A DNA stretch of 48,554 nucleotides, from NCBI GenBank assembly GCA_018656645.1, contig JABHZL010000018.1, positions 1 through 48,554 of the forward strand, given 5' to 3'. This DNA is from Phycisphaerae bacterium. GTDB lineage: Bacteria > Planctomycetota > Phycisphaerae > Phycisphaerales > SM1A02. The stretch's first letter is position 1. Each line of letters opens with the position of its first letter. Below the pieces are notes generated by a model that searched no databases, was not told the DNA's origin, and saw nothing but the letters and a program-made list of their open reading frames with translations. Shown here one piece after another: positions 1 through 48,554 of the stretch. A program made the position numbers and the translations under genes.

Positions 1-2
1 GT

Positions 3-179
3 CCTCCACTTTGTGTAACAGCGAAGCAAATGCACTGGCATCTCGAAGCTGGGGGGTCTACTTATATGGGTATGGCTTTTGATTTTTCATTTAATCCATC
101 TCATCGAAGGTTTGTTGTACAACAAATTACCCGCGCTGTAGCGATTCAACAGCGTGAGCAATTTCGCGCAACCGCATAA
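3..179 (+). CDS. C-terminal fragment of a truncated gene, possibly PilZ-like
   Basis: An open frame enters from the left edge and ends at a TAA at 177-179, giving 58 residues with no start codon in the window. The visible part contains GGSTYMGMAFDF and then FNPSHRRFVVQQI, followed by a basic, Gln-rich helix (AIQQREQFRATA). A short strand with a Gly-Met-x-Phe pattern followed by a helix ending in basic residues resembles the end of PilZ domains (c-di-GMP binding) that sit at a protein C-terminus. That resemblance is weak and from memory, so the function stays open. The gene is convergent with pabB, 73 bp away, and no terminator hairpin is visible between them. Confidence 0.5.
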   Translation, partial: PPLCVTAKQMHWHLEAGGSTYMGMAFDFSFNPSHRRFVVQQITRAVAIQQREQFRATA

Positions 180-252
180 TTATTGTCGCAAGCGATGGGA
201 ACACCACGATTGCCGATAGTTGGGAATTACCAGAATCGGACTTCGATACAGG

Positions 253-1566
253 TTAATGCTGCACAAACGGTGACGATCGAAGTACATTTGTTTTTACATG
301 TGATTCTTCGCACTCTTCCGATACAACAGAATCTGCAACGATCCCACATCCAGTTCCATATGTAAGTGATCCTTGGAAATTACTCGTTGAACCAGTTCCA
401 CGAAACGCAGCAGTTCGAATTGCTACATTAAGCAACATGGAGCCACCAATGATTCCTATCGAACCACAATACGCTCCACGAGCAGTCGTTTCAAGTTCAT
501 CGATAATTTGCATTGCCCTAATTTTTGGAGCACCTGTAATCGATCCAGCGGGGAATGTAGATTTGATAAGGTCATACGCTGAAGAATCGGATCGCAGTGT
601 TCCTTGAACTTCTGCAGTGCACTGCCATACTGTCGGATGTTGTTCAATTGCACGAGACTCCGTCACTTGCATGGAGCCAAACTCGCACACTCGCCCCAAA
701 TCATTTCGCATTAGGTCAACGATCATGTGTAATTCAGCAGCATCTTTGTCAGAATTCATTAACGTTTCGGGTGGGTCAGTAATCGGACGAGTTCCCTTCA
801 TCGGTCTTGAAATTACAGTTCTAGTTACACCATCAAATTGCAAAAACAATTCGGGGCTTAATGAGAGAAGGGAACGACAATCATCATCTGCAAATTCAAT
901 CCACGCGCCGAACCATCCACCGGGATCTGCAAGTGTGTCGAGCGAAGCACTGCGGATATCACCTGAAACATTCGATGAAAAACGCCGTGTAATATTTGCT
1001 TGAAAAATATCCCCTTTATGTATATATAGTTTCGTGCTATCTACTGCGTCGCCGAACTTGGCATCGCCATCTACATCAACCAATTGTCCAAACTTCAATT
1101 CTTGGTGTTCATCCCGAAGTACCGGTGGTTTAAATCCACCAACCGACCACCAACTATTGTCCTCCGCATCATGGACAAGGCACTGATCGCACCAAATAAA
1201 ATCAGCTAGCGGCCATTCTCTTTGTTTTGGTTTTGTAACACGCACCTCTGGTTCAAAACATTCGCCGAGTTCATACCCAAGATATCCAATCCAACCTGGA
1301 ACAAGAGACGTGTGTTTAATCGCATCTAGTTCGGTCTGGAATTCTGCCAAATCATGTTTGGATCGCAAGGTCATTCGCCTCCCAGTTGCTGGTGCAATGA
1401 TTGACCACCTAGACCATCGACTTTCACCATTTCCAGCAATTAAAGCGATCAAAGGCTCCTTTTTTGGCCATGATTTAGCAAGTTCAAAAGGAGTTTCTCC
1501 AAACTCAGGTAGACTGACAGCATCAGCAGGGAGAACACTAAATTGAGTCGAAGTTAGATGCGTCAT
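253..1566 (-). CDS. pabB: Aminodeoxychorismate synthase component I (PabB-like chorismate-binding enzyme)
   Basis: This 437-residue protein belongs to the anthranilate synthase I / PabB / isochorismate synthase family. Aminating chorismate, it would make 4-amino-4-deoxychorismate for folate in the cytosol, normally with a PabA glutaminase that is not in this window. The C-terminal chorismate-binding domain carries the family motifs SRPMKGTRP, DLMRNDLGRVC, FPAGSITGAPKIRAMQ and a final GCGIVADS. The N-terminal half is the more variable TrpE/PabB-type domain, with GWIGYLGYELGECFE. The Trp-feedback LLES-type motif of TrpE is not seen and there are no trp genes nearby, which favours PabB over TrpE. 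Length fits PabB (about 450). The ATG at 1566-1564 is preceded 12 nt upstream by TACACT. It is divergent from ppdK. TrpE remains the main alternative. Confidence 0.85.
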   Translation of the reverse strand: MTHLTSTQFSVLPADAVSLPEFGETPFELAKSWPKKEPLIALIAGNGESRWSRWSIIAPATGRRMTLRSKHDLAEFQTELDAIKHTSLVPGWIGYLGYELGECFEPEVRVTKPKQREWPLADFIWCDQCLVHDAEDNSWWSVGGFKPPVLRDEHQELKFGQLVDVDGDAKFGDAVDSTKLYIHKGDIFQANITRRFSSNVSGDIRSASLDTLADPGGWFGAWIEFADDDCRSLLSLSPELFLQFDGVTRTVISRPMKGTRPITDPPETLMNSDKDAAELHMIVDLMRNDLGRVCEFGSMQVTESRAIEQHPTVWQCTAEVQGTLRSDSSAYDLIKSTFPAGSITGAPKIRAMQIIDELETTARGAYCGSIGIIGGSMLLNVAIRTAAFRGTGSTSNFQGSLTYGTGCGIVADSVVSEECEESHVKTNVLRSSPFVQH

Positions 1567-1578
1567 GAGAATGTGGAG

Positions 1579-1584
1579 AGTGTA
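1579..1584 (-). promoter_or_regulatory. Putative -10 of pabB
   Basis: On the minus strand the hexamer TACACT lies 12 nt before the pabB ATG, in the context GAGGTACACT. No good -35 is visible. It is nearly back to back with the ppdK -10 at 1594-1599, so the two divergent promoters probably compete. Confidence 0.4.
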
Positions 1585-1593
1585 CCTCTACGG

Positions 1594-1599
1594 TATCAT
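1594..1599 (+). promoter_or_regulatory. Putative -10 of ppdK
   Basis: TATCAT in the context CGGTATCAT. Transcription would begin near 1606, giving a leader of about 30 nt to the ATG at 1635 (or about 14 nt to the ATG at 1620). No clear -35. Confidence 0.4.
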
Positions 1600-1634
1600 C
1601 CGCGCACTTGCGCTCAATTATGGAGAAATATTCA

Positions 1635-4316
1635 ATGGCCACTGCCACCGCAAAAAAGAAAAAATCAACTCGAAAACCAAAGATGACGTACTGTTGGGGA
1701 GCTCTCAAAACCGAGGGTAACGCCACACAAAAGCAGTTACTTGGCGGCAAAGGTGCCAATCTTGCAGAAATGACTTCGATTGGTTTGCCTGTTCCTCCTG
1801 GATTTACGATTCCAACAACAATGTGTGAAGCGTACTACAAAGAAGGTTCAAAAATGCCTCGTGGTCTAAATGAAGCCACGATCAAGGCTATCAAGCAACT
1901 TGAAAAAGAAACAGGTAAAAAATTCGGATCCAAAACAGACCCGCTCCTTGTATCCGTACGTTCTGGTGCCGCAGTCTCGATGCCTGGCATGATGGACACA
2001 GTGTTAAATCTTGGGTTAACTGATGACGCTGTACTTGGAATGATTGCACTTACAGATAACGCACGTTTTGGTTGGGATGCGTACCGCCGACTTATCAATA
2101 TGTTTGGCGATGTAGTCATGGGAATGGAGCACGAAGAATTTGAAAAAGAATTTGATAAAGTAAAAAAGAAACACAAAGTAACTTTAGATACTGAATTGTC
2201 AGCAGAAGGATTGAAAGAAGTTTGTGACCGGTATAAAAAAGTGTACCGACGTCATGTGGGAAAAGAATTTCCACAAGATCCAGTCAAGCAGCTAACGCTT
2301 TCAGTAGAGGCGGTTTTTCGATCATGGAATACACACCGCGCAAAAAGTTACAGGCAAATTAATGACATCACTGGTTTGCGAGGAACTGCTGTCAATGTTC
2401 AAGCGATGGTTTTTGGCAACATGGGCAACGACTGTGGGACAGGTGTTGCATTTACGAGGAACCCATCTACTGGGGAAGATACATTCTTTGGCGAGTTCCT
2501 AATCGATGCGCAAGGTGAAGATGTTGTTGCAGGCATTCGCACGCCAAAGCCAGTTTCTGAAATGAAGAAATGGAATAATCGTATTTATAATGAATTGCTC
2601 AAGGTCAAAAAGACACTTGAAAAACATTACAAAGACATGCAAGATATCGAGTTTACGATTGAACGCGATAAACTCTGGATGCTGCAAACAAGAACAGGTA
2701 AACGTACTGCAGCTGCTGCAGTAAAGTTGGCAGTTGATATGGTAAGAAGCCGGATGATCAAAAAAGACGAAGCATTGCTTCGTATTCCCGCAGGGGATCT
2801 TGTTCAATTATTGCTTCCAAGTTTTACAGCAAAAAGTAAACATAAAGTTAAAACGCTCGCTAAAGGTTTACCTGCCTCGCCGGGAGCAGTAACCGGAACA
2901 CTTGCGTTTTCGGCAGATGATGCGGTAATACGAGCTGAAGCAGGTGAGAATGTTTTGCTTGTTCGAAAAGAAACTTCACCAGAGGATATCGATGGTATGC
3001 ATCACGCTGTTGGTATTTTGACATCAACTGGTGGGATGACAAGTCATGCAGCAGTAGTCGCACGAGGTTGGGGAAAATGTTGCGTTGCGGGTGTATCTGC
3101 ATTACACATTGACGCTGTAAAAAAATGCGTAACAATAGATGGAAAAAAATACACTGAAAAATCAGTGCTCTCTATTGATGGTGGTACAGGCGAAGTAATG
3201 CTAGGTGCTGTTGAGAGACACGAACCAAAACTGAGTGGTGATTTTGACACGATTATGAATTGGGCAGATCAGAGAAGGCGAATGAATGTTCGAACAAATG
3301 CCGATTCTCCTGTGGATGCAAAGAGAGCGAGATCATTTGGTGCAGAAGGTATTGGTTTGACTCGAACAGAACACATGTTCTTTGAAGGGGATCGTATTCT
3401 CGCAATGCGAAGAATGATTCTTGCTGAAACGAAAGGCAAGCGCGAAGAGGCGCTCGCTCGTTTAATGCCATACCAGCGAGACGACTTTATTGGCATCTTT
3501 ACTGCAATGAAAGGTTTGCCTGTTACCGTCCGCTTACTCGATCCTCCATTGCACGAGTTTTTACCTCATGATCGAGCAGGTCAAAAAGAAGTTGCAGAAG
3601 CGATGGGCATTAAACCATCTCGAGTTAAACATCGTGTGGATCAGTTGCATGAATTTAATCCAATGCTTGGGCACCGAGGTTGCCGTCTTGCAGTGACGTA
3701 TCCAGAAATTTTAGTGATGCAAGTTACTGCTATTACTGAAGCAGTTATTGCGTGCAAAAGAAAAAGGATTGACGCACAGCCAGAAATTATGATTCCACTC
3801 GTTGGGATTGAAGAAGAGCTTGAACAACTTCGTGAACTTGCCGCTGAAACCATCGCAATGATTACGAAGAAGGAACGCTATAAAGGGAAATTGAACATTC
3901 CTATCGGAACGATGATTGAAATTCCACGTGCAGCAATTGTTGCTGAACAAATTGCAAAAGTTGCTGATTTTTTCAGCTTTGGAACGAATGACCTCACACA
4001 ACTTACGTACGGTTTTAGCCGAGATGATATTAATAGTTTCTTGCCTCATTATCTTGATTGTGGTGTTTTAGAACGTGATCCATTCCAAACTATTGATCGA
4101 GAAGGCGTTGGGAAACTTATTTCGATGGGTTGCCTTGGTGGCCGCAAAACAAATCCAAAATTGAAAATTGGCATCTGCGGCGAGCATGGCGGAGATCCAT
4201 CTTCGGTAGAATTTTGTCATGAAGTGGGATTAGACTATGTGAGTTGTTCTCCATTTCGTGTTCCAACTGCGAGACTCGCTGCAGCACAGGCAGTAATTAG
4301 GGAATCATTGCGATGA
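1635..4316 (+). CDS. ppdK: Pyruvate, phosphate dikinase
   Basis: PpdK interconverts pyruvate + ATP + Pi with PEP + AMP + PPi. The 893-residue length fits the roughly 880-residue family. The N-terminal ATP-grasp part starts with LLGGKGANLAEM and includes the SVRSGAAVSMPGMMDTVLNLG stretch. The central swivelling domain carries the phosphorylated histidine in GGMTSHAAVVARGWG (His471). The C-terminal TIM-barrel PEP/pyruvate domain has FGTNDLTQLTYG and the catalytic Cys in GICGEHGG (Cys848). The start was placed at the ATG of 1635 because a GGAG lies 9 nt upstream at 1622-1625. In-frame ATG 1620 and TTG 1608 are possible. A Lys-rich stretch follows the initiator. The stop overlaps the HIT gene start by ATGA, so the two are cotranscribed. 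Confidence 0.95.
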   Translation: MATATAKKKKSTRKPKMTYCWGALKTEGNATQKQLLGGKGANLAEMTSIGLPVPPGFTIPTTMCEAYYKEGSKMPRGLNEATIKAIKQLEKETGKKFGSKTDPLLVSVRSGAAVSMPGMMDTVLNLGLTDDAVLGMIALTDNARFGWDAYRRLINMFGDVVMGMEHEEFEKEFDKVKKKHKVTLDTELSAEGLKEVCDRYKKVYRRHVGKEFPQDPVKQLTLSVEAVFRSWNTHRAKSYRQINDITGLRGTAVNVQAMVFGNMGNDCGTGVAFTRNPSTGEDTFFGEFLIDAQGEDVVAGIRTPKPVSEMKKWNNRIYNELLKVKKTLEKHYKDMQDIEFTIERDKLWMLQTRTGKRTAAAAVKLAVDMVRSRMIKKDEALLRIPAGDLVQLLLPSFTAKSKHKVKTLAKGLPASPGAVTGTLAFSADDAVIRAEAGENVLLVRKETSPEDIDGMHHAVGILTSTGGMTSHAAVVARGWGKCCVAGVSALHIDAVKKCVTIDGKKYTEKSVLSIDGGTGEVMLGAVERHEPKLSGDFDTIMNWADQRRRMNVRTNADSPVDAKRARSFGAEGIGLTRTEHMFFEGDRILAMRRMILAETKGKREEALARLMPYQRDDFIGIFTAMKGLPVTVRLLDPPLHEFLPHDRAGQKEVAEAMGIKPSRVKHRVDQLHEFNPMLGHRGCRLAVTYPEILVMQVTAITEAVIACKRKRIDAQPEIMIPLVGIEEELEQLRELAAETIAMITKKERYKGKLNIPIGTMIEIPRAAIVAEQIAKVADFFSFGTNDLTQLTYGFSRDDINSFLPHYLDCGVLERDPFQTIDREGVGKLISMGCLGGRKTNPKLKIGICGEHGGDPSSVEFCHEVGLDYVSCSPFRVPTARLAAAQAVIRESLR

Positions 4317-4723
4317 CAACTCTTTTTGAAAAAATAATTAATGGCGACATTCCATGCCATAAAATTTATGAAGATAATCTTGTCTTTGCATTTCTCGACG
4401 TTGCTCCCCTAAGCAGGGGGCACACGCTTGTGATTCCAAAAGAAGCAGTGCCATTTATGCACGAACTGAGCGAAGCGTCGGGCGCTGCTTTGGGGAGCGC
4501 GCTTGTAAAAATTACTTCTGCTGTGATGAAAGCAACTGATGCAACTGCGTACAACATCTTGCAAAATAATGGCGAAGAGGCACATCAAGCAGTTGACCAC
4601 GTGCATTTTCACATAATTCCAAAATTTGGTGACAAGGGTCTCTCCATTGAGTGGGTTCCAGAGGAACTTGCGAATGGTGAAGCTTTAGCAACAGAAATAA
4701 CTAGTCATTTGACAAGTGCATAA
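4313..4723 (+). CDS. HIT (histidine triad) family protein
   Basis: This 136-residue protein shows the whole HIT fold: an N-terminal LFEKIINGDIPCHKIYED typical of Hint/HinT-type proteins, GHTLVIPK in the middle, and the histidine triad HVHFHIIP at about residues 96-103. HIT proteins are nucleotidyl hydrolases or transferases acting on AMP-linked substrates such as adenosine phosphoramidates. The exact substrate cannot be read from the sequence. It overlaps the end of ppdK by 4 bp, which implies translational coupling. A link with the AMP-forming PpdK is only a guess. The next gene has its own -10 at 4741. Confidence 0.92.
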   Translation: MTTLFEKIINGDIPCHKIYEDNLVFAFLDVAPLSRGHTLVIPKEAVPFMHELSEASGAALGSALVKITSAVMKATDATAYNILQNNGEEAHQAVDHVHFHIIPKFGDKGLSIEWVPEELANGEALATEITSHLTSA

Positions 4724-4740
4724 ATGACCCTCTTGTCAGG

Positions 4741-4746
4741 TATCAT
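4741..4746 (+). promoter_or_regulatory. Putative -10 of the kinase-WD40 gene
   Basis: TATCAT in the context CAGGTATCAT, 8 nt before the ATG at 4755. At this spacing the transcript would start at or next to the ATG, so it would be leaderless. There is no Shine-Dalgarno and no -35 at 17 bp; a TTGACA at 4709-4714 is 26 bp away, too far to be paired with it. Confidence 0.45.
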
Positions 4747-4754
4747 GAGAGTAC

Positions 4755-7700
4755 ATGACAGATGAACCAATTACAGAATCAGGAACAGATTCAGGTGAAA
4801 CTGATCCTCTAGCGGAAACATTCGATGGTGAAACCGCTGATTCTGCATGGCTTGATTCAAAAGTGGGGGCTCGGGGTGATGAATGGATCGGGAGTTTTAT
4901 TGGGCAGTTCGAGATCATCCGAGTCATTGGAACGGGGGGCATGGGCAATGTGTATGAAGCGAGGCAAACTAATCCGCACCGATCTGTTGCCATCAAAATA
5001 GTAAAATCAGCAGCAGCTTCTGACACAACATTGCAGCGTTTTGAAATGGAAAGCGAAATGCTTGCACGTTTGCAACATCCAGGCATTGCACAAGTGTATG
5101 AATCCGGTCATCAGGTTCATGATGGAAAGCCGTTACCGTTTTTTGCAATGGAATATGTTGCAGGAAGCCAATCAATTACTGAGTATGCTGACGAGTCAGA
5201 ACTCAGCACCAAGGACAGACTTGCACTTTTTTTGTTGGTGTGTGATGCAGTTCAATATGGACATGGACGGGGCGTTATACACCGTGATCTAAAACCATCA
5301 AACCTCCTCATCAACATCGCTGGCAGACCAAAAGTTATTGACTTTGGTGTTGCACTCTTTGCTGATTCAGATGAAGACCAAAACACGATGACCGCTGATG
5401 GTCGATTCGTTGGAACATTGCAATGGTCGAGCCCAGAGCAGTGTGGAGATGACCCCCACGATGTAGATGTGAGAACGGATGTCTATTCACTTGGTGTTGT
5501 GTTATATCAATTGTTGTTAGGTCAACTTCCCTATGAACTAAAAGGTGTTCCGCTTTACAAAGCTCCAGAAGTTATTCGTAACACGCCTCCTGCAAAACCA
5601 ACATCAATCAATCGTCATATACCAGTCGAGTTAGAATTTATTCTATTAAAGTCCTTGGTGAAGGAACGCGAGAATCGTTATGCCTCTGTTGCAGATTTTG
5701 GAGCAGATATTCGTCGGTATCTAATCGACGAACCAATTCACGCGAAACCTCCTTCAACAATATCAATTATTCGTTTGTATGCACGGCGAAATAAATTGAG
5801 ATTCCAAGCAGGTTTAATTGTTTTTATTGCAATCGTCGTTGGAATGATTGGGCTTTTGTGGGGATATATTGAAGCAGAGGTTGGTCAAAAGAAATTAGTA
5901 GAAGCGTTGAAAGTTAATAGTGAAACGCTTCTCATTTCACAACAGAATGAGTATGCTGCGCACCTTGGTACTGCACAAGTTGCAATGAGTAATGGATCTT
6001 GGTCGATGGCAAGCGAACAACTTTCCTTGACGAAGAATTTTCAGCGTGGATGGGAATGGGAATATTTAAATGCCGAAACAGATCAGTCTGTTTTGCAATG
6101 GCCTCTAGGTGATCGCCCAACAACAATTATCGCATTTAATTCCGGGGAACAAGTTGTAGTTGCAGTTGAAGATGGGCGCGTGCTCATTCTTGATGAAACA
6201 ATGAAAACGTCGTCCGATTTGTACATGGAGAGCAAGGTGCAAACGATTTCTCTTTTTAACGATGATTCTGGAATGTTCCTTGGTACTGTGGGAGGAGAAC
6301 TGGGTTTCTTGGATTTATCTGTCAATTCATTGACAATTAAACAGGCTGATTTTCCATCCTTTTCTGCTTCGGACATTCTTGAAGATAATAGTTTGTTAAC
6401 AGGTCACGCAGATGGCACTGTCCGCTTATGGAGTGCCGATGGCAAATATATCCACACCGTTTCTCAATTCAACAGTCTTGTGATGACTATCGATTGGAAT
6501 GCATCGTTGCAATTTGTTGCAGTTGGTCTAGTTGATGGAAGTGTGTACGTGGTAAGTTTGGACGGTGATCAGCCAATTAAACTTGGAACACATCACGAGA
6601 CAATTTTTGAGGTCAACTTTGTTGATAAACAGGTTCTTGCATCAGCTGGCGGAAGCGATGTGAAATTATGGGATGTTGAAACACTAAAACAAATCGCCAC
6701 AATAACACTAACAAGTGGAGACGCTATTGGGTTAGCAGTTGTTGGAGATTATCTACTAGTTGCCCACGATGATGGACGTATTACAACGTGGTCTATCTCG
6801 ACTCAACAACAAGTCGATACATTACTAGGGCATAACGATATCGTCTGGGGTGTGACAAAATTAGATGATCAACGAGCGGTCTCTGTTGGCAAAGATGGAA
6901 AAATACTTTGGTGGGAAATTGGACAGCCGCCCGTCACTGAAGTTAAAACTGATTCAGGCTTCCCTGCAGCAGATATCGTTTTTGTAGACGCTGATCATGT
7001 GGCTATTGTGTCTCATGTTTCAAGCAATTTGCAGATTACCAATATTTCTACTGGAAAAACAAATACTATCCCAACGCCAAGTTATGAAAAATTAACAACT
7101 GTTGATGCAGTCTTAGGCTCTCGTCTTGTTGTTACAGGTGATATATCAGGAACTGTGCGAACGTGGGACATAACTAAGGAAACAGCAGGGAATTCGCTTG
7201 GCGTGTTGGATTCTGAAATAGTATCTCTCACAGTTTCTAAGAACGGTAAATATGTAGCGGCAGGATCTTTGCATGGAGATGTTGGGGTCTGGGAACTAGA
7301 AACACATGACCGTATATTTGATACATCGTTTGACGGAAGTCTGATCCTTGATGTCGATTTTTCAGATGACAATAAAATGCTTTTTGTTTCTGCTTCCGGT
7401 AAAGAAGTAGTTGCATTTAACGTGACAAGTGGCAACAAGATTTGGTCAACGGGTGCAATTCAATCAGATATTTTCGTTGTCGATGTTGTCCCGTTTACTC
7501 ATAAGATCGTTACTGCAACTAGTCATGGTGTCGTTCAGCTTTTTAATTATAAAACAGGTGAAGTGGTGAAAACCATTCAGTCAAGGGGAGGTGGATTGAG
7601 AGACCTTTCAGTAATGCCAAATGGCAAACGACTGCTGTTAACAACACGAGATGGCGCAGTGCACGTGTGGGATCTTCACAGTTTTAAAAAAATAGTATCG

Positions 7701-7838
7701 TTGCCAGTGTCTCAAGAACTTGACGATATTGCTGTTTCTCCAGATGGGACACGTATTGCTGTAGGTAGTGGGTCGCCTTCAATTCACATCCTCGATAGTG
7801 TTTCAAGGGGCGATCGGATCAGGAATCAAAGGAAATGA
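4755..7838 (+). CDS. Membrane Ser/Thr protein kinase with C-terminal WD40 propeller
   Basis: This is a 1027-residue Hanks-type kinase. The catalytic domain (about residues 50-330) has the glycine loop GTGGMGNVYEA (58-68), the ATP lysine in VAIKIVK (Lys81), the catalytic loop HRDLKPSN (176-183) and DFG (196-198), so it should be active. A single transmembrane segment lies at about 352-373 (LIVFIAIVVGMIGLLWGYI). The rest (about 400-1020) is repeated WD40-type blades, for example DGTVRLWSADG, GSDVKLWDVE and GAVHVWDLHS, making one or two propellers. With kinase first, the propeller would lie across the membrane. An acidic 50-residue tail precedes the kinase. This architecture is very common in Planctomycetes. 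The stop overlaps nadC by ATGA. The ligand and targets are unknown. Confidence 0.92.
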   Translation: MTDEPITESGTDSGETDPLAETFDGETADSAWLDSKVGARGDEWIGSFIGQFEIIRVIGTGGMGNVYEARQTNPHRSVAIKIVKSAAASDTTLQRFEMESEMLARLQHPGIAQVYESGHQVHDGKPLPFFAMEYVAGSQSITEYADESELSTKDRLALFLLVCDAVQYGHGRGVIHRDLKPSNLLINIAGRPKVIDFGVALFADSDEDQNTMTADGRFVGTLQWSSPEQCGDDPHDVDVRTDVYSLGVVLYQLLLGQLPYELKGVPLYKAPEVIRNTPPAKPTSINRHIPVELEFILLKSLVKERENRYASVADFGADIRRYLIDEPIHAKPPSTISIIRLYARRNKLRFQAGLIVFIAIVVGMIGLLWGYIEAEVGQKKLVEALKVNSETLLISQQNEYAAHLGTAQVAMSNGSWSMASEQLSLTKNFQRGWEWEYLNAETDQSVLQWPLGDRPTTIIAFNSGEQVVVAVEDGRVLILDETMKTSSDLYMESKVQTISLFNDDSGMFLGTVGGELGFLDLSVNSLTIKQADFPSFSASDILEDNSLLTGHADGTVRLWSADGKYIHTVSQFNSLVMTIDWNASLQFVAVGLVDGSVYVVSLDGDQPIKLGTHHETIFEVNFVDKQVLASAGGSDVKLWDVETLKQIATITLTSGDAIGLAVVGDYLLVAHDDGRITTWSISTQQQVDTLLGHNDIVWGVTKLDDQRAVSVGKDGKILWWEIGQPPVTEVKTDSGFPAADIVFVDADHVAIVSHVSSNLQITNISTGKTNTIPTPSYEKLTTVDAVLGSRLVVTGDISGTVRTWDITKETAGNSLGVLDSEIVSLTVSKNGKYVAAGSLHGDVGVWELETHDRIFDTSFDGSLILDVDFSDDNKMLFVSASGKEVVAFNVTSGNKIWSTGAIQSDIFVVDVVPFTHKIVTATSHGVVQLFNYKTGEVVKTIQSRGGGLRDLSVMPNGKRLLLTTRDGAVHVWDLHSFKKIVSLPVSQELDDIAVSPDGTRIAVGSGSPSIHILDSVSRGDRIRNQRK

Positions 7839-8713
7839 TTGAAGATTATTCACAACTAATTACTTCAACATGGTGTGAAAAATTGATTGCTCGGTGTCTA
7901 GATGAAGATGGAGTTGCTGCGGGCGACGTGACGTCGGTTTCTATTGTAAATTCTAAAACGATTGGTTCCTTTGAGGTAAACGCAAGGCAACAAGGGGTGG
8001 TGTCAGGTTTACATGTCTTGATGCAAGCCACCCATTTGTTTGGCGACGTTGAATTACATCCGACATGTAAAGACGGTGATCGGGTGGATGGAAAAATCGC
8101 AACGATAGAAGGAAAAATGAATTCCATACTTACTGCCGAGCGAACTATTCTAAATGTTTTGGGATATGCAAGTGGTGTGGCAACACAAACTGCTACGTTT
8201 GTCGAAGCAGTACGTGGAACAAAATGTGAAGTTTGCGATACAAGAAAAACGACGCCCGGCTTACGTTTGTTAGACAAGTATGCTGTTGGTTGCGGCGGTG
8301 GCACGTTGCACAGACTTGGTTTGCATGATGCTGCTCTTTACAAAGACAATCACATTTCTGCAATTCCAATTGATGAATTAGGATCTCGTTTGAGAGATGC
8401 TATTACCCATGCAAGAGAAGACCGCAATTTATCATTTGTTGAAGTTGAAGTGGACACGATGGAACAATTTGCAATTGTTCTTGAACTCGATGTAGACATT
8501 ATTTTGCTAGATAATATGAACACTGCATTGTTAGAAGAAGCAGTGCATTTGAAGAATTCTAAATCACCAAACATCTTACTTGAGGCATCTGGTGGTATCA
8601 CGATTGATTCTGCAAGAGTGATCGCTGAAACAGGTGTAGACCGTATTGCAGTTGGCGGTTTGGTTCATCGTTCCCATTGGCTTGACATTGGACTTGACGC
8701 AATCGATGTGTGA
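7835..8713 (+). CDS. nadC: Nicotinate-nucleotide pyrophosphorylase (carboxylating)
   Basis: NadC converts quinolinate and PRPP to nicotinate mononucleotide, CO2 and PPi in de novo NAD synthesis. The 292-residue length is normal. Motifs are clear: LTAERTILNVLGYASGVAT, CDTRKTTPGLRLLDKYAV, GGGTLHRLGLHDA, YKDNHI, LLDNM and a final phosphate-binding EASGGITIDSARVIAETGVD. The start overlaps the kinase stop by 4 bp (ATGA) and the stop overlaps birA by 8 bp, so the three form a translationally coupled string. nadA and nadB are not in the window. Confidence 0.95.
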   Translation: MIEDYSQLITSTWCEKLIARCLDEDGVAAGDVTSVSIVNSKTIGSFEVNARQQGVVSGLHVLMQATHLFGDVELHPTCKDGDRVDGKIATIEGKMNSILTAERTILNVLGYASGVATQTATFVEAVRGTKCEVCDTRKTTPGLRLLDKYAVGCGGGTLHRLGLHDAALYKDNHISAIPIDELGSRLRDAITHAREDRNLSFVEVEVDTMEQFAIVLELDVDIILLDNMNTALLEEAVHLKNSKSPNILLEASGGITIDSARVIAETGVDRIAVGGLVHRSHWLDIGLDAIDV

Positions 8714-9413
8714 AGTTGCACGTTGGGAGTCGGATATTCGATGTGAAGGTCGTGTTGTCGTTCTTGCAGAAACTACTTCGACCCAAGATGCAGCGATCGA
8801 ACATAAATTGCAAGCGGGAGATGTGTGCGCAGCGTTACATCAAACTGCTGGCCGAGGTCGAAGGGGCAATGACTGGAACGCAAGTGGTGGCGTTTCAGTA
8901 ACGGTTGTATTAAATGAAGCTAAGGCGCAATTGCCTATTGCTGTGGCAGCAGTACTTGCTGAAAAATTAGACCCACTCATCGAGCAGCCAGTTGGCATTA
9001 AATGGCCAAACGATTTGTATGTTGCTCGTCATAAACTTGCGGGTATTTTGATTGAACAGCGTGCGGGAGTTTGCCTTGTTGGGGTTGGTGTGAATGTTCA
9101 AAAAAATAAGGCTCACAATGCAGTTTCTCTTTCAGAGTTAGGATCTAAAGTTGCACGAGCGTATGTTGCAAACCTAGTTGTATCTGCCATATTCTCAGCA
9201 ATCGATCTCGCCCCAGAATCTGCGATTTCCCTGTGGCAACCCCGCGATATCCTTGTTGGCACTATTCAAACCTTCATTTCTGATAATAAACCCATTACTG
9301 GCACTGTCCTCTCGATCAACCCCCTCCACGACCTTATCCTTCAAACTGTCAGTGGTCCTATCCCCCTAAACGCCCATTTGACCACCTGCCAACCCGACCA
9401 TAGCTCAACTTGA
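8706..9413 (+). CDS. birA: Biotin-[acetyl-CoA-carboxylase] ligase, catalytic form
   Basis: This 235-residue protein attaches biotin through biotinyl-AMP to the carrier protein of acetyl-CoA carboxylase. Family motifs are TTSTQDAA near the N-terminus, QTAGRGRRGNDW (the biotinyl-AMP binding GRGRRG loop), KWPNDLYV followed by HKLAGILIE, and VGVGVNV. There is no N-terminal winged-helix DNA-binding domain, so unlike E. coli BirA it should not be a repressor. The ATG at 8706 was chosen over a longer GTG-initiated frame from 8646 because the extra residues only read the end of nadC in another frame and the catalytic domain starts just after 8706. The C-terminal SH3-like part is short. It is the last gene of the nadC string. 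Confidence 0.9.
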   Translation: MCEVARWESDIRCEGRVVVLAETTSTQDAAIEHKLQAGDVCAALHQTAGRGRRGNDWNASGGVSVTVVLNEAKAQLPIAVAAVLAEKLDPLIEQPVGIKWPNDLYVARHKLAGILIEQRAGVCLVGVGVNVQKNKAHNAVSLSELGSKVARAYVANLVVSAIFSAIDLAPESAISLWQPRDILVGTIQTFISDNKPITGTVLSINPLHDLILQTVSGPIPLNAHLTTCQPDHSST

Positions 9414-9429
9414 CCGCGAGTCAATTTGG

Positions 9430-9435
9430 TAGAAT
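9430..9435 (+). promoter_or_regulatory. Putative -10 of the ASKHA/membrane gene cluster
   Basis: TAGAAT in the context TTTGGTAGAAT, 14 nt before the ATG at 9450. TTGACC at 9410-9415 lies 14 bp upstream, shorter than ideal for a -35. It marks a likely separate transcription unit after birA. Confidence 0.4.
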
Positions 9436-9449
9436 GTTAGGTTCAGCAT

Positions 9450-9875
9450 ATGGAAGATAAAACACCAACAGAAGAGATCACCTGGAGCGTGCGGCCATCG
9501 AAAGAGCATCCAAAGAAAGCGGTTTTCGCTTGGGCGATCATTGTGTTTTTTGGGGCTTTCATCACTACGACAAACCTCATTCTTGGGCTTTGTATGATTG
9601 GAGTGCTCGTGGGAACTCAAGCGACATTTCTTTTCACATCGCGATTTATGATTTCTGAGGACGGCTTGAAAGCTAAATATCCACTTCGAACGAAGTATTA
9701 CGGTTGGGAGCAAGTTAAAAGAGCAAAATTCTTCAATGAAGCCTGTTTTCTCTTTTCTCGAAAAAAGCCCTCAAACTTGGATGGGTGGTCAGGAATTGCA
9801 GTCATGTATGGTGACAATAAGGATGAAATCATTAAAGCAATAAAATCGCACCTTCCAAAAGGAACAGCAACATGA
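9450..9875 (+). CDS. Small membrane protein with PH-like tail, first gene of the cluster
   Basis: This is a 141-residue protein not recognised as a named family. A charged N-terminus (about 30 residues) is followed by a hydrophobic hairpin of two transmembrane segments at about 32-70 (AIIVFFGAFITTTNLILGL, then MIGVLVGTQATFLF). A soluble C-terminal half reads like a bacterial PH-type domain: ISEDGLKAKYP, then YYGWEQVKRAKFF and a final helix EIIKAIKSHLP. The pattern 'strand-DGL-strand, W-x-x-V' resembles bPH/YdbS-type domains. The stop overlaps the next gene by ATGA. It probably anchors or scaffolds the products of the downstream genes at the membrane, which is inferred only from position. Confidence 0.75.
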   Translation: MEDKTPTEEITWSVRPSKEHPKKAVFAWAIIVFFGAFITTTNLILGLCMIGVLVGTQATFLFTSRFMISEDGLKAKYPLRTKYYGWEQVKRAKFFNEACFLFSRKKPSNLDGWSGIAVMYGDNKDEIIKAIKSHLPKGTAT

Positions 9876-10222
9876 AAAAAGGCTGGAAACACGCATTTCA
9901 TGTTGATGATGCTGAGGCAATAAACCCAACTGAGCAGCAAAAAAACGCCATAGACAAGCTTTGTAAGGGTATCATTCGCCGTGGATTAACAACACCAGCG
10001 ATCATTGGTGTAGAGATGGGTCGGCCCCTCAATTTTGTTGGGTCGCAGACAATGCATTTTTTTACTCCGCTTATTGCAGCCTTTGTCCCAACGGACAGCT
10101 GGAAAGCAGTAGCGGAGTTTTTAGAACATCGCGGTTCGATTGATTGGATCCGAAACCGTATTGAAGAATTAGAAAACGAGATGGACGAGACTCCGAACAA
10201 ACCAGAAGAACCTACATCATGA
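9872..10222 (+). CDS. Conserved-looking small protein coupled to the ASKHA ATPase
   Basis: This is a 116-residue protein of unknown function. The core is IRRGLTTPAIIGVEMGRPLN followed by FVGSQTMHFFTPLIAAFVP, which is an amphipathic or membrane-dipping segment. A helix with EFLEHRGSIDWIRNRIEELE follows, then an acidic, Pro-rich tail. The 'R-R-G-L-x-T-P-A-x-x-x-x-E-M-x-R-P-L' pattern looks like a conserved family signature, and I recall similar small proteins beside MutL-family genes in other phyla, but cannot verify this. It overlaps both neighbours by ATGA (9872-9875 and 10219-10222), so its translation is tied to the MutL-family gene and it is likely to act with it. Confidence 0.8.
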   Translation: MKKGWKHAFHVDDAEAINPTEQQKNAIDKLCKGIIRRGLTTPAIIGVEMGRPLNFVGSQTMHFFTPLIAAFVPTDSWKAVAEFLEHRGSIDWIRNRIEELENEMDETPNKPEEPTS

Positions 10223-12063
10223 CGATCGATTTAGAAAACATTAATGTCATTCTCGCAACCGATTGCGGAAGTACAACTACAAAAGCAATCCTTATTGAAA
10301 AAGTGGATGGCACCTATCGCCAAACATATCGTGGTGAAGCACCAACAACTGTAGAAAAACCATTTGCAAATGTAACAATCGGCGTAACAAATTCTGTTAC
10401 AGAAGTTGGTGAACTTGCAGGCAGGCAACTTACCAACGAAGACGGGACAATTAAACAACCCGCTCGGGGCTCTGATGGTTGTGATTTGTACATCTCAACA
10501 TCAAGTGCAGGCGGCGGGCTACAAATGATGGTCGCAGGTGTGATCGCTGAAATGACAGCAGCGTCTGCAAAACGAGCAGCACTCGGTGCAGGCGCAATTG
10601 TCATGGATGTGATTTCATCTAACGACAAACGTCGTCCACACGAACAAATTCAGCGAATCCGTGAACTACGACCAGATATGATCCTTATAAGCGGCGGAAC
10701 AGATGGCGGAACAACCGAAAAAGTTGTGCAACTTGCTGAACTGATCGCGCCCGCAAAGCCACAACCTCGCTTTGGCAGTGAATACGAAATGCCAATCATC
10801 TTTGCAGGTAACAAAATGGCATCAGATGAAGTGGAAGCAACTTTGCAGGAGGATTGGATTGATCTTGCGATCGTTGAAAACTTGCGTCCAAAACTTGAAC
10901 AAGAAAACCTTGGCCCAGCTCGAGACAAAATTCATGACGTATTTCTTGAGCATGTGATGGCACACGCTCCTGGTTACGACATGCTCATGGATTGGACAGA
11001 TGCAGACATCATGCCGACCCCCGGTGCAGTTGGTGACATTCTCCAAACAATTGCAAAGAAAGACAACATTAATGTTGTTGGTGTTGACATCGGCGGCGCG
11101 ACAACAGACGTCTTCAGCGTATTTGACGAAACGTTCAACCGAACAGTCTCTGCAAATCTCGGGATGAGTTATTCCATCTCAAATGTTTGCGCTGAAGCGA
11201 CGATGCCAAATGTACTTCGTTGGGTGCATTTTGATATGGACGAACGACAACTTCGCAACCGAGTGAAGAACAAAATGATTCGTCCAACCACGATCCCACA
11301 ATCACTCGAATCACTCATCTTTGAACAAGCCGTTGCTCGCGAAGCACTTCGTCTTGCGTACAAGCAACACAAAGAATTTGCAACAACACTCAAAGGTGTG
11401 CAGCAGCAACGAACTGTGGGCGACACATTCAGCCAACAAACAGCGGGTGCAACGATTGTTAACAACATGACATTGAACTTACTCGTTGCCTCTGGCGGTG
11501 TTCTTTCTCACGCTCCTAGCATGAACCAAACAGCAATGATGCTCATTGATGCATTTGAACCAGAAGGCTGTACAAATCTTGCAAAAGACTCGATCTTTAT
11601 GATGCCACACCTCGGTGTACTCTCAGCAGTGCACCCTAAAGCTGCAGCGCAAGTGTTCGAACGCGATTGCTTGATTTACTTAGGAACATGCATTGCTGCA
11701 AAAGGGCTTGGCAAAGAAGGCAAACCATGTTTTAGTTGGACGCTCTCGGGTGATGTAAACTCGTCTGGAACTTGTAACTTCGGTGACATTGAACTGATTG
11801 AAATGGGTGAAGATCAAAGAGCTACGATTACTTGCGAACCAGTACGCGGTTTCGATTTAGGTGCTGGTAACGGCAAAAAAGTAACACACGAAGTACGCGG
11901 CGGCACAGTTGGGCTCATTATTGATGGTAGAGGTCGCCCACTTGGACTTCCAGAAGATAGACAACAATGCCAAATGTCCATGAAGACATGGGTTGAAAAT
12001 ATGGCACTCTATGAAAACATAAGACAGGATGAAGAGATGGAGCAAGCAGCAGTAACTGCATAA
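10219..12063 (+). CDS. MutL-family ASKHA ATPase (glutamate mutase activator-like)
   Basis: This 614-residue protein resembles MutL/GlmL, the protein that accompanies adenosylcobalamin-dependent glutamate mutase in clostridia. It is not the DNA mismatch-repair MutL. It has the ASKHA nucleotide-binding fold: phosphate-1 motif ATDCGSTTTKAIL (Asp15), a second GVDIGGATTDVFSVF at about residue 288, and an adenosine-type motif LVASGGVLSHAPS at about 420-432. Other marks are YISTSSAGGGLQMMV, LISGGTDGGTTEKVVQLAEL and FAGNKMAS. The usual partners (mutase subunits E and S, B12 genes) are absent. It sits instead with a barrel-sandwich protein and four membrane proteins. The likely role is ATP-driven remodelling or energising of that complex. 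Family assignment is strong and function is inferred. It is 5 bp upstream of the next gene. Confidence 0.88.
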   Translation: MTIDLENINVILATDCGSTTTKAILIEKVDGTYRQTYRGEAPTTVEKPFANVTIGVTNSVTEVGELAGRQLTNEDGTIKQPARGSDGCDLYISTSSAGGGLQMMVAGVIAEMTAASAKRAALGAGAIVMDVISSNDKRRPHEQIQRIRELRPDMILISGGTDGGTTEKVVQLAELIAPAKPQPRFGSEYEMPIIFAGNKMASDEVEATLQEDWIDLAIVENLRPKLEQENLGPARDKIHDVFLEHVMAHAPGYDMLMDWTDADIMPTPGAVGDILQTIAKKDNINVVGVDIGGATTDVFSVFDETFNRTVSANLGMSYSISNVCAEATMPNVLRWVHFDMDERQLRNRVKNKMIRPTTIPQSLESLIFEQAVAREALRLAYKQHKEFATTLKGVQQQRTVGDTFSQQTAGATIVNNMTLNLLVASGGVLSHAPSMNQTAMMLIDAFEPEGCTNLAKDSIFMMPHLGVLSAVHPKAAAQVFERDCLIYLGTCIAAKGLGKEGKPCFSWTLSGDVNSSGTCNFGDIELIEMGEDQRATITCEPVRGFDLGAGNGKKVTHEVRGGTVGLIIDGRGRPLGLPEDRQQCQMSMKTWVENMALYENIRQDEEMEQAAVTA

Positions 12064-12068
12064 TTATT

Positions 12069-13190
12069 ATGGCACACGCATATACCCCCGGACTTAAAGT
12101 TACAAATCGAATGCCACACAGCGCTGTTCGCATGCTTCCCATTAAAGGTGAAGTGATGGTCAGTGTCGGTGATACAGTAAACGCAAACAAAATTGTCGCG
12201 GCAACCTATATGCCCGGCGACGTTTATCCACTCAATATGGCGAACCTTCTTGCAGTTCCACCAAAAGATGTTATGGGTTTGATGCTTCATAAAGAAGGTG
12301 AAAAAGTTGAAGAAGGTCAACCTATTGCAGAAACGGCGGGCATCTTCGGTAAGTTCAAAAAGAAATACAATTCGCCCTACGCTGGAACAATTGAAACTGT
12401 CTCAGATGTCACCGGTCAAGTGATCCTTCGCGGGCCAGACATTCCAGTTGAAGTCAAAGCGTATGTCACTGGAACAGTGACCGCAGTCAATCCAGAAATT
12501 GGTTGCACCATCGAAGCTGATGTTGCATTTATTCAGGGCATCTTTGGTATCGGCGGTGAAACATGCGGTCCGATTAAGTTTGCGGTAAAAAATTACGACG
12601 AAACAGTGACGGCTTCGAACATCTCTGCTGACATGAAAGGCTGCGTTGTCATCGGTGGTGCACGCCTTACGGATAAAGCAATCGAAGCAGCGCGTAAAGC
12701 AGGTGTGGCTGCACTGATTGGCGGGGGCATGGATGACCAAGATCTCAAAGAATTTCTTGGCTATGACCTTGGTGTTGCAATCACAGGCAGCGAGAAAAAA
12801 GGAATTACCGTAATCGTCACCGAAGGCTTTGGCGATATTGCCATGGCAACCCGAACATTTGACCTTCTAAAACGATTTGAAGGTCACGAAGCATCCGTCA
12901 ACGGTGCAACCCAAATCCGTGCCGGAGTGATGCGCCCAGAAATCATAATTCCTTTAGAGGCAGGGGATTGCGAAGAAGAACAAGAACACGCCGGTGGCTA
13001 TCTTGAAATAGGTTTGCCTCTTAGAATTATTCGAGACCCTTATTTTGGCATGCTCGGAACGGTCAGCGACCTTCCACCAGACCCACACGTGCTCGGTTCT
13101 GGTTCAAAAGCACGTGTTCTTGAAGTAAAACTAAGTTCGGGTGAATCGGTTATCGTGCCCAGAGCAAATGTGGAACTTATTGAGGCATAA
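12069..13190 (+). CDS. Barrel-sandwich hybrid / KOW-like partner protein
   Basis: This 373-residue soluble protein has no function that I recognise. The N-terminal third has two short stretches typical of biotinyl/lipoyl-like or RnfC-like barrel-sandwich hybrid folds (GEVMVSVGDTV; HKEGEKVEEGQPIAET, then YAGTIETVSDVTGQVIL). The middle contains GIFGIGGETCGPI, an alpha/beta stretch CVVIGGARLTDKAIEAARKA and VAALIGGGMDDQDLK, then ITVIVTEGFGD. The end, DPYFGMLGTVSDLP and VIVPRANVELIEA, looks like a KOW-type small barrel. No lipoyl or biotinyl lysine motif (MKM/DKA) is seen. It follows the MutL-family gene by 5 bp and was presumably retained with it. A flexible or ring-like adaptor between ATPase and membrane part is one reading. 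Confidence 0.8.
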   Translation: MAHAYTPGLKVTNRMPHSAVRMLPIKGEVMVSVGDTVNANKIVAATYMPGDVYPLNMANLLAVPPKDVMGLMLHKEGEKVEEGQPIAETAGIFGKFKKKYNSPYAGTIETVSDVTGQVILRGPDIPVEVKAYVTGTVTAVNPEIGCTIEADVAFIQGIFGIGGETCGPIKFAVKNYDETVTASNISADMKGCVVIGGARLTDKAIEAARKAGVAALIGGGMDDQDLKEFLGYDLGVAITGSEKKGITVIVTEGFGDIAMATRTFDLLKRFEGHEASVNGATQIRAGVMRPEIIIPLEAGDCEEEQEHAGGYLEIGLPLRIIRDPYFGMLGTVSDLPPDPHVLGSGSKARVLEVKLSSGESVIVPRANVELIEA

Positions 13191-13214
13191 CCCCAGAAAT
13201 TACGGAAGTACTTT

Positions 13215-14558
13215 ATGAGAATACGTACATCATTCCTAACTGTTTTTGCATCGTTCGCAATTGCGATTGTTGCGAATGCACAAACGGCAACCCCTGAACC
13301 AGAGCCTGCCCCCGCTCCGGTCCCTCCGACTGATCTGGTCGTTGCTGACACTCCAGACGATGCTGGCAATTCTGTTGAAGTCGATTGGCAACTTTCTGGC
13401 ACAGACATTTTTAATCCTCTCAATACAGATGCCAAAGATACAGATCCTGAACAAATTGTTGCGGTCTATCAAGTTGAACGAAAAGTTGCAGATGGCAATG
13501 GTGATGTTGTCAGTGAAGAAGAATTAAATTGGCGACAAGTCTCAGAATCAGGCGCTGGCGAATCACATTGGACTGATCGCAGTGTAAAGCGGGGATGGGC
13601 GTACGATTATCGCGTTTGTGCAGTTGACAATCAGGGCGACAAATCGCCATGGTGCAATGCACAGGGTTCGGTTTCTCCAACTATGCAGATGTTCAATATG
13701 TCGAAGGCATGGCTTGCAATCTGGATGATTTTGTTTGGTGCGTTTATTGCATACTTCATTAACCATGCTCGTTCCGGGAAAAAACTTTGGGTACGTAAAA
13801 TTGCTGGACTTGAAGCAATCGATGAAGCAGTTGGTCGCGCTACCGAAATGGGTCGACCAGTTTTGTTTGTCACAGGTATCCAAGACATCAACGAAATTCA
13901 AACGCTTGCTGGTTTGACCGTGCTCTCGCGAGTTGCAAAAACAGCAGCAGAATATGGTGCCCAAATCGAAGTTCCAACGTGCCGATCGCTCGTGATGGCG
14001 GCAGCACGCGAAACAGTTGAAGCTGCGTACCTCGCAGCGGGTGCTCCTGACGCGTATCAACCAGACAGAATTCACTACTTAACAGACGAACAGTTTGCAT
14101 TTGTTGCAGGCGTAACTGGCTACATGGTTAGAGAAGAACCAGCCGCATGCATTTATATGGGTGGTTTCTATGCTGAGTCACTCATTCTCGCTGAAACTGG
14201 TAACCACATCGGCGCAATTCAAGTTGCAGGTACCGCGATGCCAAGTCAGTTGCCGTTCTTCGTTGCGTCTTGCGACTACACGTTGATTGGCGAAGAATTC
14301 TTTGCTGCTTCTGCGTATCTTTCAGGTGATCCACTTCAAATCGGCTCACTCAAAGGGCAGGACTATGGCAAATTCCTCAGTGTATTGGTGCTCGTCATTG
14401 GCATTTTCTTTGCAACCATTGGTTCGATGACAGAATCAGATACAGATGAAGGTTTTGGCACGAGTGCATTGGACTACATATCGAACAACATACTTGGCTC
14501 TGAAGGGCTCGGCTCCTTTGGAGGCGGGGATACGGACATAGAGGGAGATGACTCGTGA
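13215..14558 (+). CDS. Membrane protein: FnIII-like ectodomain and DUF6754-like cytoplasmic domain
   Basis: This is a 447-residue protein. A signal peptide (about 1-22, ending VANAQT) is followed by a Pro/Glu-rich linker and an FnIII-like beta domain at about 35-155 (YQVERKVADG; WTDRSVKRGWAYDYRVCAVD; SPWCNAQGSV). A transmembrane helix lies at about 165-185 (AWLAIWMILFGAFIAYFI), followed by the basic HARSGKKLWVRK, so the next domain (about 195-388) is cytoplasmic. It is alpha/beta and conserved-looking: GRPVLFVTGIQDINEIQTLA, EVPTCRSLVMAAARE, AIQVAGTAMPSQLPFF, GEEFFAASAYLSGDP. I believe this is the family catalogued as DUF6754. A second helix (about 391-410) and an acidic Gly-rich tail follow. 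The start follows the previous gene by 24 bp and the stop overlaps the next by ATGA. Function unknown. Confidence 0.85.
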   Translation: MRIRTSFLTVFASFAIAIVANAQTATPEPEPAPAPVPPTDLVVADTPDDAGNSVEVDWQLSGTDIFNPLNTDAKDTDPEQIVAVYQVERKVADGNGDVVSEEELNWRQVSESGAGESHWTDRSVKRGWAYDYRVCAVDNQGDKSPWCNAQGSVSPTMQMFNMSKAWLAIWMILFGAFIAYFINHARSGKKLWVRKIAGLEAIDEAVGRATEMGRPVLFVTGIQDINEIQTLAGLTVLSRVAKTAAEYGAQIEVPTCRSLVMAAARETVEAAYLAAGAPDAYQPDRIHYLTDEQFAFVAGVTGYMVREEPAACIYMGGFYAESLILAETGNHIGAIQVAGTAMPSQLPFFVASCDYTLIGEEFFAASAYLSGDPLQIGSLKGQDYGKFLSVLVLVIGIFFATIGSMTESDTDEGFGTSALDYISNNILGSEGLGSFGGGDTDIEGDDS

Positions 14559-15250
14559 AAAGAACAGTCCCATTATTTATTGCAATTGTTGCGGGGTTCG
14601 TCCTGCTCATTGCGAACTTCATTCCCTATGCTGAGGGTTGGGGATTAACGGCACAAGAATGGTTTAACATTCTTGCAGTTGGCGCGATGGTCTTGGGTGG
14701 CGGAAATCTGATCAAACTTCACTTGATGAAAGTTTCGGGTCAACGAAAGGGTTGGGGCTACTCTGGAGTTACCATAGTTTGTTTCTTTGGCACCATTATC
14801 ATTGGGATGTCAAAATTTGGTGTGCATCCAAATGCGTTATATCCCGACTATGCTTGGAGTGGCTATTACCTTGAAAGCGGTTCTGGATTGTGGTGGATTT
14901 ATCAGCACATGGTTGTGCCGCTTACATCGATGATGTTTGCAATGTTGGCGTTCTACGTTGCGACTGCAGCCTTTAGAGCTTTTCGTGCAAAGAACACGGA
15001 AGCAACACTTTTGCTTGTTACTGCAGGCGTCGTGCTTCTAGGTAGAACCTACGCAGGTGTTTGGCTCTTTGAGGGCTGGCTCCCTGAATCCATGCTGTGG
15101 TTACGCTTTGACAACTTAACCGTTTGGATTATGGATGTTCCCAATACTGCAGGAACAAGAGCAATCACTATTGGTATTGCGCTTGGCGTTGTTGCAACTT
15201 CACTTCGAATTCTCCTCGGTGTTGACCGTTCTTACTTGGGGCAAGATTAA
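14555..15250 (+). CDS. Polytopic membrane protein of the ASKHA cluster
   Basis: This 231-residue protein has about six predicted transmembrane helices, at roughly 5-25, 36-56, 70-90, 118-142, 150-172 and 205-224. A Trp/Tyr-rich loop (YAWSGYYLESGSGLWWIYQH) lies between helices three and four and another (WLFEGWLPESMLWLRFDN) before the last. No known family motif was recognised. It overlaps the DUF6754-like gene by ATGA and is followed by only 3 bp before the next gene, so the three are almost certainly made together and probably form one membrane complex. An initial GTG (14555) serves as the start. Confidence 0.82.
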   Translation: MKRTVPLFIAIVAGFVLLIANFIPYAEGWGLTAQEWFNILAVGAMVLGGGNLIKLHLMKVSGQRKGWGYSGVTIVCFFGTIIIGMSKFGVHPNALYPDYAWSGYYLESGSGLWWIYQHMVVPLTSMMFAMLAFYVATAAFRAFRAKNTEATLLLVTAGVVLLGRTYAGVWLFEGWLPESMLWLRFDNLTVWIMDVPNTAGTRAITIGIALGVVATSLRILLGVDRSYLGQD

Positions 15251-15253
15251 ATC

Positions 15254-16105
15254 ATGTTAAAAACTCTCCAAAATTTAGATCGACGCTGGATCTTCCTGTC
15301 AATGTTATTGGCGGTTGCAATTCCAATTCTTACAAAAACAGTCTTCCCTGAAGTTGTATCCAAACAAGCCAAAATGGTCTTTGATGCAATTGACGATTTG
15401 CCTGATGGTTCACGAATTCTTTTGTCGTATGACTTTGACCCTGCATCACAAGGTGAATTGTTGCCAATGGCGCAAGCGTTTACACGTCACTGTTCCATCA
15501 AAGGTCACAAACAATACTACATGGCACTCTGGCCACTTGGTTCGCCAATGGTTGACTTGTCGATTGACACAATTAAGTCAGAGTATCCAAACTTGGTTCG
15601 CGGCGAAGACTATGTGAAGTTCGATTACAAAACCGGTGGCGAAGCTGTTATCCGAATGATCACACAAGACCTTCGTGGCATGTTTGAACTCGATTCACGC
15701 GGTATTTCGCTTGATGATATTCCGATGACAAAGAATATTAAAAACATTCAAGATATGGATTTGATTATTAACGTAAGTGCTGGGGACCCTGGCACAAAAC
15801 AATGGGTGCAATTTGCCGCAACGCCATTTGGTATTACAACGGTTTCGGGTTGTACTGGCGTGCAAGCACCACAGATGTATCCCTATATTCCAGAACAACT
15901 TGCTGGTGTACTTGGTGCGATTAAAGCAGCTGCTGAATACGAGGCAGCAATTGACGAATCGTATCCTTCTATTGCTGACAATCCCAAGGCACAAGAAGCA
16001 AAACGAAGAATGGGACCACAGCTAGTGGCGCACAGTTTGATGATTGGATTGATCCTCGTTGGTAACTGGATTTTCTTTATGAGTCGAAAGCGAGGTCAGG
16101 CATGA
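15254..16105 (+). CDS. Bitopic membrane protein with large extracytoplasmic domain
   Basis: This is a 283-residue protein of unknown family. N-terminal helix at about 12-31 preceded by basic DRRW, a soluble alpha/beta domain (about 35-255), and a C-terminal helix at about 257-276 followed by SRKRGQA. The positive-inside rule puts both ends in the cytoplasm and the domain outside. The domain has ILLSYDFDPASQGELLPMA, MALWPLGSPMVDLS and TTVSGCTGVQAPQMYPYIP, then a helical AGVLGAIKAAAEYEAAI. Its last part (a G-x-T/Q motif, a Tyr/Phe-Pro turn, then a helix ending AAxEY/AxAYL) loosely echoes the cytoplasmic domain of the DUF6754-like protein. It overlaps the next gene by ATGA. Confidence 0.82.
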   Translation: MLKTLQNLDRRWIFLSMLLAVAIPILTKTVFPEVVSKQAKMVFDAIDDLPDGSRILLSYDFDPASQGELLPMAQAFTRHCSIKGHKQYYMALWPLGSPMVDLSIDTIKSEYPNLVRGEDYVKFDYKTGGEAVIRMITQDLRGMFELDSRGISLDDIPMTKNIKNIQDMDLIINVSAGDPGTKQWVQFAATPFGITTVSGCTGVQAPQMYPYIPEQLAGVLGAIKAAAEYEAAIDESYPSIADNPKAQEAKRRMGPQLVAHSLMIGLILVGNWIFFMSRKRGQA

Positions 16106-17061
16106 GCACTGATACACCGAAAAAATCAAACGCGTTGATTTGGGGCATCATTTTTGTAATTGGTGCAATCATGCTTGTTTGGAGTATGAGTACCTCGCGA
16201 ACAGGACAGGTCTGGGTAACGCCCGAACAGCATGCGTTCACCGCAGACGCTGATGGTAAGTACAGTTCAACCGATTCACCTACTGCAGGTGATATCGAAT
16301 GGACAACGTACAGCGTTGTTCCAGATAGTGAATTGACTCAAGAGGTAATTGGCAGCGGGGAAGCGAGTTTAAGTTGGTCAAGAACCATTGGCTTGTGGCT
16401 TGCAGCGATGTTTACCCTGTTTATCCTTTCGTTCCTAGTTGGCGATAACCCGGCATATAAATTTGCAGAGGCAATGGTGGTGGGAACGTCTGCGGGGTAC
16501 GTGATGGTCATCGGTATTTGGGACGTTTTCGTTCCGAACTTGCTTGGCAAACTTGCTCCAGGTCTTGTGAAAGCATGGGTGCTACCAGGCATGGATGCAT
16601 CAGCAGGAACGCAGTGGCTCTACATCATTCCAGCAATTCTTATCATCATGTTGTTGTTCCAACTCATGCCTTCTGGCGGTTGGATTAGTCGTTGGCCAAT
16701 TGCATTCTTTATTGGGATTACTGCTGGCTACCGAATGATCGGGTATGTAGAAGCCGACCTTGTTGCTCAAATCAAAGCTGCCATCGTCCCACTTTGGATC
16801 ACGGAAGGGGGATCGTTTGCCTTCTGGCCTACTTTTAATGCCTTCCTTCTGACGATAGCGACTCTGTCTGCGATGATCTACTTCTTCTTCTCGATTGAGC
16901 ACAAGGGCTTAGTCGGCAAGACCGCTCGCGTTGGTATTTGGTTCCTTATGATTACATTCGGTGCTTCCTTTGGCTACACCGTGATGGGTCGTATTGCACT
17001 TCTTGCAGCGCGTTTGGAATTCCTCTTCGGCGAGTGGTTGCACTTCATTCCTTCAAGCTAA
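16102..17061 (+). CDS. Polytopic membrane protein, last gene of the ASKHA cluster
   Basis: This 319-residue protein has about eight hydrophobic segments: one at 12-30, an extracytoplasmic loop of about 60 residues containing VWVTPEQHAF, then helices from about 95 onward (WLAAMFTLFILSFLV; AGYVMVIGIWDVFVP; WLYIIPAILIIMLLFQLMP; PIAFFIGITAGYRMIGYV; TFNAFLLTIATLSAMIYFFF; FLMITFGASFGYTVMGRIAL). The penultimate helix has the small-residue run GASFGYTVMGR. No transporter family signature was recognised. It overlaps the preceding bitopic protein by ATGA. The 195 bp that follow contain no gene, only the rpmF promoter and leader. Confidence 0.82.
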   Translation: MSTDTPKKSNALIWGIIFVIGAIMLVWSMSTSRTGQVWVTPEQHAFTADADGKYSSTDSPTAGDIEWTTYSVVPDSELTQEVIGSGEASLSWSRTIGLWLAAMFTLFILSFLVGDNPAYKFAEAMVVGTSAGYVMVIGIWDVFVPNLLGKLAPGLVKAWVLPGMDASAGTQWLYIIPAILIIMLLFQLMPSGGWISRWPIAFFIGITAGYRMIGYVEADLVAQIKAAIVPLWITEGGSFAFWPTFNAFLLTIATLSAMIYFFFSIEHKGLVGKTARVGIWFLMITFGASFGYTVMGRIALLAARLEFLFGEWLHFIPSS

Positions 17062-17192
17062 AGAATCAACCCTGCGGAATGTTTTCGCAATTGATGGTAG
17101 TAGTCCAAGGTGCTTTTTAATTGCCCCGTAGGTAGTTTTTCCCGAAATATCGCCTTTTGACTCAGAAAACAACCAGCGGAGTTGTTTATTGG

Positions 17193-17198
17193 TACAAT
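17193..17198 (+). promoter_or_regulatory. Putative -10 of the rpmF-plsX-fab operon
   Basis: TACAAT in the context ATTGGTACAAT, matching the extended form seen before pyrB. It gives a leader of about 50 nt before the rpmF ATG at 17257. TTGACT at 17157-17162 is 30 bp away, too far for a standard -35. Confidence 0.4.
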
Positions 17199-17214
17199 AC
17201 CCCGTTCAACTTAC

Positions 17215-17230
17215 GGTCATGCTGATGACC
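17215..17230 (+). promoter_or_regulatory. Hairpin in the rpmF leader
   Basis: GGTCAT-GCTG-ATGACC forms a perfect 6-bp stem with a four-base loop, 26 nt before the rpmF start. There is no T-run, so it is not a terminator. It could be a leader element controlling L32 or the fatty-acid operon, or could be chance. Confidence 0.3.
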
Positions 17231-17256
17231 ACAGGAACGAATAAAGGTACAAAGAT

Positions 17257-17439
17257 ATGCTCCCTAAATTACGAACATCTCCAGCACGAAAGCGAAAACG
17301 ACGATCGCATCACGCTCTTAGCCGTGAAAATCTTGCTCTATGTCCTAACTGTGGCAGCAATCGTCAGCCACACCGGTCATGCCCAAGTTGTGGATACGTT
17401 CGTCCCGGACTTCAAGTAAAGGCTTCGGGTAGGTCCTAA
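17257..17439 (+). CDS. rpmF: 50S ribosomal protein bL32
   Basis: This 60-residue, strongly basic protein has the bL32 pattern: an N-terminal SPARKRKRRSHH (the usual SxxKKRxRRSHH) and a zinc ribbon of two CxxC pairs (CPNCGSNRQPHRSCPSCGYV). Gene order rpmF-plsX-fabH-fabD-fabG-acpP-fabF is the classical arrangement that couples ribosome and lipid synthesis in many bacteria. The ATG at 17257 follows AAAGAT without a strong Shine-Dalgarno. plsX begins 6 bp after the stop. Confidence 0.95.
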   Translation: MLPKLRTSPARKRKRRSHHALSRENLALCPNCGSNRQPHRSCPSCGYVRPGLQVKASGRS

Positions 17440-17445
17440 AACAAT

Positions 17446-18468
17446 ATGAGAATCGGCGTCGATGTGATGGGGGGCGATCACGCACCACACCCTATTCTTG
17501 AGGGTGCGCTGTCTGCTATCAAACATCTGCACGACGAGGACACTGTCGTGTTATTTGGTGATGAACAAATCATCGAACAAGGTGTTGCAAATTCAGATGT
17601 CGATCAGTCTCGGGTCGAAATAGTCGCCACAACACAAGAAATCACAATGGACGAAAGTCCCGTTGACGCAGTCCGCCAAAAACAAGACAGTTCACTCGTT
17701 CAACTGTGTAGGGCGGGAAGTAAAAAATCAGAAAATCCAATCGATGCAGTGATTTCCGCAGGAAATACCGGTGCTTTTGTCGCTGCAAGTCAAATGTACT
17801 TACGGCGATTGCCAAATGTACATCGCCCTGGAATCGCTGCAGCGGTTCCAACTTTTGCGGGAACGGTTGCATTTATCGACGTAGGTGCGAACATCGAACC
17901 AAAACCAGTGCACCTTGCTCAGTACGGTGTGATGGGAAAAGTGTATGCAGAACGAATTTTGGGAATTGAAAACCCGCGCGTTGCTCTGATGAATGTTGGA
18001 GGCGAAGAGCAAAAGGGAACAAGTGATTTAAAAGATGCTCGTGATATGCTCCGCGACGCAGCTGACATTAATTTTATTGGTTACATTGAAGGTCGAACGC
18101 TCTTTGATGGCGGCGCTGATGTTGTCATCACCGACGGCATTGTTGGCAATGTATCCATCAAACTCGCTGAAGGGCTTGCAACTGGGCTCATCACAAAACT
18201 TGCTGGTGAGATCATGAAGGCCGACCCGAAGCTCGCTGAAGCGTTTAAACCAATTATTAAGAAGTTTTACGCTGATTACGATTATCACGAATACGGCGGC
18301 GCACCACTTCTGGGAGTAAATGGTGTTTCAATGATCACCCACGGAAGTGCTGAAGCGAAAACCATTGAAAACGCAGTCCGCAGGACGCAGCAATTCGTTG
18401 ATTTTGAGGTTAACGAGCACATTGTCGAACAACTCGCCGCAATTGAAGAACGAATCACCGTAGCATGA
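17446..18468 (+). CDS. plsX: Phosphate acyltransferase PlsX
   Basis: PlsX makes acyl-phosphate from acyl-ACP for phospholipid synthesis, at the inner face of the membrane. The 340-residue protein begins with the diagnostic RIGVDVMGGDHAP and contains DAVISAGNTGAFVAAS, RPGIAAAVPT, FIDVGAN, ALMNVGGEEQKGT, DVVITDGIVGNVSIKLAEG and EYGGAPLLGVNG. The length is normal. It lies between rpmF and fabH, and its stop overlaps the fabH ATG by 4 bp. Confidence 0.97.
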   Translation: MRIGVDVMGGDHAPHPILEGALSAIKHLHDEDTVVLFGDEQIIEQGVANSDVDQSRVEIVATTQEITMDESPVDAVRQKQDSSLVQLCRAGSKKSENPIDAVISAGNTGAFVAASQMYLRRLPNVHRPGIAAAVPTFAGTVAFIDVGANIEPKPVHLAQYGVMGKVYAERILGIENPRVALMNVGGEEQKGTSDLKDARDMLRDAADINFIGYIEGRTLFDGGADVVITDGIVGNVSIKLAEGLATGLITKLAGEIMKADPKLAEAFKPIIKKFYADYDYHEYGGAPLLGVNGVSMITHGSAEAKTIENAVRRTQQFVDFEVNEHIVEQLAAIEERITVA

Positions 18469-19460
18469 CACCGATGAAACCTTGTGGTGTACGAGTATTG
18501 GGTACTGGGTCTGCTGTCCCGGAGTACGTTCTTGACAATGAAGAACTTGCCAAGGAGCACGGTGTTGAACCCGAGTGGATCGAACAACGCACTGGCATTA
18601 TCGAGCGCCGAATATGCAATGAAGATGAAGGTACATTTGAATTGCAATGTCGAGCGCTCAAAGCAGCCCTTCAAGACACAGGTCTTACAGGTTCTGACCT
18701 TTCACTTATCATTTGCGCATCGGTGACGCCCGAAATGATGTGTCCTTCAAATGCATGCCGAGTCGCAGCAGAAGTGAATGCAAAGCCCGCGGGCGCTTTT
18801 GACCTTGTTGCTGCATGTTGTGGTTTTGTATATGCCATGAATGTGGCCGACTCACTGATTCGTTCAGGTTTTTACAAAACAATCGCAGTAATTGGTTGTG
18901 ATGCGATGAGTAAACTCACCGATCGTAGTGACCGAGGGACCTCAATTCTTTTTGGTGATGCTGCTGGCGCTGTAATTTTGACTTGCGATGATGACCCGGA
19001 ACGTGGTTGTTTTTATCAAAAAATGAATGCCAATGGTGAACCATGGCCTGCACTTTACATTCCAACAAAAGAATCACAAGTTGTAGAAGGTGATACTGCA
19101 ACGACAGAAATAGGTATGCTGCGAATGCAAGGCAAGGAAGTGTATAAGTTTGCAGTTTCTACTTTTACTAAAATTACAGAAGAACTATTGAACGAAACTG
19201 GGTTGAAGCCAGACGATGTTGCTCAATTTATTTGCCATCAATCTAACATGCGAATCATCGAATCTGCACAGGAAAAACTTGGCCTTCCTGATGACAAAGT
19301 TTATAAAAACATACGTCTTTTTGGAAATAGTTCTAGCGGATCAGCCGCTTTATGCTTTGACCAATTGTGGCAAGCGGGAAAAATGAAGCACGGCGACACA
19401 ATAGTGATGCTGGCTTTTGGTGGCGGCCTCACATGGTCAAGCAGCGCGTGGAGACTCTAA
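18465..19460 (+). CDS. fabH: 3-oxoacyl-ACP synthase III (FabH)
   Basis: FabH condenses acetyl-CoA with malonyl-ACP to start fatty acid synthesis. The 331-residue sequence contains the catalytic triad: Cys in LVAACCGFVYAMN, His in FICHQSNMRIIES and Asn in LFGNSSSGSA. Other motifs are the N-terminal GTGSAVPEY and EWIEQRTGI, and a C-terminal LAFGGGLTWSS. ATG 18465 overlaps the plsX stop; a second in-frame ATG at 18474 is possible. fabD begins 3 bp after the stop. Confidence 0.96.
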   Translation: MTPMKPCGVRVLGTGSAVPEYVLDNEELAKEHGVEPEWIEQRTGIIERRICNEDEGTFELQCRALKAALQDTGLTGSDLSLIICASVTPEMMCPSNACRVAAEVNAKPAGAFDLVAACCGFVYAMNVADSLIRSGFYKTIAVIGCDAMSKLTDRSDRGTSILFGDAAGAVILTCDDDPERGCFYQKMNANGEPWPALYIPTKESQVVEGDTATTEIGMLRMQGKEVYKFAVSTFTKITEELLNETGLKPDDVAQFICHQSNMRIIESAQEKLGLPDDKVYKNIRLFGNSSSGSAALCFDQLWQAGKMKHGDTIVMLAFGGGLTWSSSAWRL

Positions 19461-19463
19461 TCA

Positions 19464-20375
19464 ATGTCTGAACAAGTCGTTTTGCTTTGTCCTGGACAAG
19501 GCGCACAAAAAGTTGGTATGGGCAAAGCGTGGCACGATTCGTCGAACGCTGCAAAAGCGATCTTTGAAGAAGCAGATGAAATACTCGGCGGTTCACTTGG
19601 ACGACCGCTCACTGAAATTTGTTTTGAAGATCCAGATGGCATCATCAACCAAACAAATGTTTCGCAGCCCGCAATTTACACTGCATCTATTGCAAGTTGG
19701 CACGGCTTGAGTGAAAAAGGGATTGCAAGCGAACCAATTGCAACAGCTGGGTTATCACTAGGTGAATATTCTGCGTTGCATCTTGCAGGCGTGTTTTCAT
19801 TTGAAGATGGTCTAAAACTTGTTGCTAAGCGTGGTCAACTGATGCAAGAGGCAGCAGAAGCCGCGCCATCGACAATGATCGCAGTCATGGGAGATGATGA
19901 GGCGATCCTTTCGCTCTGCGAAGAAGCTCGAGGTGAAGATGTCCTTGTTCCTGCAAACTTCAACGCAACTGGACAAATTGTATTGAGCGGTTCGGTAGCT
20001 GCCTGCGAACGGGTTGCCCAACTTGCCGGCGATCGGGGCGTACGAGCAACACCCCTTTCCGTTGCTGGGGCATTTCACTCCCCATTTATGCAATCTGCAG
20101 CTGAGGGAATGCGAGGGGCCCTAGCTGAAGCGGTTTTGAGCGAGCCAGCAGTACCAGTTTGGTCAAATGTGAGTGCTAAAAAACATAGTAGCGGTGACAT
20201 TGCCCAGAGGCTCGTTGATCAAATAACCGGCTCAGTTCGGTGGGCCGAACAATGCGCCGCAATGGCGACAGAGTATGATGGTGCTTGGCATGAACTTGGT
20301 CCCGGAAGTGTTCTCCGAGGTCTTATGCGACGGATTAATAGACAAGTGAAGGTGCAGAGCCATGACGAACCGTAA
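19464..20375 (+). CDS. fabD: Malonyl-CoA:ACP transacylase
   Basis: FabD transfers malonyl groups from CoA to acyl carrier protein. The 303-residue protein has LLCPGQGAQKVGMGKA at the N-terminus, the active-site serine in AGLSLGEYSALHLAGV, QEAAEAAPSTMIAVMG, and the catalytic histidine in VAGAFHSPFM. The end, HELGPGSVLRGLMRRI, is also typical. It lies 3 bp after fabH and overlaps the following lipoprotein gene by 14 bp. Confidence 0.96.
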   Translation: MSEQVVLLCPGQGAQKVGMGKAWHDSSNAAKAIFEEADEILGGSLGRPLTEICFEDPDGIINQTNVSQPAIYTASIASWHGLSEKGIASEPIATAGLSLGEYSALHLAGVFSFEDGLKLVAKRGQLMQEAAEAAPSTMIAVMGDDEAILSLCEEARGEDVLVPANFNATGQIVLSGSVAACERVAQLAGDRGVRATPLSVAGAFHSPFMQSAAEGMRGALAEAVLSEPAVPVWSNVSAKKHSSGDIAQRLVDQITGSVRWAEQCAAMATEYDGAWHELGPGSVLRGLMRRINRQVKVQSHDEP

Positions 20376-21123
20376 AATTATTACTTCAACAATTTTGTGT
20401 GCAACTATTTTCCTTACTGGCTGTGGTGGTGAAGAGGAGGTAGTAGACACAAAACCAGTTGTAAAAGCGCAACCCAAAGGACCGAAAGCACCTCCGAAAA
20501 AAACACTCTCTGATATTGCAACGGAAGTCAATGCCGATCCTCGAATTATTTGGACAGACGAAGAAAATTCTGAATCTAATCTCGAAAGAGAATCGATATT
20601 TCGTTTCTTTACTGCATTTTTACATAATGAGCACGCACTGCTCCGCCCCATGCTTTCCTCAGCAGATCAATTAGAACTTGGGACTCTTGCAGATGCAACG
20701 AACCTAACAGATACTTTAAATAACATCACTCGAGTTGACATTCGAACAGGTTCAGATCTCGCGTCAGGAAAATCCTGCGTCGTGGCTGTGTATGAAGTTG
20801 GCATGAACTATCAACCTCAACTGTGGTCTTTTGAAGAATCTAACGGCAGCGTCGTGTTTACATCACTCGATTCTCCTCCAGGTCTAATGGATCAACTCAG
20901 TGGTGATTGGGTAAAATCGTACTTTAAAAGGCGAGCAGAACTTTTAGCAAAAGCAGGGGATGATGATCAATCAAGTTCCTATCAACTCGCTGGCGAAGGA
21001 ACGACGTCAAGTAGCGGTGGAGGCACACCAAGTATTCCTGGTAGCCCAGGAGGACCTGGAAAACCCGGAGGGCCTACGAAGAAGCCCGGTCCCCCAAAAA
21101 TGCCTGGCACTTCAACAAAGTGA
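20362..21123 (+). CDS. Lipoprotein with collagen-like Gly/Pro tail, inside the fab operon
   Basis: This 253-residue protein is not a known fatty acid enzyme. A lipoprotein signal (about 1-20) ends with the lipobox LTGC (TIFLTGCGGEEE), so mature export and lipid anchoring are expected. A Pro/Lys-rich linker (KPVVKAQPKGPKAPPKK) leads to a roughly 140-residue domain of unknown type (WTDEENSES; RFFTAFLHNEHALLRPML; CVVAVYEVGMNYQPQLWSFE). The last 40 residues are Ser then Gly-Pro-Lys repeats (GSPGGPGKPGGPTKKPGPP), collagen-like but short. The start lies inside the end of fabD (14-bp overlap), and fabG follows 31 bp later, so it is part of the operon transcript. Its role there is unknown. Confidence 0.85.
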   Translation: MTNRKIITSTILCATIFLTGCGGEEEVVDTKPVVKAQPKGPKAPPKKTLSDIATEVNADPRIIWTDEENSESNLERESIFRFFTAFLHNEHALLRPMLSSADQLELGTLADATNLTDTLNNITRVDIRTGSDLASGKSCVVAVYEVGMNYQPQLWSFEESNGSVVFTSLDSPPGLMDQLSGDWVKSYFKRRAELLAKAGDDDQSSSYQLAGEGTTSSSGGGTPSIPGSPGGPGKPGGPTKKPGPPKMPGTSTK

Positions 21124-21154
21124 TTCAGAAAATTTCATCAACGGATAACACGTA

Positions 21155-21901
21155 ATGTCGACTGATTCAACACAAAAAGTAGCAATTGTCACTGGCGCAA
21201 GTCGTGGTATAGGAAAAGCGATCGCAGAGAAACTTGCGAAAGACGGCTTTCTCGCAGCACTTGTCGCACGCGATGAAGAAAAACTATCCACTGTTCAAAA
21301 AGAGATCGAAGCCGGTGGCGGAGTCGCATGTACGCACGTTTGTGATCTCGCTCAACGCGGCGCATTCGGTGCATTGATCGAGCAAATTTTTGAGGAATAC
21401 GGACGGATTGATGTGCTTGTGAACAACGCTGGCATGACCCGCGACGGTTTGATGCTTCGTATGTCTGATGAAGACTTTGATGAAGTCATTAATGTGAATC
21501 TTCGATCTGTGTTTGAAGGGTGCAGAGTAGCCGTACGTCCAATGATGCGTGGTCGGTTTGGTCGTATCATTAATATTACTTCAGTGAGCGGTATTTCCGG
21601 AAATGCTGGCCAAGCGAATTATGCATCCTCAAAAGCAGGTCTGATTGGACTAACGAAAACAATAGCTAAAGAATTCGGTTCAAAAGGCATCACTTCAAAT
21701 GCGATTGCGCCAGGTTTTATAGAGACAGATATGACAGCCGAGCTTGGAGAGGAAATTCGCAAAGGTGTAGAAAAAACCGTTCCACTTCGAAGATATGGAC
21801 AACCAGAAGAAATTGCCTCTGCTGTATCATTTCTCGCCTCTGATGGCGGTGGATATATCACAGGCCAAGTACTTGTTATAGATGGCGGTTTGACCTGTTA
21901 A
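21155..21901 (+). CDS. fabG: 3-oxoacyl-ACP reductase (FabG)
   Basis: FabG is an NADPH-dependent short-chain reductase that reduces 3-oxoacyl-ACP. The 248-residue protein has the cofactor motif VTGASRGIGKAIAEKLA, the NNAGMTRDGLMLRM stretch, catalytic Ser in NITSVSGISGNAGQ and the YASSKAGLIG motif with catalytic Tyr and Lys. C-terminal SFLASDGGGYITGQVLVIDG is standard. The neighbours fabD and acpP confirm FabG rather than another SDR. The stop is followed by an 83-bp gap that holds a separate promoter for acpP. Confidence 0.96.
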   Translation: MSTDSTQKVAIVTGASRGIGKAIAEKLAKDGFLAALVARDEEKLSTVQKEIEAGGGVACTHVCDLAQRGAFGALIEQIFEEYGRIDVLVNNAGMTRDGLMLRMSDEDFDEVINVNLRSVFEGCRVAVRPMMRGRFGRIINITSVSGISGNAGQANYASSKAGLIGLTKTIAKEFGSKGITSNAIAPGFIETDMTAELGEEIRKGVEKTVPLRRYGQPEEIASAVSFLASDGGGYITGQVLVIDGGLTC

Positions 21902-21931
21902 TCAGTTCACCACCAGCATTTTATTATCCGA

Positions 21932-21937
21932 TATAAT
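21932..21937 (+). promoter_or_regulatory. Putative -10 of acpP
   Basis: A perfect TATAAT in the context CCGATATAAT, 47 nt before the acpP start. It gives a leader of about 40 nt that carries a good Shine-Dalgarno. No clear -35. An internal promoter for acpP is common because ACP is needed in large amounts. Confidence 0.5.
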
Positions 21938-21969
21938 CCGCACTCCCAAGCAATGACGCTGAGGGATTC

Positions 21970-21975
21970 AAGGAG
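21970..21975 (+). promoter_or_regulatory. Shine-Dalgarno of acpP
   Basis: AAGGAG, 9 nt before the ATG at 21985. It is one of the few strong Shine-Dalgarno sequences in the window and decides the start over the second ATG at 21991. Confidence 0.7.
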
Positions 21976-21984
21976 AACCTACGA

Positions 21985-22242
21985 ATGACAATGACAAAAG
22001 CAGAAGTCGAAGCCAAAGTGGTCGACATTGTTTCAACCCAACTTGGTGTTGATAAATCAGAAGTTTCACTTTCATCAAGTTTTGCGAATGACCTTAACGC
22101 CGATAGTCTTGATACTGTTGAACTTGTGATGGAACTTGAAGATGCGTTTTCAACTTCAATTCCAGACGATGAAGCTGAAAAAATCCAAACAGTTGGCAGC
22201 GCGGTCGACTTTATTGTTGGTGCTACCGAAGCATCTGACTAA
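21985..22242 (+). CDS. acpP: Acyl carrier protein
   Basis: This 85-residue acidic protein carries the growing acyl chain on phosphopantetheine. The attachment serine is in the invariant [18 protein letters not shown]. It is followed by the helix containing [19 protein letters not shown]. The size and sequence are those of type II fatty acid synthase ACP. It is placed between fabG and fabF and is preceded by its own TATAAT and a strong Shine-Dalgarno. Confidence 0.97.
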
Positions 22243-22257
22243 ATAGCAGGGTAAATC

Positions 22258-22795
22258 GTGGCTGATCTTTCAAACCGGCGTGTTGTAATTACTGGCCTAG
22301 GTGCAGTGACCAATATTGGACAAAATGCGTCTGATACGTGGTCAGCATTGCTTGCAGGCAAATCTGGCATCGGGCACATTACATCCTTCGATCAAGATGA
22401 TCAATGGACCACGACAATTGCGGGTGAGATTCATGACTGGGATCCAGCAGATCATTTAGATCGCGCAGCAATTAAACGAATGGACCGTTTTGCACAACTT
22501 GGTGTATTCGCTGCACAAGAAGCTATGAAACATAGTGGGCTAGATTGGGAAAACGGTGATCCATATCGCCGAGGTGTTTCCATCGGTTCAGGTGTCGGTG
22601 GTATTGCGACAATTGAACATTTTGCAAACGTCCTCCGCGACCGCGGTCCTCGTAGGCTCAGTCCTTTTACAGTACCTCGGTTGATGGTGAACGCGTGTGC
22701 TGGCAACGTCTCTATTGAATTTAATTTGCGAGGGGTAAATTCTGCTGTTGCAACTGCGTGTGCAACAGGTGGCCACGCAATAGCAGAAGAAGCAA
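22258..22795 (+). pseudogene. fabF: 3-oxoacyl-ACP synthase II (FabF), 3'-truncated at a sequence junction
   Basis: A GTG start at 22258 opens a clear FabF: RRVVITGLGAVTNIGQNASD, SGIGHITSFD, KRMDRFAQLGVFAAQEA, GSGVGGIATIE, and the nucleophile region VATACATGGHAI with Cys168. The homology ends near residue 179, although FabF is about 410-420 residues. The catalytic histidines and the C-terminal half are absent. The open frame runs on to 22872 but there reads the antisense strand of an M3 oligopeptidase (SFGLLQYFNHICK). Since FabF is normally needed for chain elongation, a full copy must exist elsewhere in the genome or this join is artificial. Confidence 0.9.
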
Positions 22796-22804
22796 GTGCT
22801 TCTT
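22787..22804. other. Breakpoint between fabF and the M3 oligopeptidase, at an 18-bp palindrome
   Basis: The last fabF-like codons and the last oligopeptidase-like codons (read on the other strand) meet here, with uncertainty of about 10 bp. The site itself is AAGAAGCA-AG-TGCTTCTT, an inverted repeat with perfect 8-bp arms and a 2-bp centre. Two convergent genes losing their 3' ends at one point is what a deletion, inversion or chimeric join would leave. Confidence 0.75.
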
Positions 22805-24350
22805 TTGGATTGTTGCAATATTTCAACCACATTTGCAAAGCGCCAAGTTGGGCAATGCCATACTCAATGTAATAGAACGGGACTTCGAAAGGATGGAGTT
22901 GCCTGTGCCAAACCGCCTCTTGCTCAGCCTCTAACTCAGACCAATCCACGCCACCGCCAAATCGTTTTCCAAGTTCTAACCATTGAGCTGTACGTTCTTC
23001 ACGCGTGTGCTCTGGGTTTAGATAAATCCAGTGTTGGAAAGCATCAATAGTTGCAACCCAAGGCAAAACGCTTACGATTCCTTCGAGGTGTTTTCGTATC
23101 GCACGTTTTGTTTCTTCCTTTGAATAAAACTCTTCTAAGAATGGATAAGCAAGCGACTCCATACTCATAGATGCAACTTCTGCAAATTCAAGTGGAGCAC
23201 CACGGTACCAAACTAAATCATCATGCCTGCACAACATGTAATGAAATGCGTGTCCAGCTTCATGCACCATCGTGTCAAGATCTCGGGGAAGCCCCGCAGC
23301 GTTCATAAAGATAAATGGTTTTCGAACTCGGTCTCGGCTCGCTTGGTATCCACCTGGAGCTTTCCCTTTTCGCGATGCAAGGTCGAGTGATTCACCGCCG
23401 TCTCGCATCGAGTCAAACATCTCACCTAACTCATTATCCATTTTGTGGAACAAGTTTGATGTTCTTTCTATAAGATCATCTGCGTTTTCAAATGGTTTTA
23501 GTGGGGGGTGTCCGTAAGGGTCAACTGCCAAATCCCAAGGTCGAAGCGTTTCAACACCGAGTGCTGCTTTACGTTCTTCGGCAAGTTTTCGAACAATTGG
23601 CATACACGTTTTTTCTATTGCATCGTGAAAAGCAATGCACTCTTCGGGTGTGTAATCAAAACGGTGTTTCACCGCAAACATGTATCCTCTGTAATCTTCA
23701 AAACCAGCGTTGTTTGCAGATTGATGACGAATGTTCACCATTTTGTCAAAAATGTTGTCGATACTGTCTCTATCTTGCAATCTTCGTTCTGCAACACCGC
23801 GCCATGCGGCTTCTCGAACTGCGCGGTCTGTATCTTGTTGGTACACGCCCATTTGTGGCATGGTTTTTTCTTCACCATCAAAGTCAACCATCATCGCCCC
23901 ACAAAGTTCTGCATACTCTTGCCCTAACTTTGTGTCTTCTGTTTGAAGTGGAACATTTTCTTCGCGGAATATTTCGACATCTGCAAACCAGTCGCGAAGT
24001 AAAACACTGTATCGTTCAGGGTCTAAATCTTGCACATGCGGACAAGAGACAACTTTTTTATTGAGTTCAAAACCAACTTTTTTCAATTCCGGCTCAACGG
24101 TTTCAACAAAGTTTAAGAAACCATTCTTCGCTTCCTCATCCTCAGTGTTACACGTCATTGCAATGTAAAGATTTGAACCGGCTTCTGCCGCAGCAGCATC
24201 AAGTTCGCTACGGTCAAGTAAAAATTGTTCCACGCAACCAGAGCATTTGAATTCTCGTTCTAGAAGCTGCTGATAATAGGGCTGTAAATTACCCCAAGTT
24301 GTTGCATCAATATCTGCAGGAACAAATTCGGTCATCATCATTGTTGTCAT
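22790..24350 (-). pseudogene. M3-family oligopeptidase (PepF/thimet type), 3'-truncated at the junction
   Basis: From ATG 24350 the frame encodes an M3 metallopeptidase, which cleaves short peptides in the cytosol. The zinc motif is MVHEAGHAFHYML (His363, Glu364, His367) with the third ligand region LEFAEVASMSMESLA at about 388-402. Near the end, VPFYYIEYGIAQLGALQMW is the conserved substrate-binding stretch. The family would continue about 50-70 residues more, but homology stops at NNPKEALAS (about residue 517), where the antisense of fabF begins. The open frame continues through antisense fabF to 22452. The catalytic domain is nearly complete, but the loss of the C-terminal helices makes activity doubtful. 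The start overlaps the ispE stop by ATGA. Confidence 0.88.
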
Positions 24351-25222
24351 TCTGTTTTCTCCAGTCCATTCGTTGGGACAATTGTATGTGTCGCAACTGC
24401 GACAAATCCAGTCTTTTCTTCAATTACAGAAGCGAGGGCTTCTGCATGCATTTCATTATCGCAGATCACGAACATGCTTGAGCCGCTTCCCGAAAGATGC
24501 ACGTCTTGTTCTGCAATCAATTTCACTAGAGCTAAATCTTCCCCAAGCTTTTGTGATACTTCTTTTGCTGCGATCGTTAAATCATTAAAAACATGGCCCG
24601 CACGTACATTTTCTAGATCCAAGGATGGATTCGATAATTCATCAAATGCATCATATACCTCTCCGGTGGGGCACCCATAGGGCGGCATAATGAGGACCAT
24701 CGCTTCATCTGTATATTGAAGCGGTTCAAGGTTTTCACCAAAACCCGTCACAAGTTGCGTTCCACCATCGATAAGAAATGGGACGTCAGAGCCAAGTTCA
24801 GCCGCAATGGCATATAAATCAATATCTAGGTCAAACAGGGAGGCGGTAGCGAGAAGCATCGCGGCGGCATCAGAAGATCCACCGCCAAGACCCGAGCCAA
24901 CAGGTATCCGCTTTTCAAGCTTCAATTGAACTGGGAGCAATGTTCCCACCTCGGCCTCAAGGTAACGATGCGCTCGAACAGCCAAATCGCTCGTTATAGG
25001 CCAATCAATGTGGGTTTTTCGAGGTGCTTCTTCGTGCCACAGAATGGCGTATCTAGACATATCCCCCTCATCGAGCCGTGTAACACACAATTCATCATAA
25101 AAATCAACGGTTGTCATCATCGAAGCAATCGGATGCATCATTGCGTGCGTTGCATCAGCAGCGCCAACCGAGAGGGACATATTGATTTTCGCATGTGCTT
25201 TTACATCGATTTTCGTGCGCAT
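24347..25222 (-). CDS. ispE: 4-diphosphocytidyl-2-C-methyl-D-erythritol kinase
   Basis: IspE phosphorylates CDP-methylerythritol in the MEP isoprenoid pathway. The 291-residue GHMP kinase has the N-terminal KAHAKINMSLSVG, the ATP loop IPVGSGLGGGSSDAAAML, the LGSDVPFLIDGG motif and a C-terminal SGSGSSMFVICDN. The length is normal. The gene is upstream of and coupled to the M3 oligopeptidase by a 4-bp overlap. A TATCCT hexamer 9 nt before the ATG points to a leaderless message. Confidence 0.94.
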   Translation of the reverse strand: MRTKIDVKAHAKINMSLSVGAADATHAMMHPIASMMTTVDFYDELCVTRLDEGDMSRYAILWHEEAPRKTHIDWPITSDLAVRAHRYLEAEVGTLLPVQLKLEKRIPVGSGLGGGSSDAAAMLLATASLFDLDIDLYAIAAELGSDVPFLIDGGTQLVTGFGENLEPLQYTDEAMVLIMPPYGCPTGEVYDAFDELSNPSLDLENVRAGHVFNDLTIAAKEVSQKLGEDLALVKLIAEQDVHLSGSGSSMFVICDNEMHAEALASVIEEKTGFVAVATHTIVPTNGLEKTE

Positions 25223-25231
25223 AATCCGTAA

Positions 25232-25237
25232 AGGATA
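25232..25237 (-). promoter_or_regulatory. Putative -10 of ispE
   Basis: TATCCT in the minus-strand context ATTGGTATCCT, 9 nt before the ispE ATG. Divergent from the TACGAT at 25293. Confidence 0.4.
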
Positions 25238-25292
25238 CCAATCCTTCGTTGTCTAGGTGCAGAAAGTCACTCCAATGTGCCACCCAAGGCGT

Positions 25293-25298
25293 TACGAT
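25293..25298 (+). promoter_or_regulatory. Putative -10 of the AsmA-like gene
   Basis: TACGAT, 9 nt before the ATG at 25308, with no Shine-Dalgarno. The position supports 25308 over the upstream GTG at 25257 as the true start. Confidence 0.35.
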
Positions 25299-25307
25299 TC
25301 ACACTTC

Positions 25308-28001
25308 ATGTCAAAGAAGAAAAAAATCCTAGTTACTAGTATTTCAGCACTTTTTATAATCGGAATCGGTGCTTTTTTCGCCATTCCAATCATTGCACAG
25401 CAAATGATTCGAGAAGCTCTTGAAGTTGATGGCACGAAAGTGGAGACTATTTCAATTGGGTGGTCTGGACCTCAAATATTTAGGGGAGTCCATTATGTTC
25501 ATAATGAATCAACAGCAGACCTAGATATTGAAATCGATAACGGGCTTCTATCCTTATTGATAAATTCAAAACCAATAAAGGCAGCTGCTACTGGTGATGC
25601 AACCATTGTGATACCCATGGCAAAAGAGGCAATAAAAAACGATGCTCCACCACGTACACGTGTTTCTATTCCACAACAAAAAAAACCATTTGCTTTTCCA
25701 AAACTCGATCTCACGCTATCTCTCGACACCTTGACTGTTACGTACGAAGAGCCACTCTTCTATAACAATGTCATCGCGTCTCTTGATGTCGATCCGGGCC
25801 ATCACTTTGCCGCACAAATACACGCCGAAACAATTCTTGGTGGATTTATCCAAGCATCATGTAACGCACCTTCGTTAGTTGATACATCTGGAGTCTTTAA
25901 TCCAGAAGGTGGGGGAACGATTACTGTAAGTATTAACAACGCGCAACTTCCAACAATAAACAGTATTAGCGGCTGGACCATCAGCAAGTTTAGCGGGGCA
26001 ATTTCATCGCCCAACATGAGTGAATCGTTTAATGTTGGAATGAATGGTTCTCTTTCAGAGTTTGATCAAGAACGCGGAACAGTTTTTTGTAAAACACAAT
26101 TTGTAAAAGCAGCCACAAAAGATGCGTTTACTTTTGGTGATTGGGCAATTATCGGTTCTGCAAACGTGTCTGACGTTCCAACGACGATCCTTGCTGCGTT
26201 TCTTGATTCCCTACAACTAAACACTTTGCGGGATCTTGGTCCCACCATGAATGCGAAACTGAGCCGAAGCGGCAACAACAACCCAACAAGTGCAATGTTT
26301 AGTACTCGTGATCTACGAATCGCTGCGACGCTTGATGCAACAGATGGAACACTAACAGACGTTGATATTGATGCAAATATTCATACCGAATTTCTGGAAA
26401 CTATCACGTCTGGTGATTTGTCAGGCAGTCCTACACTTACAATACATCTCGACAAACTCGTTGTGACAGGAGCAACACATGACACTCTAGTAGGCGAACT
26501 TGAATTGGACGGCAAAATTATGTATCGCCCAGCAAACGCAACTATAAATAGCCTTCGTTCAACTTTACATGCTGATGTGCTCGATCGCACTATATCCACA
26601 AAAGGCAGCGCGAAATTAAATCAAACCAACGCAACGTTCGAGGCGGCATTTCACTCTCCAAACAAAAACAAACTCGACGGCATTGATGACCTTTGGAAAA
26701 CAATTGTTAATCAACTTCCTCGCGGCAAAGGAAAAGTTGCACTCACGAATATTCCGTCTACATTTCTAGAATTATATATTTCAGACGATCGAATAATTGC
26801 TACTAGAGATGTTGGAGAAACTTTTGACGTTGTTACAAATTTTAAATGGGATCATGTTGAAGTATCAGCAATAAGTCCAAAAGTACAGGGAACATGTTCA
26901 GCTGTTTTAGCCGGTAACGAGATCGATTCTCTTAATAACATTGACATTACGGCTGTGGTTGACAAAAACCTTTTGGCCTCGTTTGCAAGCACAAACATTG
27001 ATGCGATTTCTACCCTCCATGTTGTTGCCCCAACTGTTGATTTTAAAGGAAACGCAACATTTGACCTTACACTAGACACTGGAAAACAACACACTGTTGT
27101 GAGAGGAAAAACCAAGCGTGAGGAAGATGGGCTTGATTTGCATATAGCAGGGACTGGTATTAGCACACACATGCTAGACGCACTTTGCGACACAAACAGC
27201 CTTCTTTTTGATTCTCTTGGGTCACCACTCTCTGTTGAAATTATAGGAAAAAATATAATCGACAAACCGCTGTTTATTGCGGGAGGAACATCACCAAACG
27301 CTGCGTTTGAAACATCTTTTTCATTTTTTGATGGAAAGGTTATAACAGCGGGCAACACGGCTACTGTTGCAGACTTACAACTTTCGAAAAATTTAACTCG
27401 CCATTTACTGAAAGACTTGGGGCCTGTGCTTTCGGACATCCGTTCTATTAAAAAACCTATTCAGTTTCGAGTTGCAAATGCAATTGTTCCTATGAATGGA
27501 GATTTGAAGCAGCTCAATGCAGACATTTCTATTGATATTGGTGAGGTTGCACTCGACAGTGGATCAATCACAATGCAACTCCTTCCCATGTTCAAATCTA
27601 GCCACCTAGAGGTCATTCCGGGATACTTCGACCCAATTGATATGCAGATACGTAACGGGCTCATCACATACAAAGAATTTAAACTTAGGTTAGATAACAA
27701 ATACAGTATTCCTTATTCTGGAACAATCAATTTAGTAAACCAAAGATTAAATCTAAAATCTGCAATACCCCTCACCGGTCTTGGCTATTCCATCAAAGAG
27801 TTGCGGGGTCTTGCAACCGACATTGATGTTCCCATTTTAATAACTGGCACTATTGAAAATCCAATAACGCAAGTCGACCCAGATTTTGACCTCGTACAGA
27901 TATTGTTACAAAACGGTGTTGGCAGATTGATTGATGATGCACTGAGTGGGAATGACGATGCTCCAAACCCCATCGACTTGATAGAAGAATTGTTTAAGTA
28001 G
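25308..28001 (+). CDS. AsmA/TamB-like inner-membrane-anchored protein
   Basis: This 897-residue protein starts with a basic MSKKKK and one transmembrane helix (about 8-29, ISALFIIGIGAFFAIPII). The rest is a long stretch of beta-rich repeats, about as expected for AsmA/YhdP/TamB proteins, which make periplasmic lipid-transfer or outer-membrane assembly rods. The C-terminal part resembles AsmA-like C-terminal domains: FDPIDMQIRNGLITYKEF, SGTINLVNQRLNLKSAIPL and DVPILITGTIENP. The protein ends in an amphipathic helix (DLIEELFK). Assignment is by architecture and short motifs, not by long similarity. It is convergent with the GYF-domain gene, with 11 bp between the stops. Confidence 0.65.
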   Translation: MSKKKKILVTSISALFIIGIGAFFAIPIIAQQMIREALEVDGTKVETISIGWSGPQIFRGVHYVHNESTADLDIEIDNGLLSLLINSKPIKAAATGDATIVIPMAKEAIKNDAPPRTRVSIPQQKKPFAFPKLDLTLSLDTLTVTYEEPLFYNNVIASLDVDPGHHFAAQIHAETILGGFIQASCNAPSLVDTSGVFNPEGGGTITVSINNAQLPTINSISGWTISKFSGAISSPNMSESFNVGMNGSLSEFDQERGTVFCKTQFVKAATKDAFTFGDWAIIGSANVSDVPTTILAAFLDSLQLNTLRDLGPTMNAKLSRSGNNNPTSAMFSTRDLRIAATLDATDGTLTDVDIDANIHTEFLETITSGDLSGSPTLTIHLDKLVVTGATHDTLVGELELDGKIMYRPANATINSLRSTLHADVLDRTISTKGSAKLNQTNATFEAAFHSPNKNKLDGIDDLWKTIVNQLPRGKGKVALTNIPSTFLELYISDDRIIATRDVGETFDVVTNFKWDHVEVSAISPKVQGTCSAVLAGNEIDSLNNIDITAVVDKNLLASFASTNIDAISTLHVVAPTVDFKGNATFDLTLDTGKQHTVVRGKTKREEDGLDLHIAGTGISTHMLDALCDTNSLLFDSLGSPLSVEIIGKNIIDKPLFIAGGTSPNAAFETSFSFFDGKVITAGNTATVADLQLSKNLTRHLLKDLGPVLSDIRSIKKPIQFRVANAIVPMNGDLKQLNADISIDIGEVALDSGSITMQLLPMFKSSHLEVIPGYFDPIDMQIRNGLITYKEFKLRLDNKYSIPYSGTINLVNQRLNLKSAIPLTGLGYSIKELRGLATDIDVPILITGTIENPITQVDPDFDLVQILLQNGVGRLIDDALSGNDDAPNPIDLIEELFK

Positions 28002-28012
28002 ATCTTGCGAGC

Positions 28013-29215
28013 TTACCTGAACATCCGTTCAAACATGCTGTACACCAACAAAACAAAATACATCACTAGTGGGTAAAAACCTGCAATCAACAAAATGACT
28101 AGGGGACTTGTCCAACCAGACAAATTGTTTAAGTTAACTAATCCATCTTTTTGCCAAAGGTGGTACAAGGCGACGGCGCCTTGCAAAACTCCAATAGCGC
28201 TGCAACTTGCAAGCACAAATGGGCTTAGAAGCAGGCCTGCTTTTGCAACTAGTGCAACGAGACCAAACCCTTCTTCTGTAGCAGTCACGGTCTCAATTTC
28301 TACATTTGTAATTGACGGGCTAAGAACTAGACCTGAAGCAAGTACAGTTGCGAGTAACGCAAGTACACCGTATAAGATTGTCCAAACAACACTTTCCGTT
28401 TGGCCAATAGTACTTTCCGTTTGGCCAATAGCACTTTCGGCTCCAGCAGGAGATATGATTACTGAGAGAATTGTTCCAACCAATATTGCCAGTCCTGCAG
28501 TTAATATCATTAACCCAAGCATATCTAGAGGCTGGTGCCCACGCACTGATGTTGGGGTACTTGCAACCAAACGCTGCCCTGCATGGCGGCACTTGCTCGC
28601 AGCGACGCTACCAATAATAATTGCTGCTGCATAAGAAGCTGAAATTAACAGGGGATCTGGTGATAGTGGATTTCTATACACAAGATAAGTGTAAATAGCT
28701 AACAGTAAAACAGCGATGTATTGAAGAATAATTCCATATTTTTGAATCGAGTCTGCGTTATTAATAAAAATACTTCGCCGCAAATAGTTTTGTGTTGCAA
28801 AAACAGTTGCTCTAGTTAAATCAGACCTTGCCTGTTCTGTATCTGTTTGGGTGGATGATTCGTCAACAGAATCATCAACAGAATCCATCTCGCCATTCGA
28901 CGCATCTCCCTCAACATCTACGCTGGTATCGTCTGGATTTTGTGCATCCATCGCATAGTCTGTTTGATCAGCAGAATCGGGATTAATGATAAAAGATGCT
29001 TCGGATGGATCTGCTTGGCTGTCTTCCGCTTCGGGTGAATCTTTAAGATCTTCAGATAATTTAGAAACCGATCCCACTAGGTGCCAGTCTTTGGTGCCAT
29101 CTTGGCGCATTTCGTCAGAAGGTTTCACTTCACCAGAGCGAATACCTTGCTTTAATTGGCGTTTTGTAAACGTGCCAATTTCAGTTCCATCGCGCTGTAT
29201 TACATATGTTTTCAT
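28013..29215 (-). CDS. GYF_2-domain membrane protein
   Basis: This is a 400-residue protein. Residues 1-55 look like a GYF_2 domain (YVIQRDGTEIGTFTKRQLKQ, then WHLVGSVSKLS), a module common in planctomycete and other bacterial membrane proteins and thought to bind peptides. Next comes an acidic, Asp/Ser-rich disordered linker (about 60-130). From about 160 there are six or so transmembrane segments (ILQYIAVLLLAIYTYLVY; LLISASYAAAIIIGSVAA; MLGLMILTAGLAILVGTIL; LYGVLALLATVLASGLVL and others). A seven-residue repeat IGQTES(T/V) sits in a loop near residue 265, matching a 21-bp DNA tandem. The function is unknown. Confidence 0.78.
   Translation of the reverse strand: MKTYVIQRDGTEIGTFTKRQLKQGIRSGEVKPSDEMRQDGTKDWHLVGSVSKLSEDLKDSPEAEDSQADPSEASFIINPDSADQTDYAMDAQNPDDTSVDVEGDASNGEMDSVDDSVDESSTQTDTEQARSDLTRATVFATQNYLRRSIFINNADSIQKYGIILQYIAVLLLAIYTYLVYRNPLSPDPLLISASYAAAIIIGSVAASKCRHAGQRLVASTPTSVRGHQPLDMLGLMILTAGLAILVGTILSVIISPAGAESAIGQTESTIGQTESVVWTILYGVLALLATVLASGLVLSPSITNVEIETVTATEEGFGLVALVAKAGLLLSPFVLASCSAIGVLQGAVALYHLWQKDGLVNLNNLSGWTSPLVILLIAGFYPLVMYFVLLVYSMFERMFR
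28391..28432. repeat. Two 21-bp tandem repeats inside the GYF gene
   Basis: ACTTTCCGTTTGGCCAATAG followed by T (28391-28411) is repeated with one change at 28412-28432, followed by a partial third copy. It is in frame and adds seven residues per unit, so copy-number change by slippage would keep the protein intact. Confidence 0.85.
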
Positions 29216-29264
29216 ACTCGGAAACCCATTTTTTTACCGCCATTCTGGCTACCCCATGAAACAG

Positions 29265-29270
29265 TATCAT
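29265..29270 (+). promoter_or_regulatory. Putative -10 of tag
   Basis: TATCAT in the context ACAGTATCAT, 11 nt before the ATG at 29282. No Shine-Dalgarno. Confidence 0.35.
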
Positions 29271-29281
29271 AGCGGATACTT

Positions 29282-29839
29282 ATGTCAAGGTGTACATGGT
29301 GTGGAACAGATCCAATTTACGTCGATTACCACGACAATGAGTGGGGTGTTCCTGAACATGATGATAGTGCATTGTATGAAAAACTATGTCTTGACGGATT
29401 TCAGGCTGGACTATCTTGGATCATCGTGTTAAAAAAACGAGAAAATTTCCGGAATGCTTTTGATGGGTTTGATCCAGAAAAAGTAGCAAGATATGGCAAG
29501 CAACAAGTCAACCGTCTACTTAAAGATGCAGGAATCATTCGAAGCCAAACGAAAATCAACGGTGCAATTGCCAACGCAAAAGCGTGGCTTGAAATCATGG
29601 GAGATGGCAAAGGGTCATTCGATGATTTTTTGTGGAAACATGTTAATCACAAAACAATTGTAAACAAGTGGAAAACAGATTCCCAAATCCCAGCATCAAC
29701 AAAAATAAGTGAAGCAATGGCAAAAGACCTCAAGAAACACAACTTCAAGTTTGTAGGTCCAACTATTTGTTACGCATTCATGCAAGCGGTCGGCATGGTG
29801 AACGACCATATTACAAGCTGCCCGCAATACAAAAAATAA
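29282..29839 (+). CDS. tag: DNA-3-methyladenine glycosylase I
   Basis: Tag removes 3-methyladenine from alkylated DNA as the first step of base excision repair. The 185-residue length is normal. The zinc snap is complete: Cys4, His17 (DYHDNEWGVP), His176 and Cys180 (NDHITSCPQY). The catalytic glutamate region FQAGLSWIIVLKKRENF and the helix-hairpin-helix-like end NFKFVGPTICYAFMQAVGMV match the family. It stands alone between two minus-strand genes and is convergent with the NIF3-like gene, 21 bp apart. Confidence 0.95.
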   Translation: MSRCTWCGTDPIYVDYHDNEWGVPEHDDSALYEKLCLDGFQAGLSWIIVLKKRENFRNAFDGFDPEKVARYGKQQVNRLLKDAGIIRSQTKINGAIANAKAWLEIMGDGKGSFDDFLWKHVNHKTIVNKWKTDSQIPASTKISEAMAKDLKKHNFKFVGPTICYAFMQAVGMVNDHITSCPQYKK

Positions 29840-29860
29840 ATAAACAACCCCGCCAATTGT

Positions 29861-30985
29861 TTAAAAATAAGTCCAAAGAGGGGCGTCTGCTTTACTTACT
29901 GAAATATTCGCTTTTGGAATAAGTTCGCCCAGTTGTTCTTTTAGCCTAGGTAGATATCCGCGTTCACTGTTCGTGTGCCCAGTAAGTACAACCGTGCAGC
30001 CACGTGCTGTTGCAGCAACAACATCGTGGTGTGTCATTTCACCCGTAATAAATACTTCACATCCATCGTCGATTGCAAGGTCGCAAACAGAACCACCTGC
30101 ACCTGCGCACAAACCGATCGTTTGTACTTCGACTCTATCGCCTCTTCCGGATGCGGGGGCAACGCGAACGTAGCCAATGCCCAAGTGTTTCTTGAGTTTT
30201 CGTGCAAGTTCGTCAAGTTGCATTGGTTTATCAAAATGCATTCGTCTACCCACGCCCATTTCTCTTCGCGGACGTTCGCCAAGTTCATGTACTTCTATCG
30301 GCGGTTCTTCGTAGGGATGAAATTGCCGCAATGCTTGAATAGCAAGCGACAGCGAGGCTTTTGAAACAACCATTTCAAATTTACACTCAACAACTTTTTG
30401 TAAGTCACCGGTTTCGCCGTGCGTCGGATTTGTTCCCTCTTTGCCAAGAAATGTTCCGGTTCCAGATGTTGTAAACGAACACTGTTCGTATTGACCAATG
30501 CGCCCGCAACCTACACTTGAAAGTGCAAGACGCAACCCTTCAGCTTGGTCTTCGGGGCAAAAGGTAATAAGCTTGCACTCTTCATCTGGTGGCAAATTTC
30601 CAAATGGGCGCAGGGCGCGGACATCGCCACTACCAAAACAAGAGACTATCCAATCATTCACTCCGCCGGTTGCAACATCAAGTGCTGTGTGAGGAGAATA
30701 AATAGCGATATGATTTGAAATTGCATCAAGCACAACTCGTTCTTTAAACGAAGCGTCGGTTACTGATTTAAGTGGGTGAAAAATAGGAGGATGGTACGAA
30801 ACAATTGTGTCGGCTTTCATGCCAATTGCTTCTTTCATGACCGCTTCGGTTAGATCAATTGTTAAAAGAATGTTGTCTGCCGACCACGATGTAGCTCCAA
30901 CAAGCAAACCCACGTTGTCCCATTCGTTTGCTAAATACTCTGGGGCAAATTTTTCAAAAGCAGATATGAGTTTTTGAATATTCAT
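29861..30985 (-). CDS. NIF3/YbgI-family dinuclear metal-binding protein
   Basis: This 374-residue protein of the Nif3-like family forms ring-shaped hexamers with a two-metal site; the biological reaction is unsettled. The two family halves are visible: N-terminal FAPEYLANEWDNVGLLVG, SYHPPIFHPLKSV and YSPHTALDVATGGVNDWI, and C-terminal CDLAIDDGCEVFITGEMTHHDVV, with HTNSERGYLP at the end. The insert of about 100 residues between them (HPYEEPPIEVHEL) is the PII-like domain found in longer family members. The ATG at 30985 begins the conserved part (MNIQKLI); a longer frame reaching 31213 runs through the next gene's antisense and is rejected. TATTCT lies 12 nt upstream. Confidence 0.9.
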   Translation of the reverse strand: MNIQKLISAFEKFAPEYLANEWDNVGLLVGATSWSADNILLTIDLTEAVMKEAIGMKADTIVSYHPPIFHPLKSVTDASFKERVVLDAISNHIAIYSPHTALDVATGGVNDWIVSCFGSGDVRALRPFGNLPPDEECKLITFCPEDQAEGLRLALSSVGCGRIGQYEQCSFTTSGTGTFLGKEGTNPTHGETGDLQKVVECKFEMVVSKASLSLAIQALRQFHPYEEPPIEVHELGERPRREMGVGRRMHFDKPMQLDELARKLKKHLGIGYVRVAPASGRGDRVEVQTIGLCAGAGGSVCDLAIDDGCEVFITGEMTHHDVVAATARGCTVVLTGHTNSERGYLPRLKEQLGELIPKANISVSKADAPLWTYF

Positions 30986-30997
30986 GGCTATGCGTGT

Positions 30998-31003
30998 AGA
31001 ATA
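30998..31003 (-). promoter_or_regulatory. Putative -10 of the NIF3-like gene
   Basis: TATTCT on the minus strand, 12 nt before the ATG at 30985. On the other strand the same spot carries TAGAAT (30997-31002) and TACAAT (31002-31007), which could serve the divergent Bax1 gene. Confidence 0.3.
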
Positions 31004-31018
31004 CAATAGACTTACAAC

Positions 31019-31023
31019 GGAGG
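31019..31023 (+). promoter_or_regulatory. Shine-Dalgarno of the Bax1/YccA gene
   Basis: GGAGG, 8 nt before the ATG at 31032. It fixes this start rather than the upstream in-frame ATG at 30984 that overlaps the divergent gene. Confidence 0.65.
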
Positions 31024-31031
31024 TTTTTATA

Positions 31032-31853
31032 ATGCGACTACGAAAAAATTTATTAGATACAAGTAATCCAGTCTTAAAAAATGAGGATGTATGGAACGCC
31101 GGTTGTTCCGCTGACAGCGCAGAAACAGCATCGATCCAAGGTGTTGTCAACAAAACCGGAATGCTGACAGTGATTTGCGTAATTGGGGGTATGCTTGGAA
31201 TTTGGGTGACCACGAATCAACCAAACCTTGCTTGGCCACTTGGTATTGCTGGCGTAATCGCCACAATTGCTGTGTATTTCATGATTTTCAGAAATCCGAT
31301 GAGGGCAAAGCAAACCGCATGGGTTTATGCAATTGTGCAAGGTGCTTTTTTGGGAGTCCTTACAAATGCGCTTGATGGCATGCTTGCAAAGATGGGGTAC
31401 GCTGCAACGGGTGGACTAGCACTGCAAGCATTCGTCATCACCATCAGTGTGCTCATTTCGATGTTGGCGTTGTACTATTTCAGGATTTTACAACCCACGA
31501 AAAAGTTTACGGCGGCAGTGCAAGTACTCACGCTCGGTATTTTTGTCGTATATCTAGTTTCATTTGTGATGTCATTGTTTGGTGCTCAAATGCCGTTTTT
31601 ATCACTTGGTTCTGCACTTGAGGGGGGCAACGCAGCCCTTATCGGCATTGGACTCAATGTCCTTATTCTTGGAGTTGCATCACTCTGGCTCATTATCGAC
31701 TTTGGCATGATTGAACAGCACGTCAACGCGAATGTTCCAAAACAGATGGAATGGTTCTGTGGTTTTATCCTCATGGTCACTCTTGTGTGGATTTACCTTG
31801 AAGCCGTCAAACTTTGTTTCCGCCTGGCAATTTTGTTTGGGAATCGGGATTAA
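31032..31853 (+). CDS. Bax inhibitor-1/YccA family membrane protein
   Basis: This 273-residue protein has seven predicted transmembrane helices and an N-terminal soluble stretch of about 40 residues (RKNLLDTSNPVLKNEDVW), as in the bacterial 'Bax1-I family' proteins that begin with such a segment. Hallmarks are VYAIVQGAFLGVLTN in the second helix pair, LGSALEGGNAALIGIGLNV, LWLIIDFGMIEQHVNANVP with the paired acidic residues of the family's Ca2+/H+ site, and WFCGFILMVTLVWIYLEA. These proteins conduct calcium or sense pH in the membrane; the bacterial role is poorly known. Its TAA overlaps the ribBA stop on the other strand (TTAA at 31850-31853). Confidence 0.88.
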   Translation: MRLRKNLLDTSNPVLKNEDVWNAGCSADSAETASIQGVVNKTGMLTVICVIGGMLGIWVTTNQPNLAWPLGIAGVIATIAVYFMIFRNPMRAKQTAWVYAIVQGAFLGVLTNALDGMLAKMGYAATGGLALQAFVITISVLISMLALYYFRILQPTKKFTAAVQVLTLGIFVVYLVSFVMSLFGAQMPFLSLGSALEGGNAALIGIGLNVLILGVASLWLIIDFGMIEQHVNANVPKQMEWFCGFILMVTLVWIYLEAVKLCFRLAILFGNRD

Positions 31854-33034
31854 CGATCACCGTTTGTTTCGATTGGAATTTCTTCTGCAATGTCAATACC
31901 AAAACCGTGCAGCGCGGTGAGATGTTTGGGGTGGTTTGTTAGCAACTTAAGTTTTTTCAAACCAAGGTCGCGAATAATTTGCACGCCTGTTCCGTAATCT
32001 CTGCGGTCCATTGGTTGTTCAGAAATAGTTAAATCTGGAATGTTTACATCTGAGTCTGGTCGCTGTATTTTTTGCAAACGATCAATAAATTCGTCGCCGT
32101 ACTGCTCTGGCCGCATGTAAATAAGTGCGCCCCTGCCTTCCTCTGCAATCATTCTGAGTGATGCACGAAGTTCTTTGCCGGAAGGATGGTCAGTTGCATC
32201 AAAAATATCACCAAGCAAATTTCTGCGATGCACACGCACAAGAGTTGGGTCTTCTGTTGGTTTTGCAGCTCCATATTCATCAAGTTCACCTATGCCTCCA
32301 ATAGTGAGAGCGAGGTGCGGAACCGCGTCGATTGCACTGTGGTATGCAATGAGATTGAATGTGCCATACGGAGTTTCGATCGGTGTTCCACACTTTGGTT
32401 CAATTCGACTAACCAAACTTTCTCGAGCGAGCCGGTATTCAATAATTTGCTCAACAGAACACATTTTAAAATTGCGCTCTTTACAAATTATCTCTAAATC
32501 AGGTACACGAGCCATTTCCCCGTCCTCTTTGACAACTTCAATAATGACCGCGGATGGTTTTAGCCCAGCAAGTTTGCAAAGATCTACCGAACCCTCAGTT
32601 TGACCCGTTCTTGCAAGAACACCGCCATCACGCGCTCGAAGAGGGTTGATGTGTCCGGGACGAACAAAGTCATCTGGGCAAGAGTTTTTCTCTACCAGCA
32701 ATTCAAGGGTTTTTACTCGATCAGCTGCTGAAATTCCTGTGCTGACATTGTGCCTTGGATGACCATCTACGCTGATAGTGAAGGGAGTACCCCGAACACT
32801 TGTGTTGTCTGCTACTTGTGGACCAAGTTCAAGTCGGTCACAGTCGTCACCTGTCATAGCAACACACAGATATCCCCCGCCAACGCGGGTCAAAAAATTG
32901 ATACGTTCAATGTTGATGTGCTCTGTTGCGACCACAAAATCACCTTCATTTTCACGATCTTCGTCATCAATAAGAATAATTATCTTACCTTCACGCAGAT
33001 CGTCCAAAATCTCTTCTATCTTCGCTAATGCCAT
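31850..33034 (-). CDS. ribBA: RibBA: active DHBP synthase with a cysteine-less GTP cyclohydrolase II domain
   Basis: This 394-residue protein. Residues 1-205 form a normal 3,4-dihydroxy-2-butanone 4-phosphate synthase (RibB), with LIDDEDRENEGDF, RPGHINPLRA and TGQTEGSVDL, which makes the four-carbon precursor of riboflavin. Residues 210-394 align with GTP cyclohydrolase II (RibA), ending DRRDYGTGVQIIRDLG. In active RibA, three zinc cysteines stand in HSECLTGD and RCDCG. Here the matching stretch is HRRNLLGDIFDATDHPSGKEL (269-289), so the three ligands are Asn272, His283 and Ser285. The RibA half is therefore probably inactive, like the 'RibBX' variants described in Proteobacteria. The ATG is 6 nt after TACAAT, so no leader and no FMN riboswitch. 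Confidence 0.9.
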   Translation of the reverse strand: MALAKIEEILDDLREGKIIILIDDEDRENEGDFVVATEHINIERINFLTRVGGGYLCVAMTGDDCDRLELGPQVADNTSVRGTPFTISVDGHPRHNVSTGISAADRVKTLELLVEKNSCPDDFVRPGHINPLRARDGGVLARTGQTEGSVDLCKLAGLKPSAVIIEVVKEDGEMARVPDLEIICKERNFKMCSVEQIIEYRLARESLVSRIEPKCGTPIETPYGTFNLIAYHSAIDAVPHLALTIGGIGELDEYGAAKPTEDPTLVRVHRRNLLGDIFDATDHPSGKELRASLRMIAEEGRGALIYMRPEQYGDEFIDRLQKIQRPDSDVNIPDLTISEQPMDRRDYGTGVQIIRDLGLKKLKLLTNHPKHLTALHGFGIDIAEEIPIETNGDR

Positions 33035-33040
33035 CGGGGC

Positions 33041-33046
33041 ATTGTA
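33041..33046 (-). promoter_or_regulatory. Putative -10 of ribBA
   Basis: TACAAT on the minus strand, 6 nt before the ribBA ATG: the tightest leaderless spacing in the window. It abuts the palindromic repeat at 33048. Confidence 0.45.
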
Positions 33047-33047
33047 T

Positions 33048-33096
33048 GGTGCCTAGCACCGGGGTGTCCCTAGGGGACACCCTAGTGACAGGCACT
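33048..33096. repeat. Palindromic repeat, copy 1 (between ribBA and the M42 gene)
   Basis: It consists of GGTGC-CTA-GCACC (33048-33060), then GGGTGTCCC-TAG-GGGACACCC (33062-33082, 9-bp arms), then AGTGACAGGCACT (33084-33096). The same parts recur at 40211-40244. It fills the space between two divergent -10 elements and could be a REP-type element or a binding site. Confidence 0.8.
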
Positions 33097-33101
33097 ATGA
33101 T
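33096..33101 (+). promoter_or_regulatory. Putative -10 of the M42-like gene
   Basis: TATGAT, 6 nt before the ATG at 33108, overlapping the right end of the palindromic repeat by one base. Confidence 0.35.
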
Positions 33102-33107
33102 GTACGC

Positions 33108-34211
33108 ATGAAGAAACATTTGAAATGGTTAACGGAAATAACAGCAATTCCCACGGCAGCGGGGCAGGAATGGAGAATTGTTGCTTGGATTGAAAATTGG
33201 GCAAAAAAGCAATATGGGATCGTGTTAAAAAAAGACAAGTATGGAAACCTCTTGCTTACCCAAAGCCGAAAATCATCAAAAAAACCAATATATATCACCG
33301 CCCATCTTGATCACCCTGCATTTGTGGTTCGTAGACAAATTGACGAACAACACCTCGAAATGGAATTTAGAGGTGGCGTCAACGATCAATATTTTGTTGG
33401 GGCAAAAATTGAGGTTTTTGATGATAATGACAACACGTACTTTGGCACAATCGAGTCGCTCGAGGCAAAAGCAAAACCATTTAAACGTGTTGTTGCAAAA
33501 TTGCAAAAAAGCGTAGCTGGTTATTTACTTGAAGGTGACATTGCAAGGTGGCGATTTAAACCACCTACAATAAAAGGGGATTTGTTCCACGCTCCAGCAT
33601 GTGACGACCTTGCTGGTGTTGCAGCAGCCATTTCTGCATTGGATAAAATAAAATCGCTTCCCACCCTTGGCCATGTTGGTGTTCTGCTCACACGTGCAGA
33701 AGAAATCGGTTTTGTAGGAGCAATAGCAGCTGCAAAAAATAAAAGTGTTCCAAAGTCATCACGCCTTTTGTGCCTTGAAACATCGAGAAGTTTTCCAGAG
33801 TCGCCGATTGGCGGGGGACCTATTCTTCGCGTTGGAGATAAAACAAGTGTGTTTGGTCCAGAGCTTACAAACGCGATTACTGAAATTATGAATACACAAA
33901 AGAAGTTCCTCTGGCAGAGAAAACTTATGCCGGGTGGTACGTGCGAATCAACTGCGTTTTGCAATTATGGGTATCTCTCTACTTGTTTGTGCCTTGCACT
34001 TGGCAACTACCACAATATGCATGACATCGACGGTGTGCTACAAAAAAACAAACCCGCGAAAGTCGCTCCTGAAATTATTTCAGTCAACGACTATCACGGG
34101 CTTGTCAAAATGCTTACTGTTATTTGCCGAGAACTTGACAAGCCAAGACCGGCAACTCTTCACCGCGGATTAGAAAAGCGACTCAAAAATTATAGAAGAA
34201 TTCTTAGTTAG
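33108..34211 (+). CDS. M42/M20-type zinc aminopeptidase
   Basis: This 367-residue protein of the co-catalytic metallopeptidase clan. The metal ligands can be followed: HLD in ITAHLDHPAF, the bridging Asp in ACDDLAGVAAA, the Glu pair in TRAEEIGFVGA, and later acidic/His positions (LCLETSR; NYHNMHD near the end). A regulatory or lid domain lies between about 80 and 160 (VGAKIEVFDDND). The layout fits M42 glutamyl aminopeptidases, although several positions are divergent. M20-like is the alternative. It probably degrades peptides in the cytosol. The stop overlaps the convergent lipoprotein gene by 8 bp. Confidence 0.8.
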   Translation: MKKHLKWLTEITAIPTAAGQEWRIVAWIENWAKKQYGIVLKKDKYGNLLLTQSRKSSKKPIYITAHLDHPAFVVRRQIDEQHLEMEFRGGVNDQYFVGAKIEVFDDNDNTYFGTIESLEAKAKPFKRVVAKLQKSVAGYLLEGDIARWRFKPPTIKGDLFHAPACDDLAGVAAAISALDKIKSLPTLGHVGVLLTRAEEIGFVGAIAAAKNKSVPKSSRLLCLETSRSFPESPIGGGPILRVGDKTSVFGPELTNAITEIMNTQKKFLWQRKLMPGGTCESTAFCNYGYLSTCLCLALGNYHNMHDIDGVLQKNKPAKVAPEIISVNDYHGLVKMLTVICRELDKPRPATLHRGLEKRLKNYRRILS

Positions 34212-34977
34212 ATAAGACCAAATCAATCATCAAGTCTGTTGCCTCATCGGCCATATCAAGTTCGTGGAGTGTTTCTATTGCAGTAATGATCGCAGCATTT
34301 CTCGTTGTACTGCCCTTTGGTGCTTTACTAATAATTGTTTCAAGCGCTTCAAGTCGATCTTCACCTTCTAGTGATTCTCGAATCATGCTAAGACCCAACA
34401 TCGACATTGACGATGCATTCATATGATTTGAAATTACTTCAAGTATCTCAAGTTCTCCAATGAACTGATGGACTTCTTCCATCTCGCCTGCTTCATGACG
34501 CCCGTCTTCGTTTCGACCTTCATGTGAATTGCCACGATCTCGCCGCTCTCCGTGACCGCGATCACCTCTCATTTGCATCATGTGTTCACGCATTTCTTGG
34601 GGAGGTCCACCTTGGCCGCCATGACCACGATCGCCTCTCATTTGCATCATGTGTGACTCATGCATACCTTCTGGCGAACCTTGCACCCAAAACATTGGCT
34701 TTCCACCTTCTTCGTCGCTTGTAGCAACCACGGCAATGTTCACCTCGCCCCCAAGATCATCGAGATTAATATCACCTAATATTTTAGAAAAATCAATTGA
34801 TTGTTCTTCGCCATTGATCATCACAACAATTTCGCCGCCTTCAACTTCGACTTCTACTTCCATTTCTTGTGGATCAGCGTGTGTTACTGCCGCCGACGAA
34901 GAAACTTTTTTTGTTTTATTACATCCGCTAATAACAATGACGGATCCGATTGCAAGAGCTGTGATAATTGTTTTCAT
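34204..34977 (-). CDS. His/Met-rich lipoprotein with internal repeats
   Basis: This 257-residue protein. The start at 34977 (MKTIITALAIG) was chosen because AGGA precedes it and the signal begins there; the upstream ATG at 35019 would add a Pro-rich run in front of the signal. The lipobox is VIVISGC, so it is a lipoprotein. The middle (about 115-165) contains two copies of HMMQMRGDRGHG separated by GGPPQEM and is followed by Arg/His/Glu-rich repeats (ERRDRGNSHEGRNEDGRH), suited to binding metal ions or polyanions. The acidic N-terminal part (EVEVEVEGGEIVVMINGE) and the helical C-terminus are not recognised. It overlaps the M42-like gene by 8 bp. Confidence 0.78.
   Translation of the reverse strand: MKTIITALAIGSVIVISGCNKTKKVSSSAAVTHADPQEMEVEVEVEGGEIVVMINGEEQSIDFSKILGDINLDDLGGEVNIAVVATSDEEGGKPMFWVQGSPEGMHESHMMQMRGDRGHGGQGGPPQEMREHMMQMRGDRGHGERRDRGNSHEGRNEDGRHEAGEMEEVHQFIGELEILEVISNHMNASSMSMLGLSMIRESLEGEDRLEALETIISKAPKGSTTRNAAIITAIETLHELDMADEATDLMIDLVLSN
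34551..34654. repeat. 35-bp direct repeats inside the His/Met-rich lipoprotein gene
   Basis: Two near-identical 35-bp units (34551-34585 and 34620-34654, three differences) encode the repeated HMMQMRGDRGHG. They indicate a recent internal duplication, 69 bp apart. Confidence 0.8.
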
Positions 34978-35051
34978 TTTGCTTTTCCTTTTTTGAGGGG
35001 ACGGGGGGGGTCGGAACAATATAACGCAAAAAACAACAATATATTTCTGTT

Positions 35052-36338
35052 TTATTCTTCGTTCAAAGAATACTCGATAGAAAGTCGATTTATCTGAGTT
35101 GCAGAGGCCTCTAATGTTGTAAATCGCATTCCATGCGTTTCTAACACTTCACCTATTTCGGGCACATGACCAAGACGAGCAAGGACAAATCCAGCAAGCG
35201 TGTCATACTCTTCATCCTCTGGAAGTTCCCAAGAAAGTTCATCGTTCAAATCATCTAGGTTATACCGCCCATCAACCTCAACGATCTCATCATTTACTTT
35301 CACAAGTTTAGGTTCGTCTGCTTCGGCATCATCATGTTCGTCACGAATTTCACCAACAATTTCTTCGATAACATCTTCAATAGTCACAATTCCTGCAGTT
35401 CCCCCATATTCGTCAATGACAACTGCCATGTGCACTTCACTTCGTTGAAAATCACCCAATAATTCTTGAACTGGTTTTGTATCTGGAACAACAATTGGTT
35501 GCCGTAAAATGTTGCGAAGATTAAATCCATTTGCATCAGACCCAAAAAAAGCAACCAAATCCTTAACATATAAAATGCCCAAAATATGGTCGATGTTTTC
35601 TTCATACACAGGAATACGCGAACGACCAGACTCTAAAACAAACTTTCGTATTTCTTGTAAATCGTTTGTGTGCTCTACTCCTTCGACATCTGTTCTAGGT
35701 GTCATTATTTCACCCACGTCGGTAGTGCGAAACTCTACTACGTTCTCTAACATTTCAGCTGCTTCTGCTGGAATGCCGCCTTCGCGCTGTGAGTGCTCGA
35801 TTGATTTTAACAACTGCTCTTCAACTTCTGATGAACCGTTTTGTTGCGCCAAATTTGCGCCAGTTAGCCGCCTTACAATTTCCCCAATAACAGCAATCGG
35901 AACACGCGCTAGTCCGCCAAAAAGCATCGAGAGTCGCACCAGCCACCAACTTTTGCAAATTGTACCTGCAGGAACCGCGGCAGCAATTGCACCTCCTATT
36001 ACAGAAGCGCTAATCCACAAAACTCCTCCAGAAATTGCCAGCGATCCAATTACAACCCAATAATCCACTGAGGCAAAACCACCAAGCAAACCAGTTACCG
36101 ATGCGATCACGCCGAGAAAACAAAAACCTCGTGCAAACGCAACTGATTGTGTGACCGCTTCAAATTGAGCAGACAGCCACATTGCCCTGTTAGGCATTCC
36201 CCTTACTTCCATTTCATGGCGCAAGCCAACTTGTGAAGACATCAACAAGGCTCGTTCAATCGCTGCAAGCCACGAAGCAAACAACACAAACAACACCAAC
36301 ATTATCCAGAGTGCCAACATCACGCACCCTGACCCCAA
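35052..36338 (-). CDS. CNNM/CorC-type membrane protein with CBS domains
   Basis: This 428-residue protein has an N-terminal DUF21-type membrane part with about four helices (MLALWIMLVLFVLFASWLAA; FCFLGVIASVTGLLGGFA; WVVIGSLAISGGVLWISA), a pair of CBS domains at about 205-330 (MTPRTDVEGVEHTNDLQEI, SRIPVYEENIDHILGILYVKDL, FQRSEVHMAVVIDEYGGTAGI) and a C-terminal CorC_HlyC domain (VDGRYNLDDLN, AGFVLARLGHVPEIGE). Such proteins are linked to Mg2+/Co2+ efflux; the 'hemolysin' label is historical. The start overlaps the end of ybeY by 19 bp, so both are one transcription unit; the ybeY-corC pairing is common in bacteria. Confidence 0.92.
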   Translation of the reverse strand: MGSGCVMLALWIMLVLFVLFASWLAAIERALLMSSQVGLRHEMEVRGMPNRAMWLSAQFEAVTQSVAFARGFCFLGVIASVTGLLGGFASVDYWVVIGSLAISGGVLWISASVIGGAIAAAVPAGTICKSWWLVRLSMLFGGLARVPIAVIGEIVRRLTGANLAQQNGSSEVEEQLLKSIEHSQREGGIPAEAAEMLENVVEFRTTDVGEIMTPRTDVEGVEHTNDLQEIRKFVLESGRSRIPVYEENIDHILGILYVKDLVAFFGSDANGFNLRNILRQPIVVPDTKPVQELLGDFQRSEVHMAVVIDEYGGTAGIVTIEDVIEEIVGEIRDEHDDAEADEPKLVKVNDEIVEVDGRYNLDDLNDELSWELPEDEEYDTLAGFVLARLGHVPEIGEVLETHGMRFTTLEASATQINRLSIEYSLNEE

Positions 36339-36793
36339 ATTGCCCCTACGCCAATCGATACTAATACCCGATCCTCTTCTTCGTGCATTCGTTTGTGATC
36401 TTCTTCATCATGATCATCAAACCCTATGCAGTGCAAAAGTCCGTGCACAATATAAAGTAATAGTTCGTTTTGAACACAGTGCCCGCGTTTTTTTGCCTCA
36501 CGTGTTGCAACATCAAAACAAACAGCGATGTCGGCGCGAATGGAAGACGCATCGCTTTCATGATCAAATGTTAGCACATCGGTCGTGCCATCAACCCCAG
36601 AGTGTTTGATATGCAACGCAGACATTTCCGCATCACCTATAACACGCACAGAAACTTCAGAACGGTCACGTTGTAAAAATGCCAACGCATTACACGTGTG
36701 TTCTTGAAGCCATTGGTAATCGATATCAACACCACCTTGTACGGTGATGTTTGTCGGTGGAGGTTGGTCTAATTGTTCTTTTGACTCTTCCAT
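36320..36793 (-). CDS. ybeY: Endoribonuclease YbeY
   Basis: This 157-residue YbeY is a zinc RNase needed for 16S rRNA 3' maturation and 70S quality control. The zinc motif is complete: HGLLHCIGFDDHDEEDH. Upstream is the family's VRVIGDAEMSALH and the GTTDVLTFDHE turn. The start at 36793 (MEESKEQLD) was chosen because a TATATT lies 10 nt upstream; a frame reaching 36823 is possible. The first 20 residues are Pro/Gln-rich and not part of the family. The gene overlaps the CNNM/CorC gene downstream. Confidence 0.92.
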   Translation of the reverse strand: MEESKEQLDQPPPTNITVQGGVDIDYQWLQEHTCNALAFLQRDRSEVSVRVIGDAEMSALHIKHSGVDGTTDVLTFDHESDASSIRADIAVCFDVATREAKKRGHCVQNELLLYIVHGLLHCIGFDDHDEEDHKRMHEEEDRVLVSIGVGAIWGQGA

Positions 36794-36803
36794 TTCAATA
36801 CGC

Positions 36804-36809
36804 AATATA
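36804..36809 (-). promoter_or_regulatory. Putative -10 of ybeY-CorC operon
   Basis: TATATT in the minus-strand context CTTGTATATT, 10 nt before the ATG at 36793. Confidence 0.4.
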
Positions 36810-36844
36810 CAAGCAATACACATAAAAACAAGTTTTCTCAGAAA

Positions 36845-38161
36845 TTATGGGCTAATTGCCACCAAAGAGGGCTTACAACGGTCTTCAAACTCACTTCTAT
36901 ATTTATTAACGATCGTTCGTACCGCCCAACTGTTACCGTCTGAAAGACCGCAAATTGTCGTTCCGGGCATGATTCCCATTGAGCCTGCAACTTCAAGAAG
37001 TTGATCAAGGTCCTTCATAGAACCATCGCCAACTTCTATGCGACATAACAATTTGTAAATCCAATCGGCGCCTTCACGACAGGGCGTGCATTGACCGCAT
37101 GATTCGTTTTTATAAAACCTTGCAATGTTTCTTGCAACGGCAACCATATCTGTGCCTTCATCAAAAATTGTTGGGCAAGCAGTTCCCAAACCCATCACAT
37201 TATATTTAGGACCAATATCAAAATCCATCTCGGCATCAAATTGGTCTGGACCAAGGACACCCATGCTTACACCACCAGCAATTGCACCTTTAAACTGACG
37301 ACCACCCTTCATGCCACCGGCATATTCGTCAACAAGTGTACGGAGTGTAGTTCCTAATTCAATTTCAAAAACATCTGGGTTATTCACGTGCCCAGAAACA
37401 CCCATGAGTTTTACACCATAACTCGCTGGTCCACCAACAGAAGATTTACAACCAAGTGATTGCCACCAATCTGCACCGCGCTCAACTATTTGCCCAACGG
37501 CTGCGAGTGTTTCAACATTGTTAATAATGGTCGGTCTTCCAAACAAACCCTTGACTGCAGGAAATGGTGGTTTAATTCTCGGCCAACCTCGTTTTCCTTC
37601 AACAGCTTCAAGTAGTGCGGTTTCTTCGCCGCAAATGTATGCGCCAGCACCACGGTGCAACGTGCATTCGACTGCAAAATCACTTGAGCCATGCATCAAA
37701 CCTTGAGACCCAAAAATACCACCAGCATACGCTTCATCAATTGCCTTTTGCATAATCTTTGCTTGCGTGGCCCATTCGCCGCGCATAAAGAAATAGGCAC
37801 AATCAAGTTGGCACGCATAACACGCAATCGCAATCCCTTCGATTACTGAATGTGGGTCAAAATCAACAAGTAAGCGATCTTTAAATGTTCCCGGCTCCGC
37901 TTCGTCACAGTTAATACAAAGGTAACGTGTTTTACCATCAGGTTCAGGAAGGAAAGTCCACTTCAAACCACATGGAAAACCAGCACCTCCACGACCTCGT
38001 AATTCTGCCGTTTTTACAATGTCAACAACTTCCGAGGGTGACATGAGTAATGCTTTTTTCAGCGTTCCATAACCGCCAGTTGCAACATAATCGTCGAAAG
38101 AAAGTGTTTTACGATCTTCGCGTTTGGCGGGAATGTTTCTTGTTAGGAAACGTTCAGACAT
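36845..38161 (-). CDS. nuoF: NADH-quinone oxidoreductase subunit F
   Basis: NuoF is the NADH- and FMN-binding subunit of complex I, in the peripheral arm in the cytoplasm. The 438-residue length is normal. FMN/NADH motifs: LRGRGGAGFPCGLKW, YLCINCDEAEPGTFKDR, and AYICGEETALLEAVEGKRG. The N3 4Fe-4S site is CGQCTPCREG plus a distal Cys in GTTICGLSD. It is the last of nuoD-nuoE-orf-nuoF on this strand and overlaps the small ORF by 8 bp. No nuoG follows; ybeY comes next, 21 bp after the stop. Confidence 0.97.
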   Translation of the reverse strand: MSERFLTRNIPAKREDRKTLSFDDYVATGGYGTLKKALLMSPSEVVDIVKTAELRGRGGAGFPCGLKWTFLPEPDGKTRYLCINCDEAEPGTFKDRLLVDFDPHSVIEGIAIACYACQLDCAYFFMRGEWATQAKIMQKAIDEAYAGGIFGSQGLMHGSSDFAVECTLHRGAGAYICGEETALLEAVEGKRGWPRIKPPFPAVKGLFGRPTIINNVETLAAVGQIVERGADWWQSLGCKSSVGGPASYGVKLMGVSGHVNNPDVFEIELGTTLRTLVDEYAGGMKGGRQFKGAIAGGVSMGVLGPDQFDAEMDFDIGPKYNVMGLGTACPTIFDEGTDMVAVARNIARFYKNESCGQCTPCREGADWIYKLLCRIEVGDGSMKDLDQLLEVAGSMGIMPGTTICGLSDGNSWAVRTIVNKYRSEFEDRCKPSLVAISP

Positions 38162-38357
38162 CTATTTCCTCCGATTGTATTTCTATTTCATCGATTGTTG
38201 TACGACGCAACGTAACGTTTCCATCTTTTCGTTCTTCGACGGAGCGGTTTACTTCACTAGTCGTTTTTGTAGGATTCGATTTCACGGATTTTACAATGTG
38301 ACCAACAAACTCTCCCAAACATCGCATGAGTGGTTTGTCTGGTGTTGAAGCCATCAT
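38154..38357 (-). CDS. Small protein encoded between nuoE and nuoF
   Basis: This 67-residue protein starts with an ATGA overlap on nuoE (38354-38357) and overlaps nuoF by 8 bp, so its translation is coupled to both. The spacing leaves no room for an alternative, which argues that it is a real gene. The sequence has a short Cys-containing N-terminus (MRCLGEFVGHIVKSVK), a Lys/Thr-rich middle and an acidic end (IDEIEIQSEEIDV). It has no recognised domain. It may be an accessory or assembly protein of complex I, a guess from position. Confidence 0.65.
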   Translation of the reverse strand: MMASTPDKPLMRCLGEFVGHIVKSVKSNPTKTTSEVNRSVEERKDGNVTLRRTTIDEIEIQSEEIDV

Positions 38358-38884
38358 TCCTTACTCAACTTATCAATGATTTCATCAACCATCGAAACCG
38401 ACAGGTTGTTGTACTGTTTTCCATTCACAAGTGCACATGGTGCGTTGTCACAAGACCCCAAGCATTCCATGGCTAATAGTGTGAACTTTCCATCAGCAGA
38501 AGTTTCGTGAACATCAACACCAAGTTTATCTTTCAAGTGGTCTATGATTGCCTGGTGTCCACACACTTCACACGCGATTGATTGGCAAATACCAACAATG
38601 TTTTCCCCCATTGGTTCACTGAAATAATCTTCATAAAAAGAAACAACGTCAGCAACTTCTGCAGCTGAGATTTCTAAAACTTTTGAGATTTCCAACATTG
38701 CCTGCCATGGAATGTAACCGTATTCATGTTGCACTTCGTGCAACGTGGTCATCAATGCGCCTTTGCCTGTTGCGTAACGAGGCATAATGTCTTTAATAAT
38801 TTTATCCATCAATGCGGGTGTGAGATATGGTTCCTCTCGCATTTCAAGCATTGTGTTAGCAGATTGTTTTGTTTTCCAAACCAT
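38354..38884 (-). CDS. nuoE: NADH-quinone oxidoreductase subunit E
   Basis: NuoE carries the N1a 2Fe-2S cluster of complex I next to NuoF. The 176-residue thioredoxin-like protein has the four ligands Cys100 and Cys105 (GICQSIACEVCG) and Cys141 and Cys145 (MECLGSCDNAP). The N-terminal helices (GALMTTLHEVQHEYGYIP; VADVVSFYEDYF) are also typical. It follows nuoD directly (0-bp gap) and is coupled to the small ORF by ATGA. Confidence 0.96.
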   Translation of the reverse strand: MVWKTKQSANTMLEMREEPYLTPALMDKIIKDIMPRYATGKGALMTTLHEVQHEYGYIPWQAMLEISKVLEISAAEVADVVSFYEDYFSEPMGENIVGICQSIACEVCGHQAIIDHLKDKLGVDVHETSADGKFTLLAMECLGSCDNAPCALVNGKQYNNLSVSMVDEIIDKLSKE

Positions 38885-40177
38885 TTATCGATCGAGTTCC
38901 GCAGCAATAATGTTTAGTGAACCAAGAATTGCAACTAGGTCAGCGAGTTGATGACCCTCGAACATTTTTGCAAAAACTTGAAAATTAATAAATGAGCATG
39001 GGCGTGGAGCAACACGCCAAGGTTTGTCACTTCCCGCAGAAACTATGAAAAAACCCATCTCGCCGTTTGCGCCTTCAATTGCGCTGTAGCTTTCGCCAAC
39101 AGGAGATTCAAAACCGCAGTTTGGCATAATCATTTCAAACTGTTGAATTGTTCCTTCAATTGTGTTGTAAACAGCGTCTTTTTCTGGCATTTTAATGCCT
39201 GATCCAGCAGTGACATTCAAGGGCCCGCCGGGAATATCATCAATGAGTTGGCTAATAATATTGCAAGATTGTTTGATCTCTTCGAGCCGCACGTGGTATC
39301 TCGCTAAACAGTCACCCGTCGTTGCCATGGGTACTTTGAATTCAACTGCTTTTGCACCCTGATCATCCCAGTTGTCTTCGTAACAAAGATAGGGCTCATC
39401 TCTTCGAAGATCCCGAGTTACACCTGAAGCGCGTGCAAGTGGTCCAGTAAGTGACCAACCCGTCGCTTCTTCTTTTGTAATTGTTCCGATACCCTCAACA
39501 CGATCAACAAAAATGCGATTTGTATTGAGAAGTGTTTCAATATCGCCAATGGATTTTGGCATTCGTTCATCAATAAAGTTATGCACCATTTTCCGGAACG
39601 TTTCTTCGCAAGGAAGATCATTTTTTAAACCGCCAACACGCGTGTAATCTGGGTGAAACCGTTGACCAGAAACGAAATCAATAATGTCATAAACATGTTC
39701 ACGTTCATTGAAACCATACAAGAATCCGGTGAATGCACCAAGGTCAAGTGCGGCGGCGCCAACACAGAGTAAGTGGTTTTGGATTCGACCAAGTTCACTA
39801 AGAATTGTTCTAATGACTTTGCACCTTGGTGTCAGGTTTATATCAAGTAGTTTTTCAACAGCATGATGCCAAGCAATGTCATTCATGATTGGGCTTACGT
39901 AATCCATACGGCTAGCTGTGCAAACCCATTGGTTGTAATTTTGGTGTTCAGCAAGTTTCTCAAATCCACTATGCAAGTATCCAATATGAGGTGTTGCTCG
40001 AACGATTCTTTCCCCATCAAGTTCCAACACCAAACGAAGCGTCGTATGCGTTGCTGGATGTTGTGGACCGAAGTTCAAAATCCATCGGTCGGGCACATCG
40101 GGTCGACCCTTGAGCTCGTCAAGTGTTTCGATCTCAAGATCGTATGCTTTTTCTAATGGAGTGAGTGTATAAGGCAT
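38885..40177 (-). CDS. nuoD: NADH-quinone oxidoreductase subunit D
   Basis: NuoD is the 49-kDa-type subunit at the quinone site of complex I. From ATG 40177 (MPYTLTPLEKAYD) the 430-residue protein shows NFGPQHPATHTTLRLVLELD, HIGYLHSGFEKLAEHQNYNQ, MDYVSPIMNDIAWHHAVE, SELGRIQNHLL, TGPLARASGV, and the final GSLNIIAAELDR. A longer frame from 40243 only translates the adjacent palindromic repeat and is rejected. TATAAT lies 12 nt upstream. It is followed immediately by nuoE. Subunits A, B, C and G-N are absent from the window, so this complex I is encoded in more than one locus. Confidence 0.96.
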   Translation of the reverse strand: MPYTLTPLEKAYDLEIETLDELKGRPDVPDRWILNFGPQHPATHTTLRLVLELDGERIVRATPHIGYLHSGFEKLAEHQNYNQWVCTASRMDYVSPIMNDIAWHHAVEKLLDINLTPRCKVIRTILSELGRIQNHLLCVGAAALDLGAFTGFLYGFNEREHVYDIIDFVSGQRFHPDYTRVGGLKNDLPCEETFRKMVHNFIDERMPKSIGDIETLLNTNRIFVDRVEGIGTITKEEATGWSLTGPLARASGVTRDLRRDEPYLCYEDNWDDQGAKAVEFKVPMATTGDCLARYHVRLEEIKQSCNIISQLIDDIPGGPLNVTAGSGIKMPEKDAVYNTIEGTIQQFEMIMPNCGFESPVGESYSAIEGANGEMGFFIVSAGSDKPWRVAPRPCSFINFQVFAKMFEGHQLADLVAILGSLNIIAAELDR

Positions 40178-40189
40178 CGCGAGCCGAGC

Positions 40190-40195
40190 ATTATA
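40190..40195 (-). promoter_or_regulatory. Putative -10 of nuoD
   Basis: A perfect TATAAT on the minus strand, 12 nt before the nuoD ATG. The palindromic repeat copy 2 starts 15 bp upstream of it. Confidence 0.5.
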
Positions 40196-40210
40196 GGTTC
40201 CTATCATCAA

Positions 40211-40244
40211 GGTGTCCCTAAGTGACACCCCAGTGCCAGGCACT
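40211..40244. repeat. Palindromic repeat, copy 2 (upstream of nuoD)
   Basis: GGTGTC-CCTAAGT-GACACC (40211-40229, 6-bp arms) followed by AGTGCC-A-GGCACT (40232-40244, perfect 6-bp arms). On the minus strand it reads like copy 1 with fewer parts. It sits between the permease stop and the nuoD promoter and could terminate or regulate. Confidence 0.8.
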
Positions 40245-40247
40245 AAA

Positions 40248-41975
40248 TTAAACGCGGAAAATTGCGCCCATTTTCTTGCCCATCAAGACACTTGCGCCAA
40301 TAAGGGTCACCGCCAAGAGTGCCATTCCCCAGACCCCCATGGCGCTTGCAACGTATGGTCCGTCACCGAGCCGTTCAAAGAGGGTGTAAATTGCCTTTGT
40401 AATTGGGTAATGCGATTCACGTTGAGCCAAAATGAGAGAATCAGAGACCTCTAACATCGCAAAACTAAACGCCAAAAGTCCGCCCGCTATCAAATTTGCC
40501 ATGATGAGGGGAATAATGATCGTTCGAACAGCCTTTACACGGCTTGCACCAAGGTTCATCGCGGCCTCTTCAAGTTCACCTGAAGTTTGCTCAAGACCAG
40601 CAACTGTTGAGCGAACGACATAAGGGAGGCGACGAACCCCGTAGGCAATCACGAGAAGCAGAATCGGATTTGGGTTTGCACCTAGCACGTCGATCCACCC
40701 TTCAAACGGATCACCCTCGCCAAATGGCCAGCGTAATGACATGGCGACATACCCAAAGGCCATCACCAATCCGGGGACCGCAAGGGGCAGCATAGAAAGT
40801 GCATCGAGCAAACTTCTACCACGGATTTTTGTTCGTACAACAATGTAACCAATCAAAATGCCCACGAACAAATCAAGCACCACCGCGAGGCTCGAATAAA
40901 GAAGGCTATTCCCGATTGAACCAACGGCAAGCGTATGGCTTAATGCGCCTTCATAATGTTCTCCAGTCCAAGCAGTTGGCAATACAGATTTGTACCAAGA
41001 TCCCTCAACTGCAAAACTAGTAAAAATTACAGAAATATGTGGCAAAACCGCCAAGCCAATGACAACAGAAAAGGCAAGTGTTGCAAGCAATCCTTTAAAC
41101 CGACTTAATGTTTGCACGGTTGACTGTACCGATGCCTTGGAGTACATGGCGTATGCTTTTCCGCCAAACACAAGTTTGCCTAAAACATAAAACAAAATTG
41201 CTGCGATCAACATCACCGCTGTCAACGCGTAGGGTTGTTGCGATGTGTTCATTTCCTTAATGCCATTAAATATTTGCACAGGTGTTACAGTTTGGTAATC
41301 AAACATGAGCGGCGTACCAAGTTCGGTAAACGACCAAATGAAGACAATGGTTGCACCAGCAAAAAGGCCTGGGCGAATTAACGGTATCACGATCTGTCTA
41401 AATCTTCTCCAGGGAGAAGCGCCTAAATTTTCGGCTGCTTCTTCGAGTGCAGGGTCAAGGTTCGCAAGTGCAGCCGTTGCATTCAAATATAAAATTGGGT
41501 ACAGATGCAACGCTTCGATAAACACGATCGCCCAAAAACCACCGTTACCAATGAAGTCATACCCATCAGTAATCCAGCCCATGTCCATGAGCAATGTGTT
41601 GACCGCCCCGTATTTTCCCAAGAGGTGATGCAAACCAATTGCACCAACAAACGGCGGAAGAATGAGAGGCACAAGAACTAGGGCGGAAAATATCCCCTTA
41701 CCTGGAAAGTTGCATCTTGCGGCAAGACTTGCAAGTGGTAACGAAATCACCAAGCAGGCTAGAGTGGTGCAAATGGCGATACCAACAGCATTAATAAAGC
41801 CAGACCGAAGCACAGGATCATCAAATACTGACCAAATGTGATGAAGTGTGAACCCACCTTCGCGACCCTCAAAACCACCTTGTACAGTAAGCCAAATTGG
41901 ATAGATCAAAAATGCGCCAAAAAACGCAAAAAGTCCAATCATGATCAGTTTTCCAACCTTATTTCCTCGCTGCAT
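40248..41975 (-). CDS. ABC transporter permease, two fused domains (iron/thiamine-type)
   Basis: This 575-residue protein has about 12 transmembrane helices as two permease units in one chain, the layout of Fe3+ (FbpB/SfuB/AfuB) and thiamine (ThiP) importers. Both EAA loops that dock the ATPase are visible: EEAAENLGASPWRRFRQIVI at about 180-200 and EEAAMNLGASRVKAVRTIII near 480. Substrate-binding protein and ATPase genes are not adjacent, so the substrate is not shown; Fe3+ is the most likely from architecture. The TACACT 7 nt before the ATG suggests a leaderless message. Confidence 0.88.
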   Translation of the reverse strand: MQRGNKVGKLIMIGLFAFFGAFLIYPIWLTVQGGFEGREGGFTLHHIWSVFDDPVLRSGFINAVGIAICTTLACLVISLPLASLAARCNFPGKGIFSALVLVPLILPPFVGAIGLHHLLGKYGAVNTLLMDMGWITDGYDFIGNGGFWAIVFIEALHLYPILYLNATAALANLDPALEEAAENLGASPWRRFRQIVIPLIRPGLFAGATIVFIWSFTELGTPLMFDYQTVTPVQIFNGIKEMNTSQQPYALTAVMLIAAILFYVLGKLVFGGKAYAMYSKASVQSTVQTLSRFKGLLATLAFSVVIGLAVLPHISVIFTSFAVEGSWYKSVLPTAWTGEHYEGALSHTLAVGSIGNSLLYSSLAVVLDLFVGILIGYIVVRTKIRGRSLLDALSMLPLAVPGLVMAFGYVAMSLRWPFGEGDPFEGWIDVLGANPNPILLLVIAYGVRRLPYVVRSTVAGLEQTSGELEEAAMNLGASRVKAVRTIIIPLIMANLIAGGLLAFSFAMLEVSDSLILAQRESHYPITKAIYTLFERLGDGPYVASAMGVWGMALLAVTLIGASVLMGKKMGAIFRV

Positions 41976-41982
41976 ACTGAGC

Positions 41983-41988
41983 AGTGTA
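41983..41988 (-). promoter_or_regulatory. Putative -10 of the ABC permease
   Basis: TACACT in the minus-strand context ATGTACACT, 7 nt before the ATG. Confidence 0.4.
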
Positions 41989-42012
41989 CATTGATGCTTG
42001 GCAGCAAAGCCT

Positions 42013-43560
42013 CTACCAGTACGAAAGAAGTTGCAGCAAGTCGGTCACGTCGACAACGCCGTCTGCGTTAATATCTTCATCACAACCACTGCATGGTCCC
42101 CAAGCAGAAAGCATCATGAGCAAGTCCTCAACATTGAGTTGACCATCTCCATTGACATCTCCGGGCACGGCGTCGGGTTCAGGCAATAGCCAGCCGACAC
42201 TAAATACTCTACTGCTTCCAGGCGAACCAGAACGGTTCACTTCAAGAACATACTCGCCGCTTGCGAGGTTCTCTATATATAGATGTTCAACATTATCAAC
42301 GGAACTTTCACTTACAACATTTCCACCAGAAAAAATGCTAACACCAGCGTCGCCAGTAATATCAAGAAGCGAGCTGCCATCATGTCCCCAAAGTCGTAAA
42401 TCTAAATCAACTTCTGTATAGCTTGTAAAATTGTTACTAACTGTCTGGTGCCAGGTTAATACCACAGAAACTTCATCAGCAGGAGATGCCACGTCAAACA
42501 AAATATATTTGCTTTGATTATCTGAGATAGTTGTTGTTTCCCAGCCAGCGTGTGGAGCAGGAATTAAACCATTTGTCGATGAGTTTGAAGCATGTTGGCC
42601 ACCACTCATTACTTGCCAAGAACGATCAATGTTTGCCATGCCAACCCCAAACATGTCGTCAATGGGTTGGGTTGTTCGGCCTCGGTTTGGACCAGTTGTT
42701 TCTGAGTTATTAGTCCAAGGCACAACATGATTTCCGCCTGTAAGCAAAACTGTCTTAATGGTTTCAGACATCGTTGCAAAAAAGTTTCCGGCAGTGTTTG
42801 GGTGTGTTTCTGCTGTTTCAATAATCATAGATGTAACGCCTGAAACAACTCCGGTTGCATTACTTGTCGTACTCTGAGATGCAACAATCAGTGGGATCTG
42901 GCAGCCGGATGTGTCGTAGCCACTTGGAATAACACCGCCAATATGGTCACCGCTTGCAGTACCAACACTTACGCAATTAAAACCAAACGACATCAACGGA
43001 TAATGTTCGCCGCTATTTGCAACACCATTCAATATCATGACATTGCTTGAATCGATAGACCAATCTGCTCGGCGAACAACTTCGCTATCAAGTGCAACAT
43101 TTCCAAAGGAACCGATCCAACTATTATTAAAGAGTGCAACGTTTCCAGGCGGGGTTGCCGGATTACTCCCGGTTCCTACTTTTAGAAAAGTGGTTTGCAC
43201 CCAACCCGAAGCCGTATAAACATAAATAGTATCTGTACCAGGAGCAATTCCAGAGTTTCCTGTCCCGTACATTCGCTGCGCAACACTCGTTGCGTGATTT
43301 GAAATACCCGACGTTCCATTCATGAGTGTAAATGATTTTCCGGCAAACTCTGCGTGATCAGTATCCGGGGCATATTCATTTGATGCCCCTGCTTCGACCT
43401 GCGCAACTTCTACACCAGCGCCAGTGGGTTCATTTCCAGCACCAAGCCTATCAATTAAATCAGTCAATCCGTGAGTATCTTGCACGGGTCCAGCAAGCGT
43501 GATAGTACAGAAAAGACTGCTAACGGCGATTGCACATATTTTTACGCGTGTTTTGAGCAT
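42013..43560 (-). CDS. Secreted subtilase-like protein with dockerin-like C-terminus
   Basis: This 515-residue protein. A signal peptide (about 1-24, ending TLAGPV) precedes a domain with the subtilisin fold order: GAGVEVAQVEAG (40s-50s), NHATSVAQRMYGT with His89 where HGTHVAG is expected, ANSGEHYP (181-188) as the oxyanion Asn region, and TTSNATGVVSG (231-241) where GTSMAAPHVSG is expected, giving Ser233. The aspartate position reads Glu56, so the triad is altered. A beta-rich domain (about 330-455, VSVVLTWHQTV; GEYVLEVNRSG) resembles a P/PPC-type domain. The end has two calcium-type loops (DVNGDGQLNVEDLL; DINADGVVDVTDLL). TTGGAGAAGT precedes the ATG. Confidence 0.75.
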   Translation of the reverse strand: MLKTRVKICAIAVSSLFCTITLAGPVQDTHGLTDLIDRLGAGNEPTGAGVEVAQVEAGASNEYAPDTDHAEFAGKSFTLMNGTSGISNHATSVAQRMYGTGNSGIAPGTDTIYVYTASGWVQTTFLKVGTGSNPATPPGNVALFNNSWIGSFGNVALDSEVVRRADWSIDSSNVMILNGVANSGEHYPLMSFGFNCVSVGTASGDHIGGVIPSGYDTSGCQIPLIVASQSTTSNATGVVSGVTSMIIETAETHPNTAGNFFATMSETIKTVLLTGGNHVVPWTNNSETTGPNRGRTTQPIDDMFGVGMANIDRSWQVMSGGQHASNSSTNGLIPAPHAGWETTTISDNQSKYILFDVASPADEVSVVLTWHQTVSNNFTSYTEVDLDLRLWGHDGSSLLDITGDAGVSIFSGGNVVSESSVDNVEHLYIENLASGEYVLEVNRSGSPGSSRVFSVGWLLPEPDAVPGDVNGDGQLNVEDLLMMLSAWGPCSGCDEDINADGVVDVTDLLQLLSYW

Positions 43561-43645
43561 ACTTCTCCAAGAAGAGAGTACCTATATTTACCAAAAAAGC
43601 AATGATAGTTTGTGTGGTTTTCAGAGAGTGCCTCGCACAACCGGA

Positions 43646-44275
43646 CTATTGAGCCGATAACCGCGATTCTACGTCTGCCAAAAGTGCACGCTCGCGTGCA
43701 ACGTCACGTGTCATTGGGACCCAAAAAGTAGAAGGTGTTTGTTCCCAGAGAGAATCCACTGGCAATTCCCTTGTTGTAGTCTCATCACGTAGTGTCCAAC
43801 TGCCTCTTCGAATTCCACGTTTGTATTGCCGCTCAACGAACACCCACACTCTAAGTTCAAGCGGTCCGTCATAAGTTGTAAAATCAACCCCCGAGCCAGT
43901 AAGGAGGGCCGGGCCGGAAAGTTCGCCAACATCGATGATTGGTAATTCTTCAATACCAACTTGACGAAACTCAAAGCGAGCAGTGCGTCGTTGCAGTGTC
44001 ATTGTGTTTTCAAGTGCTTGCCTTGGTGATGACGCTTTTGGTTTCCAAGGCTCGACGATACTTCCAGCTGCTGCTGGGTCTGTGTGTATGTATCCACCGC
44101 GGCGATCAAGTACTGTCGGTTTCATTCCATCTGCTGCTGCAACACTTACTGCCGCATCAAATGCAGCGGCGTATTGTTCTTGTGAAACCAGAAGCACGCC
44201 CGGTCCTGTGCTTGTGGAGGCGCAGCCGGTGCACCAGGCAAAGGTGAAAGCTATAACAAGGAACACTAACTTCAT
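43646..44275 (-). CDS. Lipoprotein of unknown function
   Basis: This 209-residue protein has a lipoprotein signal ending in the lipobox CTGC (FAWCTGCAST). The mature part starts with a Ser/Thr-rich linker and a conserved-looking alpha/beta stretch (SQEQYAAAFDAAVSVAAADG, then VLDRRGGYIHTDPA), then VWVFVERQYKRGIRRGSW and WVPMTRDVARERALLADVE. It looks like small planctomycete lipoproteins of unknown role; I cannot name a family. TAGAAT is 6 nt before its ATG. Confidence 0.72.
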   Translation of the reverse strand: MKLVFLVIAFTFAWCTGCASTSTGPGVLLVSQEQYAAAFDAAVSVAAADGMKPTVLDRRGGYIHTDPAAAGSIVEPWKPKASSPRQALENTMTLQRRTARFEFRQVGIEELPIIDVGELSGPALLTGSGVDFTTYDGPLELRVWVFVERQYKRGIRRGSWTLRDETTTRELPVDSLWEQTPSTFWVPMTRDVARERALLADVESRLSAQ

Positions 44276-44281
44276 GTGTGC

Positions 44282-44287
44282 ATTCTA
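44282..44287 (-). promoter_or_regulatory. Putative -10 of the lipoprotein gene
   Basis: TAGAAT in the minus-strand context ATGTAGAAT, 6 nt before the ATG at 44275. It lies 4 bp from the terminator T-run of the preceding gene. Confidence 0.45.
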
Positions 44288-44290
44288 CAT

Positions 44291-44322
44291 AAAAAAACAC
44301 CCCGACTGAATAAGTCGGGGTG
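44291..44322 (-). terminator. Rho-independent terminator of the metzincin-like gene
   Basis: Read on the minus strand, CACCCCGACT-TATTC-AGTCGGGGTG (44322-44298) forms a perfect 10-bp GC-rich stem with a five-base loop, followed by seven Ts (44297-44291). It lies 32 bp after the stop of the 1070-residue gene and just before the promoter of the next lipoprotein gene. It is the only strong intrinsic terminator in the window. Confidence 0.9.
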
Positions 44323-44353
44323 CCCTGTTTATGATTAATAACACGTCCTACTA

Positions 44354-47300
44354 TTAAGGACAATCGCCAAACATATCGATCAAGATAAGTAGGTCACCAA
44401 CATCAACAGTACCGCTCTCGTCAAGATCTGATCTACTTGCGGAAGTGCCCCAATCAGAAATCAGTGTAAGAATATCGTCAATTCCAACAGAGCCGTCGCC
44501 ATCAATATCTCCAAGGCAAGATGTTTCGATAGTTATACCAAGAACACCGTCGCCAGCAACGCAACCGCCGAGTTCACTTGCTGATGAACCAACTTGAATT
44601 AAGTACGAGTTGCCCGCGACAACCGGTAACGTTGCAATGGACGAGCCATCACTGCACGCAGACTCGTTGCAAGCAATCAAATATTCCATTGTGCACCCGT
44701 CATATACATTAACAATAGAATCAAAGTTCGCTGCTCCGCCAATATCTTCACACGTCCCAATTGAGGCAGTGCCAGTATCAGTGGCAACCCACTTGAACCA
44801 AACATCACAGCCAATTGGATTCCCAGAGCAATCGTACGTACCACTTGTCGATGCGCCACGAGTTGTAAACGGAATAGTTGGTGCTCCTATCGACATCGGT
44901 GAATCGCAACTATTGTTGGGTTGACCCGCAGTCTGCAACGAAACCGTGAGATCAAATTCTGGTTGATCAAGTGGGCTAGCCAATACTTGAATGAGATAAG
45001 TCATTCCTGGATTAGTATCCCAATACACAGTAGATGCTTTTGTGTCACCACTTATACATGGCTCAACACTGTTGTCATTACAGGTCACTGGAACAAGACC
45101 TGGCTTAAACACGCCAATAATCGTATCAATGTCTCCACTACCACACGTTGTTGCTTCCACTGTTCCACCGTATTTTGCGGTGTACACAAACCAACGGTCA
45201 ATTAAATCGTCGTTACCACCAACACACGGTCCTCCATCGCCAAAGAACGATGTAGAGTTCGGAGGATATTTTGCAAAGGTAACACCCTCGTCTACAGGTA
45301 TTGCAATATCTGGTGTGTCGCCCACAACACCTGCTGGAATTACATCAAGGTGCGCCCAGCCCGTAATTCTGCTGTGATCTACACCACCAATTCGAATGTA
45401 ATATCGTTGACCCTTATTAACATCTGCTACCGCTGGACCTTCAAACGCGGTGGCACAAGAAGATGCAATCGGCTGGCTACCCGAATCTGGATACCCAAAA
45501 TATATCTCAACAAAATCAATGCTTTTGGCTTGCAAACCTTGACCATCACCAGCTGGTAAAGAGTCGGGAATACCAACAGCAACCTCCCCATCAAACTCCG
45601 CATCAAAAAACCACCACAAATCTCGATTGTATGGACCGCCGCAGATTCCTCCGCCTCCATTTCCTTCGTCATCGTCCGCACCTGAGTTATCGACCCACCA
45701 GTTGGTATTAAGCCAATGGTGTGGTAGCAACTGAGCGTTAATTATTACGTCATTAAATTCCCACACGCCATCATTTTCAACGTGAATTTTCTCAGGCATC
45801 CATGTTGCATTATTCCCTGAATAATCGTCCCACCAGTAATCGTCACCATCGAGCGTAGCAATTAATCCAACGTAGTAGTCACCCGTTGATATTGTTTGTG
45901 GAATGGTCATCGATAAGTCGCCAGTCCAAAAAGAATCCTCAGACATTGAACTAAATGAGAAAGTAGATATTTTCTTGTCATTCTCACTAATAGTGTTGTT
46001 TGTTGATAGATAGATTCGCAAACGAATATCTGACTGAGAATTACTCGAAACGTTTTCGACTGTCACGTTGTACAGTTCAAGAGTGTCGAGGTCGTTTAAC
46101 CAAGTACTATTTGTAGTTGCGTTTTCCATGCCAGCATCGCCATAATAGGACTCCACGCCAACATCTTCCAAGAAAAGAACGTCTGAATCGTAGATGCCCC
46201 TAACCCCTGCTGCATCCAAAGCATGCAATCCCTTTCCATTCTCGACTATGTCTCGATATGCCGCAGTCATTGTTGTTGGTTGGTCATATTGATACGACTC
46301 ATCACCACAACCAACGTCGTCGCCAGTTTCGTCATCTGTGTATCCGCGTTCCAGTCCAACAGTGTGACCAAGTTCATGTGCTGCAACTGGTCTGTAGAGA
46401 AAGGTGTTTGTGCCAAACGTATCATCCAAATCATATCCCCAAGAGTCAGTGCGATTGAACATAATGTCCGCTTCGACTATTTGCCCACAAAAACCCGCTG
46501 AGCTCGTCCAACACATTGCAACTGCACTCCCCCAGCCGTCGAAACCAGAATACTGATTCAATATTGCTGCATCCGTTGGCCATCCACAAAATTCATCGTC
46601 ACCGTTGTTTGCCCATGAGCCATCCGAGTCGATATAACGAAACAAATCTACAATTATGTTGTAATTTGCCATCGACCAATTGTTGTGGTCAAAACTAGTC
46701 CAATCTTCGGGAACCTGCTGCATAATGACGTTCGTTGATTGGTAGCCACACCAACAAATAACGCCGCGAGATGGGTCGTACATTCTTTTTATTGCATCAA
46801 GAGGCGAGCGGGGTTTAGGGGGTTGCATTTTTGACAAAGCCTGTTTACTACCACACTTTTGTGTGATATATGAAGGAATAGATGTCTGCCTTGCGAGTTC
46901 AAGGTTTGTAACAAAATCCTCAAGAGAAAGTATAGATTCTGATGTTTCTATTCTTCGCGTATTTGAAGTTGCGCCCTCTGTCATTGCTCGGGGCGGTTCA
47001 ACCGAACTTGCAAATTCTGGAGTCTCCCAATAAATTGGACGACCCTGCCATACCTGATTCACTGTGGGGGTTGGCGCAAAATCAAATGCTGACATTTTTT
47101 GAATACCGCGACCCCTGTACGTTACTGGGTACATCTCCCCGCGATCATCTTGCAGAATTCGAAAAAGCCCTTGCGTACCGCCCGAAAACGGTGACAAGTA
47201 TGTGTTCCCATCAAGCAGAGTACACACAAGGTAATCTTCACCTACATCAAAGAAGGGTTGGCAACAGGCAGAAATATTGACACCGCCATATGATCCTCCA

Positions 47301-47566
47301 GCAAACCGAAGAGACACTTCCTCAGAGATAAACGCTCTTGCTGAAGGTCTGGTTGAAAGTGCGTCTATTTCAGTAAATACCACTTCGGTTCCGACCATTC
47401 CGCCACCGCCATCAAAAGTGCGAATTTCAGAAACACGACCAATAAAAATTGCGTCTGACATGTGCACGACTTCGTTCAACCGCATGTCTGGGCTGTGGGC
47501 TTGCGAGTGTTGGGCCACCACACACACGATGAGATTTGTAAATACAGTTAATAGTGTCTTTTTCAT
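44354..47566 (-). CDS. Large secreted metzincin-like protein with dockerin-like C-terminus
   Basis: This 1070-residue protein. Signal peptide about 1-23. A metzincin-type zinc motif HELGHTVGLERGY at 397-409 gives His397, Glu398 and His401, followed by a Met-turn-like QPTTMTAAY. The third metal ligand of the HExxHxxGxxH pattern is Arg407, not His or Asp, so zinc binding is in doubt. A CARDB-like region follows (LELYNVTVENVSSN, YYVGLIATLDGDD), then PPC-type repeats with IDTIIGVFKPGLVP, CNDNSVEPCISG and CNESACSDGS. The end has two calcium-type loops, DIDGDGSVGIDDIL and DLDESGTVDVGDLL. It is secreted or surface attached, with a strong terminator after it. TACAAT is 7 nt before the ATG. Confidence 0.78.
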   Translation of the reverse strand: MKKTLLTVFTNLIVCVVAQHSQAHSPDMRLNEVVHMSDAIFIGRVSEIRTFDGGGGMVGTEVVFTEIDALSTRPSARAFISEEVSLRFAGGSYGGVNISACCQPFFDVGEDYLVCTLLDGNTYLSPFSGGTQGLFRILQDDRGEMYPVTYRGRGIQKMSAFDFAPTPTVNQVWQGRPIYWETPEFASSVEPPRAMTEGATSNTRRIETSESILSLEDFVTNLELARQTSIPSYITQKCGSKQALSKMQPPKPRSPLDAIKRMYDPSRGVICWCGYQSTNVIMQQVPEDWTSFDHNNWSMANYNIIVDLFRYIDSDGSWANNGDDEFCGWPTDAAILNQYSGFDGWGSAVAMCWTSSAGFCGQIVEADIMFNRTDSWGYDLDDTFGTNTFLYRPVAAHELGHTVGLERGYTDDETGDDVGCGDESYQYDQPTTMTAAYRDIVENGKGLHALDAAGVRGIYDSDVLFLEDVGVESYYGDAGMENATTNSTWLNDLDTLELYNVTVENVSSNSQSDIRLRIYLSTNNTISENDKKISTFSFSSMSEDSFWTGDLSMTIPQTISTGDYYVGLIATLDGDDYWWDDYSGNNATWMPEKIHVENDGVWEFNDVIINAQLLPHHWLNTNWWVDNSGADDDEGNGGGGICGGPYNRDLWWFFDAEFDGEVAVGIPDSLPAGDGQGLQAKSIDFVEIYFGYPDSGSQPIASSCATAFEGPAVADVNKGQRYYIRIGGVDHSRITGWAHLDVIPAGVVGDTPDIAIPVDEGVTFAKYPPNSTSFFGDGGPCVGGNDDLIDRWFVYTAKYGGTVEATTCGSGDIDTIIGVFKPGLVPVTCNDNSVEPCISGDTKASTVYWDTNPGMTYLIQVLASPLDQPEFDLTVSLQTAGQPNNSCDSPMSIGAPTIPFTTRGASTSGTYDCSGNPIGCDVWFKWVATDTGTASIGTCEDIGGAANFDSIVNVYDGCTMEYLIACNESACSDGSSIATLPVVAGNSYLIQVGSSASELGGCVAGDGVLGITIETSCLGDIDGDGSVGIDDILTLISDWGTSASRSDLDESGTVDVGDLLILIDMFGDCP

Positions 47567-47573
47567 ACAAACT

Positions 47574-47579
47574 ATTGTA
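47574..47579 (-). promoter_or_regulatory. Putative -10 of the metzincin-like gene
   Basis: TACAAT on the minus strand, 7 nt before the ATG at 47566. It is divergent from the pyrB -10. Confidence 0.45.
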
Positions 47580-47623
47580 AAGGGTAGATCTCCATAATAC
47601 TAATTGCCTATTTTTACTTTTGG

Positions 47624-47629
47624 TACAAT
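47624..47629 (+). promoter_or_regulatory. Putative -10 of pyrB
   Basis: TACAAT in the context TTTGGTACAAT, 9 nt before the pyrB ATG. It has the same extended form as the rpmF promoter. No room for a pyrimidine attenuator or PyrR site in the leader. Confidence 0.45.
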
Positions 47630-47638
47630 CTGTACTCT

Positions 47639-48538
47639 ATGGCTTGGAATGGAAGAAATTTTTTAAGTTTAGACAATCTGAGCGGCGAGGATATGGTCGG
47701 GCTCATGCAACGCGCATCTCACTTCCTCGACGCCGGCGATCGGTATGAACCAGACGCTCCACTTGCTGGAAAAATTATCGCCAACCTCTTTATGGAAAAC
47801 TCAACAAGGACTCGTTGTAGTTTTACCGTCGCAACGAAACGGCTCGGGGGTGATTACGTTGACTTACTCGGCGGAACGTCAAGTGCATCAAAAGGCGAAA
47901 CTCTCGTTGACACAGCGCTCAACTTAGAAGCGATGGGCGTTGCGGGAATTGTTGTACGCTGTTCTGAAGAACGCGGTCCGTGGGAAATTGCGCAGCAAGT
48001 GGGAGTGCCCGTCATAAACGCTGGCTCTGGAACAACCGCGCACCCAACGCAAGCACTGCTCGATGCGGTGACGTTAAGCCGTTACTTTGGAAAAGATGAT
48101 CTTTCGGGGGAACACATCGCAATCGTTGGTGATATTGCACACAGCAGAGTCGCCCGTTCAAACGTGATTGGTCTAACCAAACTAGGGGCAACCGTCACAC
48201 TTGTTGGTCCCAAGGAATTGTTACCAACAGATTTGAACTGCGAAACATCTTCAGATTTTGACAGTGTGTTATCCCAAGTTTCTGCTTGCATGATGCTACG
48301 CGTGCAATTTGAACGTAACGCACAAGTCGGTGAAGATTACCGCGAAAAATTTGGGCTTACAGAAACAAGATCCGCCAACTACCAAGGGGCCATTATGCAC
48401 CCCGGACCAATGAACCGCGGATTAGAAATTGATGACAGTGTTGCGAACATTGAAAATTCGCCGCACAACTTGATTCTTTCACAAGTAACAGGCGGTGTTG
48501 CAACTCGCATGGCGATTCTTGAACACCTTATTGGATAA
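47639..48538 (+). CDS. pyrB: Aspartate carbamoyltransferase catalytic subunit
   Basis: PyrB condenses carbamoyl phosphate and aspartate in de novo pyrimidine synthesis. The 299-residue protein has the carbamoyl phosphate motif MENSTRTRCSF (Ser55-Arg59), SASKGETLVDT with Lys85, HPTQALLDAV (His135-), and the aspartate-side MHPGPMNRGLEI. The sequence is slightly short but complete. A new frame may open 10 bp after the stop (ATG 48549, perhaps pyrC). Confidence 0.96.
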   Translation: MAWNGRNFLSLDNLSGEDMVGLMQRASHFLDAGDRYEPDAPLAGKIIANLFMENSTRTRCSFTVATKRLGGDYVDLLGGTSSASKGETLVDTALNLEAMGVAGIVVRCSEERGPWEIAQQVGVPVINAGSGTTAHPTQALLDAVTLSRYFGKDDLSGEHIAIVGDIAHSRVARSNVIGLTKLGATVTLVGPKELLPTDLNCETSSDFDSVLSQVSACMMLRVQFERNAQVGEDYREKFGLTETRSANYQGAIMHPGPMNRGLEIDDSVANIENSPHNLILSQVTGGVATRMAILEHLIG

Positions 48539-48548
48539 AAGAGAAAAC

Positions 48549-48554
48549 ATGGAA
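48549..48554 (+). CDS. Possible start of the gene after pyrB (cut by the window edge)
   Basis: An ATG at 48549, 10 bp after pyrB and preceded by AAAAGAGAAAAC, begins a frame with only two codons in view (Met-Glu). The position suggests a cotranscribed gene, classically pyrC, but nothing in the sequence confirms it. Confidence 0.25.

Follow-up and report, generated by a model that had tools for sequence, protein, structure and literature searches.

A cluster of eight closely spaced genes from a Phycisphaerae bacterium may encode an undescribed two-part inner-membrane system, in which a MutL-type ATPase (p3) and its partner p4 form an ATP-driven unit that cycles or remodels a membrane complex of p5, p6, p7 and p8; we put the probability of this reading at about 0.5. 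The genes lie at positions 9450–17061 on the + strand of the window, i.e. the whole 48,554-nucleotide stretch that was analysed (Table 1). The original prediction of eight genes in a row on one strand, joined by ATGA overlaps or by gaps of 3–24 bp, was borne out by ORF calling: four junctions are 4-base overlaps of the ATGA/GTGA type and the remaining gaps are of 3, 5 and 24 bases.

Table 1. Genes of the cluster and predicted features of their products (TM, transmembrane helix)
Protein	Position	Strand	Length	Predicted features	Basis
p1	9450..9875	+	141 aa	membrane protein; bacterial-PH-like domain; one TM	ORF, hydropathy
p2	9872..10222	+	116 aa	small, soluble-looking	ORF
p3	10219..12063	+	614 aa	MutL-family ASKHA ATPase	PF13941, E=4e-128
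p4	12069..13190	+		soluble; barrel-sandwich hybrid (biotinyl/RnfC/NqrA-like), middle domain, C-terminal KOW	
p5	13215..14558	+		signal/TM, extracytoplasmic FnIII, TM, cytoplasmic Rossmann-like DUF6754, TM	Pfam, AlphaFold, hydropathy
p6	14555..15250	+		six TM; no known family	hydropathy
p7	15254..16105	+		TM, extracytoplasmic Rossmann-like domain, TM; no known family	AlphaFold
p8	16102..17061	+		about six TM; no known family	hydropathy

The MutL-type ATPase

MutL/GlmL proteins normally accompany the subunits of adenosylcobalamin glutamate mutase, and p3 resembles them in matching the PF13941 profile over its full length (positions 1–450 of 450; 428 bits against a cut-off of 27) and in sharing their ASKHA ATP-site motifs. 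In an alignment of 28 divergent members spanning phyla, the phosphate-1, phosphate-2 and adenosine motifs (TDCGSTTTK, VDIGGATTD and SGGxLSHxP, respectively) are invariant, so the expected conservation of these motifs across the family held. A motif search found Walker A ([AG]x4GK[ST]) in none of the eight cluster proteins (0/8), which sets them apart from P-loop transporters, ABC and others, and together with the invariant ASKHA motifs this leaves MutL as the sole recognisable nucleotidase of the cluster.

Unlike the MutL/GlmL of glutamate mutase, p3 has a conserved C-terminal extension (about residues 485–614) that is not present in GlmL, a p4 partner that is sometimes fused to it, and a place in a membrane operon. 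It also belongs to a separate clade: the tree groups the DUF6754-linked MutL proteins with a support of 0.98, whereas GlmL proper, which adjoins glutamate mutase subunit E (GlmE), forms another clade and is some 150 residues shorter. Identity to the listed GlmL-type matches is only 27–29%, and those matches stop by residue 483; against the two GlmL equivalog models p3 scored 235 bits where the cut-off is 475 (NCBIfam, methylaspartate mutase accessory protein) and 209 where it is 600. A whole-genome profile search of the source genome (G000) found no GlmE (PF06368), and in the 6 of 392 genomes where PF06368 exceeds its cut-off, every one has another MutL adjoining. Homologues from the clade of p3 do not sit beside mutase subunits, the GlmE-linked MutL proteins being those of the other clade. 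The claim that all B12 genes are absent stands for the window, and for GlmE genome-wide, but not for the rest of the genome, where other contigs carry genes for a methylmalonyl-CoA-mutase-type protein and for further proteins with B12 domains. Across phyla, MutL is 53–91% and p4 47–79% identical to the window protein; a MutL sequence search of the PDB gave no relative above noise.

p4 and the upstream proteins p2 and p1

Pfam comparison of the window p4 gave Biotin_lipoyl at 4e-5 and a weak RnfC_N match, and among 39 p4 members Biotin_lipoyl was found in 33, RnfC_N in 26, KOW in 10 and NQRA_N in 9. The barrel-sandwich hybrid domain is scored by the models of RnfC/NqrA N-terminal domains and biotinyl/lipoyl carriers; p4 differs from these proteins in having no CxxC (in the window protein) and no conserved acceptor lysine, and in adding a C-terminal KOW domain and an ASKHA partner. 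A role as biotin or lipoate carrier, an idea prompted by the BirA-like gene upstream and, in one locus (L206), by a gene resembling lipoate ligase, was rejected, since no lysine is invariant in the hairpin at residues 88–101, where the commonest occurs in 29 of 39 members. A profile search of PDB sequences with p4 returned no relative above noise. In Neomarinimicrobiota, MutL and p4 are naturally fused (L093, L096 and L082).

The p2 protein carries a conserved motif, LExxRPLNxxGxQxMxFFxP...LExRxSID, and shows no recurring Pfam family among 25 members; its gene lies immediately upstream of that for MutL in 41 of 57 testable cases. For p1, the match to bPH_6 is narrowly below the cut-off (21.5 against 22 bits), and the gene immediately precedes p2 in 18/21 testable cases; p1 is accessory, being frequent and not universal.

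The membrane module p5–p8

p5 is a full member of the DUF6754 family (PF20539; 402 bits, cut-off 27, E=9e-121), which is without described function; literature searches found no paper on either DUF6754 or PF13941. The confident AlphaFold model of p5 (pLDDT 90) shows an FnIII domain, a membrane helix, a cytoplasmic Rossmann-like DUF6754 domain and a further membrane helix, and the predicted FnIII was confirmed by structural comparison of residues 32–157 (VIA-align; Z 13.5, 1.8 Å over 97 residues). In the PDB fold search with the whole of p5, matches to FnIII took up all the places, and the search hardly reached the fold of DUF6754. The FnIII region is lacking in many p5 proteins, from which it follows that the conserved core is something other than a surface for adhesion or structure.

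The model of p7 is likewise confident (pLDDT 94) and places a Rossmann-like domain on the face opposite to DUF6754. The original prediction had called p7 a bitopic protein with a large extracytoplasmic domain; two TM helices are now predicted, one at each end, with the Rossmann-like domain between them. A PDB fold search with p7 gave generic Rossmann folds only (best Z 9.4, 3.8 Å over 141 residues), and the p5 and p7 profiles found no relative above noise among PDB sequences. The predicted order of secondary structure agrees between p5 and p7, with six strand–helix units and then a TM helix, and we offer their common origin as a hypothesis; profile–profile comparison of the two sequences was not significant, nor was the comparison of p6 with p8. 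No Pfam match above noise was obtained for p2, p6, p7 or p8 of the window, and none that was convincing among 33 p6 members or recurrent among 29 p8 members.

Conservation and distribution

Neighbourhood analysis showed that the cluster is conserved elsewhere, recurring across many bacterial phyla that have been little studied, and for this reason the arrangement of its genes is not a product of chance; the cassette is ancient. The order p5–p6–p7–p8 is kept in more than 93% of testable cases, p6 directly following p5 in 140/150, p7 following p6 in 136/138 and p8 following p7 in 135/136; the median gap at these junctions is a few bases. Among 392 Planctomycetota genomes, DUF6754 is present in 111, MutL in 116 and both in 104 (Fisher P = 1e-71, a value inflated by the relatedness of the genomes), and MutL is found in 20 of the 21 DUF6754 genomes reached via named loci. 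In the Zixibacteria group all 80 of the 80 sampled genomes have DUF6754, with a median of 5 copies, and a single MutL–p4 locus has up to three tandem p5–p8 modules beside it; these modules are old paralogues, as the p7 copies cluster largely by position in the tree.

Linkage of MutL–p4 to p5–p8 is not obligatory, since in several families the p2–MutL–p4 unit lies far from p5–p8. A related clade has MutL–p4 pairs or fusions with no p5–p8 module nearby, and one 99%-complete genome (G153; locus L176) contains p2–MutL–p4 and no DUF6754 match, so that MutL–p4 may have another partner. Clustering of neighbouring genes found no family beyond p1–p8 that is broadly common across phyla, and the adjacent housekeeping genes have no consistent functional theme. 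The main text of a TraDIS paper on Planctopirus limnophila (PMC10632474) names neither MutL nor glutamate mutase.

Proposed mechanism and alternative explanations

The original prediction that the ATPase goes together with a membrane complex whose domains lie on both faces has good support from synteny, co-occurrence, topology and the structural models, and its putative recruitment to energise or remodel that complex is the best reading of these data. We infer that the two parts form one complex. The first would be a cytoplasmic ATP-dependent unit of p3 bound to p4, which p2 and p1 probably steer to the membrane; the second would comprise the six-TM proteins p6 and p8 with the TM-anchored Rossmann-like proteins p5, facing the cytoplasm through DUF6754, and p7, facing outwards. 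MutL-ATP with p4 would dock onto the cytoplasmic DUF6754 domain, and binding and hydrolysis of ATP would close and open the ASKHA cleft, producing a change of state in p5–p8. The most likely output would be that something is driven, or admitted by gating, across the inner membrane, although transport, taken alone, is a somewhat doubtful proposition.

MutL–p4 might instead be an assembly platform or scaffold whose nucleotide state governs the building of an envelope structure from p5–p8 and FnIII, with no continuous coupling of energy, which we consider unlikely. There are precedents in PilM of type IV pili, the cytoplasmic domain of GspL in type II secretion and FtsA, which are ASKHA-fold proteins of membrane complexes and, as is proposed for MutL, place an actin-fold protein on the cytoplasmic face of a multi-subunit assembly. 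One related MutL matches MreB-like_C at the cut-off and another matches FtsA weakly, ExbB/ExbD-type genes occur near the cassette in loci of Zixibacteria, WOR-3 and Planctomycetota, and the many paralogous modules would fit a hetero-oligomeric structure. MutL differs from these proteins in being much larger and in having complete, invariant ATP-site motifs, and Pfam comparison found no sequence family shared by the membrane partners, which may still be related in fold. Against a platform or scaffold, FnIII is so often missing, and conservation within the cassette is highest at the ATP site, in p4 and in the cytoplasmic domain of p5 (DUF6754).

A sensory role, with p7 and FnIII reading the outside and DUF6754 and MutL–p4 relaying a nucleotide-dependent signal within, would suit the predicted domains on both faces and the genes following p8 in WOR-3 loci, in which a likeness to DUF4388 and to roadblock was recognised by eye; it is improbable, as a simple receptor needs fewer than two polytopic subunits and no family of output genes accompanies the cassette from phylum to phylum. 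We give still less credence to p5–p8 as a membrane enzyme complex, for one-carbon or lipid chemistry for example, reactivated by MutL–p4 in the manner of diol-dehydratase-type reactivases. Such an enzyme might draw on the conserved acidic residues of DUF6754 (E321, E327, D354, E360 and E361), and neighbouring genes include gcv in three loci, metK–ahcY in six Zixibacteria loci and plsX–fabH in two groups; these neighbours vary between phyla, though, and the motif search of the eight proteins found no CxxC and no biotinyl/lipoyl motif, the sole DxHxxG falling within the KOW part of p4, for which the alignment consensus has no conserved histidine. Finally, that p3 is still the reactivase or chaperone of an adenosylcobalamin enzyme encoded elsewhere, co-transcribed with unrelated membrane genes, would accord with its PF13941 membership and the other B12-domain and mutase-type proteins of the genome, but we rejected this as very improbable on the missing GlmE and the separate, shorter clade of GlmE-linked MutL proteins, and the low equivalog scores and a DUF6754 co-occurrence too tight and widespread for chance neighbours also speak against it.

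Implications

Returning to the ATP-driven two-part system, the multi-part membrane complex to which the ATPase is linked matches no described system, and the whole may be a new ATP-driven membrane machine. We tentatively suggest a new class of such machines, in which an ASKHA protein of the actin/Hsp70 fold, MutL, and not a P-loop ATPase, would power a four-subunit inner-membrane complex whose Rossmann-like domains lie on either face. Such a machine would belong to the core equipment of Zixibacteria and be widely distributed among Planctomycetota and related phyla, one ATPase serving several paralogous modules. This slowly evolving gene set occurs in 80/80 of the genomes sampled from one group at phylum level, as a rule with several copies each, and no function has been described for it; the cassette points to missing core cell biology in Planctomycetota and related uncultured phyla. 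Named planctomycete records, e.g. those of Thalassoglobus neptunius and Gimesia, contain parts of the cassette, which makes it genetically testable in cultured relatives. The annotation ‘glutamate mutase L’ is probably misleading in the phyla that bear the cassette, and the roles of the MutL/GlmL family would broaden from helper of a B12 enzyme to partner of a membrane complex.

Gene order and organisation of the cassette

ORF calling returned all eight genes (p1–p8, together the cassette) in one row on the plus strand as originally predicted; at four junctions neighbouring genes overlap by 4 bases, and the other three are gaps of 3, 5 and 24 bases. Pfam placed p3 in the MutL family across the full profile (PF13941, 428 bits) and p5 in DUF6754 (PF20539, 402 bits); p4 gave a Biotin_lipoyl match barely above the cut-off and a weak RnfC_N match, p1 a bacterial-PH match barely below it, and p2, p6, p7 and p8 received no Pfam assignment. 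No RNA families or tRNAs were found in the window, and counts of promoter- and terminator-like motifs in the cluster were not above those of shuffles.

Iterative HMMs for p1–p8 were used to read gene order at 120 homologous loci (L-numbers) and the window. The candidate system of the original prediction is conserved elsewhere, the cassette recurring across phyla with median junction gaps of −4 to 28 bases. Among testable cases, order is kept for p5–p6 in 140/150, p6–p7 in 136/138, p7–p8 in 135/136, p4–p5 in 60/69, MutL–p4 in 52/66, p2–MutL in 41/57 and p1–p2 in 18/21. Some families carry p2–MutL–p4 and the membrane module p5–p8 at separate loci (L035 and L036; L065 and L061), and MutL and p4 form a single continuous ORF in three loci labelled Neomarinimicrobiota. 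Zixibacteria have two or three tandem p5–p8 modules adjoining a single MutL–p4 locus; in the p7 tree, first, second and third copies cluster mostly by position (exceptions L113 and L136), so the modules are old paralogues, kept separately.

Several loci depart from this layout. The split MutL of a Coatesbacteria chromosome is either a genuine inversion or an assembly error. The Neomarinimicrobiota island holds two genes recognised by eye, one methylase-like and the other, a large one, ATPase-like. The product of the additional Zixibacteria gene, which was seen at four more loci than those tabulated, is a signal-peptide-like protein whose C-terminus carries a TM helix.

Coordinates of the cassette and of associated features
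Sequence	Positions	Feature
Window	1608-4316	Pyruvate phosphate dikinase-type gene
Window	4755-7838	Gene for 1027-aa protein; Ser/Thr kinase with C-terminal WD40-like repeats, by eye
Window	9450-17061	p1–p8
Window	17446-19460	plsX–fabH
L093 (Neomarinimicrobiota)	5561-11908	6.5-kb island between p5 and p6
L128 (Zixibacteria)	2541-3299	Additional gene between MutL and p4
L151 (Coatesbacteria)	9878-21009	MutL split around inverted second p5–p8 module
L204 (WOR-3)	11440-13379	plsX–fabH
L210 (Zixibacteria)	10242-11063	Additional gene between MutL and p4

A MutL-family ATPase distinct from GlmL

The ASKHA character proposed for p3 is upheld by an alignment of 28 divergent members, which keep the phosphate-1 (TDCGSTTTK), phosphate-2 (VDIGGATTD) and adenosine (SGGxLSHxP) motifs, share the further long invariant blocks RTVSANxGMSYS and NKMxRPTTxP, and have a C-terminal extension ending with GGxxGxxxDxRGxP. 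Identity to the window protein is 53–91% across phyla. A motif search found no Walker A motif in any of the eight proteins, leaving MutL as the sole recognisable nucleotidase of the set.

Although p3 shares the MutL family with GlmL, the accessory ATPase of glutamate mutase, neither its score nor its genomic context is that of GlmL. It reaches 235 of the 475 bits required for the NCBIfam GlmL equivalog and 209 of the 600 required for the ornithine-pathway GlmL relative. The top GlmL-type matches from a plasmid collection share 27–29% identity with p3 and end at about residue 480; mutase S is annotated next to some of them. In the MutL tree, DUF6754-linked proteins form one clade (support 0.98), and those linked to the mutase subunit GlmE, with similar short MutLs, another (support 1.0); a third group, of MutL–p4 pairs or fusions without nearby DUF6754, branches beside the DUF6754-linked clade. 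This third group (L168, L171, L172, L173, L177, L207, L208 and L209), whose divergent p4 adjoins or is fused to MutL, was found in Planctomycetota and in genomes reached via loci of other groups.

Distribution across genomes

Among 392 Planctomycetota genomes, DUF6754 is present in 111 and MutL above cut-off in 116, the two occurring together in 104 (Fisher P = 1e-71, inflated by relatedness); by-genus tallies (77 and 84 of 267, respectively) agree. Only six of the 392 genomes have GlmE above its cut-off, among them 5 of the 12 with MutL and no DUF6754. The original prediction noted that the mutase subunits are absent here, and the neighbourhoods of the family are in line with this: DUF6754 is found no more than 12 kb from 65 of 126 MutL copies (median gap 2 kb) and GlmE no more than 3 kb from five, while no copy has both nearby.

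Against GTDB species genomes, the DUF6754 profile gave at least 575 confirmed stretches, and record titles of the best 80 name Planctomycetota, Zixibacteria, WOR-3, Stahlbacteria, Cloacimonadota, Latescibacterota, Neomarinimicrobiota, Coatesbacteria, Aegiribacteria, Acidobacteria, Gemmatimonadota and others; this breadth stands, though individual MAG labels may be wrong. MutL was present in 20 of 21 whole genomes reached via DUF6754 loci, and DUF6754 in all 80 sampled genomes from the phylum of one Zixibacteria chromosome (median five copies).

Neighbouring genes

Clustering of neighbours yielded no family common to many phyla besides p1–p8, and lineage-level neighbours do not yet give the cassette a function. 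In Phycisphaerae the plsX–fabH pair stands right behind the cassette, and in one WOR-3 genome right behind MutL; gcvPB directly precedes p2 or p1–p2–MutL at three loci of different groups (L204, L206 and L147), and at L206 a gene that is lipoate-ligase-like by eye immediately follows p8. Three groups have ExbB/ExbD-type genes within about 3–4 kb of their cassettes (Zixibacteria L128, L142 and L210; WOR-3 L130, L140, L143 and L150; L033 and L080). In six of six Zixibacteria-group loci (L198–L203), a nucleotidyltransferase-like gene, metK and ahcY come after a short FnIII-less p5–p8 module, and in four panC stands directly before the module. Pyruvate phosphate dikinase-type genes occur about 5 kb upstream of the cassette in Phycisphaerae and about 1 kb downstream in Zixibacteria (L109, L112, L118, L138, L141 and L142). 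In the window, the kinase-like gene is followed by nadC and birA, all upstream of the cluster.

Membrane proteins and p4

In the p5 model (pLDDT 90), an FnIII domain (Z 13.5 against titin FnIII) is followed by a TM helix, by the six strand-helix units that constitute DUF6754 (residues about 197–370) and by a long helix with a TM segment at its end. The FnIII part is missing from many homologues and is thus not core to p5. Charge distribution places the DUF6754 domain in the cytoplasm. The p7 model (pLDDT 94) has a TM helix, six strand-helix units of Rossmann-like fold and a C-terminal TM helix; comparison with the PDB found generic similarity at best (Z 9.4, 3.8 Å over 141 residues), and positive-inside charges place the domain outside. 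Given matching layouts and opposite predicted sides, p5 and p7 look like one architecture in reversed orientation; sequence-profile comparison gave no proof of common origin. Both p6 and p8 have about six TM helices, and family searches matched neither to a known family.

Among 39 p4 homologues, 33 match Biotin_lipoyl, 26 RnfC_N, 10 KOW and nine NqrA_N. A carrier role is rejected, since no invariant lysine was found at the carrier position in the hairpin, where a GxFGxFK pattern is largely conserved; p4 is taken to be a barrel-sandwich adaptor.

Proposed role

PilM, GspL and FtsA are ASKHA-fold proteins that act at membrane complexes. The cassette MutL may resemble them in behaviour by analogy, but no partner family was found in common. 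No paper on DUF6754 or PF13941 was found in a library of open-access articles, and the main text of a P. limnophila TraDIS study mentions neither MutL nor glutamate mutase (PMC10632474). The p1–p8 system is rated here as new in kind, although a structure could yet reveal a divergent version of some transporter or assembly platform already known.

The ATPase usually occupies a single locus with p4, and some groups have several membrane modules per cell; the ATP site is strongly constrained, and soluble domains are conserved on either side of the membrane. Most simply, MutL–p4 would act as a shared cytoplasmic ATP-dependent unit, engaging the DUF6754 domain and cycling each p5–p8 complex through ATP turnover. 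Transport or gating of a putative substrate across the inner membrane is the favoured, though tentative, output, at a probability of roughly 0.3. The main rival is that MutL–p4 serves as an assembly platform for the membrane complex. MutL–p4 pairs also exist without p5–p8, which suggests that MutL–p4 is a more basic partnership than its link to the membrane module.
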